This document shows, piece by piece, positions 1 to 64,000 of a stretch of DNA of 64,000 nt. A model generated the notes under the pieces. That model was not told where the DNA came from, did not search any database, and worked only from the letters and a program-made list of their open reading frames with translations. The stretch is from Loxodes magnus. Lineage: Eukaryota > Ciliophora > Karyorelictea > Loxodida > Loxodidae. Positions within the stretch are counted from its first letter, which is position 1, and every line of letters starts with the position of its first letter. The position numbers and the translations under genes were made by a program. The DNA is taken from NCBI GenBank assembly GCA_946699065.1, contig CAMPDV010000866.1, positions 62,001-126,000 of the forward strand, given 5' to 3'.

Positions 1-1760
1 AAACTTTCCGTTTTGGGGACTTTTAACCTATCAAAAAGACAGCAATTCATGCTCCCTATTTTTGAATAAAAAAGTTTTAACGCCTAATTTTAGCGAGACT
101 GGGAACTTAAGTTTCTCTAGGTTTTCCTTCCTTTTATTTGGTGTCTGGACTTTGTTGCATCTATCTTGATTTTGCATATTGAATTGTTTGAACTGCAATA
201 CATTTTTTTCATTCTTTTTAATTTTATTTTTTTCTTCTGTTACTCTTTGATCTTATACCTTCTTTGTTTCTATTAAAGTTCCCAACACTTCCGATATAGA
301 TATCATACGCTTCCAAAGCAGAAATATTTCTTTTTGATTTTTAGGAATTTTTCTTGTCGGGTGCTCTTCTTTGGCTACGATCTCGTTTTTTACGGCTCCA
401 GTTTCATTTTTCTCTATCCTTGATGGTTTATCTTATTATTTTTGAACTCATTATGCAGTTAGATAATTTGTCAGGACTAACCTTACTGGAGATTCAAAAA
501 GGCTTTTTTAAGGCTTAAAACTTAAGATTTTATTAAATTCGCAACAAGAAATAAATATAAATCTATGCTTTTAAAGATATTTATTTAATAATAATAATTA
601 ATTATTGTGAAATCTCCTTCAATTAGGTTCTTCACTAGATAAAGGTTTTAAGCTTTTGGAAATGGTTTACCTAGCGAAAAGTTCTACAATCTTCCTCATT
701 TTTTGCATTATTACGTTGGAATTTTTCCTTTTTTTCTATCTGAAATCTTGATTTTAAATATAAAATTGAGTTCGGATTATTACAGAATATTAATTAATAC
801 CGACGTCTTTATATTTCTTCAATTTTTGTTATATAATATTTTCCATTCAGTATTTTTAATCTTTAAACGTTGCCCTCAGGAGTAAAACATATAACTTATT
901 TGTTTTATGTAAAAGTTTCTAATTTTCAGTCTTTTACTTTTTTAAAACTCCAAGCAAAATTTTATGAAACCTTCAGGTATTTTACAATACCAAAATTAAG
1001 ATCTTTTTTTCTCCCTTATTTTCTAAGCTGATTTTTTCTGTCTAAACACATCCATTGGATTATTATGGAAAAAACTCTTAAAAAATTTACTTTCGGTGAT
1101 CTATAGCAATTTGACTTTTGTTTTGCTCTTTTATTAAATCGCATATTAATTATATCCTAAAAATATGATTATTTGATTCCTTTTTAATATTTTAGTTTTC
1201 ATATTATTTTTATTGTTTAAATTAAGTATTAGATTAGGTTTATTTTCCTGGAATTTCAACCAGATCTTTCAGCCAATTAGGTTTCTTGGACGGATACATG
1301 ACTATTTTTTAAATTAGAAGATTATCACATATCTTTTCTTGTTATAGTTACATTTATAATTTTTTCTGCATGTTCCATTCTACGTCAACAAAATCTTGTC
1401 AATTCGTTTTAATTTCTTCATTTTTCCTGTTTTTATAAATTCAAAAAGTTTTATTCTTGGGCTAATCTTTTTTTCCAGTCGCTTTATTCTGTCAATAATT
1501 TTTTATGTTTAGACTTGATTATTTGTTCATTTTCTTCATTTTTTATTCTCAAAAATCTGATATTACTCATCATTTAAACTAATATTTATCTGAGATTGTA
1601 TGTAAAATTATTATTCTGTAACGATACTGTTTTATATTAATTATCTTTGCAGACATATCATTTCCTGACTTAAACTTTTTATCATTGTTAGCATTTCTAG
1701 GATTCTTTCTACAGATTGAAGAATTCTTCATCCTACTTTTTGGTCCTTTTTTCATTATAT
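1..1760 (-). CDS. Unrecognised Lys/Gln-rich protein, cut by the window edge
   Basis: Read with TAR = Gln and TGA = Trp, the minus strand looks like protein throughout. From about 660 down to 1 there is one clean frame, rich in charged residues, with segments such as EVLGTLIETKKVQDQRVTEE and KFPVSLKLGVKTFLFKNREH. A second frame covers roughly 1,460-1,230 and holds paired cysteines (CRKNYKC) and Trp residues written TGA (IGWKIWLKF). The two parts are in different frames, so there is an indel or an unseen intron. Copy 2 carries 66 extra bases here, a whole number of codons, which supports real coding. The start is not resolved, and the end lies beyond position 1. I do not recognise the protein; a mobile-element accessory ORF is possible. 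Confidence 0.55.
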
Positions 1761-1769
1761 AAATCTGAC

Positions 1770-2420
1770 TCTAAAATTTTTCATGGTATCAGGTTCTTCT
1801 ATAACTTGCACTCCTTCCGAAATATTTCCTTTTTCTGAATAAGAATGAGCTTCAAGAAATGTAATTTTTCTCAATAGTAAGTTATGTTTACTTTTTGTCT
1901 TTTTATCTAATTTTTATTAAACTTAATTCCCTGTATTTTTATAGAAAGAATTATATAAAAGGCAACATTATTTGATTAACTTATAGATAAAATAGAAAAT
2001 AAACATTAATAATATTAATAATTTTATAAAGTTTTTATTGTGTTAAGTTTTATAAATAATATAGAATAGCAAACATATAAATTAATAAAAATTGATTACA
2101 CTAACCTAAAATTAATTAATCAGTTAGATATTTAATAATTTTTTAGTTCTTTATCTATTTATATTTTGATAGTATAATTTATTTTTAGAAATTTCTAATA
2201 TGATATATATTAAATGAAATAAAACATTAACTGATAAAAAGTTTATAATTTAATTTAATTTTATATATATTAAAATTAAAACTAATAATTTTTACATATT
2301 TTGTTAAGTATTTGATATCCTTTTATTAAATTTAATAATTTCAAATGGTATTTTAATTTAACTAAAAATAGTTTGGTAAATAGGTACTCATTCTTATGGA
2401 TTTTCTCTGTTTAAATAAAA
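1770..2420. other. AT-rich stretch without a supported gene
   Basis: Almost pure A and T with short runs, no motif and no protein-like frame on either strand. It is well conserved in copy 2, as are the other spacers of the block. Confidence 0.6.
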
Positions 2421-2429
2421 TTTATTTTC

Positions 2430-3150
2430 TCTCGAATATAGCTTTTCTGCGTTAATAAAAAATTTAGTTTCAACAGCCATCAGATCCAATAAATTGCTTT
2501 TACTAATTGAGATCTTCTTGGATTTCTTTTAGTTTCTCATTCATTAATCCTATTTTATCTTTTAAATCTTAATTTTCTTTTCTAATTTCTTCTTTTTCCT
2601 TCTTCATTATCTATATTTGATCCTTTCAACTCTGTTACACTGAGGTTATCTTAAGCCTGTAAATTCTCTATGAATTAAAATAAAGTTTGTTGAATTTCAA
2701 TAGGTCTTCAATATGTTTCTTCAGAGTTAATTTATATTTTTTGCATTAATATTATAGGTACCAAGTTTATTGCATCATCAACACAATTTATCTTTTCGGT
2801 AGAATCACTATCTGCTCAATTTTCATAATATTGATGTTTCTATTTGCTTAAATTTAATTTTTTAATTATTATTTTTTTCTATCTTATTCCTAATTTATCA
2901 TTAACTAAAGAATTTATGCAAAAGTTCAAATTTCTTTCTTATAAGATTTTCATGCTTCTCAAGCTTTTAGAAGTTATATTTCTAGTGGTTATAATAGTTC
3001 GTCTCTATAGAAATTTACCTTAATTTTATTAAAAAAATCAACCTTAATTCCAGCTTAATTTAAATGCTTTTCCTACATTTTATGCATAGAAAGGATAAAA
3101 TTCCTTTTTTTATTCTTTCTATTCGTATTATTTTCTTTTCTTCTATTTCT
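2430..3150 (-). CDS. Unrecognised coiled-coil protein fragment
   Basis: The minus strand encodes an acidic, then Lys/Glu-rich stretch under the ciliate code. One segment reads ENWADSDSTEKINCVDDAIN, and the later part is a heptad-like coiled coil containing NQDLKDKIGLMNEKLKEIQE. The acidic and coiled-coil parts lie in different frames, so one shift or a short intron separates them. The same arrangement is kept at about 51,020-51,740. No family is recognised. Composition resembles the coiled-coil N-terminal parts of retroelement ORF1 proteins, but this is only a resemblance. Confidence 0.5.
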
Positions 3151-3199
3151 TCGAAATTATATAGTGTCAACCCTTACGATTTTTAAATAAAGTTTTTAT

Positions 3200-4560
3200 A
3201 AAATTTAAAAGAATTAGATCAAAAATAATAAACAAGGTTAATATAACTTTCTAGACTATTATATGAGTAAATAAAATATATTAATATACATTTTTTAATT
3301 TTCTAAATACTTAGTTTAAGCAATTTTTAATTTAGTAATTTAGATATAAAATTATTTTTATTGATATCTCATACCAGAAAAAAGAAATATTAGCATTTAA
3401 ATCAGGTTATAATGCAAATAAATAAAAGTTATATAGAAAATTATATAATTTAAAATAATTAATAGATCTCTTCTATTAAAGGTCATAAATCATCATCTTG
3501 ATCTTATAAGAAAACTAAACTTTTTTTCGTTTAAAAGGAAATTCATAAACATTTACAAACTAGTTTAAATTTTAATAGGATTAAATAATAATAAAGCAAT
3601 AACGTTAAGAATATTATTATTTATTTTTATATTTATTTTAAAACTTAGTTTTACAATTTCTTACTTCAAACTAATTATAAACTTTAAATCTAGTGTATTA
3701 AGAGATTTTATCCTTTTATTAAAAAATTTTATGGTAAATAGGTTTTATATAATCAATGCGATAAAAATTAAAGTAGTAATTTATTATTTTAAAAACTACT
3801 AAAAATATTGTAAATTATATTAAATTTTCGTATCAATATATGGAGTAAGAAGAATATGGTCCTTTGAGAACACTTTTTGAAACTAAAATAAATATAAAAA
3901 ATACATAAAATTATATTTTAACATTTTGTTGGGAATTAAAAAAATAACTAGAAAATCACTTTTGTAATAGATATTTTAAATAAAATATAGCATTAAATAT
4001 TTATGTAATTTTAATATTTTCACAATGCAAAAAATATTAAGTTTAAAGTTAATAAAATTTAAGGTATTTAATATTTTAATTTAAATATTATTTTTAGCTT
4101 TTAAAAATTAAATATCTTAAATTATCAATTCCAAAGTTTATTTCAAGTAATTTAATAATTTGATTACAATATAATATAATTTAATTTACCTCTCAGTTAA
4201 GGTTTTTAAAATTTTAAATTGTTATGTAAAAATTATAATAAATATAAAGTAAAAAATTTAATTATATGAATCACGAAAGTGTCTAAAAAACCGGTTTTAT
4301 AATTTATATTTATATTTAATTGAAAATTTAGAAGAAATAAAAGCAAACCTTAATAATTGTTTAAGCATTAATTAAAAAAATGTTCATCTCTCGCTATCTT
4401 TTTATCCTCATTTTTTCTTTATGATTTACTATAACTATTTGCACTATTATTTCTTTAAATAAAAATTTATTTAGTTTAAATGAACATTTCTTTATTAATA
4501 TATTTTAGTCCTCTTTTATAGCCATATATTATGTTACTTTAATTTATTATTTATTTTATT
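3200..4560. other. AT-rich spacer
   Basis: Long A/T-only tracts with no protein-like frame, separating a minus-strand ORF to the left from a plus-strand ORF to the right. Promoters for both could lie here, but I see no recognisable element. Confidence 0.55.
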
Positions 4561-4578
4561 TATATTTTACTAAAAATA

Positions 4579-7060
4579 TGACAAAAATCAGATTAGAAAT
4601 TTCTCAGCATAAAAAAGTAGTTAACAAAATTTTAGAGGCTATGACCAGAAAAAGATACGTAAAAGGTCACCCACTAGATCGAGACTACCATTATTGAAGA
4701 GAAACTAAGGAAATAGACTAATAATATAATGAACTCGGATATCTCTGATTTTGCCACCAGGACTAGGTGGAACTATAAGAAAATTAAGAACATAGAACAG
4801 TTAGTAATAAACTTAGACTCTTAGAAGTGACGGAAAGCATATTTATTTCAAATATGACGATGAACGATTTTATGGATGCAGAATTTAAAGTCCAATCACA
4901 AAAAATTTAATTATATTAAAGAAAAAAAAGTAATGCTGATATTGCTGGAGTTCTGGTCATACTATAAGATACTGACAAGTAGTGGCCAAATTAATTGTTA
5001 AATAAAATGGAATAATATATTTGGTCTTCAACAATGAAGAAAGATATTAATAATTTGCGTAATTCAGGGAATGAACATTCTAAGGTGTTAGAATTCCTAT
5101 CTAAACAAGGAACTAATCAGAATACTTTGATGTTCATAACTACTTTGTATACTTCATAATAAGCGAATATTCAAACATGAAGTAAGTAATGGATATAATG
5201 AGATAATATGGAAAATTTAGAGGAGAGGTATAGCATACATACCAAACACTACAATGCTAACAAGTAGCAGTGTAGTTTGCCTATATTTAAATGATATAGA
5301 TCAAACAAAGAGGATAGCAGAAGTAATAGACCTGAACAGAAACAAAAAAAAATACAAACCACAGTCAATTTTATTTGTTTCTAATGCAAATTGAAAGGGC
5401 ACACAAGCCAACAAGGATGAAAAGTGGAAGCACCAGAAAGGAAAAAACTACATAAAAGGGAATTAGAGATGCTTGAAGGAGAAGATAAATTAACAATAAA
5501 AAACTAGAATTTAAAAAAATAAAGCAAAAAAGAAGATAATTGAAGAAAGATAATAAATGAATATAGAGGTAGTAAAGGAAAAAGAGAAGAAAATAAAAGA
5601 GGAGAATAGAAAAATAATTAAAAAAACTAAAAAATTAAATAATAAAATTTTTTTTATGCCAAAAGAATAAATAAGAATTATTTTTCATCTAAATGGAATT
5701 GGATATTCGTAAGGCAGAAAGATAGAGAAATGTTTTAAGAACTAAATAAAATAGAAAATAATCAACTAAATAATAAGATATAATATAATACAAATAAGAG
5801 AAAAGGATAGGATAAGTGATGGTTAAAAAGCTAAACCCTAACAGAAGAAATAAGAAACAAAAAAATAGCATAATGGAGTATGTAAGGAAAAGTGTAAATA
5901 GAAATACTATAGAGAAGGTCTGTAAAAAAATGCCAGGTTTATAGAAAGGTTTCTTCTCTAAAAACACCAAAATAGAAGAAGCAGCAAAGATAGAGGAGGA
6001 GAAGTAGCTAACGCAATCCATGCAAATGGAGAAAACTTGTAAGCCCAAAACAGAAGTACGTAAGTATGAATTGTAATAAGTGATACCATAAACATATTAA
6101 GAAATTGAAATTCTTAGGAACCTATTATTAGTAAAGCTCGTAAAACAGGTTAAAGATAAATCCCTGGTAAGAAGAAAATAGAAAACTTAAGGACTTGGTT
6201 AAAGAGCTCAATAAGTAAATAAAGGAACTGAAAATGTCAACTGAAAGAGATATCCTATTGAATGAGCAACGCATCTAAAACTATGAAAGAGAAGACTAAG
6301 GAATGTGGAATTTGATTCGAGAATAACAAAATATTACGTAACGACTATAATAACAAATATAAGTCCATATTGGGTAACTGTAAAATTTGTAACGTAACCA
6401 TCACGAATAATTAACCCTGATTTAATGGAGATGGAACTCCCTATTGCTCTTCCATAACTGCCAGCAAAATTATTAACCTTTAGAAAAAAATGTTATAAAT
6501 GCGGCAGTCAAAAACATCTTTATCGATAGTAATGCGACATTAATTTTAAAGTTGGAAGGAAAACTATTCAAAAACCCATCTATAAGTAGAAAGGATGTAA
6601 AAAATACAGGGGACAGGATTTCATCCTGAAAATTTTTATAAAATTTTTCACTATTATTATTATAAAGAAGGAATGCAAAAACGATCATAGATACCTTTTT
6701 AATGTAAAATCAGATGGTAGAGTATGGAATTTAGTCTAAGAAATTCAAACATTAATTACGAAAATAAATGTTGAGAGTAGGAAACCGATTGTCGAGTAAC
6801 TATATAAAACTTTAGAAAATTAATTTTTGATCATACACATATAAAAAGGATAACTTTAAATTTGAATAAATTAAACAGTTATAAATTATAATTAAAATAG
6901 AGGAAAAAGCCATCTTTATAGATGATAGGAAATAATATAAAAAGGAAAGAAGCAACATTAATCATGCAATTCGAGATTATAGAGTATATGTTGAATATAG
7001 AAAAAAATAAAACAAAAGATAACAGAATAAAATATAGCGAAACATTATTCGACGAACATA
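4579..7060 (+). mobile_element. Zinc-knuckle, gag/ORF1-like protein of a retroelement
   Basis: An ATG at 4,579 opens a long frame that stays protein-like for well over 500 codons with TAR = Gln and TGA = Trp. It starts MTKIRLEISQHKKVVNKILE. A Cys/His cluster CFQCKLKGH near 5,375 and a second one, CYKCGSQKH, near 6,490 resemble CCHC zinc knuckles, the nucleic-acid-binding motif of Gag and LINE ORF1 proteins. Between them lie long Lys/Glu/Gln-rich coiled-coil stretches. The right end stops abruptly at the first unit of the 1,255-bp array. The copy at 53,162-55,836 has the same layout. The element looks old and has a few breaks. Whether it is an LTR-type gag or a LINE ORF1 cannot be decided, because no polymerase lies on the same strand. 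Confidence 0.6.
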
Positions 7061-10000
7061 TATTATAGAATGAATAATTAAGCAAATACTTATAAAAATT
7101 TGGATATTTTACAAGAAATTCATACTCTTTATGCTTCTTCAGTTGATCGTAAGTAAATGTTTCCAAAAAACTTAAACAAATTATTATAAATACTAATTTT
7201 TTGAAAGATTAGTTTTAGAATGTTAAGTTTTTAACTCTGTACTTTACTATTGTAAACATTTTATCATATTTGTATACATCAGAAAAATTTATCCATTCGC
7301 ATCTGTTTTATAGATAAATCACCTAGCTTTTTAAACAATGCTATAACTTGATCCAAGTTTATAAAATCTAATGAGGAAACATTCTATAAATATTTTAACT
7401 GATATTCAATTTATTCGATAATTTTCATTAATATAAGAAGAGAACGACATCAAACCCAAATATTCTTTAAAGACTCACATAACTTAGCCAATTGCATCGC
7501 TTATTATTCATCTATTTTAAGAATTTTCACTATTTTTCATTTTCTCATTACTTCTTTTTATTTATTTCAACACGAAAGAACCTTCATGATCAGAATTAAG
7601 TAAGATAGATTATCTTACTATCTTTTTTATAAATACTATGTCTATTATCTAAAATAGTCTAAAGGTTTTTTGAGAAAGGAAAAGATATTGAAATCAAGGT
7701 TTAGCTTATTAAAGGAAAAAAATATTGTTTATAAATTTTTACTAGTTTATATTTAAAAAATTCTTTCTGAAGTATCATTTAAAAATATAATAGAAATTTC
7801 ATAATTTAAGGTTTTATCAGAAGCAAAAATTTTATAAAAAGTCACAAACGTTGTAGATATTACAAAATGATGCTTTTAAAAAATAGCAGATAAAAGCGAA
7901 TTTCGTATTCATTAAAAAAATATTAAAAAATAATAGAAAAGCACAAATTACTTAATTTTTTGGCATATTTAAAATAGATATTTTTTGTAATAGTATTCAT
8001 TTAAAATGATGCTTTCTTTTGTAACATTATTTTAACTTTTTTTAAGAATAATTATATATTTTTTTAAATAAATTATGAAAAAATCCTTATCTTGAGTAAT
8101 TAAAAAGACTTTTAAAAGATTATTGTAAAATATTGTTGCTTTTTTCAATAAAAAATTAAAAGTTGGAACCTTTTTATCTTCGTTAAAAAACTAATTTCAT
8201 AAAATGCATATTCATTGTTTTTTACTTTTTATTTAAGATTTATTTTTAATCTAAATAATGTATTTGGGCAAAATTTATCTAAAGTAATTTCTTTAATCAT
8301 TTTTTTAAATTTTTATATTATAGAATGAATAATTAAGCAAATACTTATAAAAATTTGGATATTTTACAAGAAATTCATACTCTTTATGCTTCTTCAGTTG
8401 ATCGTAAGTAAATGTTTCCAAAAAACTTAAACAAATTATTATAAATACTAATTTTTTGAAAGATTAGTTTTAGAATGTTAAGTTTTTAACTCTGTACTTT
8501 ACTATTGTAAACATTTTATCATATTTGTATACATCAGAAAAATTTATCCATTCGCATCTGTTTTATAGATAAATCACCTAGCTTTTTAAACAATGCTATA
8601 ACTTGATCCAAGTTTATAAAATCTAATGAGGAAACATTCTATAAATATTTTAACTGATATTCAATTTATTCGATAATTTTCATTAATATAAGAAGAGAAC
8701 GACATCAAACCCAAATATTCTTTAAAGACTCACATAACTTAGCCAATTGCATCGCTTATTATTCATCTATTTTAAGAATTTTCACTATTTTTCATTTTCT
8801 CATTACTTCTTTTTATTTATTTCAACACGAAAGAACCTTCATGATCAGAATTAAGTAAGATAGATTATCTTACTATCTTTTTTATAAATACTATGTCTAT
8901 TATCTAAAATAGTCTAAAGGTTTTTTGAGAAAGGAAAAGATATTGAAATCAAGGTTTAGCTTATTAAAGGAAAAAAATATTGTTTATAAATTTTTACTAG
9001 TTTATATTTAAAAAATTCTTTCTGAAGTATCATTTAAAAATATAATAGAAATTTCATAATTTAAGGTTTTATCAGAAGCAAAAATTTTATAAAAAGTCAC
9101 AAACGTTGTAGATATTACAAAATGATGCTTTTAAAAAATAGCAGATAAAAGCGAATTTCGTATTCATTAAAAAAATATTAAAAAATAATAGAAAAGCACA
9201 AATTACTTAATTTTTTGGCATATTTAAAATAGATATTTTTTGTAATAGTATTCATTTAAAATGATGCTTTCTTTTGTAACATTATTTTAACTTTTTTTAA
9301 GAATAATTATATATTTTTTTAAATAAATTATGAAAAAATCCTTATCTTGAGTAATTAAAAAGACTTTTAAAAGATTATTGTAAAATATTGTTGCTTTTTT
9401 CAATAAAAAATTAAAAGTTGGAACCTTTTTATCTTCGTTAAAAAACTAATTTCATAAAATGCATATTCATTGTTTTTTACTTTTTATTTAAGATTTATTT
9501 TTAATCTAAATAATGTATTTGGGCAAAATTTATCTAAAGTAATTTCTTTAATCATTTTTTTAAATTTTTATATTATAGAATGAATAATTAAACAAATACT
9601 TATAAAAATTTGGATATTTTACAAGAAATTCATACTCTTTATGCTTCTTCAGTTGATCGTAAGTAAATGTTTCCAAAAAACTTAAACAAATTATTATAAA
9701 TACTAATTTTTTGAAAGATTAGTTTTAGAATGTTAAGTTTTTAACTCTGTACTTTACTATTGTAAACATTTTATCATATTTGTATACATCAGAAAAATTT
9801 ATCCATTCGCATCTGTTTTATAGATAAATCACCTAGCTTTTTAAACAATGCTATAACTTGATCCAAGTTTATAAAATCTAATGAGGAAACATTCTATAAA
9901 TATTTTAACTGATATTCAATTTATTCGATAATTTTCATTAATATAAGAAGAGAACGACATCAAACCCAAATATTCTTTAAAGACTCACATAACTTAGCCA

Positions 10001-13000
10001 ATTGCATCGCTTATTATTCATCTATTTTAAGAATTTTCACTATTTTTCATTTTCTCATTACTTCTTTTTATTTATTTCAACACGAAAGAACCTTCATGAT
10101 CAGAATTAAGTAAGATAGATTATCTTACTATCTTTTTTATAAATACTATGTCTATTATCTAAAATAGTCTAAAGGTTTTTTGAGAAAGGAAAAGATATTG
10201 AAATCAAGGTTTAGCTTATTAAAGGAAAAAAATATTGTTTATAAATTTTTACTAGTTTATATTTAAAAAATTCTTTCTGAAGTATCATTTAAAAATATAA
10301 TAGAAATTTCATAATTTAAGGTTTTATCAGAAGCAAAAATTTTATAAAAAGTCACAAACGTTGTAGATATTACAAAATGATGCTTTTAAAAAATAGCAGA
10401 TAAAAGCGAATTTCGTATTCATTAAAAAAATATTAAAAAATAATAGAAAAGCACAAATTACTTAATTTTTTGGCATATTTAAAATAGATATTTTTTGTAA
10501 TAGTATTCATTTAAAATGATGCTTTCTTTTGTAACATTATTTTAACTTTTTTTAAGAATAATTATATATTTTTTTAAATAAATTATGAAAAAATCCTTAT
10601 CTTGAGTAATTAAAAAGACTTTTAAAAGATTATTGTAAAATATTGTTGCTTTTTTCAATAAAAAATTAAAAGTTGGAACCTTTTTATCTTCGTTAAAAAA
10701 CTAATTTCATAAAATGCATATTCATTGTTTTTTACTTTTTATTTAAGATTTATTTTTAATCTAAATAATGTATTTGGGCAAAATTTATCTAAAGTAATTT
10801 CTTTAATCATTTTTTTAAATTTTTATATTATAGAATGAATAATTAAACAAATACTTATAAAAATTTGGATATTTTACAAGAAATTCATACTCTTTATGCT
10901 TCTTCAGTTGATCGTAAGTAAATGTTTCCAAAAAACTTAAACAAATTATTATAAATACTAATTTTTTGAAAGATTAGTTTTAGAATGTTAAGTTTTTAAC
11001 TCTGTACTTTACTATTGTAAACATTTTATCATATTTGTATACATCAGAAAAATTTATCCATTCGCATCTGTTTTATAGATAAATCACCTAGCTTTTTAAA
11101 CAATGCTATAACTTGATCCAAGTTTATAAAATCTAATGAGGAAACATTCTATAAATATTTTAACTGATATTCAATTTATTCGATAATTTTCATTAATATA
11201 AGAAGAGAACGACATCAAACCCAAATATTCTTTAAAGACTCACATAACTTAGCCAATTGCATCGCTTATTATTCATCTATTTTAAGAATTTTCACTATTT
11301 TTCATTTTCTCATTACTTCTTTTTATTTATTTCAACACGAAAGAACCTTCATGATCAGAATTAAGTAAGATAGATTATCTTACTATCTTTTTTATAAATA
11401 CTATGTCTATTATCTAAAATAGTCTAAAGGTTTTTTGAGAAAGGAAAAGATATTGAAATCAAGGTTTAGCTTATTAAAGGAAAAAAATATTGTTTATAAA
11501 TTTTTACTAGTTTATATTTAAAAAATTCTTTCTGAAGTATCATTTAAAAATATAATAGAAATTTCATAATTTAAGGTTTTATCAGAAGCAAAAATTTTAT
11601 AAAAAGTCACAAACGTTGTAGATATTACAAAATGATGCTTTTAAAAAATAGCAGATAAAAGCGAATTTCGTATTCATTAAAAAAATATTAAAAAATAATA
11701 GAAAAGCACAAATTACTTAATTTTTTGGCATATTTAAAATAGATATTTTTTGTAATAGTATTCATTTAAAATGATGCTTTCTTTTGTAACATTATTTTAA
11801 CTTTTTTTAAGAATAATTATATATTTTTTTAAATAAATTATGAAAAAATCCTTATCTTGAGTAATTAAAAAGACTTTTAAAAGATTATTGTAAAATATTG
11901 TTGCTTTTTTCAATAAAAAATTAAAAGTTGGAACCTTTTTATCTTCGTTAAAAAACTAATTTCATAAAATGCATATTCATTGTTTTTTACTTTTTATTTA
12001 AGATTTATTTTTAATCTAAATAATGTATTTGGGCAAAATTTATCTAAAGTAATTTCTTTAATCATTTTTTTAAATTTTTATATTATAGAATGAATAATTA
12101 AACAAATACTTATAAAAATTTGGATATTTTACAAGAAATTCATACTCTTTATGCTTCTTCAGTTGATCGTAAGTAAATGTTTCCAAAAAACTTAAACAAA
12201 TTATTATAAATACTAATTTTTTGAAAGATTAGTTTTAGAATGTTAAGTTTTTAACTCTGTACTTTACTATTGTAAACATTTTATCATATTTGTATACATC
12301 AGAAAAATTTATCCATTCGCATCTGTTTTATAGATAAATCACCTAGCTTTTTAAACAATGCTATAACTTGATCCAAGTTTATAAAATCTAATGAGGAAAC
12401 ATTCTATAAATATTTTAACTGATATTCAATTTATTCGATAATTTTCATTAATATAAGAAGAGAACGACATCAAACCCAAATATTCTTTAAAGACTCACAT
12501 AACTTAGCCAATTGCATCGCTTATTATTCATCTATTTTAAGAATTTTCACTATTTTTCATTTTCTCATTACTTCTTTTTATTTATTTCAACACGAAAGAA
12601 CCTTCATGATCAGAATTAAGTAAGATAGATTATCTTACTATCTTTTTTATAAATACTATGTCTATTATCTAAAATAGTCTAAAGGTTTTTTGAGAAAGGA
12701 AAAGATATTGAAATCAAGGTTTAGCTTATTAAAGGAAAAAAATATTGTTTATAAATTTTTACTAGTTTATATTTAAAAAATTCTTTCTGAAGTATCATTT
12801 AAAAATATAATAGAAATTTCATAATTTAAGGTTTTATCAGAAGCAAAAATTTTATAAAAAGTCACAAACGTTGTAGATATTACAAAATGATGCTTTTAAA
12901 AAATAGCAGATAAAAGCGAATTTCGTATTCATTAAAAAAATATTAAAAAATAATAGAAAAGCACAAATTACTTAATTTTTTGGCATATTTAAAATAGATA

Positions 13001-14793
13001 TTTTTTGTAATAGTATTCATTTAAAATGATGCTTTCTTTTGTAACATTATTTTAACTTTTTTTAAGAATAATTATATATTTTTTTAAATAAATTATGAAA
13101 AAATCCTTATCTTGAGTAATTAAAAAGACTTTTAAAAGATTATTGTAAAATATTGTTGCTTTTTTCAATAAAAAATTAAAAGTTGGAACCTTTTTATCTT
13201 CGTTAAAAAACTAATTTCATAAAATGCATATTCATTGTTTTTTACTTTTTATTTAAGATTTATTTTTAATCTAAATAATGTATTTGGGCAAAATTTATCT
13301 AAAGTAATTTCTTTAATCATTTTTTTAAATTTTTATATTATAGAATGAATAATTAAACAAATACTTATAAAAATTTGGATATTTTACAAGAAATTCATAC
13401 TCTTTATGCTTCTTCAGTTGATCGTAAGTAAATGTTTCCAAAAAACTTAAACAAATTATTATAAATACTAATTTTTTGAAAGATTAGTTTTAGAATGTTA
13501 AGTTTTTAACTCTGTACTTTACTATTGTAAACATTTTATCATATTTGTATACATCAGAAAAATTTATCCATTCGCATCTGTTTTATAGATAAATCACCTA
13601 GCTTTTTAAACAATGCTATAACTTGATCCAAGTTTATAAAATCTAATGAGGAAACATTCTATAAATATTTTAACTGATATTCAATTTATTCGATAATTTT
13701 CATTAATATAAGAAGAGAACGACATCAAACCCAAATATTCTTTAAAGACTCACATAACTTAGCCAATTGCATCGCTTATTATTCATCTATTTTAAGAATT
13801 TTCACTATTTTTCATTTTCTCATTACTTCTTTTTATTTATTTCAACACGAAAGAACCTTCATGATCAGAATTAAGTAAGATAGATTATCTTACTATCTTT
13901 TTTATAAATACTATGTCTATTATCTAAAATAGTCTAAAGGTTTTTTGAGAAAGGAAAAGATATTGAAATCAAGGTTTAGCTTATTAAAGGAAAAAAATAT
14001 TGTTTATAAATTTTTACTAGTTTATATTTAAAAAATTCTTTCTGAAGTATCATTTAAAAATATAATAGAAATTTCATAATTTAAGGTTTTATCAGAAGCA
14101 AAAATTTTATAAAAAGTCACAAACGTTGTAGATATTACAAAATGATGCTTTTAAAAAATAGCAGATAAAAGCGAATTTCGTATTCATTAAAAAAATATTA
14201 AAAAATAATAGAAAAGCACAAATTACTTAATTTTTTGGCATATTTAAAATAGATATTTTTTGTAATAGTATTCATTTAAAATGATGCTTTCTTTTGTAAC
14301 ATTATTTTAACTTTTTTTAAGAATAATTATATATTTTTTTAAATAAATTATGAAAAAATCCTTATCTTGAGTAATTAAAAAGACTTTTAAAAGATTATTG
14401 TAAAATATTGTTGCTTTTTTCAATAAAAAATTAAAAGTTGGAACCTTTTTATCTTCGTTAAAAAACTAATTTCATAAAATGCATATTCATTGTTTTTTAC
14501 TTTTTATTTAAGATTTATTTTTAATCTAAATAATGTATTTGGGCAAAATTTATCTAAAGTAATTTCTTTAATCATTTTTTTAAATTTTTATATTATAGAA
14601 TGAATAATTAAACAAATACTTATAAAAATTTGGATATTTTACAAGAAATTCATACTCTTTATGCTTCTTCAGTTGATCGTAAGTAAATGTTTCCAAAAAA
14701 CTTAAACAAATTATTATAAATACTAATTTTTTGAAAGATTAGTTTTAGAATGTTAAGTTTTTAACTCTGTACTTTACTATTGTAAACATTTTA
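7061..14793. repeat. Tandem array of a 1,255-bp unit, six full copies plus a 203-bp part
   Basis: Units begin at 7,061, 8,316, 9,571, 10,826, 12,081 and 13,336, with a partial unit from 14,591 to about 14,793. Every step is exactly 1,255 bp. Units look identical apart from rare single bases; for example a G in units 1 and 2 is an A in all others about 16 bases in. The block copy at 55,837 has only one full unit plus the same partial unit. On the minus strand the array forms the downstream end of the LINE reading frame. Because 1,255 is not a multiple of three, reading through the array changes frame at each unit. Confidence 0.98.
7279..7587 (-). CDS. Small helical protein encoded in each 1,255-bp unit
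   Basis: Each unit holds a 102-codon minus-strand frame from ATG (7,587) to TGA (7,279-7,281) if internal TGA is read as Trp and TAR as Gln. The same frame recurs at 8,534-8,842, 9,789-10,097, 11,044-11,352, 12,299-12,607 and 13,554-13,862. It starts MKVLSCWNKQKEVMRKW, continues with KLCESLKNIWVWCRSLL and ends KKLGDLSIKQMRMDKFF. Predicted character is mostly amphipathic helix with no signal peptide. No family is recognised. An alternative is that it is a piece of the LINE tail, because a neighbouring frame continues downstream as KYRVKNLTFQNQSFKKL. Which TGA ends translation is a guess. Confidence 0.4.
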
Positions 14794-17700
14794 TGCTTAT
14801 TTCTTCATTATTGCTTTAATAAATATTTTTTTTTATATTTCATTTTTTAATTATTTTATAATTTTTTATTATGATTTTTTTTCTTCTATTCAAAGTCTTA
14901 AATTCTTTTCTTTTTTTTGTATTTTTGTTTTTTTTTTATATTTTTTTTTAATTTGATTAATTTTTTTCGCTTTTAGTTTATCTTTTTTTGTTTTCTTTCG
15001 ACTTTAATCAGTAAGTTAATTATCTTTCTTATTTAAAACTATTTTATTTTCTTTTTCTCCTTTTTAATTTATAATTTGTAATCCACTTCTATATTTTGTT
15101 TATATTCTTTATGTTACTTTAACTAATTTGTTTTAATTTTATTTTTTTCATCTTCATCTATTACATTCCTTATCTTTTCTTCAATAAAATCTGTTTTTAT
15201 TTTATTTTCAGTTTTTTAATTGATTTCTTTTTATTGTCTAACCATATTTAATCAACTTCTTTTAATTTTTAATGTTATGATGATTTTACTTTAGTAAAGT
15301 TATTTAGATATGTTTTATTCTAAATTCTTCACATGAGCAAATTATATCTGATAAGTTTGTTATTTTATGAGTTTTTTTTTATTTAGCAAGTGAAAGTTCT
15401 CATTTTTAAAATGAAAATATTTTACTTGTTTAAATTTTTTATTTATTTTTGAGATTTTTTTATTTGAGAAAATCTTTTTTTTTATTTTATACTTTATCTA
15501 TTATTTTTTTGTAGTAAACTTATATGTAATTCTTAGAAGATTTTCTTTGAAGAATTCATTTATGTTTAAAAGTGAGATCTTTTTTACACTTTTGAAAAAA
15601 AAAATTTATAACAATAATTTTATAGATTTTTTTTAATTTTAAAATAAAATAGTTTTTTACATCTATAACATTAAGAACTGTTTCTTTCAATTATTCACAT
15701 TAATAAATGTTTTTAATGCTTTTTAATTATAATCGTTGATCTCAGCAAAATTTAATTACTCTTGCTATAATCTAATATTTTATTTCTTCTTTTTTGCTTT
15801 TTCAATTTCTAATAATTCTAGTAATCTGGATATAAGTTCTTTTGAAATATTTTTTCTTTCATATCAAAATATCACAAATAAAATTTCAAAAAATGTTTAT
15901 AAGTCCTTAATCATATTATATAAGGCATTTTAAGTCATAATTCCCAATCATTTACAATAATTAAACTCTTATATTAGAGAAGCATATACATTTAAATTTA
16001 TTCGAATTTATCATACTCTCCACACATACATGGGATTATTAATATGATATGGCGATTTTAGAGATTTTTTCGAAAATTATAGGATTGAGTTAAAAGTTCA
16101 TATATACTAATTATTTTCTGTCTAAATTATTTGTTCAATTTAGTGTAAGTAATTACTATAAATTTGTTAATATTACTGCTCAGTATATATTTTAGCTGTT
16201 TTCATTCTCTTAAATTTTTGAGTAGGATATGCTATAGAAAAATTGTTTTATTTTGTCTCTTATATACTTAGTAAAGGTGTTTTAAATTTTACTAATCTTG
16301 AAATTCTACAGATCGATACTATAGAGGGCTGATAATTGTTAAATTTGTTCATAGTATTGAAGTCCTTTTTTCTAGTTGGTAATGAAAAGAGAGCCTATTG
16401 TCGATCTAGGAAAATAAATGTTTTCTTATTTATTTTATATTAGAATTTAAAAAACTTTTTTGACATAATGAGATTAAAAGTTAATCAGTTCAGGTCTATA
16501 TAACATGATTCATTTAAAGTGGAATTACTGCTTAAAATACTTTTTTTGCAATTATTCTCATGCTTGACTCAACTCTTTTCAAAACTCTAGTTATTCCTTT
16601 TAATACATCATGATACTAGTTCTCCGCCATATTCTGCTTTAGGTAATTTAAAAAGTCTGCATACAGTTCTAAAATGTCAAGGAGTCACATCCTTATATCT
16701 CATAAGTTAACAAAAAGCTTTTTTCAATGCAGATAAATACTTGAACGCGACTTCTTTACAATGGGGATTCAAATTCTTCTTCTGATGTAGAATTACACCT
16801 AAATATGTAACTTTTTCTTTTTTAAATAATTGGTTAATTTACTAATCATAAATTTCAGTTTTATTATTTCTGATTTTTCTTTAAAATTTAATTGCATTCA
16901 GATTTGGTAACATTGATCTTTAAGTAAGTTTATGGAAAAATCTTACTCGCTTCATTTATTACTCCTACATCTACTTTGCGGATTTGGAAAGAAGAATCAG
17001 ATCATCTACCCATTTTTACAAGCGAAGCTAATACTCGAATCTGGCATTTAAATCCCAATAAGGTACTTTTACTTTCCAAATATCTAATTACTATGTCATA
17101 ATACAACAATGCTAAAGCTGGTCCATGCGAACTTCCTTACATAAATCCATTGTTGTATTATAATGTATCTTTCCATCTTGCATAAATTAAAAATTTAAGT
17201 TTTTGTAAAACGATTCTAAGGCTATTATTATTCCAATTGGTAGTTTACTATCTTAATTTAATCAAACAAAAATCTTCTTTCTATTGAGTCAAACATTTTT
17301 TCAACATCTCAGTGTTGCTATCAATTTAGCCTACTTTAGCACGTTTCCGATAGTTATCAAATATTTGGTATATTATCAAATCTATTAAGTTGTTTACCTA
17401 TTTTTCATAAATCCCATTTATAAAGGATGAATTAAATTTTTCAAATAAATCAGAGGGAATAGTTTTTTTGTTAAAGCTTTATCATATAGTTTTAGAAAAG
17501 TATTAATAAGAGAAATAGGTAGTCAGTTTTCCCAATCATCTTTATTTCCTTTTTTAGATTTTGGAATTATCACCGATGTATTTAATTCCTAAGGGATTCT
17601 TCCAAGTCTTAACATTTTATTCAGAAAAGAATGAAGAATTATTAAAAAATATTATCCAACAGATTTCAGAAGTTCACCTTTTATTCCGTCTGGACCAGCT

Positions 17701-18300
17701 GCTTTTTCGTTCGGAATTTCTTTTATAATTTCTAATATTTCTTGTATGGTAAAAAGATAAAATCCTTGTAAATATGAGAGTGGATAATCTTTAATTTCTT
17801 AAATACTATTGTATATTTTATCTATTTTTTAATTACTAAGACTTATCTATTATTAAATTAGATTAGAATATTTGTTAAAAATAAAATTCTCCCATGAATC
17901 AATTTTTTATTTTTTATTTCTTAATTAAATTTTATTTAATTTCTATTTTAGAATTCAGAATTTTCTTAGCATGTGAAAATATTTCCTTAGCATCTCCTTT
18001 AAGAAGAAGAAATTTTTTTCTTTATTTTTTTATATTTTCATTGATTATACGTGAAGTTTTTCAAAAGTCATTTTGTTGCTTCATGAAAACTAGTTACTTG
18101 CTAGTTTATTCTTCCAGATTTAATATGAGCTTCCTTTTATTCTGAGTTAGCTCTTTTTGCCTCTATATATTTCTTTGTGAGATCTCGAGGAAGTTTGTTT
18201 TAATTTGATTCTGGAATATACGAACTTAATGTTTAATCAGCATTGTCTTAAATATTACTTTTGATGACATTCATATTAATCTTTGAGATTATCTTAATCA
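14591..18300 (-). mobile_element. Non-LTR retrotransposon (LINE) ORF2: reverse transcriptase with long basic tail
   Basis: Order on the minus strand: a linker-like stretch (LTKKYIEAKRANSEQKEA, near 18,160), then RT motifs KAAGPDGIKGELLK (about 17,700), PKSKKGNKDDWENWLPISL (about 17,560-17,500; both bracketing W of WENW, TGG then TGA), MGFMKNRQTTQQIW (17,417), motif A DVEKMFDSIERRF (17,308), motif B QGSSHGPALALLYYD (about 17,135), catalytic WVDDLILLS (about 17,010) and TYLGVILHQKKNLNPH (about 16,800). Motif A, motif B and the rest sit in three different frames, so the gene is broken by at least three indels; copy 2 shares the same frame pattern. From VDD onward a single frame runs about 800 codons, through a Lys/Gln-rich tail, into the partial 1,255-bp unit. 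No endonuclease or RNase H motif was recognised. Confidence 0.9.
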
Positions 18301-19720
18301 ATTATTAAATATGAAAATAAAGAATTTCATCTTATATTACAAAGGCTCTAGTTCAATATGTTGAAAAAGTAAACCATTCCAGATTGACTCAAATATGAAA
18401 GCATTCTTACAATTAAAAATATATATAAAAGCGATAGTAATAATTGAAAACCAATTACAATCTCATTATCTTCATTTTAAAATGATTATTTCAATAAAAA
18501 ATCTTAAAGCTTCTATGATTATATTTACTAACTCAAAATATGCGTCCCTCATAATAAGGGTTTTTAAAGATTAGACACGTAATGAATCATTTTTAAACTT
18601 TATAGTCGATTATTCATTTACATAGAAGGTTGAGAAAATCAAATTATCTACTAAAAACTCTTATATATGTAGAAAAGATTCTTGGCACTATTAATAGAAT
18701 ACTATTGATTAATCACTTACTTAGAATAAAACAACCTCTTACTTTTATGAGATGCTTTGAATCATTTTATCATAATCTAGATATTAGATATGTTTTAGAT
18801 GGTGCACTCTCACAAAAATTGATATATAGTAATGGAGTATTTTAAGAAAATTCACATCGTTCATTTCTATCTATTATCTTCTATTATATTATAGTCTGGT
18901 ATTTGGAAATTTTTAAAAACAATTTGATTTTATAATCTTTGAATGTATATTTGATATAAGACTTGAACAGAATATTTTTATTGGATTCTAATGAAGATCA
19001 TATGAATTTATTGATTAAAGTAAACAACTTGTAAAATATGTTTAGGAGTAAAATTTAGCATTAATTCTAATGAGCAGGAGTATACATGCTTTAGACTAAT
19101 AATTGAAATGAAAAAACATTTATAGCATTATTTGAAAATTATGAAGCTAAAAAACCTAATAAGATAGTTTATTTGGGATGTACTTTTTGTGGAAACGAAT
19201 ATACTTGAGTTAATTGTGAAGAAATATTTTAAAAATATAAGACATCTGTTAATATCCATTTTAAAGTTGTCAAAATATCAGAAAATCACTCCTTGATAGT
19301 TAAAATTTATTTTTCAAATATTTTAATTCCTAAAGGAGTGTACGGCTGAAAAATTATTCACTGTGTAATTTCACGTGGCATCGGAAAATTAAGAAAGATA
19401 TACATATAAGTTAAAGAAAAAAAACAAGATGTACATTTTAAAGTCCAAAGTCAATGTTTAACAAATCATTCTTCATGGAATTTGAATTGAATACCTTTTG
19501 AGTATGAAATAATTTTGAGGTACTTAAAGATTTAAATAAAGTTATATTAAAAAAAGTAAGCAAATCCTGATTCTATCATTACTTTTCTATTTGACAAAGT
19601 AAAGATTGATATTCTGAGATATTTTTTAATTTGGAGAAACTTCATAATATTTTGAAATAGATGCTTAGAGTATTGAAAACCGTAAAAATTCTTAAAAAAA
19701 GTTTAAGAGAAAATAAATAA
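18300..19720 (+). CDS. Unrecognised protein with a Cys cluster, opposite strand to the LINE
   Basis: One plus-strand frame stays protein-like for about 470 codons under the ciliate code, with segments LDIRYVLDGALSQKLIYSNG, NRIFLLDSNEDHMNLLIKVN and YLGCTFCGNEYTWVNCEEIF. The last contains C-x2-C followed by a third Cys eight residues later, a possible zinc site. It ends in a Lys-rich part followed by hydrophobic and aromatic residues near 19,700. The frame is shared with copy 2 (about 60,830-62,240), where one TGA position has become TAA. The start is uncertain and may overlap the 5' part of the LINE. I recognise no family. It could belong to the same mobile block, since it is duplicated with it. 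Confidence 0.5.
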
Positions 19721-19729
19721 AATTTTCTT

Positions 19730-22230
19730 TAAGATGCCACAGATAAAGTAATGAATCTCATATGCACTAATTTATTTAAAAATAACATTTTCAAATATAA
19801 GCTAATCTTTTATCTTAAAAGATAAAAAACTTTATTTTTAATTTCAACTTAATTACCTTAAATATTAACGTACATATATTGTACCTAAACAAAGTCATTT
19901 ATAAATTTTAAAGCAAACATTTTAAAAATGTAATCTACTTAATAAGAAAATTAAAGTTTTTTTTATCTAAAGAAATAAAAAACTTTCTATATTAAAATAT
20001 AATAAAAACTTATTTTCTAGATAAAATTAGTTAATATAATATTTATCAAAGCAAAATTTCGAGAAATGATAAATCTATTATGATTAAAAAATAAATAGCC
20101 TTAAATAATCTATTTTTGGTTAAGATGTTAAGATGTTAGATGTTGAATAAAAAACAGCAATATTAAAAATAAAATTATAATTATATTGAAATAGATAAAT
20201 TAAGTATTAAGAAATTTAAAGTAATAAAAAATAATTGTTTCTTAAGTCTAATTAGCAATAAAATGATATTAAATTTGTTATATTTTATTAATAGAGTAAA
20301 ATACGATTTATTTGGCTACAAATATAAGTAAATGAAAATATTAAGAATCACATATTTATAAAAAGTAGGAAAAGTATAGAAGATACTTAAAAATATATGG
20401 TAACTTAAGTTTCATTTTAGATTATGGTATTTTTAAAGAAATTTAATTATTTTATTTAATAATTTTGAAATATTTCTATAATTTGTTTTAATCTAATAAA
20501 CATTTAATATACTTTATTTAATTTAGGAAGTAATGTTAATTAAAAATATGCTTTATATATATATAGTAGAAGAAAAGATTTTAATTTATTATTTATTTAG
20601 TTTAGTTTAAAATAAAAAAGATTAATATTTTTATTTAATTTGCAAAATAAAAATGTAAGCTATTTTAAAGGAGATAGAGTCTATAATTATTCAGAATACT
20701 TTTAATCTTTATAATTAAATTTTTATCTCTTTTGATGCAAAAAATGCAAAACAACGAAACTGAATTAATATATAATAAATCTTATTTAAACTTTATTTAC
20801 CATATCAAAAGAACAAATTGATAGCAATTAATTAAAGCAAAGTAAGATTTAATAATAAATAAGTTTTTATTTACTATAAAATATTTAACTTATATTAAAT
20901 GGTAAATTTAATATATAAGTTGCTATATAAAATTAATACTTAAAATATAGTTAAATAGTGTTACTAAATTATTATTATTTAGTCCATTTAAATTTCTTCA
21001 TTTCCATAAAAATTATTACTTTACTTGCAAATAACAAAAAATTGGATCACCAGTCAGAATGAATAATAGGAAATTTCAAACATATCAGTTTAATCCTGAT
21101 AAATTTGGTGAATATTTGTATAAAAAATTTGTAAAAATTAGCATTAATAAGAATTACATAAAAAGGTTTTAAATACATTTTTTATATGAAAACTTAGAAA
21201 ATAATTATTTCAAATAAATTAAAAAATAATCAACATACGAGAAAAGCAAGAAATTTACTTTTAACTATAATAAAATTAAGATGATATATTCTCAATTATT
21301 AATAAGCTTTTTCTTATTTGCTTTAGCTATAATAATTCTAAATTTAAAATTCTATTATAAATGAATTCATTCACTTTTATAATTAAAGAAAGTAAAATTG
21401 TAATTATATCTAAAAGTTTAAATTATTAAAGCAGCTATTTAAATAGATCATCAAGTTTTTTCTTTTATTTAGTATATTTTTGTATTTATCACTAAGATAA
21501 ATTAGAAAAATGATAAAAAGTCTAAGTTAAACAAATTATCATTATTTAAAGCAATTAACTATACTTTTATTTCAAATAAAAATTCAAATTTATTAAGATT
21601 CTAAATTATTTGGATTAAGTATAAACGTAATCTTTTATGTTAAGTATGATTTTTAAAAAGGAAAAAGTATCACTTGAGAATCATTTTTAGGTTATAAATT
21701 TATATAATATTTTTACTCTAAATCTTGATTTTTTTCAATAGTTTTTAAATGATATAAACAATTGTTTTAAAATTTTTAAAATTTCACGATTTAAATATTT
21801 TATAAGAGTCTCTTTCACTTTACTTATTTTTTAAAAGTTTAAAACTTTATTTGCTTTTAAAAAGAGCAATAAAAAAGATGAAAGTTATCTTTTATGAAGA
21901 TTTTTTTTAAATGATGAAGATCTTTTAAATTTAATAAGATTAAAAATTGTTTTTTTTTCAAAATTTTTGTAATTTTCTGATTTTTGAGTTACATTTGATA
22001 AAAATTAGTTATGTTTTTTTAAATATTTTTCATTATTCGCTATTATTTCTAAATTTTGTATTTAAACAATTTTTATTAATTTAGTGTACATGTGGAATAT
22101 GTATTTTTTAGGTTATTTCAGCTAATTTTTATTTGATCATATTAGTTAAATTCAAATTAATTTTCATTGTTTTTCAAGTTTTTTTTTAATATAGAATATT
22201 TTGAAATGATTTTTCCTTTTTTATTAATGG
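19730..22230. other. AT-rich spacer containing the visible end of the duplicated block
   Basis: No protein-like frame and no motif. Bases up to 21,475 are matched by copy 2, at only about 1% difference. Beyond that the comparison runs off the window. Long T runs occur near 21,900-22,200. Confidence 0.6.
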
Positions 22231-22239
22231 AAACTTGCT

Positions 22240-22930
22240 TCAATCAAGTTCGCTGCTAATTTTTTTAGCTCATTTATGGATGTGCCATTACAAAATCACT
22301 GAGAATTTTCCACATCTGTATATTTTCTTTCTGTATAATATCCCTTTCGAAGTGCAATATAAATTTCGATTGCCATAACTTTAATTCTTTTTGTTATTAT
22401 TTTCATTTAAAATGCCTACTCCATATTTGATTCCTAAGCACTCGCGTTACTTCTTTGTCTATGGTCTTTTTATACTAGATCAGAATTTTCCAGATAATGG
22501 TTAAAATAAACTGTAGTCACTTTATCTAATAGATCATCATAGGCATTTTAGTAAGTTCTTACCATTTAACCTTCAGGGACGTTGGCTAAAATAGGTTTTT
22601 CATTCTTTTGTTAAATTATTGCTTAGGTTGTGTATCTTTTTTACCCTTCATTTCTTTCTTATTTTATGATCCTTCTTTTAGTGAAGTCTGTCCAATCATA
22701 GAAAGATTGATATTCTTTTCCCGTTGTGCGTATTATTATTTCATGTCCTTTCGATCAGTGAATTTGGTTCTATGTAGTCTAGGTGCGTATGTTATGAACC
22801 TGGTTTCCATTCGTAATAAGGGGGTTGACCTTTTTAAAGTGAAAATGTAGTAGTAGAAAATGCTTCAGATTTTCTCTCCTTCTTTGAAGAGGTAGTATAA
22901 AAACCTTTTTTGAAGCTAAATATTTTTTAT
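22240..22930 (-). CDS. GF(F/Y)TTSS-family protein, decayed copy
   Basis: The minus strand begins near 22,920 with SFKKGFYTTSSKKERKSEAF, clearly related to the N-terminus at 38,874 (NFKKGFFTTSSEQERKPEA) and to the segment near 24,525 (FKSGFYTTSSQAKKE). Further on it reads PILANVPEGQMVRTYQNAYD and KRIKVMAIEIYIALRKGYYT. The codon matching the Met of the 38,874 copy is ATA, and the N- and C-terminal parts are in different frames, so this looks like a relic. The function is unknown. Base composition is richer in G and C than the surroundings, as for most coding islands here. Confidence 0.5.
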
Positions 22931-22939
22931 CTGTTTTAA

Positions 22940-24490
22940 TTAAGAATCTTAAAAAAAAATTAATGAATCAAGTATCAAGTTTTATGCGAAAAATTGAAAT
23001 ATGAAAAATAATGTATATCCTTAAAAAATAGCAAAAACGTTTAAATCAACATTTAAAAAAACATCAAAAGCAGCTTTTTAAAATATTCGTAATATTAAGC
23101 ATCATTAAAAGGTTTAAATTTTTGAAATAAAATATAAAAAGAATATTTTTCTTTGAAATTTTTATAACTTTTTATTAACAAAATTTTTACTTTTTTCAAT
23201 TTCTCTCAAACTTATTTATCTATGAAACTTAATATTATTTTGATTAACCACTTCTTAACTCGTTTATCAAATTCAATTTTTTCTCTTACTTTTTACAATT
23301 TTTTTATTTATAGTTTTTAATGATTTTTAGTGAATTTATTTATTAATAAATTTTTTTAATTTTTCTGTATTTTAAATTTTTATTTTAATGAATTTTTAAC
23401 TAATTAACGATTTTTTTTAATCTCAAAAATATTCTAAATTTTTGATAGTTTTTTCATCTGAATATTATTTTTTATTGCTTAATTTAATTTTTCTTTTATT
23501 TTAGCAATATATTTGATAATTTCAGATTATTAAATAATTCAACTGTTTAATTATTTTTTTAGTTGAGTTCTTTTTTTTTGCTTATTAGCTTTTTAATAAA
23601 AAAAAGTTAAATTTTTTATATATCAGAATTTGAGCACAAGTTTAGGAGTCTTTGCCTCATTTTAAATTTAATTTAATTTGTAAATAATGTACTGAAAATA
23701 CTTGAATAATTTTTTTAAAATAAATATAATATTGATTTTATGGATTTTTCTTTCATGAATTGATAGTTATTTTATATTTATCATTTTTTCATACGAATTT
23801 GATATTTATAATATTAATATTTTCCTTCTTCCCAATCCCTTTTGTTAAAATGGTTTTATCTTTCTTATTGTTTACTTTTGCAAAATAAAATAAACTTTTT
23901 TATAAAATTTATAAATTTTAATTTTCATCGATAAGAGAAATAAAATTTTTTAGGTAAATTAAGATTAGAAAATTATTTTAATTTCCTGATTTTTTTTATA
24001 AGCAAAATATTTTATTTAAAAAATTATTAATATTTATAAAAGTAGGATATTCTTGAGCTTTTATCTTATATTGATTCCATTTTACTAATTTTTTAAATAA
24101 GCTTCATTAGGTAACAATTAGTTTGCTTTAAAACTATTAAAATGTTTATTTATCCTACAATTCAATTCAATTAAAAAAAGTATTATTAATCTTATATATA
24201 TGATTTATATTCGTAAAATTTCTAGATTATTGCAAATTACTCAGTAAATTATATTCAAATCTAAATAATTAAAATTTTTATTTTTTAGTTTTTATTTACT
24301 ATTTATTTATTTGAGCAATTTTTAGTTTTGAAAAATTATTAAAATATATTTTAAATTTTATTAGAAATCTTTTTAGCATCTATTAATAACAAAATTTTAA
24401 CTATTTAAAATTTGTTAGCACGTTTTATTAGAAAAGTCTTAAATTTAATTTTTTTAAATCAAAGTTTAAGTTTCATGTATATAAAAATAT
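22940..24490. other. AT-rich spacer
   Basis: Runs of A and T, no supported frame, no repeats beyond low complexity. Confidence 0.6.
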
Positions 24491-24499
24491 TAAAAAGAT

Positions 24500-25400
24500 A
24501 AATTATTGATTGATAGAAAAAAAGGGAGGAAGGCTTCAAATCTGGCTTCTATACCACCTCTTCCTAAGCCAAGAAGGAAGGAACCAAGACTTAATAATCT
24601 CTTCTATCTTAATCCTAATCTATACTGAACTAACAACTTGGAATTTAACAAGAAAGAGGAAGCAAGTATTTAAGACAGCCCATATAGATACTCCAATCTC
24701 AGCTGAGAAACCGAAAAAGTAGATTAAGTCTGCTCTCCACCAGGAGGTGACGAAATTCAATCCCTCTGGCCAGATGAGCATGGAATAGCTCATCACAGTA
24801 GCGCTAAACCTCTAGGAAGAGGTAAGGAAACTCAAGAAAGATACTGGCAAATAATGAAAAAACTTAACCTACTGAAGGAATAGAGTCAAGACTTATGTCT
24901 TAAGAACGAGAATTAAGTGCTTTCTGGAACATATCTTAGGATTAAACGAGCTATTCCCAAAACTAGTATTAAAACAGACTGAATTAGACTACAGACTTGA
25001 GAGACTAGAAGAGAAACTAAATAAGAAGAAGGGCGACCCAATGCTGATTGTAGAAATTGACAAGAAATTGAAGAAGACCAAACCAATCAAGGCTGTAAAA
25101 AGAGACTATTATTGAAAATCAGAGCAACACTTGTGAAGATATGTAAGAAATTCCTGAGCTACAAGAACCGATACTAGGAAAAATAGAGAAAACAATAAGC
25201 ACAGAAAAGAAAGGCTAGACAATTGCAGCAGAGGAGAATAAAAGAAAGACTATGAATGAAGGAAATTGGAACAATTTATAAGAAGAAACCTTCGCGGAAC
25301 GGAAGATGGAACTAGCGATAACAAGATCTAGTTGGTGTGAGAGGAGAAATTTTTAAACTTTTGAATTTAATCCTGGATCAATCCGGTAATCGGTGGGAAG
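24500..25400 (+). CDS. GF(F/Y)TTSS-family protein with coiled coil, decayed copy
   Basis: A GC-richer island in AT-rich DNA. The plus strand opens with GFKSGFYTTSSQAKKEG, matching the family N-terminus. Downstream, in another frame, come LHQEVTKFNPSGQMSMEQL, ITVALNLQEEVRKLKKDTGK and a Leu/Glu/Lys heptad stretch LDYRLERLEEKLNKKKGD, a likely coiled coil. Several frames are needed, so this is probably a relic. It is most similar in plan to the copy at 38,874: family N-terminus, then coiled coil. No catalytic domain is visible. A retroelement ORF1-type protein is one explanation, but the family is not recognised. Confidence 0.5.
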
Positions 25401-25439
25401 AGGTGAAATTCTTCCAAGATCATCAAACTTAATATTAAT

Positions 25440-26640
25440 CTATAATATTATGATTGATAGTTATTTATACTTTTAAAATATATAATTTTATTTATCATAA
25501 ATAAATAAAAGGTATCAATTTATATCAATTTAATTAATTTACCTCTAAATAATTTATAAAATATAATTTTTTATCTTAATCAATAATATCTAAATACTCT
25601 CTTATAATTCTTTTTAAAAAACTTTTTCAAATTTTTTTTTCACTTTTTAACTTACTTTTATACTGTTTTCATATCTCTCATCACTATATTTTTTTATAAT
25701 TTTTACTCTTCATACTCCAAATCTATTTTTTCACAAAATCTTTTTATGAATAAAAAATTTAGCTATTTTTTATTTATTTATTATATTTATTTTTATTATT
25801 ATTTTTATTTTTTTATATATTTTTGATTAAAATTTTTTTATTATTTTTATTTTAATTTTTTTTTAATTTTTGTTATTAATTTATTCCTTTAAGCTTTAAA
25901 TTTTTTTATGCTTTATAAATTTCATTGTTCGGTACAATAAATATTTTTATGGCTTCTATTATTTTATTTTTAGAAATAATTTTTTTCATAAAATAAAAGA
26001 ATCCTTTTTTGATTAAATTTATTTTATTTTATTTTATTTAGCTTATCTTTTTATTTTAAAAAATTTAATTTTTTTAAATTAAACACATCTTCAGTGCGTC
26101 TTTAAAATATCATTTTTTTTCTTTCTATTTCTTACTATAATTTTTTTGTCTATTAATGTAAAATTTCTGATGTTTTAATTTTTTATATTTTTTAAAAGTT
26201 TTTTTGTTGAAAGCATTGTAAAAAGAATTTTTTTCTGATTCAAGTTAGATTCAAGAATGATAAATATTAATTAAGTTGTTAATTGATCGATAAATTGATC
26301 GATTTTACTATTTAGTACAGCTTTATTTCTATTAATAAATTTAATATATTTTGAAAAGCATATATTATTTCTACAAATCTTATTCATCAAAATCGCATCA
26401 GTTTTAAAAGATATAATATTAATGATAAAATAAATGCTTTAATTTAAAGCAATAACCTCTTAATTTAAATCATATTTTTAAAAGCTTTTAAAATTATAAG
26501 CTTTTAAGATTTAAAAAGTTTTTTTAAATCTCCTATTCAGTAATTTAAATTAACAAAATTTTCATAGAATTCATTTTCTAACGTAGTAATTTAAGAAGTG
26601 GTGTAATTTTAAATTGATTTCCTTGGAACTTAAAAATAAC
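25440..26640. other. AT-rich spacer
   Basis: Low-complexity A/T DNA with long T tracts near 25,800-26,050. No gene supported. Confidence 0.6.
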
Positions 26641-27070
26641 AATAAAATAAATTTATGAAATGGTTAGAATGAATAAAAGCCACATGTTTTGAATATAAAA
26701 AATTTTTAAATAAAGATTATCTTTACGTTTCAACAGTCATTAAACAAAAAATTGAAAGGTATTTTGAAATGGAAGAAGGAAAATATATAAAAATATTAAA
26801 AAAAATATTACAAATTATTTTAGAATAATGGTAAATGGTATTTATGACTTTCATTTCATTATGGAATCTTCTGATTGGTGGATAAAAGTATAATATTCTA
26901 GACGCAGATTAGTTATAAAAAATGATGAATGCTTTCAAGCATTACTCAACATTAGCACTTATTAATAATACAATTAATAAACTTTTAGCACGAATAAGAA
27001 GCTCATTCCAATTATAAAATATTTTTTTATTTGTAAAAAATCGAACTAACAACTCAAAGATCATTTGCAA
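26641..27070 (+). pseudogene. SDW-family protein, decayed copy
   Basis: Paralogue of the gene at 44,181. Matching parts are VSTVIKQKIERYFEMEEGKY (there VITAIKQSLKVKNGEMFWKF), an xNNG motif, SSDWWIKVQYSRRRLVIKND (there FSDWGMKNSKYSYRNRLEIK), ECFQALLNI (there ECYQAFLDI) and KKLIPIIKYFFICKKSNQQL (there KKLIPIFNYVFDFKMSEQR). The two are strongly diverged at the DNA level, yet the protein pattern is kept. The parts before and after the NNG motif lie in different frames, so this copy is broken. Homology continues downstream in non-coding DNA to about 28,550. Function unknown. Confidence 0.55.
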
Positions 27071-28590
27071 AATTTTTCTTTTTTATTTCTCTTAATTGAA
27101 AAATAGCATTTAAATTATTGTTTTCCTTTTTTTTGTTAAATCTTTATGTTTACATCGAGCAATTTTGTTTTTTTTGTGACATTTTTAGGCCTTTAAGTTA
27201 TAAATTAATATTAGTAGTAATTTTAAATTTTTCTCTTAATTTGACAAATCGCATAAAGTTTAGTTGTAGCTTAAGAAAAAACTTTTTATTTAGCATGTGT
27301 TTTATTTTATAAAATTAATTTCTTTATTTTTATATTAATGTTTAAAATTATTCTGTTCTAACAACTTTTATTTTTAAGTTAAATAAGCAACAATATTTAA
27401 TTTAAAATTTATTTTAATTATTTTAAACCCTTAAATAAACACTTAATTTTGATAAATATTAACTTAAAACGCAGAGCCCTTTTAATTTTACGTTTAACTT
27501 TCTTTATCAAATATTCTTAAATCCCTTAATTTATATTGAGAGTAGTTAATTTTTATATATTCTACTTAAAAAATAATTAATACATTTTAGAAATTTTTCT
27601 AAAAGGAGCATTTTGAACTATTTTTATGTTAGCCAACAAGCATTTAAAATAGTGAAAGTTGAAAACAAATTATCTCAAAATTTTTACAGATCTTAATAGT
27701 TTGTTTTTCCTATTTAAAGGTTTTAAATGCCAAAAAAATAATAAAGCAGCATATATTAATCATTAGGTATATAAAAACAATTTTTAGATGTTTAAAATCT
27801 ATTATTTATAAATTGATATTTAGATTTTACGAGATAAAATTCGAAATCCTGAACAACTAAATTAACATCTATTTTTTTAATATTTATCAAAGTATTTAAA
27901 GAAAGGTATTACTTTTTTACGATATTCAATGATTCAAAACTTGAGACATGAGACTATGTTAAAATTTAAATTTTAGGTTAAAAGTCTCTAGATTTTTTTT
28001 CTTTGACTGATCAAAGTTTCAATAACATATACGATTTTAAATAAAGTTCCTGTTATTATTTTTATACAATTTTTTTAATTTCTATTTTTTTAATGTATTT
28101 TAAAGAGTATCAAGGATTGTGATTCTTTTAGATAAAAGTTTTTTGATCAATACTAAAACTAGATTTTAATTTGAATCTTTGGTGACTTAAATAAGAAGAT
28201 TTTTATCATTTATATTTTTAGGAGTGGTTAATTTGAGTATTTCGTTTTAAGTTTTATATTTTTAGCTTTTCTTTCATTTTTTTTGTTTTTATTAGCATCC
28301 TTCATTTCTTTAATAGAATATATTTGATCTTCAAAAACTTTTAATTAATAAATTTAGTTTCAAGATATTTAGCAAATCAAATAATTTCCATCCAACAAGT
28401 ATATTTATATTACTTGCTTATTTTTCAGTAAAATCCTCTATTTTCAAATGTTTTTTTATAATTTTAATATTTTATATTTAATGCAAAAATTTTGCAATTT
28501 TAGATACATTGGAACTTATTTTTCCTCGAAAAAGCTTTGCAAGTGTCTTTTCATGATATTTTTATTACTTTATTTAATTAAGTTGTCTAA
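27070..28590. repeat. Non-coding part of an old dispersed repeat, paralogous to 45,090-48,060
   Basis: Short matches in the same order link this stretch to 45,300-48,060: the TTTTTAAGTTAAATAA and TTTTAAACCCTTAAA blocks, TTTTAATTTTACGTT, TTTTTAGGAGT near 28,220 and 47,730, and AACTTATTTTT near 28,515 and 47,990. Together with the SDW gene upstream, this is a diverged repeat of about 1.9 kb. The other copy is about 1.45 kb longer because of a block of decayed short repeats at 45,740-47,190. Confidence 0.6.
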
Positions 28591-28597
28591 AATTAAA

Positions 28598-29233
28598 ATG
28601 GCAGAAAGATTTCTAAAAAGCTCTTATGCTGTTCCTAAAGAGACTAAGAAATTTGGAGCGGGTAGACTACAGAAACAGCAAAAGACCTTAGAAACTTTTC
28701 TAATAGCATTAAAGATGGGCATAAAGAGGTAAAAAGGAACTTAAGTCACATCAAACGAAGAAGAATTAAGAAAAGTGCTGGAGACATAAGCAGTAACTGC
28801 TGTAAGAGAATTCACTATGCCGCAGTATCTAAAGGAACAGAATTAAATCATAATAGCTTTTTCAGAGCTCAAAGATGAAATAAAGAAGCAAAAGATCGAA
28901 AACAGAAACCATAAGACTTAGATTGCAGTCATCTAAGAAGGGGAAGATAATTTTATTGGAGGCCTACGGTCAGGAATAAGACAGTATCTTAAACGAAATA
29001 TATTCAGTAGGAAAATTTTTCGCTTAATAGGTCTTGCTCTAGAATTCCAGATGAAGCAGACGCTAAAGCTTAAACACAACGATAAGCAAAGCTTATTCAA
29101 AAGCAAACTTAGCAATGGAATATTGAACCGAGGATTAACCACTGCAACCTCAGACCTGGAATAAAAAGAGCAAAACTCCTAAACCAAAAAGCAAATTTTG
29201 TGGAAACAGAAATTAAAAATATTGGTAAGTTGA
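28598..29233 (+). CDS. Unrecognised 211-residue basic protein
   Basis: ATG at 28,598 (context AAAATGGC, like two other starts here) to TGA at 29,231-29,233 gives 211 codons in one unbroken frame, with TAA/TAG read as Gln. It starts MAERFLKSSYAVPKETKKFG; a helical middle reads ELRKVLETQAVTAVREF and ELKDEIKKQKIENRNHK, followed by GGLRSGIRQYLKRNIFSRK. It uses no internal TGA, so the final TGA is a believable stop. No domain is recognised. A convergent minus-strand gene ends within about 50 bp downstream. G+C is higher than in the flanks. Confidence 0.6.
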
Positions 29234-29269
29234 AAGTTATAAAAAATTAAACAGTAGTTTTGGATATAA

Positions 29270-29905
29270 TATAATCAAGTAAATAATTTTACAAATAGTA
29301 ACAAATAAAGATGATTATAGAACGCGTAGTACCTCGTTGGAACGTAGCTCTTTCAATATTAGCATTTAATATTAAAAAAAGTATTCTCATACTTCTTGTT
29401 AAAATTCTAGTAGTCCAATAAGTCACATCGGATCTCCAAGTGGGGATTCTATTTATTAAAGATTATTCTCAAATCTTGAATCAAACGCTCCAATCTTCTT
29501 GAATAAGGTTCAAATAAGAATTATTTATTAAGTCATTAATTAGAAGGCCCGTCAGTCAAGCTTTCATATTACTAGCGAGAATTATGGGCAAGTTAGGCTT
29601 GTTTCTTCCGAGCTTGTCTACCCTTCTCCATGGTGGCATCTAATGGAAGATTAATCGCAATGCAGTATAAACTGCACCAGATTGCCTACTACTTCTCCTA
29701 ATCGCAGCCGACATCCATTTTTTTATATATAATAATAACAATGAGACTATTTTGCAATCAATCTTATCCAACGCCCTAAGGATAGAGCCGAAATGATACA
29801 ATCTGCAAGGAGGATTGTAGAAGAGTAGTAGGGGGATCAATTCTGACCAATTCAAAAAAATGATCCCAAGATCACGAGGTTGAAATTCCTCCAAGATCTC
29901 TTAAC
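29270..29905 (-). CDS. KELR-EVLR family protein, tail to tail with the preceding gene
   Basis: The minus strand reads as protein from about 29,905: RIDPPTTLLQSSLQIVSFRL, then MEKGRQARKKQAQLAHNSRQ from an in-frame Met at 29,631, LFEPYSRRLERLIQDLRIIF and, at the end in another frame, LKELRSNEVLRVLQSSLF. It is a paralogue of 43,440-44,060, which has PPT near its start and IKELRTIEVLRALQSYLF at the same place. In both, the last motif lies in the frame one base back from the part before it. Function unknown. The start is not certain; Met at 29,631 is one option, but protein-like sequence continues upstream of it in the same frame. Confidence 0.5.
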
Positions 29906-29909
29906 ATTT

Positions 29910-31360
29910 AGAATTTGAATTAGTATTATTATTAATTAAGCTACCTAACTTCAATTAACAAATAATTCTAGTTTTTCAATGATTTTAACAGATATGAGTT
30001 AAACTCGCATAGCATTAAAATAAAATAACATGATATAAAATAATATAAAAAACAAGTTAAATAAGTATTATAAAGTGTGAAGCATAAAAATCAAATAGCA
30101 ATGCATAAAAGATTAAAATATATGTCCTAATATATTCGCTTTTTCACAAATTTTAAATAATTTTAAATTTTCTTTCTTTAATAATTTTTTAGTTAAAAAT
30201 AAAGTCCTTTTTTCTTCATTTCTTTACAATATCACTCGTCGTTTAATTTATTTTCATATGTAATTTTTTCGAATTTTTTGCTATTTTACTTTTTATTTAA
30301 TTATATATCATAAAAATTTAGATTCGCGTTAATAAATTGTGTTTTTTTAATACTTCTTTTCTTTTTTGGTTTTAAAATAAAGTATTTCTTGATAAAATTT
30401 CGTAAGTAAGTATTAATTAGAGTGAAAATAAATACAAAGTTTTAAAATTTATTTTTTTAATTTTTTCTTCTTTCCAAATAATAAGAATTTAATTTTTCTT
30501 ATTTTCATTTTAAATTATATTGCTTTTTTATTTTTTTCCTTCAATAAAATTTTATTTTATTTTAAAGATTTTATTGAACTTTTTTAGCTTTTTATATTTA
30601 TTTATTTTTTATTTTTTTATCTTTATTTTATTAAAGAACTTGAGGAATTTATTTTTTTTATTAAATTTAACAATTTTAGAAAACTTATTTGTTTTACTTA
30701 TTTTTATAACCACTAAGTTTGTCAATTTTTTTTATATTTTATAAATTATTTGCTCTTTTGATTGTTATAAGCTTATATCCTTAAATTTTTTGATAGATCT
30801 ATTAGTTTTTTTAATTATATTTTTATTTAAATTTTTTTCTTTTTATGATTTTATTTTTTTTATTTATCTTCCTTTATTTTTTTTATTCTCTAGATTTTTT
30901 AGTATCATTAAATAAAAAAAATTTTGGTTTTAATTGAATATTTTTTTAAATTTAGAGTTTTAAAATCCTTTTTTTTTAATTTTTAATATTATATTTGATA
31001 ATAACTTTTTCCAAAAAAGAATTTATTATTTTTAGATTTGATTTTAGACCTACTTTTAGATATTTTAAAGATCATTATAAAGACTTATTGATTTTTTACT
31101 AAATTTTAAATAATAAGCTATATTTATAATTTTTAATTAAGATAGCTATATTGGATTCTTTAAAGTATTTATATAAACAATATAGAATCTTTTTGCAAAA
31201 ATTAAATAAAAGCTTTCTATGACTGTACTTTGATGAATTCTATTATATATGTTTTATGATATATTAAAGGATGCAATGTAAAAGAAAATTTAAATGCATA
31301 TATTTTATAAGTCTCTTTTATGATATTTTAATAAGTAATAACTTTTAATTTAAAGTTAGA
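29910..31360. other. AT-rich spacer with T-rich tracts
   Basis: Mainly low-complexity DNA, T-rich from 30,440 to 31,010. No frame with protein character. It holds the region downstream of the channel gene (stop at 31,362), but no polyadenylation or terminator signal can be told from the background. Confidence 0.6.
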
Positions 31361-31361
31361 G

Positions 31362-34300
31362 TCATTGGTTTTAGGACTTTCCACTTAACATCCCAATAAG
31401 CGAGTCCAATTTTACTTCAAGCGAGCCCATCTTTTGATCAATGGAACTCGCTTGAAGTTTAAAAACTTCAACTTCTTTCATTTTCTCCTCAATAAAATTA
31501 ATCTTTCCTTCAAGAGATTCTAGTTTACTAATCTTTCCATCAATAGAATTAGTTTAATTCTTAAGAAGCTATATTTCTTTTACTTTCTCATCAATGGAAT
31601 TAATCTTTCCCTCAAGAAAGTTTAATTTATTAAACCTTTAATCAATTTTTTTGCTTATTTAATCTTCAGATTTTTTGATTCCCTCTCTCACTTCTGCTAC
31701 TTTTCCGTCCCATACTTAGTCCTATTTATAATAGTTTTCACATATATGAAGATATTGCTCCTTATTTTGAGGATTTCTTAGTGAAAGGAACTGTTCTACC
31801 TCAAGAATAACTTGAGTCATTTCTCGATAATCATAATAAGTTTGTAAAAGCTAGAACTTATCAAAAGAATCTCCTAGAATTGAGATGATCATATTAAGCA
31901 TTAGTATTACATTTAAAATAACTGCAAAGATGAATGTAATATGCACTATATCCAATTAGTCTTTATCCAAAACTCCTGAGTCTCCTGCAATCAAATCAAA
32001 TGAGGAAATTCAAATGCTTTCAAATGTTATTTCCTCACCCTTTGCTGTAACGTATAGAAGGCCAAATACTAGTGTCGTATAAACCATTATAGAAAGGAAA
32101 TATCTTATTTTGTAAAGGGAATCCAAAATCAGTTATTTGTAATATCTCGTTCCCGAAAATGCTCTAAAGCTCGTAATTCCACGTAATAAGTTCAATAATA
32201 GAACAACCCAGTTAAAGGATTCTATTTTGATATCGCTAAGGCAAAAATAGATCCATGGAATCATACAAATAAATCTAGAAATATCAATAAGGTTCCAAGT
32301 ATCCTTAAAATATTCTAATCCCGATAGCTTAATTTAAAGTAACTCCCAAGTAATCAAAGCAAGATTTACTAGCATTAATAAAACCAAGGAAGGATAAAAA
32401 AAGAAAAAGGGTTTAATCATCAAAACAACAATAAAGAATAAGTTAAGTCATATCAAAAAGGAAATAGAAATGATTCAAAATCATAATTCATTTCACTTAA
32501 AATTAATATAACTTCTTAATATCTTATGCTTGTATAAATCTTTATCTTATGAGTCTAAGAAAGACTTTAGTAAATCGATGCTTTAATCAGAACCAGCTAC
32601 AGAAGGTAATTTGAACCAAGAAGTAGATATTTTAAGATACTCTTTATCTTAATCATTACTTTTTGACTTATCCTTATGAGATTTTTCCTTTTTACAATTA
32701 AATTAACACCAAGTAGCTTAAGGTAGATCATCTTAAAAAAGAGAGAAACTTTAGGTATGCATGTTATCAAACTTGATGCGTTAATCTTATTAAATGCTAA
32801 GAAGGCTACGAAGATTTTTGTTGAAGTACAATTGATTATTAAGAAAAGGGCTTAAAAAAGTTGAAGAATTTCTTATAATTAGAGGGAAATCACGCTAAAG
32901 AGATAAAAATTAAATTCTGTTTTAGAAATCATCAGTTTGCAATTAAGATATCATATCTAAAAGAAAATCAGTAATACTTTAATGTTTGTAATAAATAGAG
33001 TAAAGTAAAGGAGAGTGACCTAAAAAGTCTGAACTTATCTAAATATCAGGAAACTATTCAAAAGCCTTCTTAATAGAATCTATCTCTCCCAAAAAGCAAG
33101 CGAAATGAAGAGGAGTGAAGCCAAAAGAAGTTAATTAGCAGTTTCAATAAGAAATTTAATCAAATAATTAAGAAACAACGCAGTTCCAAACACTTATGTA
33201 AGAAATAATGGAATAATTTTGCAAGGGAATAAAATACAAATCCTGATAAAATTAGTAAAATTTTTAAATTCTATGATCTTAAGAATATAAATCTGTATTT
33301 AAAACTTAAGTCTAAAGCTACCATAATTTTATAGTATTGTCAGAAGAAGAACTAAAAAGAAAAGATCCATTGGGACTGAAAGTTACACAGGTAACTGAAT
33401 TTTAATGTCCTTCAAGAGTTACTATTTCTTTATAAGTTTAAAGGTTTCAAAGTTTGATAGTTCTGTCATCAGAAGCACTTGCGAGTGTAGATCCATCGGG
33501 GCTGAATGCAACCCAGGTAACTTTATTTTAATGTCCTTCGAGAGTTACTATTTCTTAATGAGTTTAAGTATTTCAAAGTTTGATTGTTTTGTCATCAGAA
33601 GCGCTTGCAAGTATAGATCCATCGGGGCTGAAATTTACACAGGTAACATAAGATTTATATCCTTCGAGAGTTACTATTTCTTTATGAGTTTAAGTATTTC
33701 ATAGCTTGATAGTTCTATCTTCAGAAGAACTAGCGAGTATAGATCCATCTGAGCTGAAAGCAACACACATGACATAAGATTGATGTCCTTCGAGTGTTGC
33801 TATTTCATTATAAGTCTAAAGGCTTCAAAGTTTTATAGTTTTGTCAAAAGAAGAACTAACTAGTGTAGATCCATCGGGGCTGAATTTTACACAGGAAACA
33901 ATTTATTGATGTCCTCCGAAAGTGAGGATTTCATAATAGTCTTTAATATCCCATAGTTTGATAGTATTGTCATAGGAAGAACTAGCGAGTTTAGAGTCAT
34001 CGGGGCTAAAAGTTACACAAGAAACATAAGCTTTATGTCCTACGAGAGTTACTATTTCTTTCTGAGTTTTAAGATTCCAAAGTTTTATAGTTTTGTCATA
34101 GGAAGAACTAGCGAGTGTAGATCCATCAGAGTTGATCGTAACACAGATAACTTAGTTTTAATGTTCTTGCAGAGTGATGAAGTCTTTATGAGCTTAAATA
34201 TTTCAAAGTTTTATAGTATTATCATCAGAAGTACTAGCAAGTATAGCTCCATCAGGACTGAATTCAGAATAAGTAATTTTATTTTAATGTCCGCGTAATG

Positions 34301-35981
34301 TGACGATTTATTTATGAGTTTAAAGGTTTCAAAGTTTTATAGTATTATCATAGGAAGAGCTAGCGAGTGTAAATCCATCAGGGCTGAAAGTTACACAAGT
34401 AACTTAATCTTAATGTCCTTCAAGAGTTATGATTTCTTCATAATTTTTAAGATTTCAAAGTTTTATAGTCTTATTAACAGATGAGCTAGCAAGTGTAGAT
34501 CCATCGGGGCTGAAAGTAATTCATGTAACTTAATCTTAGTGTTTTAGAGTAACAATTTCATAATGAAATTAAAGGTTCCAAAATTTTATAGTATTGTCCC
34601 AAGAAGAACTAGCGAGTAAAAATCCATCAGGACTGAATCTAACACAAGTAATTTTTTCTTAATGTCCGATTAGAGTGACAATTTCTTCATTAGTTTAAAG
34701 GTTTCAAAGTTTGATTGTTCTTTCAGTAGAAGAGCTAGCAAGTGTAAATCCATCGGGACTAAAAGTTACACATGTAACAGGTCATTAATGTCCTTCGAGA
34801 GTGGTTATTTCTTTATGAGTTTAAAGGTTTCAAAGTTTTATAGTATTGTCATGGGAAGAACTAGCAAGTATAGATCCATCGGGACTGAAAGCCACACAAA
34901 TAACTGAATTTTAATGTCCTTCGAGAGTGGTGATTTCTTTATGAGTTTAAGTATTTCAAAGTTTTATAGTTCTGTCAAACGAAGAACTAGCGAGTGTAGA
35001 CCCATCGGGACTAAAAGCAGCACAAGTTACTACAGATTTATGTCCTCCAAGAGTTACTATTTCTTTATTTGTTTAAAGGCTTCAAAATTTTATAATATTG
35101 TCATCAGAAGAACTAATGAGTGTAGAGCCATCGGGACTGAACATAACACAAGTAACTTAAGAGTTATGTCCTTGTAGAGTAACAATTTCTTTACGAGTTT
35201 AAAAATTTCATAATATGATAGTCTTGTTTCAAGATGAGCTTGCAAGTTTAGTTCCATCGGGGCTGAAAGTAACGCAGGTAATATTATCTGTATGTCCGTG
35301 TAGAATACCGATTTCTTTATATGTTTAAATATTTCATAGTTTGATAGTTTTGTCGGAGGAAGAACTAGCAAGTGTAGATCCATCGGGGCTAAAAGTTACA
35401 CAAGTAACTGAATTTTAATGTCCTTCGAGAGTTACTATTTCTTTATGAGTTTAAATGCTTCAAAGCTTGATTTTATTGTCATAGGAAGAACTAGCGAGTG
35501 TAGATCCATCGGGGCTAAATGTAGCGCAAGTTACTGAATCATAATGTCCTTTGAGAGTTACTATTTCTTAATGAGTTTAAGTATTTCATAGTTTGATAGT
35601 TTTGTCGGAGGAAGAACTAGCGAGTGTAGATCCATCGGGGCTGAAATTTACACAGTTAACGTAAGATATATGTCCTTCGAGAGTTACTATTTCTTTATGA
35701 GTTTAAAGATTTCAAAGTTTGATAGTTCTGTCATCAGAAGCACTAGCGAGTGTAGATCCATCGGGACTGAATGCAACCCAGGTAACTTTATTTTAATGTC
35801 CTTCGAGAGTTACTATTTCTTAATGAGTTTAAGCATTTCAAAGTTTGATTGTTTTGTCATCAGAAGCGCTTGCAAATATAGATCCATCGGGGCTGAAATT
35901 TACTCTAATAGATGTTTTTTGATTTATTTAAATTTCTTTTAAATTTTTTATTAGGTTTTAACTCCATTAAACATGTTTCAT
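31362..35981 (-). CDS. WD40-ankyrin-TRP-like ion channel protein
   Basis: ATG at 35,981 to TGA at 31,362-31,364: 1,539 residues in one frame, no intron needed. Residues about 28-890 hold 21 WD40 repeats of about 42 residues, consensus [20 protein letters not shown] then W and [11 protein letters not shown], enough for three seven-blade propellers. Residues about 950-1,010 are two ankyrin-like repeats ([18 protein letters not shown]). Residues about 1,160-1,375 are a six-helix channel: [57 protein letters not shown], a pore segment [17 protein letters not shown] (W = TGA) and [17 protein letters not shown], the last very like the S6 end of TRP and polycystin channels. The C-terminus (about 1,395-1,533) is a coiled coil. 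It likely forms a cation channel in a membrane, possibly ciliary; ion and gating are unknown. Confidence 0.92.
33301..35905 (-). repeat. In-gene tandem repeat, 126-bp period (21 WD40 units)
   Basis: The GATGGATCT-type core recurs 21 times between 33,365 and 35,888 at about 126-bp spacing (42 codons). Units are more alike in DNA than is usual for WD40 repeats, and 33,405-33,640 is nearly identical to 35,670-35,905, eighteen units away. This points to recent unit exchange within the gene. Confidence 0.9.
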
Positions 35982-35989
35982 TTGATCAA

Positions 35990-36900
35990 AAAATTTTTTA
36001 ATTATACTTGGTTTATCCTTATGTTATTTATTTACATGTTTAGATTTATTTTAAAATTATTCTTAACTTTTTAGATCTTTAAGCAAACTTTTTTAAAGAT
36101 CTGACGACATTTTAGATTAAAAAACAAAATAAAATTAAAAAAGAACATTATACAATAATTAAAAATGTATTTTAAATTTTATATTTATTTATAAAGTTAT
36201 CAATCTGTCAGATCTTAAGAAAATTTTCTTTTTCATTAATTTTAAGCATTTTTTTAATTTTCTTCTACTTTGAATAAAATTTTTATTTATTTTAGCGAAT
36301 ATTATGTTTATTACTCTTTTTATTTGCTAGGATAAAGTAAATAGTAATATAGCTTTTTGCTATGATATATATTTTATATTGTTATATGGTCCTTGATAAT
36401 CTTTATAAAAGTGCATAAAAAATACTCGAATTTGAATAAATAAGAAATAATTATAAATAGTAAAATACTGCCAAATTAGATTTTATTTATTCCTTTTATT
36501 AATAATTTTTAATTTAAATTTTGTTTTTAGATATATGTTTATTTCAGATTATTTAAATTATACTCTTGCTATTTTTAATTTTAATTGCTAAAGGTAAAGG
36601 TACAATTAAATGCATAATATTGATTGATGTTAATATTTGACAATTTTGCTTTTATTGCTATGACAGATAAAATTTACTAAAAATTTAGAAATTTGACTTT
36701 CGAAGACTATTCTTTAAATTTAAATTTAGGTTAGACAGCATATTTTGCCTTTTTCTTTATTCTTTTGTAATTTATTAAAATTAATTAATTAGCTAAAATT
36801 TAAAGCAGCTAAATTCAAATTAAAAGTTTTGGGGAAAATGTTTCTTTAAAATTTCTACCCTTGAGTAGTAAGCAGGTACCAGATTCCCTAGTTTAAAACA
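35990..36900. other. AT-rich region upstream of the channel gene
   Basis: No gene seen. As the 5' flank of the channel gene it should hold its promoter, but no motif stands out from the A/T background. Confidence 0.5.
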
Positions 36901-36903
36901 AAA

Positions 36904-38520
36904 TCACTTATAAGATAGTACTATTTCTATGTATTGAGCTCTTTTATTTATATTTTTATTATTTACTGAGTAAAAGGAATAATATATTTTAAATTCTTCT
37001 TTCGGATCATCTTTTTTATTAGAAGTTTCTCCAGAGGCGCCATGTTCTACAACAAATTTAGCATTTTTTCTTTTGCCTGCCAACTTTCTATTTCCGATGA
37101 ATTTCTTAGTTGTTTCTAGGGATGTTTGTATGACCATTTGATTGGCGCAAAACTATTTCTTTTATCTTCACTTATTTCCTTGGCTTATTTTAACTTGCTT
37201 TAGTAAGTTTTTTTCGCTTTGTTAGTAAATTAATCCCAATCTAGCCTTTCTCTTACATTTTAGTTTCAAACTTCTCTTATTATTATTATTTAACTATATT
37301 AAAAATAAAAATTTGGATACCCTGGGCTTTTAACCATGTATCAGCAGGCAAATCCTCTTTCGTAGTTGTATTCCACGACCTTTTTATAAATGGGTGGTTA
37401 CCACAAAGGAATCTCTTAGTATCTTATGAGTGATTTTTATTTATAAACGCTTCGTTCAGTAATTAAAAGCTTATTAAGTTCAGGTTCTTTGCTCTTCATT
37501 GTGCTTGAGTAGCTTTCATTCTTTGCAATATCTTAGTAGGTGATATTTAGATTAACAGTACCAACAATTTTTATATTGCTTTTCAACTTTCTTCTTTGTA
37601 TAAATCTTTCTTTCTAATATCTCATTTCTTTTGCTTAGGTTTGAATCAATTTTTTCTTAACTTTATTCCCCTTTATGCTCCCATCAATATAGATTTTCTT
37701 CTATAATCATTCTTGTGATTATTTTAAGTTGGATTAAGACATTTGTAAAGTTTATTTTCTGTTACTAAAATGTTTTTTATCAGTTAATTTTTAAGAATTA
37801 ACAATTAGTTATTTTGATCTTTTATGCCATTCATTAGTTCTCGGATTTTTTCTCCTTGATTAAAAAAAATGTTTCTTCACTTTTTGCAATTTATGTTTTC
37901 ATTTGTTCAATTTAATTTTAGAGTAATTTATTTCTTTGGATTCCGGGATTAACTTATTCAGTGAGACCAACCATTACTTTCCCTTTGAAAATGAGCTAGA
38001 CTCTTGATTCTATCCATGCTTTTTTAGTTCCTAGTTATCGCTTGCTTTCTTGTTTTTGCTTTTTTTAATTATTAGAAAGACGGATATTCTACTCAATTTT
38101 TTCTTTTTGTCTTTCAAGCTTCTCTTTTGGGTTATCTTAAAAGATATTTTTATTTGGGTCCTTATCGTGAAAAACGACTTCATATTTGAGTTATTTCAAT
38201 TAATTTTCCAGTTTTTGACAGTGCTGATTAATCGAAAATTGTTTTAGAAACTTGCTTTTATTCCATTTCAAGAGCTTTTTTATATTCCAGTCGCTCCAGT
38301 CGACATTTTATATGAAATTTCTGACACTTACTTCTTTTTTTGCTAACTTTTTCCTTTTGAGGAGGTATTTCCGTTTAAATTGTTGAGAGATATTAATACT
38401 TTTCTGGCTTTCTCGGTGAAGTGGATATAAAGATGTCTGCTTAACATCCTTTCTATTCTTTTCATCTCTTTTAGCAGTATGAATTATTTGGCAAGTCTCT
38501 CTATTTTTTCTAATAAATCT
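36904..38520 (-). mobile_element. Gag/ORF1-like protein with a canonical CCHC zinc knuckle
   Basis: The minus strand encodes a Lys/Gln/Glu-rich protein with coiled-coil stretches (for instance LKYEVVFHDKDPNKNIFQDN and IRELMNGIKDQNNQLLILK), then CWYCQSKYHLLRYC near 37,570, which fits C-x2-C-x4-H-x4-C exactly. A basic C-terminal part follows and ends with the clean stretch from 37,137 to 36,904 (TSLETTKKFIGNRKLAGKRK). The CCHC box is the RNA/DNA-binding motif of Gag and many LINE ORF1 proteins. No polymerase is found next to it. The copy looks old, with perhaps two or three breaks. Two Trp codons around the knuckle are TGG and TGA. Confidence 0.65.
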
Positions 38521-38873
38521 AAAGCATAAATAATATCTTATTAAATGCTAATGATTGATTTTATTTTTTAAGTATTTAAACTTTTATTTAAACTACAGCA
38601 TAATTACAAATATCTCTACTTTCCATTTCTATACTTTTAGTTCTAAATTTTTATAAGCATTAGAAAATTATTTTTATATCTCCTACTTTATATAATTATG
38701 CTTTTTAGATATTTTTAAATTTTAACATTTTTGCTTATAAATTGCATTTATAAGTTTCTAAATTTTCTAAATATGAAATAATTATTAAAAAAGTAATGAA
38801 AACTCTTTAGTATCTAAAAGTTCAAGAATATTTCTATTATATGTTTTTAAAATATAATATAAAATGGCTAACT

Positions 38874-39590
38874 TCAAGAAGGGTTTTTTTACCACCTCCT
38901 CAGAATAGGAGAGAAAACCAGAAGCACATATTCTCACCACGTGTTCTTCAACTTAACGCTCTTCTTAATAAAAATAACCAGAATTATCTAAAAGATTAGA
39001 AGAACTTATAAAAAAATTCGAAGAGAAATTAAACTCCCAAAAGGAAGAGATATTTTATTAAGAAGTCAGGATTTAATAAATCATAAAGATGAAGTTCATA
39101 TGGTAGACCGAAGAACTAAAGTCGGAGTTTATGAGCAAATTGCAAGTTTTTGAGAATGATATTTGGGTAATGCATCAGTAAGACGAGAATAACTGAATAA
39201 AATTAGGTTAAAGACTCAAATTAATAGAAGAAAACCTATAAAAGCCTTCATAAGGAACTCCAGTGTAAATAGAAAAGACATTTCCTAGAGCAAGAAAAAG
39301 ACGCTACATTTGCAGCAGCACTTTACATTTATAACGGAAATGTTCCAAATAGAAAAAAAAAGAATGAATATCTGGAGAAATGTTAACTGGTAGCAACTGA
39401 AGTAGCGAGCAACGGAATTCTTCTCATCGGGACATGGGAAAATCTGGAAAAAAATTCTCAATTCAGATTATTCAAAAGAGAGAAGTCAAGGAAAAAGTGC
39501 AATGCAAGGACAGAACATCCAGGAACGGAGATCTTATACATTTAAAACTTCAATTAAGCCAGAAGGCGAACAGTTATTTTAATGATTAAT
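38874..39590 (+). CDS. GF(F/Y)TTSS-family protein, best N-terminus of the family
   Basis: ATG at 38,874 (context AAAATGGC) starts MANFKKGFFTTSSEQERKPE. A coiled coil follows (LSKRLEELIKKFEEKLNSQK), then SEFMSKLQVFENDIW and RLKLIEENLQKPSQGTPVQI. The C-terminal part continues in a different frame with ATFAAALYIYNGNVPNRKKK, EYLEKCQLVATEVASNGILL and GTWENLEKNSQFRLFKRE. It resembles the copies at 22,240-22,930 and 24,500-25,400 in the N-terminal motif and overall plan. No catalytic residues or membrane segments are seen. The frame change means either a relic or an unseen shift or intron. Confidence 0.55.
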
Positions 39591-39944
39591 GATTAATTAA
39601 TATGTGTTTAAAGTAAATAAATTCAAAAAAGCATACATTTATTATATGCCTAAAATTATTTTCTTATTTAAATATAATTTGCATAATGTTTTCTTCTTTA
39701 GAAGCAAAAATATTTAGAAGAATGAATTAAAAGGTTATATATAAATTTTATTAATTTCGTTTAATATTTAAACTTTTAAAATATTTTGTAAATATAATGA
39801 TATATCTCAATTGCATAAAGTATAAAAATTAAGCTAAAATAAAAAAAATTTAACTAAAAATTACTATTCTAATTTATTAACCTAAAATTTATCTAAATAT
39901 TTAATTTCCCAAAATAATTTTCTATTTATTAATTAATTTTAGCT

Positions 39945-40235
39945 TAAAGAGTTTTGGACTGCAACTTCTTGCAGTTTAACGACCCCAACACTCCCTTCAT
40001 GGGATAACGGGGATATCCTGTTGCTTTCGAAAAGCAGCTGCCAGGGAGCTCCATCGCTATGGGCAGTCAGGCTTCAAGCCCCTACCAGGAGTGGATAATC
40101 AAGAGGAAGGCGTTCCCTTACAAAGGTTGACTTTGACCAGGGACTTTCTCAGCGACAGGAAACGAACTTGTTCCTAACCATAAAACTAGAAAGTATGATT
40201 CAGAAGGTCAATCTCAATTCCCACCATCTTTTTAA
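39945..40235 (+). CDS. GC-rich exon-like island, possible conserved host protein fragment
   Basis: About 290 bp near 50% G+C inside DNA of about 20% G+C. One plus-strand frame reads like a conserved protein: FNDPNTPFMGQRGYPVAFEK, GSSIAMGSQASSPYQEWIIK, KAFPYKGWLWPGTFSATGN and ELVPNHKTRKYDSEGQSQF, rich in Pro, Gly, Tyr and Trp. Both Trp codons in KGWLWPG are TGA. There is no ATG at the start; the frame begins next to TTTTAG, a possible intron acceptor, so it may be an internal exon. The Pro/Tyr/Trp-rich style recalls small ciliary microtubule-associated proteins, a weak impression only. It could also be a processed fragment. Confidence 0.4.
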
Positions 40236-40239
40236 TTAT

Positions 40240-41510
40240 TAATTTTCTATTTATTATAAACATTTTACTAGTCTTATAAAATTTTGGTTTACTTTTAAAA
40301 ATCATTTTTTTCTATAAATGCTTTATTTTTTAAAACTAGTTGTATGTTTTCATAAAAGTTTTCTTTTATTTAAAATAAATTATATTCATTAAATTTAAAT
40401 GCTCATAAAGTATTTTAAATTTAAAGGTATATTTTCAAATTTATAATTTAAAATTTAATGCTTCATCAAAAATATTACATATTAAAGAATTTTTAATAAA
40501 TAGTAATTTTTCAATCATTTCAATTGCAACTTCATTTTGCTTTAGAATTTTATTTCTAGATATTTTAGAAAAACCTTAGGCAACAAAGAATGTTCAGCTC
40601 ATAACTTTTTACAATAAATATAATAAAAGCATTTAATAATTAATTGTAAAATTATTATATAAAATAGTTTAAATAGGGAAAATGTATTGATAAATATCAA
40701 TTAGCGATTAAAGACAAAAAATTGAAAAGATTAATGAATTAAATATATTTTTTTATTTTTTATTACAGTTCTGTTAGATAAATTAATTTTAAATATTATT
40801 TTTTAATTTATCTAATATTATCTTTATAATTTAACTATTCTAATATCAAATCTTTTTTAACATTCCTTTACTCTACTTTATTATTTTTTATTATATAACT
40901 TTTATTTTTATTTATATTCATAAAATTGATTCTACTTCTAAATCTCAGATTTTTTCATTTTCTTTCTAATTTAAAATATTTTAATGAATCATAAAATAAG
41001 ATAATTTTAAATAAATTTACCTTTATTTCAAAATATTCTTCCCTACACTCAGTTCTTTCTTATACTTTCTAATTTTGATAAATTAATTATTATCTCTTAA
41101 TAGCTTTTTATAAGAATTACATAAATATTTCATAGAAAAACACTATTTTTAATCAATTTTTTTTAATTTTTAACATTACTGCTTTATAATAACAATATTA
41201 AAATAGTTTAATCATTTCGTTTTTATAATATTAATTTTACTTTTTTAGACTAAAGTAGTTTGCTTTAATTAGTTACTTTTATATAATTAAATTTTTTTAG
41301 ATATAGCAAACTTCCAATTCTCATTTATATTTTATTATTTTATATGCTGATAAATTTTTAACTTTTAAACTATTTTATTTTTTAATATTTTACTTTATTT
41401 ATCTTTTTTGTATCTTAACGTGGTTATTTTTTAGTTTATATGTATTGTTAGATTTAAAACATTTTAAGTTCTACTCTAACTTTTTTTTTAGATTCTTAAA
41501 TTTTTCCTAT
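40240..41510. other. AT-rich spacer
   Basis: No protein-like frame, no repeat, no RNA gene recognised. Confidence 0.6.
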
Positions 41511-41519
41511 ATTTAAAAA

Positions 41520-42040
41520 TATCTAAATGAAGCAATAGACATCTCTTTGAAAAATTAGAATATATTCTAGAGAAAATAGCCAAATAAATAAAACTTGAAT
41601 TTCCAACTATAGATGAGAGTATTATTGAGATTTAGACACTATGAAGCAAAAACTGGATAAATAAATTATTAGTTTAAGCTAATCCTTCAGAATTTTAATT
41701 TTAGTTTCCATATTTCTAGTAAAAATAAAATATTGTAGGAAAAATAGATAATATAATAGGAAATTATTTAAAGGATCTATGGATAATAAGGATGCATACC
41801 TATGGACGTATAAAAAATGATTTGAAACAAGATATAAGAAGGGAAACGCGTTGCTATATATGTTAAAAGGAATATATTTAAAAATAATGCTAAAGAACGT
41901 AGACAAATATAGCAAAAATAAATAGATTTTTGAAAGATTTACTTAAAATTTAATCAACAAAAACAGGACTAACTTATAGAAAAGTTCTATAATCAAGATT
42001 TAACTAACTTAAGAACAGTTTATTCAAGCATCTGTGTTGC
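41520..42040 (+). mobile_element. Cys-box ORF1-like protein, diverged copy
   Basis: The plus strand reads LEKIAKQIKLEFPTIDESII, then NIIGNYLKDLWIIRMHTYGR, a Cys box RCYICQKEYIQKQCQ near 41,850, and AKINRFLKDLLKIQSTKTGL followed by TYRK. The box and the stretch after it line up with the gene at 42,526 (KCYVCNKQHQWKYCY, then KSDIFRKLFRIYPTQSGKIY and RK). The His of the zinc knuckle is not clear in this copy, and it looks older. It lies upstream of its relative on the same strand, so this may be an old tandem pair. No start is resolved. Confidence 0.5.
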
Positions 42041-42525
42041 CTTTAATAAATTACTGTTAAAAAACAAGAATACGAATTAAAAAAGTCTTAAGCAATCATT
42101 TTTTGGAAAAATGGATGTATAAAATTTGGTATTTTTCAAAGTTCTTTCCTAAAGCTATAAACATAACTTTACCTTTTATTTTTTTATAACCAAATTACTT
42201 TAATATCATATTTTCATTATGATTGCTAAATTTTGACTAATTAATATCCTTTTATTTTATGCTAATAATTTTTTAATTTTCATCTTTTTTGAATATTATA
42301 AAGCATTTTTAAGAAGAAAAATTTATCTTAAATTTTAAAAATTTGATTATAAAATTATTAAGGCTTGCTTGCATTTAAGATTTAGATTAATTTATGAAGT
42401 TAAAAACCATTGATCAATATAATTTTATTAAATTATAATAAAATGGCTTCTAAGAAATAACAGAACTTTGAACAGAACATTTAAACAGGAAAATTCTCTA
42501 AAAAATAAAAAGCGAAATAATTACA

Positions 42526-43290
42526 ATGAGTGAAAGTGAGAAATATGATTGATATGACGAACATTAACCACTTGGAAATCCAGAATTAAAAAAACTTCCG
42601 ACACAAACTCAACTAGAAATATTATCTAAGTCATTAAAAGAGTTTATGTTTAAAAATAGATACCTCACTAATAAAGTAGAAAAATTAGAAAAACTAATAA
42701 CATCTTTACTTGAGAAACAATATTAATCGTCATAAGAAATAGAAAATAAACTGGAACAAAGAATTCTTTAAATTTAATAATAAATTCAGGTAACGCCATT
42801 TTCGTTTTAACAGAATTAATCAGATCCTATGGAAATAGAAAATGAAGCCTCAAATTAAAATAAACAGTAAACGTTTATTTAAAATAAGTAGTAAACTTAA
42901 ATTAAATGAGTATTACAGGAATAATAGGTTAAAAGAAGAATAAAATGCTACGTGTGCAATAAATAACACCAATGAAAATACTGTTACTAACTAAGCGAAA
43001 TGTTGGGGAAGAATAAATCAGATATTTTTAGAAAACTATTTAGGATATATCCAACATAAAGCGGAAAAATTTATAGAAAAAAATTCTTTAGTTCAAATTT
43101 AATCCTTGGAGAAATAATTAGGAACGCTACATGCAAGATGAAAACTATTCAGAATATTAAAGGATGGTGCACTAATGAAGTGCTACACCGCCTAACTAAG
43201 CCTAGTAGGAATTCAAGACAAACTAATAGAGACAAGCTGATAGAATAGGTCAGATGGCTGACTACTAAGGGTTTAACAAAGCTTTTTAAC
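42526..43290 (+). mobile_element. Zinc-knuckle ORF1-like protein, continuous frame
   Basis: ATG at 42,526 starts MSESEKYDWYDEHQPLGNPE with a TGA-coded Trp. A coiled coil follows (YLTNKVEKLEKLITSLLEKQ), then an acidic Gln-rich part (SDPMEIENEASNQNKQQ), a C-x2-C-x3-H-x4-C box CYVCNKQHQWKYC near 42,950 with another TGA-coded Trp, and a basic C-terminus that includes GWCTNEVLHRLTK. One frame carries the whole protein (about 250 codons), so this is one of the best kept ORFs of its kind in the window. It is probably a nucleic-acid-binding protein of a retroelement, but no polymerase is adjacent. The ATG at 42,443 (AAAATGGC context) is in another frame and gives a poorer protein. Confidence 0.6.
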
Positions 43291-43439
43291 TTTAACTTTA
43301 ATTATTTTACTAACTATTTTAATTTAAATTAATTTACCTTTTTATACTCATTTTTTTTCGAATTTATATTATTAAAATCTTAAAATTTGCTTTATTTCAA
43401 CAAAATTTAAACTTTAAGAAATCTTAAATAAGAGCACTA

Positions 43440-44060
43440 ATAATATGAATTAGTTTATATTTCTGAAAATCTAATGGATCTCTAAGATTCTAAATTCATG
43501 GACGTTTTGAAAGGCTATGAATCTAAGTTTATAACTTCGGCCTATATCTAAAAAAGTATTTTAATATTAGTTTTTAATCCAATATTCAATAGGATAATCG
43601 ATAAAAGCAAACATATTCTTTGATTTTAACTATGTTTCTGTACAAACTTGCTAAAATTCTTTATAAATAAATAAGATTAAAGGGCGCGTAGCACTTCAAT
43701 GGTGCGTAGTTCTTTAATAAAGATTTCTAAATTCAAAAAAATTACTTTCTGAAATCTTCCACAGTACTAACATCCTTTGCAAATCTCATCTTCTATAAGG
43801 CATGGTTGGAATGTTCGCTAAGAGACCTTAGTATCTGGTTTCTTTCATCAATAACGTTACTTAATGCTTCTTTAGTCGTTGTCTTCTCTCTTGTCTCCTT
43901 CCAAGATTCTTGTTCGGTTCTTCACCATGGATACTTTCTAGTACCAGATCTTAAGTCAATGTCAGTTGGAGGATTGCTCCTCCCTATTTATTTATATTTA
44001 AAATTATAATAGATTATCTTTTATTTTTTAAACTCTTAAACATAACCCGAGCACCAATTG
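43440..44060 (-). CDS. KELR-EVLR family protein, tail to tail with the zinc-knuckle ORF
   Basis: The minus strand reads SNPPTDIDLRSGTRKYPWWR (the two Trp are TGG and TGA), KEALSNVIDERNQILRSLS and HALQKMRFAKDVSTVEDFRK, then, one frame back, IFIKELRTIEVLRALQSYLF and AEVINLDSQPFKTSMNLESQ. It is a paralogue of 29,270-29,905, with the same PPT near the start and the same KELR-EVLR motif. The zinc-knuckle ORF ends about 150 bp beyond its 3' end on the other strand. Function and family are not recognised. Confidence 0.5.
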
Positions 44061-44180
44061 TAAGAAAAAATCTTATTTATTCATTGCAATTTATTTCTAA
44101 TCCTTCATCTCATTTTCAATAAATAAATCTTTTTTATCTTCATTTAAATACCTAATTTTAATAATTTTTAATTAAAAAAA

Positions 44181-45090
44181 TGAACTTTATCTTGGTCTAG
44201 CAGAAAGAAATTTGATGAAAATAGTAAAAGATAAAAAAGCAAAAAGATATCCAATCATTTAAAATAAGAGAAGGTTTCAAAATTAAAAGTATAAGAAACA
44301 AAAAAGACTGAGGAACTGGTTATCTTTAGGGAATTAACCCTATTAAATGCAAAAATAAAAAGAAAATTTTACTGATTAAAAGAAGACAATTAAAGTCTAG
44401 AGGAGAATGCTAAACAACGAAGAAAGGCTGAAGAGCTAAGAAAGAGAATCTCAAGTTTAATGTTGTAATTGGATTTAATTCTAGTACCTACTAAAATTAA
44501 TAATAAAAGAGAATTAATCATAGTAATTAAATTTAGCAGAATGCTTTCAAAAAAGCAATTTCTAATGCAACAATTTAAGAGGTGACTTTAATTTAAATGG
44601 ATATCCATGTAGTTGAAAATAAGCAAATAAAATAATTCTGTGAAATGAATGGAATAAAATAAAGTAAATAGTCTTTAAAGTATTAAAAACTCATTAAAAA
44701 AGTTATCACTGCAATTAAATAATCATTAAAAGTAAAGAACGGTGAGATGTTTTGGAAATTTTAAGAAGGATAAAAAATCAAAAATCATTAAAAAATTTCA
44801 AGATTATATTGGAATAATGGACATTGCTACTGAAGGGTTTTACATCTCACTATGGATTTTTCTGATTGGGGAATGAAAAATAGTAAATACTCTTATAGGA
44901 ATAGACTAGAAATAAAAAAAAGAGAGTCAGAGTGCTATCAAGCATTCCTTGATATTAATATCATTTTAATAATAAATTTAATGAGCTTTTAATTTAAAGA
45001 GAAAAAACTTATTCCAATATTTAACTATGTCTTTGATTTTAAAATGTCAGAATAACGAATTATTATTCAAAGATCATTTTTTAATTTTTT
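44181..45090 (+). CDS. SDW-family protein, fuller copy
   Basis: A start near 44,181 is likely. The first half reads well as a charged coiled coil (TKKTEELVIFRELTLLNAK, NAKQRRKAEELRKRISSLML). The second half, in another frame, gives NAFKKAISNATIQEVTLIQM, VITAIKQSLKVKNGEMFWKF, WNNGHCYWRVLHLTM, FSDWGMKNSKYSYRNRLEIK and ECYQAFLDI. The second half matches the relic at 26,641-27,070 residue by residue in blocks, which shows that this frame was once under protein-level selection. No known domain is recognised. Downstream non-coding homology to the other copy continues to about 48,060. Confidence 0.5.
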
Positions 45091-45739
45091 ATTCTTAAAT
45101 TTATTATTTCTCTTACTTTGCATTTAGCATTTTAATTATTTCTTCTCTTTTTATAAATTAATTATTTTTACACTTTTTTATTTTTCGATAAAATTTTTAC
45201 GAACAATTATGTTTTTTTTAAGCTTTTAAATTATTCGTTAATTTTTTTGAATTTCATATTTTTCATTAATGTTATAAATCAATATTAGTTTGTTTTTACT
45301 TAAGAAAAAGGACTTTTTATATAGAAAATTCATATTTTATCCTAAATTTTATATAATAATTTCTTGCTTTTTTTCATTTTAAAATTATTCTTTCTTACGA
45401 TTTTAATTTTTAAGTTAAATAAACTATGTTATTAAATTTAAGACATTTTTTACAATTTTAGTAATAAAAATATTTTTCTTTTATTTCAGTCATTTTAAAC
45501 CCTTAAACTTAAAAAAATTAATCTTGTTAAATGCTAAATGTAAAATTCCGAGTCTTTTTAATTTTACGTTAAAATTTTCTTTACTAAATATTCTTAATCC
45601 ACTTCAAAAATAAATTTATAAATAGAGCGTAATTAATTTCTTAATCTTATATTTAAAAACTGAGAATTTTGAATAATTTGAATGTGAGTCAGCAAATATT
45701 TAAAGTAGCTAAATTTTTAAAATAAAAATTATTTCAAAA

Positions 45740-47190
45740 TTAACCAAAAAAAAGACAAAAAATCAGAAAATAATTAAGTTTTTAGAGGGAAGCAAAAAGG
45801 TTCACATATCTATTGATGAAATGTTTTAATCATAAAATCGAAAGAAATTAAAAAGTGACTCGAAGAAAAATGAAGATTTAAAATAAAGAGTCTTATGATA
45901 TAACAGAAATTGCTCACTAAGTTTAATGTATTTGGTTTCTCATATTAAAAAATGACAAAAGATAATGCAGAGGGATTTGAAGAAAAATGATGGTTTGAAA
46001 TTCAGTGTCTATAGTTAGATTATGTTTTTCATTATTTTATGCATTGTTTTTCAGATTTTCATAGCAAGGAAATATGATAAAAGATATTTGAGAGTGAATG
46101 AAGAAATCTTAAAGTGTAAAATTCTGAATCTTAAAATAGAGCCAAGATCACTTCCTAAATTAATGCATTTTTTGGTTAATCTCACTTTATCTTTCTTTTA
46201 ACATCTCCTTCTTCTTCAAGTAAGCAAACGAGATAAAATATATTGAAAAATGATTTGAGAAATTTAATTATTTAAATTTTTGTACTTAAAGATATAAGTA
46301 AAGTTTTTATTAATTTAATTCAATGGTCTTTTATCTCTCATTGCAAGCAAACGAAACAAAAGCTAGGATAGACTGATTATAAAAAAAATGATGATTTGAA
46401 GTTGCTTAACGAAGATTCAGCTTTTAAGATTTAATGCTCTTGCAGCTTTGAATAACTCCCATAATAAATGACAAAAGATATTACATAATGATTTCTACCT
46501 GTAGAATATTCAAAGTTCAGAATTTAAGAAATAATCGAATTTTGTATACTAAGCTTATTCACTGATTGAATTCGATTTATATCAAGTTTTATATGAAAAA
46601 CTGAATAAAAAGATATTTATTAATTAGATTATTTCAAGCCATAAGTCTCTATAGAATAGAACTTATTCTCTAACTAATCGCATTGGTTGAAAATACATAT
46701 AAAAATAGATATAGCGGAGCTATTTGAAGAAAAATGATGATTTAAAGCTCAGTTTCTAAAGATAGAAACGAATTTGTTTCTTGATTGTATTCTTTGGTTG
46801 CTATTAATCTCATAGCAAACAAATGAGACTAAAGATAATTTAGAGTTTTAAATCTCAGAACAAAATGATGGATTTGAACTTGTTCTATTTCAGATCTGAT
46901 TTGGTTAACTCATAGAAATATCTAATTCATCAAAAGTAAAATATAAGGAATTTGAAGAAAAATTGTAGATTAATTATTAGAGTTTAAAGACAGAGATGAG
47001 TGCTTCTTTGTTCATTACTAAAATAGTTTAAAGCATGAAGCAAATCTTTAATATTAAAACTTATTTCTTTTTAGAGACGAAAATAAAAGATGCTTATTTC
47101 TTGATTTTAATTCACAAAAATTAAAATTAGTCTTAGAGAAAGAGTATAGATCCTTATGAAGTTAAAGAAGATCAGGAAAATGTTTAAAAG
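45740..47190. repeat. Decayed tandem repeat, period about 100-145 bp
   Basis: A core like GAAGAAAAATGATGATTTGAA recurs in decayed form near 45,867, 45,982, 46,104, 46,240, 46,386, 46,727, 46,862 and 46,953. Most copies are preceded by a CTCATAGCAAACAAATGAGA-like element, itself roughly palindromic at its ends (CTCAT...ATGAG). The block is absent from the paralogous stretch at 27,680-27,700, so it was gained in one copy or lost from the other. Confidence 0.55.
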
Positions 47191-48300
47191 TGCTAAGAAA
47201 AAGAATTTACATTTTCTATTTAAAGATTTTAATAAAAAAGTCTAAACTAGCAAATTAAAATCCTTAGGTGTTTAAAATTAATTTGTAAGATATTTAATTG
47301 TATTAAACTTGAAGTGACAGCTAGACTTTACAAGATGAAATTTTGAAATATTGGAATATTGGAAAAAGCTAAATTAGTATTTGTATTTATACTAACTTAT
47401 GAGCTTTTTAATAATGCTTAAAGATTTTAAAGAAAGATATTATTATTTAAAGTGATATTTAATTATTCTAAATTTTAAATTTTAAATTTTAAATATTAGA
47501 TTATACTATAATGAAAATGTAAATTTTAGGTACTTAAATCTCTTCTCTTTTTTTGTCAAAAAAAAATTTTTACATTTTTGCTTACAATTTTATATAAAAA
47601 TCCTGTGGTCAGTTTTCTTTTTTATAATTTGTTGAAATATATCTTTCTCTTGTTTACATATTATACAGATCTACAAATTTTGTGAGATATTTATCATAGA
47701 TTAAAATATTTGTAAAACTTATGATTTTTTAGGAGTATTTATTTGTCTTTTTATTTTAATTTTAAAATTTTAATTTTTTCTTACTTTTTATATCCATCTT
47801 TTCATAAACTTATAAAATTTTTAAAGTATCAGAGGTCTTTAACCAAAGAATTTGTTTCATGTTTAAATTTAAATTTTTTATTCAGAATAGTATGTTTATT
47901 TATCTTTTTTTTCATCAGTAAATTTTTTAATTTCTTATGATTTCTTTTGAATATTTTAATATTTTTTTAACATAAATTTCTGCAAATATAGATATATTGC
48001 AACTTATTTTTAATCAAAAACATTTTTATTATTATTATTCATAAATCGTTTTTTGAAGATGCTAAATATTTATTAAACTTTAGTTTATTTACAATCTTTT
48101 TTTAAAAAATTAACATAGTAAACTGAAATAATTTGATGGCAAAAAATCCTAGCACAATTTAAAATAATACAAAAATCAAATACTAAAAGGAATCAAGGAA
48201 GTAGATTAATACTTTAAAAGAATGCTAAGCATTTCTTTATAAATCTATTATTCTTATTATAATTAAAACTCCTTAAATTAATTAGCTATTATTTATTTGT
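47190..48300. other. AT-rich spacer, partly the end of the old dispersed repeat
   Basis: Positions 47,190-48,060 keep scattered matches to 27,700-28,550. The rest is plain A/T DNA with no supported frame. Confidence 0.5.
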
Positions 48301-48306
48301 AAATTA

Positions 48307-50440
48307 TCAGTGTTCTATATTATTGATTCCATTAAAATTCTAAAAATAGCTACTCTATTATAGATATGAAGTATTGGCTATTAAATCCATTTTAAAATAA
48401 TATTTTACTAATTTAAGTACTTGTTGTATAGTTTCTAAGTTTAAAATATCTGTATAATAGTTATTAGACTAAATTATAATAATAATAAAAGATAAAAATT
48501 TAAATATAATTATAATTATAAACTTTCCGTTTTGGGGACTTTTAACCTGTCAAAAAGACAGCAATTCATGCTCCCTATTTTTGAATAAAAAAGTTTGGAC
48601 GCCTAATTTTAGCGAGACTGGGAACTTAAATTTCTCTAGGTTTTCCTTCCTTTTACTTGGTGTCTTGACTTTTTTGCATCTATCTTGATTTTGCATATTG
48701 AATCGTTTGAACTGCAATACATTTTTTTCATTCTTTTTAATTTTATTTTTTTCTTCTGTTACTCTTTGATCTTATACCTTCTTTATTTCTATTAAAGTTC
48801 CCAACACTTCCGATATAGATATCATACGCTTCCAAAGCAGAAATATTTCTTTTTGATTTTTAGGAATTTTTCTTGTCGGGTGCTCTTCTTTGGCTACGAT
48901 CTCATTTTTTACGGCTCCAGTTTCATTTTTCTCTATCCTTGATGGTTTATCTTATTATTTTTGAACTCATTATGCAGTTAGATAATTTGTCAGGACTAAC
49001 CTTGGTGGAGATTCAAAAAGGCTTTTTTAAGGCTTAAAACTTAAGATTTTATTAAATTCGCAACAAGAAATAAATATAAATCTATGCTTTTAAAGATATT
49101 TATTTAATAATAATAATTAATTATTGTGAAACCTCCTTCAATTAGGTTCTTCACTAGATAAAGGTTTTAAGCTTTTGGAAATGGTTTACCTAGCGGAAAG
49201 TTCTACAATCTTCCTCATTTTTTTGCATTATTACGTTGGGATTTTTCCTTTTTTTCTATCTGAAATCTTGATTTTAAATATAAAATTGAGTTTGGATTAT
49301 TACAGAATATTAATTAATATCGACGTCTTTACATTTCTTCAATTTTCGTTATATAATATTTTCCATTCAGTATTTTTAATCTTTAAACGTTGCCCTCAGG
49401 AGTAAAACATATAACTTATTTGTTTTATGTAAAAGTTTCTAATTTTCAGTCTTTTACTTTTTTAAAACTCCAAGCAAAATTTTATGAAACCTTCAGGCAT
49501 TTTACAATACCAAAATTGAGATCTTTTTTTCTCCCTTATTTTCTAAGCTGATTTTTTTCTGTCTAAACACATCCATTGGATTATTATGGAATAAACTCTT
49601 AAAAAATTTACTTTCGGTGATCTATAGCAATTTGACTTTTGTTTTGCTCTTTTATTAAATCGCATATTAATTATATCCTAAAAATATGATTATTTGATTC
49701 CTTTTTAATATTTTAGTTTTCATATTATTTTTATTGTTTAAATTAAGTATTAGATTAGGTTTATTTTCCTGGAATTTCAACCAGATCTATCAGCCAATTT
49801 TGTTTATTGGACGGATACATGACTATTTTTTAAATTATAAGATTATCACATATCTTTTCTTGTTATAGCTACATTTATAATTTTTTCTGCATGTTCCATT
49901 CTACGTCAACAAAATCTTGTCAATTCTTTTTAATTTCTTCAGTTTTTCTGTTTTTATAAATTCAAAAAGTTTTATTATTTTTGTATAAATGAGTATTCGA
50001 CTAGCAGAATCAGAATTTTTTTGGCCTTAAAAAATTTTTCTTCTTGGGCTAATCTTTTTTTCCAGTCGCTTTATTCTGTCAATAATTTTTTATGTTTAGA
50101 CTTGATTATTTGTTCATTTTCTTCATTTTTTTATTCTCAAAAATCAGATATTACTAATCATTTTAACTAATATTTATCTGAGATTGTATGTAAAATTATT
50201 ATTCTGTAACGATACTATTTTATATTAATTACCTTCGCAGACATAACTTTCCTGACTTAAATTTTTTATTATTGTTAGCATTTCTAGGATTCTTTCTACA
50301 GATTGAAGAATTCTTCATACTACTTTTTGGTCCTTTTTTCATTATATAAATCTGACTCTAAAACTTTTCATGGCATCAGGTTCTTCTATAACTTGCACTC
50401 CTTCCGAAATATTTCCTTTTTCTGAATAAGAATGAGCTTC
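48307..50440 (-). CDS. Unrecognised Lys/Gln-rich protein, block copy 2, with its C-terminus
   Basis: Counterpart of the ORF at 1-1,760. Here the frame continues left past the point matching window position 1, through LNLETIQQVLKLVKYYFKM and NTSYLQQSSYFQNFNGINN, to a TGA at 48,307-48,309 that is a reasonable stop. About 66 bases near 49,979-50,045 are missing from copy 1. They are in frame and read RRKIFQGQKNSDSASRILIY, so copy 1 probably lost 22 codons cleanly. The start is not resolved. Confidence 0.55.
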
Positions 50441-51019
50441 AAGAGATGTAATTTTTCTCAATAGTAAGTTATGTTTACTTTTTGTCTTTTTATCTAATTT
50501 TTATTAAACTTAATTCTCTGTATTTTTATAGAAAAAATAATATAAAAGGCAACATTATTTGATTAACTTATAGATAAAATAGAAAATAAACATTAATAAT
50601 ATTAATAATTTTATAAAGTTTTTATTGTGTTAAGTTTTATAAATAATATAGAATAGCAAACATATAAATTAATAAAAATTGATTACACTAGCCTAAAATT
50701 AATTAATCAGTTAGATATTTAATAAATTTTTAGTTCTTTATCTATTTATATTTTGATAGTATAATTTATTTTTAGAAATTTCTAATATGATATATATTAA
50801 ATGAAATAAAACATTAACTGATAAAAAGTTTATAATTAAATTAAATTTTATATATATTAAAATTAAAACTAATAATTTTTAGATATTTTGTTAAGTATTT
50901 GATATCCTTTTATTAAATTTAATAATTTCAAATGGTATTTTAATTTAACTAAAAATAGTTTGGTAAATAGGTACTCATTCTTATGGATTTTCTCTGTTTA
51001 AATAAAATTTATTTTCTCT

Positions 51020-51740
51020 CGAATATAGCTTTTCTGCGTTAATAAAAAATTTAGTTTCAACAGCCATCAGATCCAATAAATTGCTTTTACTAATTGAGAT
51101 CTTCTTGGATTTCTTTTAGTTTCTCATTCATTAATCCTATTTTATCTTTTAAATCTTAATTTTCTTTTCTAATTTCTTCTTTTTCCTTCTTCATTATCTA
51201 TATTTGATTCTTTCAACTCTGTTACACTGAGGTTATCTTAAGCCTGTAAATTCTCTATGAATTAAAATAAAGTTTGTTGAATTTCAATAGGTCTTCAATA
51301 TGTTTCTTCAGAGTTAATTTATATTTTTTGCATTAATATTATAGGTACCAAGTTTATTGCATCATCAACACAATTTTATCTTTTCGGTAGAATCACTATC
51401 TGCTCAATTTTCATAATATTGATGTTTCTATTTGCTTAAATTTAATTTTTTAATTATTATTTTTTTCTATCTTATTCCTAATTTATCATTAACTGAAGAA
51501 TTTATGCAAAAGTTCAAATTTCTTTCTTATAAGATTTTCATGCTTCTCAAGCTTTAAGAAGTTATATTTCTAGTGGCTATAATAGTTCGTCTCTATAGAA
51601 ATTTATCTTAATTTTATTAAAAAAGCCAACCTTAATTCCAGCTTAATTTAAATGCTTTTCCTACATTTTATGCATAGAAAGGATAAAATTCCTTTTTTTA
51701 TTCTTTCTATTCGTATTCTTTTCTTCTATTTCTTCGAAAT
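51020..51740 (-). CDS. Coiled-coil protein fragment, block copy 2
   Basis: Counterpart of 2,430-3,150, with only a few base changes and the same two-frame layout: an acidic part and then a Lys/Glu coiled coil. Unrecognised. Confidence 0.45.
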
Positions 51741-51749
51741 TATATAGTG

Positions 51750-53150
51750 TCAACCCTTACGATTTTTAATAAAGTTTTTATAAAATTTAAAAGAATTAGA
51801 TCAAAAATAATAAACAAGGTTAATATAACTTTCTAGACTATTATATGAGTAAATAAAATATATTAATATACATTTTTTAATTTTCTAAATACTTAGTTTA
51901 AGCAGTTTTTAATTTAGCAATTTAGATATAAAATTATTTTTATTGATATCTCATACCAGAAAAAAGAAATATTAGCATTTAAATCAGGTTATAATGCAAA
52001 TAAATAAAAGTTATATAGAAAATTATATAATTTAAAATAATTAATAGATCTCTTCTATTAAAGGTCATAAATCATCATCTAGATCTTATAAGAAAACTAA
52101 ATTTATTTTTCGTTGAAAAGGAAATTCATAAACATTTGCAAACTAGTTTAAATTTTAATAGGATTAAATAATAATAAAGTAATAACGTTAAGAATATTAT
52201 TATTTATTTTTATATTTATTTTAAAACTTAGTTTTACAATTTCTTACTTCAAACTAATTATAAACTTTAAATCTAGTGTATTAAGAGATTTTATCCTTTT
52301 ATTAAAAATTTGATAGTAAATAGGTTTTATATAATCAATGCGATAAAAATTAAAGTAGTAATCTATTATTTTAAAAACTACTAAAAATATTGTAAATTAT
52401 ATTAAATTTTCGTATCAATATATGGAGTAAGAAGAATATGGTCATTTGAGAACACTTTTTGAAACTAAAATAAATATAAAAAATACATAAAATTATATTT
52501 TTACATTTTGTTGGGAATTAAAAAAATAACTAGAAAATCACTTTTGTAATAGATATTTTAAATAAAATATAGCATTAAATATCTAAGTAATTTTAATATT
52601 TTCACAATGCAAAAAATATTAAGTTTAAAGTTAATAAAATTTAAGGTATTTAATATTTTAATTTAAATATTATTTTTAGCTTTTAAAAATTAAATAATTT
52701 AAATTATCAATTCCAAAGTTTATTTCAAGTAATTTAATAATTTGATTACAATATAATATAATTTAATTTACCTCTCAGTTAAGGTTTTTAAAATTTTAAA
52801 TTGTTATGTAAAAATTATAATAAATATAAAGTAAAAAATTTAATTATATGAATCACGAAAGTGTCTAAAAAAGCCGGTTTTATAATTTATATTTATATTT
52901 AACTGAAAATTTAGAAGAAACAAAAGCAAGCCTTAATAATTGTTTAAGCATTAATTAAAAAAATTTTCATCTCTCGCTATCTTTTTATCCTCATTTTTTC
53001 TTTATGATTTACTATAACTATTTGCACTATTATTTCTTTAAATAAAAATTTATTTAGTTTAAATGAACATTTCTTTATTAATATATTTTAGTCCTATTTT
53101 ATAGCCATATATTATGTTTCTTTAATTTATTATTTATTTAATTTATATTT
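51750..53150. other. AT-rich spacer, block copy 2
   Basis: Matches 3,200-4,560; no gene supported. Confidence 0.55.
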
Positions 53151-53161
53151 TACTAAAAAAT

Positions 53162-55836
53162 ATGCCAAAAATCAGATTAGAAATTTCTCAGCATAAAAAA
53201 GTAGTTAAAAAAATTATAGAGGTTATGACCAGAAAAAGATACGTAAAAGGTCGCCCACTACATCGAGACTACCATTATTGAAGAGAAACTTAGGAAATAG
53301 ACTAATAATATAATGAACTCAGATATCTCTGATTTTGCCACCAGGACTAGGTGGAACTATAAGAAAATTAAGAACATAGAACAGTTAGTAATAAACTTAG
53401 ACTCGTAGAGTTGACGGAAAGCATATTTATTTCAAATATGACGATGAACGATTTTGTGGATGCAGAATCTTAAGTCCAATCACAAAAAATTTAATTATAC
53501 TAAAGAAAAAAAAGTAATGCTGATATTGCTGGAGTTCTGGTCATACTATAAGATACTGACAAGTAGTGGCCAAATTAATTGTTAAATAAAATGGAATAAT
53601 ATATTTGGTCTTCAACAATGAAGAAAGATATTAATAATTTGCGTAATTCAGGGAATGAACATTCTAAGATGTTAGAATTCCTATCTAAGCAAGAAACTAA
53701 TCAGAATACTTTGATGTTCATAACTACTTTGTATACTTCATAATAAACGAATATTCAAACATGAGGTAAGTAATGGATATAATGAGATAATATGGAAAAT
53801 TTAGAGGAGAGGTATAGCATACATACCCAAACACTACAATGCTAACAAATAGCAGCGTAGTTTTTCTATATTTAAATGATATAGACCAAACAAAAGAAAT
53901 AGCAGTAATAGACCTTAACGGAAACAAAATTAGAATACAAAGCACAGTCAATTTTATTTGTTTCTTATGCAAATTGAAAGGACACACAAGCCAACAAGGA
54001 TGAAAAGTGACAGCAGCAGAAAGAAAAAAACTACATAAAAGGGAATTAGAGATGCTTGAAGGAGAATATATATGAACAATAAAAAACTAGAATTTAAAAA
54101 AATAAAGCAAAAAAGAAGATAATTGAAGAAAGATAATAAATGAATATAGAGGTAGTAAAGGAAAAATAAAATAAAATAAAAGAGGAGAATAGAATAGAAA
54201 AATAATTAAAAAAACTAGAAAATTAAATAAGAAAAAGTTTTTTATGTCAAAAGAATAAATAAGAATTATTTTTCATCTAAATGGAATTGGATATTCGTAA
54301 GACCCTAAGATAGAGAAATGTTAAAGAACTAAATAAAATAGAAAATAATCAACTTAATAATAAGATACTATATAATACAAATAAGAGAAAAGGATAGGAT
54401 AAGTGATGGTTAAAAAGCTGAACCCTAACAAAAGAAATAAGAAACAAAAAAAATAGTATAATGGAAAATGTAAGGAAAAGTTTAAATAGAAATAATATAG
54501 AGAAGGTCTGTAAAAAAATGTCAGGTTTATAGAAAGTTTTCTTCTCTAAAAACACCAAAATAGAAGAAGCAGCAAAGACAGAGGAGGAGAAGTAGCTAAC
54601 GCAATCCATGCAAATGGAGAAAACTTGTAAGCCCAAAACAGAAGTACGTAAGTATGAATTGTAATAAGTGATACCATAAACATATTAAGAAGTTGAAATT
54701 ACTTAGGAACCTATAATTGGTAAAGCTCATAAAACAGGTTAAAGATAAAATCCCTGGTAAGAAGAAAATAGAAAACTTAAGGACTTGGTTAACGAGCTCA
54801 ATAAGTAAATAAAGGAACTGAAAATGTAAACTGAAAGAGATATCCTATATAATGAGCAATGCATCTTAAACTATGAAAAAGAAGCCTAAGGAATGTGGAA
54901 TTTGATTCGAGAAGAGCAAAATATTACGTAACGACTATAATAACAAATATAAGTCCATATTGGGTAACAGTAAACCTTTGTAACGTAACCATCACGAATA
55001 ATTAACCCTGATTTAATGGAGCTGGAACTTCCTATTGTTCCTCCATAACTGCCAGCAAAATTATTACCACTTAGAAAAAAATGTTATAATTGCGGCAGTC
55101 AAAAACATCTTTATCGATAGCGCAAAATTTTTCAAATGCAAAAAGATAATATAGATAAAAATAAGAAGCCAAAAAATAAGCATATTTTTAAGAGTAAGAG
55201 AGATTTTGAAGAAATGAAAAAGCTAGAATACAGAGAATCTTTTGCAAAAGCAATAAAAAGTAGCATAAATTCAAGAGTATAAATATATGAGATAGTTTTC
55301 AAAGTAATGAGACATTAATTTTAAAGTTGGTAGAAAAACTAATTCAAAAACCCTCTATAAATAGAAAGAATGTAAAAATACAGGGGATAGGATTTCATCC
55401 TGAAACTTTTTCTAACATTTTACATTATTATTATTATAGAGATGATCTGTACAAACGATCATAGATACTTTTTTAATGTAAAATCAGATGATAGAGTATG
55501 GAATTTAGTCTAAGAAATTTGAACATTACCCTTGAAAATAAATGTTGAGAGTAAGAGGCAGATTGAAAGTAACAATGAAAAAAGTAGAAGAATTAATTTT
55601 TGATTTATACCTATTCAAAGAGGATAACTTTATTCTTAATTAATATTTCACTGTTAAAAAATTATAATTAAAATAGAGAAAAAGCAAAACTTTACAGATG
55701 ATAGAAAATAATATAAAAAGTAAAAAAAAATTTTAATTATGCAATTCGAGAAATTAGAGTATACGTTAAATATAGTAAAAAAAATAAAAAAAAGATAACA
55801 GAATACAATATAGCGAGACATTATTCGATAAACTCA
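53162..55836 (+). mobile_element. Zinc-knuckle gag/ORF1-like protein, block copy 2
   Basis: Counterpart of 4,579-7,060. ATG at 53,162 gives MPKIRLEISQHKKVVKKI. Both Cys/His boxes are kept (CKLKGH near 53,970, CYNCGSQKH near 55,085). It differs from copy 1 by about 4-5% at the start and clearly more towards the array, and the lengths differ. It is an old element with a few breaks. It ends at the same array junction as copy 1. Confidence 0.6.
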
Positions 55837-57291
55837 AATTATAGAATGAATAATTAAACAAATACTTATAAAAATTTGGATATTTTACAAGAAATTCATA
55901 CTCTTTATGCTTCTTCAGTTGATCGTAAGTAAATGTTTCCAAAAAACTTAAACAAATTATTATAAATACTAATTTTTTGAAAGATTAGTTTTAGAATGTT
56001 AAGTTTTTAACTCTGTACTTTACTATTGTAAACATTTTATCATATTTGTATACATCAGAAAAATTTATCCATTCGCATCTGTTTTATAGATAAATCACCT
56101 AGCTTTTTAAACAATGCTATAACTTGATCCAAGTTTATCAAATCTAATGAGGAAACATTCTATAAATATTTTAACTGATATTCAATTTATTCGATAATTT
56201 TCATTAATATAAGAAGAGAACGACATCAAACCCAAATATTCTTTAAAGACTCACATAACTTAGCCAATTGCATCGCTTATTATTCATCTATTTTAAGAAT
56301 TTTCACTATTTTTCATTTTCTCATTACTTCTTTTTATTTATTTCAACACGAAAGAACCTTCATGATCAGAATTAAGTAAGATAGATTATCTTACTATCTT
56401 TTTTATAAATACTATGTCTATTATCTAAAATAGTCTAAAGGTTTTTTGAGAAAGGAAAAGATATTGAAATCAAGGTTTAGCTTATTAAAGGAAAAAAATA
56501 TTGTTTATAAATTTTTACTAGTTTATATTTAAAAAATTCTTTCTGAAGTATCATTTAAAAATATAATAGAAATTTCATAATTTAAGGTTTTATCAGAAGC
56601 AAAAATTTTATAAAAAGTCACAAACGTTGTAGATATTACAAAATGATGCTTTTAAAAAATAGCAGATAAAAGCGAATTTCGTATTCATTAAAAAAATATT
56701 AAAAAATAATAGAAAAGCACAAATTACTTAATTTTTTGGCATATTTAAAATAGATATTTTTTGTAATAGTATTCATTTAAAATGATGCTTTCTTTTGTAA
56801 CATTATTTTAACTTTTTTTAAGAATAATTATATATTTTTTTAAATAAATTATGAAAAAATCCTTATCTTGAGTAATTAAAAAGACTTTTAAAAGATTATT
56901 GTAAAATATTGTTGCTTTTTTCAATAAAAAATTAAAAGTTGGAACCTTTTTATCTTCGTTAAAAAACTAATTTCATAAAATGCATATTCATTGTTTTTTA
57001 CTTTTTATTTAAGATTTATTTTTAATCTAAATAATGTATTTGGGCAAAATTTATCTAAAGTAATTTCTTTAATCATTTTTTTAAATTTTTATATTATAGA
57101 ATGAATAATTAAACAAATACTTATAAAAATTTGGATATTTTACAAGAAATTCATACTCTTTATGCTTCTTCAGTTGATCGTAAGTAAATGTTTCCAAAAA
57201 ACTTAAACAAATTATTATAAATACTAATTTTTTGAAAGATTAGTTTTAGAATGTTAAGTTTTTAACTCTGTACTTTACTATTGTATACATT
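55837..57291. repeat. 1,255-bp repeat, one full unit plus the same partial unit
   Basis: The unit starts at 55,837 and again at 57,092, exactly 1,255 bp apart. The partial unit ends near 57,285-57,291, matching the array end in copy 1. The full unit is nearly identical to the six in copy 1; I noticed one clear base difference near 56,138. Confidence 0.97.
56055..56363 (-). CDS. Small helical protein of the 1,255-bp unit, block copy 2
   Basis: The same 102-codon frame as at 7,279-7,587, with ATG at 56,363 and TGA at 56,055-56,057. It is unchanged as far as I can read, while flanking DNA differs strongly between the block copies. No family recognised. Confidence 0.4.
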
Positions 57292-60200
57292 TTATTTTGT
57301 TTATCCAATATTCCTTTAATAAATTTTTTTTTTAATTTCATTTTTTAATTATGTTATAATTTTTTATTAAGATTTTTTTTTCTATTTAAATGTCTTTAAT
57401 TCTTTTCTTTTATTTTGTTTTTTTGTATTTTTTTTATAAATATTTTTTTTATGATTAATTTTTTATGCTTTTATTTTATCTATTTTTGTTTTCTATCGAC
57501 GTTAATCAGTATGTTTTTTATCTTTCTGATTTAAAACTATTTTTTTATTCTTTGTTGCCTTTTTAATTTATTATTTGTAAACCTGTTCTATTTTTTTTTT
57601 ATTTTCTTTGAGATACTTTAACTAATTTGCTTTAATTTTACAATTTTCATCTTCATCTATTACATTCCTTATCTTTTCTTCAATAAAATCTGTTTTTATT
57701 CTATTATTTTCAGTTTTTTAAATGATTTCTTTTATATTATCTAACCATATTTAATTAACTTCTTTTATTTTTTCCTAATGATATTATTATTTTACTTTTG
57801 TAAAATTAATTAGATATGTTTTATTCTAAATTCTTCACATGAGCAAATTATATCTGATAAGTTTGTTATTTTATGAGTTTTTATTTAATTAGCAAGAGAA
57901 AGTTCTCATTTTTAAAATGAAAATAGTTTTACTTGTTTAAATTTTTTATTTATTTTTGAGATTTTTTTATTTGAGAAAATCTTATTTTTTATTTTATACT
58001 TTATCTATTATTTTTTTGTAGTAAACTTATATGTAATTCTTAGAAGATTTTCTTTGAAGAATTCATTTATGTTTAAAAGTGAGATTCTTTTGGCACTTTT
58101 GAAAAAAAGATTTTTATAACAATAATTTTATAAATTTTTTTTAATTTTAAAATAAAATAGTTTTTTACATCTATAACATTAAGAACTTTTTCCTTCAATT
58201 ATTGACATTAATAAATGTTTTTAATGCTTTTTAATTATAATCGTTGATCTCAGCAAAATTTAATTGCTCTTGCTATAATCTAATATTTTATTTTTTCTTT
58301 TTTGCTTTTTCAATTTCTAATAATTCTAGTAATCTGGATATAAGTTCTTTTGAAATATTTTTTCTTTCATATCAAAATATCTCAAATAAAATTTCAAAAA
58401 ATGTTTATAAGTCCTTAATCATATTATATAAGGCATTTTAAGTCATAATTCCCAATCATTTACAATAATTAAACTCTTATAGTAGAGAAGCATATACATT
58501 TAAATTTATTCAAATTTATAATACTCTCCACACATACATGGGATTATCAATATGATATGGCGATTTTAGAGATTTTTTCGAAAATTATAGGATTGAGTTA
58601 AAAGTTCATATATATTAATTATTTTTTGTCTAAATTATTTGTTCAATTTAGTGTAAGTAATTACTAGAAATTTGTTAAGATTACTGCTCAGTATATATTT
58701 TGGCTGTTTTCATTCTTTTAAATTTTTTAGGAAGTTGTATTATAGAAAAATTGTTTTATTTTGTCTCTTATATACTTAGTAAAGGTGTTTTAAATTTTAC
58801 TAATCTTGAAATTCTACAGATCGATACTATAGAGGGCTGATAATTGTTAAATTTGTTCATAGTATTGAAGTCCTTTTTTCTAGTTGGTAATGAAAAGAGA
58901 GCCTATTGTCGATCTAGGAAAATAAATGTTTTCTTATTTATTTTATATTAGAATTTAAAAAACTTTTTTGACATAATGAGATTAAAAGTTAATCAGTTCA
59001 GGTCTATATAACATGATTCATTTAAAGTGGAATTACTGCTTAAAATACTTTTTTTGCAATTATTCTCATGCTTGACTCAACTCTTTTCAAAACTCTAGTT
59101 ATTCCTTTTAATACATCATGATACTAGTTCTCCGCCATATTCTGCTTTAGGTAATTTAAAAAGTCTGCATACAGTTTTAAAATGTCAAGGAGTCACATCC
59201 TTATATCTCATAAGTTAACAAAAAGCTTTTTTCAATGCAGCTAAATACTTGAACGCGACTTCTTTACAATGGGGATTCAAATTCTTCTTCTGATGTAGAA
59301 TTACACCTAAATATGTAACTTTTTCTTTTTTAAATAATTGGTTAATTTACTAATCATAAATTTGAGTTTTATTATTTCTGATTTTTCTTTAAAATTTAAT
59401 TGCATTCAGATTTGGTAACATTGATCTTTAAGTAAGTTTATGCAAAAATCTTACTCGCTTCATTTATTACTCCTACATCTACTTTGCGGATTTGGAAAGA
59501 AGAATCAGATCATCTACCCATTTTTACAAGCGAAGCTAATACTCGAATCTGGCATTTAAATCCCAATAAGGTACTTTTACTTTCCAAATATCTAATTACT
59601 ATGTCATAATACAGCAATGCTAAAGCTGGTCCATGCGAACTTCCTTACATAACTCCATTGTTGTATTATAATGTATCTTTCCATCTTGCATAAATTAAAA
59701 ATTTAAGTTTTTGTAAAACGATTCTAAGGCTATTATTATTCCAATTGGTAGTTTTACTCTCTTAAGTTAATCAAACAAAAATCTTCTTTCTATTGAGTCA
59801 AATATTTTTTCAACATCTCAGTGTTGCTATCAATTTAGCCTACTTTAGCGCGTTTCCGATAGTTATCAAATATTTGGTATATTATCAAATCTATTAAGTT
59901 GTTTACCTATTTTTCATAAATCCCATTTATAAAGGATGAATTAAATTTTTCAAATAAATCAGAGGGAATAGTTTTTTTGTTAAAGCTTTATCATATAGTT
60001 TTAGAAAAGTATTAATAAGAGAAATAGGTAGTCAGTTTTCCCAATCATCTTTATTTCCTTTTTTAGATTTTGGAATTATCACCGATGTATTTAATTCCTA
60101 AGGGATTCTTCCAAGTCTTAACATTTTATTCAGAAAAGAATGAAGAATTATTAAAAAATATTATCCAACAGATTTCAGAAGTTCACCTTTTATTCCGTCT

Positions 60201-60800
60201 GGACCAGCTGCTTTTTCGTTCGGAATTTCTTTTATAATTTCTAATATTTCTTGTATGGTAAAAAGATAAAATCCTTGTAAATATGAGAGTGGATAATCTT
60301 TAATTTCTTAAATACTATTGTATATTTTATCTATTTTTTATTTACTAAGACTTATCTATTATTGAGTTAGATTAGAATATTTGTTAAAAATAAAATTCTC
60401 CCATGAATCTATTTTTTATTTTTTATTTCTTAATTAAATTAAATTAAATTTAATTTAATTTAATTTCTATTTTAGAATTCAGAATTTTCTTAGCATGTGA
60501 AAATATTTCCTTAGCATCTCCTTTAAGAAGAAGAAATTTTTTTTCTTTATTTTTTTATATTTTCATTGATTATACGTGAAGTTTTTCAAAAGTCATTTTG
60601 CTGCCTCATGAAGACTAGTTACTTGCTAATTTATTCATCCAAATTTTATGAGAGCTTCCTTTTATTCTGAGTTAGCTCTTTTTGCCTCTATATATTTCTT
60701 TGTGAGATCTCGAGGAAGTTTGTTTTAATTTGATTCTGGAATATACGAACTTAATGTTTAATCAGCATTGTCTTAAATATTTCTTTTGATGACATTCATA
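57092..60800 (-). mobile_element. LINE ORF2 reverse transcriptase, block copy 2
   Basis: Counterpart of 14,591-18,300, shifted by 42,508 over the RT core. It has the same motifs: KAAGPDGI, WENWLPISL, DVEKMFDSIE, QGSSHGPALA, WVDDLILLS (about 59,517) and TYLGVILH. Motif A and motif B sit out of frame with the rest, exactly as in copy 1, so the element was already dead before the block was duplicated. The basic tail runs into the partial 1,255-bp unit. The stretch nearest the array (57,292-57,780) is much more diverged from copy 1 than the RT core. Confidence 0.9.
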
Positions 60801-60829
60801 TTAATCTTTGAGATTATCTTAATCAATTA

Positions 60830-62240
60830 TTAAATATGAAAATAAAGAATTTCATCTTGTATTACAAATGCTCTAGTTCAATATGTTGAAAAAGTAAACC
60901 ATTCCAGATTGACTCAAATATGAAAGCATTCTTACAATTAAAAATATATATAAAAGCGATAGTAATAATTGAAAAATAAATTACAATCTCATTATCTTCA
61001 TTTTAAAATGATTATTTCAATAAAAAATCTTAAAGCTTCTATGATTATATTTACTAACTCAAAATATGCGTCCCTCATAATAAGGGTTTTTAAAGATTAG
61101 ACACGTAATGAATCATTTTTAAACTTTATAGTCGATTATTCATTTACATAGAAGGTTGAGAAAATCAAATTATCTACTAAAAACTCTTATATATGTAGAA
61201 AAGATTCTTGGCACTATTAATAGAATACTATTGATTAATCACTTACTAAGAATAAAACAACCTCTTACCTTTATAAGATGCTCTGAATCATTTTATCATA
61301 ATCTAGATATTAGATATGTTTTAGATGGTGCACTCTCACAAAAATTGATATATAGCAATGGAGTATTTTAAGAAAATTCGCATCGTTAATTTCTATCTAT
61401 TATCTTCTATTATATTATAGTCTGGTATTTGGAAATTTTTAAAAACAATTTGATTTTATAATCTTTGAATGTATATTTGATATAAGGCTTGAACAGAATA
61501 TTTTTATTGGATTCTAATGAAGATCATATGAATTTATTGATTAAAGTAAACAACATGTAAAATATGTTTAGGAGTAAAATTTAGCATTAATGCTAATGAT
61601 CAGGAGTATACATGCTTTAGACTAATAATTGAAATGAAAAAACATTTATAGCATTATTTGAAAATTATGAAGCTAAAAAACCTAAGAAGGTAGTTTATTT
61701 GGGATGTACTTATTGTGAAAACGAATATACTTAAGTTAATTGTGAAGAAATATTTTAAAAATATAAGACATCTGTTAATATTCATTTTAAAGTTGTCAAA
61801 ATATCAGAAAATCACTCCTTGATAGTTAAAATTTATTTTTCAAATATTTTAATTCCTAAAGCAGTGTACGGCTGAAAAATTATTCAATGTGTAATATCAC
61901 GTGGCATCGGAAAATTAAGAAAGATATACATATAAGTTAAAGAAAAAAACAAGATGTACATTTTAAAATCTAAACTCAATGTTTGACAAATCATTCTTCA
62001 TAGAATTTGAATTTAATACCTTTTGAGTATGAAATAATTTTGAGGTACTTAAAGATTTAAATAAAGTTATATTAAAAAAAGTAAGCAAATCCTGATTCTA
62101 TCATTACTTTTCTATTTGACAAAGTAAAGATTGATATTCTGAGATATTTTTTAATTTGGAGAAACTTCATAATATTTTGAAATAAATGTTTAGAGAATTG
62201 AAAATCGTAAAAATTCTTAAAAAAAGTTTAAGAGAAAATA
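60830..62240 (+). CDS. Unrecognised Cys-cluster protein, block copy 2
   Basis: Counterpart of 18,300-19,720. The Cys segment reads YLGCTYCENEYTQVNCEEIF here, with TAA in place of a TGA of copy 1. The long frame appears kept, with about 2% base differences. Confidence 0.5.
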
Positions 62241-62249
62241 AATAAAATT

Positions 62250-64000
62250 TTCTTTAAGATGCCACAGATAAAGTAATGAATCTCATATGCACTAATTTAT
62301 TTAAAAATAACATTTTCAAATATAAGCTAATCTTTTATCTTAAAAGATAAAAAACTTTATTTTTAATTTCAACTTAATTACCTTAAATATTAACGTATAT
62401 ATATTTACCTAAACAAAGATATTTTTAAATTTTAAAGCAAAAATTTTAAAAATGTAATCTACTTAATAAGAAAATTAAAGTTTTTTTATCTAAAGAAATA
62501 AAAAACTTTCTATATTAAAATATAATAAAAACTTATTTTCTAAATAAAACTAGTTAATATAATATTTATCAAAGCAAAATTTCGAGAAATGATAAATCTA
62601 TTATGATTAAAAAAATAAATAGCCTTAAATAATCTATTTTTGGTTAAGATGTTAAGATGTTAGATGTTTAATAAAAAACAGCAATATTAAAAATAAAATT
62701 TTAATTATATTGAAATAGATAAATTAAGTATTAAGAAATTTAAAGTAATAAAAAATAATTGTTTCTTAAGTCTAATTAGCAATAAAATGATATTAAATTT
62801 GTTATATTTTATTAATAGAGTAAAATACGATTTACTTGGCTACAAATATAAGTAAATGAAAATATTAAGAATCACATATTTATAAAAAGTAGGAAAAGTA
62901 TAGAAGATACTTAAAAATGTATGGTAACTTAAGTTTCATTTTAGATTATGGTATTTTTAAAGAAATTTAATAATTTTATTTAATAATTTTGAAATATTTC
63001 TATAATTTGTTTTAATCTAATAAACATTTAATATACTTTATTTAATTTAGGAAGTAATGTTAATTAAAAATATGCTTTATATATATATAGTAGAAGAAAA
63101 TATTTTAATTTATTATTTATTTAGTTTAGTTTAAAATAAAAAAGATTAATATTTTTATTTAATTTGCAAAATAAAAATGTAAGCTATTTTAAAGGAGATA
63201 GAGTCTATAATTATTCAGAATACTTTTAATCTTTATAATTAAATTTTTATCTCTTTTGATGCAAAAAATGCAAAACAACGAAACTGAATTAATATATAAT
63301 AAATCTTATTTAAACTTTATTTACCATATCAAAAGAACAAATTGATAGCAATTAATTAAAGCAAAGTAAGATTTAATAATAAGTAAGCTTTTATTTACTA
63401 TAAAATATTTAACTTATATTAAATGGTAAATTTAATATATAAGTTGCTATATAAAATTAATACTTAAAATATAGTTAAATAGTGTTACTAAATTATTATT
63501 GAGTAGTCCATTTAAATTTCTTCATTTCCATAAAAATTATTAGTTTAATTGCAAATAACAAAAAATTGGATCACCAGTCAGAATAAATAATAGGAAATTT
63601 CAAACATATCAGTTTAATCCTGATAAATTTGGTGAATATTTGTATAAAAAATTTGTAAAAATTAGCATTAATAAGAATTATATAAAAAGGTTTTAAATAC
63701 ATTTTTTATATGAAAACTTAGAAAATAATTATTTCAAATAAATTTAAAAAAATAATCAACATACGAGAAAAGCAAGAAATTTACTTTTAACTATAATAAA
63801 ATTAAGATGATATATTCTCAATTATTAATAAGCTTTTTCTTATTTGCTTTAGCTATAATAATTCTAAATTTAAAATTCTATTATAAATGAATTCATTCAC
63901 TTTTGTAATTAAAGAAAGTAAAATTGTAATTATATTTAAAAGTTTAAATTATTAAAGCAGCTATTTAAATAGATCATCAAGTTTTTCTTTTATTTAGTAT
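62250..64000. other. AT-rich spacer, block copy 2, to the window edge
   Basis: Matches 19,730-21,475 with about 1% difference; no gene supported. Confidence 0.6.

Follow-up and report, generated by a model that had tools for sequence, protein, structure and literature searches.

The genetic code of Loxodes magnus, as described in its 2024 genome paper, reads UAA and UAG as Gln and UGA as either Trp or stop, with UGA as the only stop codon (PMC11441545). The same source describes a depletion of coding UAA near gene ends, and its gene predictor allows UGA alone as a stop (PMC11441545). Loxodes eRF1 motifs are reported to have conferred UGA-only specificity in chimaeric assays (PMC4695839), and a Trp-tRNA(CCA) whose anticodon stem spans 4 bp has been reported for Loxodes (PMC13092985). 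In the mechanism put forward in these papers, weakened release together with this tRNA would lead UGA to be read as Trp, and termination would take place when UGA lies near the poly(A) tail.

We analyzed a 64,000-nucleotide stretch of L. magnus DNA (hereafter the window) and searched a genome of 705,730,643 bases in 7843 contigs, the published somatic assembly being 706 Mbp (PMC11441545). Two eRF1 copies (L035, L036) carry RAQNIKS, FLCENTF and an alanine at the position of human Ser70, and these three motif entries equal those given for Loxodes striatus in Table 2 of PMC4695839. No tRNA was found in the window by ARAGORN or Rfam; across the genome, the Rfam tRNA search returned 63 places, and a Trp-tRNA pattern had no match, which does not mean that the tRNA is missing. 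An earlier note on this DNA had presented the Trp column of a WD40 repeat gene as direct proof that TGA is Trp. This code had already been described for L. magnus, and the gene, a putative channel, adds an illustration only.

Architecture of the channel gene

The gene lies on the minus strand in a single frame, with codon first bases at 35999-3k, and its coding region (Table 1) was read with TGA as Trp and TAA and TAG as Gln. The 3' limit given, 31371, corresponds to the TAA that we favor as the stop and would move to 31362 were translation to stop at the downstream TGA instead. We are unsure of the start ATG (35979-35981), because the open frame continues upstream and a near-identical copy, on C402, contains an additional ATG ~43 codons higher.

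As judged from the translated sequence, the protein very probably consists of 21 WD40 repeats, ankyrin repeats, a TRP-like channel domain and a coiled coil. Pfam PF00400 matched it above the family cut-off in 21 stretches (818 bits), in agreement with a tandem array found by TRF at 33327-35898; 20 units contain 42 amino acids and one contains 41, and units 1 and 19 share 98% identity. The ankyrin region matched designed and natural ankyrin proteins by phmmer (best E 1.4e-15) and Pfam Ank_2 with an E of 1.5e-5 and 25.9 bits, under its cut-off of 27.3. Pfam Ion_trans gave a weak match, below its cut-off, in the window copy (E 7e-4); among 12 paralogues it matched 11 with E<=0.01, the best E being 6e-8. 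A PDB profile search with the channel domain returned only insignificant TRPV1 matches (E 0.036), and structure modeling of the channel region from its single sequence gave a poor result (pLDDT 57).

Judging by homology, the gene probably encodes a cation channel of the membrane that bears a large binding head; the WD40 repeats are enough for three seven-bladed propellers, and the coiled coil may aid assembly. TRPA/TRPN-like channels have ankyrin repeats N-terminal to the ion-transport domain and a coiled coil behind it, which is the order seen in the Loxodes gene; unlike these channels, the Loxodes protein adds a long near-identical WD40 array at its N-terminus. Our literature searches listed no description of such a WD40-array and ankyrin/TRP-like fusion.

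The family comprises 114 matching stretches in the genome, and the window copy is located within an amplified segment in a repetitive region. Composition-based gene finding called 31825-35895 as plus-strand coding sequence, which is wrong by homology, and a composition model trained on one gene recovered that gene alone. As there is no dedicated stop in this code, open frames carry no weight, and we therefore did not rely on this approach.

Table 1. Features of the channel gene in the window.
Feature	Position	Strand	Evidence or remark
WD40-ankyrin-TRP-like channel gene, coding region	31371..35981	-	translation, Pfam, C402 copy
21 WD40 repeat units	33255..35897	-	126-bp period; PF00400; TRF
TGG, Trp column, unit 11	34578..34580	-	
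TGG, Trp column, unit 15	34077..34079	-	
TGG, Trp column, unit 16	33951..33953	-	
TGG, Trp column, unit 21	33321..33323	-	
Ankyrin-repeat region	32907..33128	-	phmmer, Pfam
TRP-like / ion-transport membrane domain	31851..32477	-	Pfam, mostly via paralogues
Coiled-coil tail	31374..31667	-	alignment A1; coiled-coil type Pfam matches
TAA right behind conserved C-terminus	31371..31373	-	proposed stop
TGA three codons past TAA	31362..31364	-	stop in the published reading; back-up stop in the proposed reading
Conserved element TGACTCTAACTTTAAATTAAAA	31343..31364	-	probably 3' untranslated

TAA and TGA at the end of the channel family

The earlier note had taken the TGA at 31362-31364 as the end of the gene; the paralogues favor the TAA three codons before it. 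Among 40 paralogues examined, three (C205b, C205c and C13) had no match to the C-terminal motif and were dropped; in the 37 readable ones, the codon following the conserved C-terminus (+1) is TAA in 34, TGA in two and TTA in one, and is never CAA, CAG or TAG. TAA also occupies this position in nine of 10 further C-terminal stretches read by eye, the tenth (L085) being unreadable. Reconstruction over 36 rows (C6433 left out) assigned TAA as the ancestral +1 state, with two changes from TAA to TGA and one to TTA. A genome-wide search with the C-terminus pattern gave 87 matches (TAA 80, TGA 4, TAG 2, TGG 1, CAA/CAG 0), of which at least 13, both TAG matches included, are unconfirmed as family members, and the reversed control pattern gave six. 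An all-TAA column is not by itself proof of a stop, since TAA is the sole Gln codon in three of 21 conserved Gln columns of the family; one of these also contains TGA and TGG, indicating that Gln/Trp exchange happens inside the protein.

If the published reading holds unchanged, translation stops solely at the TGA (31362-31364), the TAA ahead of it (31371-31373) is read as Gln and the protein ends in ...SGKSQNQ, with paralogues that lack a nearby TGA either continuing to a later UGA or representing poorly expressed copies. We regard this as unlikely, but it agrees with the code published for L. magnus (PMC11441545) and with the UGA-specific eRF1 motifs (PMC4695839), and as TGA is present at +4 in 24 of the 37 paralogues, the window gene included, the published rule can read those copies. 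It also fits the ends of most other genes that we read: TGA directly follows the C-terminus in all five histone H3 genes, all five actin genes, both eRF1 copies, 17 of 18 readable Ras-like genes (two of 20 were unreadable) and nine of 10 matches to an H4 C-terminus pattern. The tenth match, YGFGG-TAA on C24, was considered as an H4 gene with a UAA stop but was rejected and left uncounted, as its translated context is not that of H4. These C-termini support the published use of UGA as a stop.

Several observations speak against UGA as the only stop. In-frame TGA is absent from the next 20 codons in 11 of the 37 paralogues, and dN/dS values of 0.17 to 0.44 in 11 of 12 paralogue pairs (the twelfth being too close to tell) indicate that paralogues without a nearby TGA are under purifying selection. 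Past the TAA, 1-base and 5-base indels appear in the alignment, and the conserved element ACTCT is shifted, lying one base earlier in C110 and one base later in C237, so the sequence beyond the TAA keeps to no single reading frame. The lack of CAA, CAG or TAG at +1 among readable paralogues likewise argues against a Gln codon at this position. Outside the family, one Ras-like gene has a CAAX box, CLIF, followed by TAA, with the next TGA 23 codons on.

Other C-termini were less telling. Of the H3 variants, L093 and L096 carry TAA behind ...EKHLTDM (L096 without a TGA in roughly 26 further codons examined), and L094 carries TGA behind ...EKQLTDV; the C-termini are too poorly conserved to decide, and an end at TAA in L093 and L096 is no more than suggested. 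In four of the 18 readable Ras-like genes (L121, L131, L132 and L133), the C-terminus and the domain match lie in different frames, pointing to a short intron or a frameshift, and TAG stands immediately ahead of TGA in L118, L119 and L136. A UAG stop was found in none of the 37 family C-termini and none of the 18 readable Ras-like ones.

Sense TAA is rare close to the C-terminus of the channel family: over the final 30 codons it accounts for three of 37 Gln codons, compared with 150 of 309 further upstream. The sequences counted are related, and a single column with CAA in almost every row adds to the difference. Twenty-three representatives, likewise related, have no TGA in their final 100 codons. 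We considered TRACTCTARAATTAAAA as a general 3' signal, but its 38 places in comparison to nine for the reversed pattern fit a family-specific element.

For the channel family and one Ras-like gene, the sequences thus lean against UGA as the only stop. We propose that UAA is a real, minority and context-dependent stop in L. magnus, a likely reading in our judgment, and that it would end the channel family and a few other genes. It is similarly probable, as part of this proposal, that UGA is frequently retained a few codons past the UAA stop as a back-up. A small minority of transcripts possibly using UAA as a stop is reportedly mentioned in the abstract of the 2022 karyorelict code paper. The channel gene would then be translated up to the UAA (31371-31373), the UGA (31362-31364) being kept in reserve, and UAA would join UGA in having a dual role: a sense codon when distant from the end of the mRNA, a stop when close to it. 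Our explanation as a whole, combining the Trp/Gln code, the channel architecture, the UGA context rule and the UAA end, seems to us rather likely to be correct.

TGA, TAA and TAG as sense codons in the channel gene

To tabulate the conserved Trp column, we aligned the 21 WD40 units by codon. The column is TGA in 17 units and TGG in four, with no other codon, bearing out the earlier note's description of a mostly TGA column with several TGG; the TGG codons that the note put near 34,072 and 34,573 lie five bases away. The aligned units contain 20 in-frame TGA codons, 17 of which fall in a single one of 42 columns, a concentration far beyond chance, with the caveat that units related by duplication are not independent draws. 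Repeats within one gene make TGA visible as Trp, as had been claimed, but need TGG = Trp as a given, and the phrase "direct proof" was too strong: the units are duplicates, their tree requires only three TGA/TGG changes (several of its nodes being weakly supported), and the meanings of TAA and TAG are not fixed by them. The WD40 repeats hold no information on the second meaning of TGA, stop.

The same exchange was observed among copies of the gene. The window has TGG at 33951-33953, where three of five near-identical copies have TGA, and a loose pattern at 30 paralogue loci gave 140 TGA, 13 TGG and 31 other codons in the Trp column of the repeats, with near-identical copies included and the other codons being partly misplaced picks. 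These two results make sequencing error, which the note had named as a possible refutation, an unreasonable explanation. Across 25 family representatives (C6433 left out), nine of 12 conserved Trp columns contain both TGA and TGG.

The note had also placed TAA and TAG at Gln-like positions of the repeats, which holds, although the repeats by themselves lend it little weight. The main TAA column has 16 TAA, three AAA and two TAG and neither CAA nor CAG, and a second has 11 TAA, three AAA, two CAA and five other codons. As the Lys codon AAA shares the main column, assigning Gln to TAA and TAG requires the paralogues, in which more than one Gln codon occurs in 17 of 21 conserved Gln columns and a single one in four. 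Among the five near-identical copies, one has a CAA/TAA swap at 31767-31769 and two have a GAG/TAG swap at 33318-33320. Going by these codon exchanges, we conclude that in-frame TGA almost certainly encodes Trp, and TAA and TAG Gln, in the channel gene.

A different amino acid at TGA, such as Cys or Arg, or selenocysteine, is possible in principle, as DNA alone reveals only that TGA and TGG are interchangeable. We consider this exceedingly improbable, given that the exchange partner is TGG, with both codons in most conserved Trp columns and single-site swaps between near-identical copies, and that Trp has been published for Loxodes (PMC11441545) and detected by mass spectrometry in Condylostoma (PMC4967479). 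Decay of the gene or sequencing error, with the stops representing damage, might be imagined for a gene in a repetitive, amplified region but has a negligible chance of being correct in light of the single TGA column, the family-wide purifying selection and the identical pattern in paralogues across many contigs.

Consequences and comparison with known codes

If UAA is a stop in L. magnus, the Loxodes code would be ambiguous at two codons rather than one, and this would help explain the depletion of coding UAA near gene ends. An eRF1 with "UGA-specific" motifs would have to release at UAA near the poly(A) tail, and existing L. magnus gene models would overrun the true ends, affecting gene prediction. 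Following codon exchange at the C-termini of a large family of paralogues also provides a way to test the meaning of a stop without transcripts.

Our reading shares with the karyorelict code (NCBI table 27) Gln at UAA and UAG, a UGA that is Trp or stop by position, and the rarity of coding UGA and UAA just before the end, as seen in the channel family; it differs in that UGA is described as the sole stop in that code (PMC11441545), whereas the channel family appears to end at UAA. Condylostoma magnum resembles Loxodes in that each of the three canonical stops doubles as a sense codon, the stop is set by nearness to the transcript end, and UAA-ended genes were inferred from alignments; UAA, UAG and UGA are all described as stops there (PMC4967479), in contrast to the channel-family and readable Ras-like C-termini of Loxodes, in which a UAG stop was unseen. 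Blastocrithidia, in turn, likewise reads UGA as Trp, has an altered eRF1 Ser70 (Gly there, Ala in Loxodes) and uses UAA as both sense and stop, but in its described code UAR encodes Glu and UAA is the only stop (PMC12153298).

Architecture and genomic setting of the probable channel family

The gene is read from the minus strand in a single frame, and its translation comprises 21 WD40 stretches (Pfam), ankyrin repeats (phmmer best E 1.4e-15; Pfam Ank_2 just below cut-off), a membrane region with a weak Pfam Ion_trans match (E 7e-4) and a coiled coil. Of 12 paralogues, 11 matched Ion_trans with E no higher than 0.01 (best 6e-8), and a PDB profile search gave only TRPV1-type matches, all insignificant. 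A search of the assembly (705,730,643 bases) had 1217 first-look candidates, of which 104 were scored and gave at least 114 matching stretches, and all eight paralogues inspected carried WD40 repeats and ankyrin-like sequence upstream of the channel. We found no description of a WD40-TRP fusion in the literature searched.

Three channel gene copies lie along the contig, at contig positions 44898, 93374 (window 31374) and 135988, which suggests that the window belongs to a large tandem amplification. Differing lengths of the 1255-bp repeat arrays, detected by 300-base stretches, may account for the two spacings, 48.5 and 42.6 kb. Two copies of a reverse transcriptase fragment are read with the same code as the channel gene. 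WD40 repeats with 126-bp spacing also span tens of kilobases on contigs C1503, C119, C9, C1832, C620 and C272 (99,269 first-look candidates genome-wide, 150 scored). TRF reports the array in the window as a tandem repeat of 2.6 kb, and under the published masking rule any TRF region of 1 kb or more counts as low-complexity; coding WD40 arrays of this kind would therefore probably be masked.

Positions of features in the window
Feature	Position	Strand	Observation
WD40-ankyrin-TRP-like channel-coiled coil gene	31371-35981	-	start ATG uncertain
WD40 unit 1	35772-35897	-	
WD40 unit 19	33507-33632	-	
Trp site 1	33951-33953	-	TGG in window, TGA in 3/5 near-identical copies
Trp site 2	33186-33188	-	TGA/TGG difference in 1/5 near-identical copies
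Gln site	31767-31769	-	CAA replaces TAA in 1/5 near-identical copies
TAG site	33318-33320	-	GAG replaces TAG in 2/5 near-identical copies
First position	31371-31373	-	TAA, proposed stop
Downstream TGA	31362-31364	-	three codons on; stop by the published rule
Conserved element	31343-31364	-	past proposed stop
1255-bp tandem repeat	7043-14872		seven registers
1255-bp tandem repeat	55819-57373		two registers
RVT_1 fragment	59048-60259	-	E 1.3e-9
RVT_1 fragment	17149-17750	-	E 8e-6, below cut-off

Tryptophan and glutamine codons

An earlier note on this DNA had claimed that the conserved Trp codon of the 21 WD40 repeats is mostly TGA and in some units TGG. Codon alignment bears this out, with 17 TGA, four TGG and no other codon, and 17 of the 20 in-frame TGA codons of the aligned units sit in this single column out of 42. 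Being duplicates, the units do not count independently. Units 1 and 19 share 98% identity despite their distance in the array, a similarity that points to recent conversion or duplication within the gene, and a tree of the units requires no more than three TGA/TGG changes.

Other copies of the gene give stronger evidence than the repeats for the equivalence of TGA and TGG. Five near-identical copies, each with 10 to 15 codon differences from the window copy over 898 codons, exchange the two codons at two sites (table). Among 25 paralogue representatives (<97% identity), 12 codon columns are at least 70% Trp; nine hold both TGA and TGG and three one of the two, with other codons also present in three of the 12. 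The best covered variable Trp column has 30 TGA and six TGG, with four changes on the family tree. Reading TGA as Trp is thus correct for this gene and already published: PMC11441545 describes UGA in Loxodes as the only stop and also as Trp where the poly(A) tail is distant, together with short 3' untranslated regions and depletion of coding UGA and UAA, not UAG, over the ~20 codons before the stop.

TAA and TAG had likewise been called Gln-like from the repeats, which cannot settle their meaning because the main TAA column also holds Lys AAA, without CAA or CAG. The paralogue alignment upholds the assignment: 17 of 21 columns with at least 80% Gln contain more than one Gln codon. One of the near-identical copies carries CAA at a TAA codon of the window; the change of TAG to GAG in two of them does not fit a silent change.

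The codon after the conserved C-terminus

A gene end at the downstream TGA, as had been proposed, is less favoured by the paralogues than one at the first-position TAA. We aligned 40 C-termini, 37 of them readable, and found TAA straight after the conserved end in 34, TGA in two and TTA in one; three codons further on, the counts are TGA 24, TAA 11 and other 2. Parsimony over 36 rows gives TAA at the root of the first position, with two changes to TGA and one to TTA. A genome pattern search for the C-terminus followed by a YRR codon gave 87 matches (six with the reversed pattern), comprising TAA 80, TGA 4, TAG 2 and TGG 1, of which at least 13, including both TAG, the TGG and two TGA, are unconfirmed as family members. 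CAA or CAG followed the pattern in none of the 87.

A TAA-only column is by itself weak evidence for a stop, since TAA is the sole Gln codon in three of the 21 conserved Gln columns, one of which also has TGA and TGG. The published rule, by which UGA alone stops, can explain the 24 copies, the window's included, with TGA three codons later. In 11 of the 37 copies no in-frame TGA occurs within the next 20 codons (two of them, C216 and C898, are almost identical), and pairs with at least one copy of this kind give dN/dS values from 0.24 to 0.44, like those of intact genes, with one pair too similar for an estimate. The 12 codons before TAA show a coding pattern (identity at codon positions 1, 2 and 3: 0.77, 0.85 and 0.63); past it, indels of 1 and 5 bases occur and the coding pattern is lost. 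A conserved ACTCT element past the gene end lies one base nearer in paralogue C110 and one further in C237, and so follows no fixed reading frame. TAA is scarce among the Gln codons near the end: over 23 representatives it accounts for 3 of 37 within the final 30 codons and for 150 of 309 upstream of these. The sequences counted are related, and part of the difference comes from a column that is almost entirely CAA.

From these alignments, the first-position column behaves more like a stop than like Gln, and UAA is probably a second ambiguous codon in Loxodes. A 2022 karyorelict paper reportedly suspected that a small minority of transcripts end at UAA; the accessible text of the other literature searched contained no demonstration of it for Loxodes.

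Past the proposed stop, the element TGACTCTARAATTAAAA is kept in distant paralogues, 32 of 37 having CTC in the same position, and occurs 38 times genome-wide versus nine for the reversed pattern. It is perhaps a 3'-end or RNA-stability signal.

Genes with known ends and eRF1

TGA ends five of five histone H3 genes, five of five actin genes (of 96 matches), both eRF1 copies and nine of ten histone H4 pattern matches; the tenth was ruled out as H4 by its context. A CAAX box functions only at the very C-terminus. We fetched 20 of 150 Ras-like matches, and in 17 of the 18 readable C-termini TGA follows the prenylation motif directly or one to three residues beyond; in the other, L137, TAA comes after the CAAX box CLIF and the next TGA is 23 codons away. 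By these controls UGA is the usual stop, and UAA can be no more than a minority stop, one that is fixed in the channel family. Separately, the H3 variants L093 (...EKHLTDM-TAA), L094 (...EKQLTDV-TGA) and L096 (...EKHLTDM-TAA-TAA-TAA) may form a second small family in which TAA and TGA replace each other as stop.

None of 43 near-identical full-length actin matches (C266, C437, C524, C707, C711, C1162 and others) contains an in-frame TGA, and the four Trp codons in each eRF1 copy are all TGG; highly expressed genes may avoid TGA.

Two published observations are caveats to stop-UAA. In PMC4967479, inspected Parduczia transcripts had UGA at the expected stop, and PMC4695839 reports from chimaeric assays that Loxodes eRF1 motifs give UGA-only specificity. 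On the decoding side, PMC13092985 reports that Loxodes has a Trp-tRNA(CCA) whose anticodon stem is 4 bp long. The two L. magnus eRF1 copies, aligned over their full length to human eRF1 (1dt9; E 1.3e-158), both carry RAQNIKS, FLCENTF and Ala at human Ser70, exactly the three entries given for Loxodes striatus eRF1 in a table of PMC4695839.
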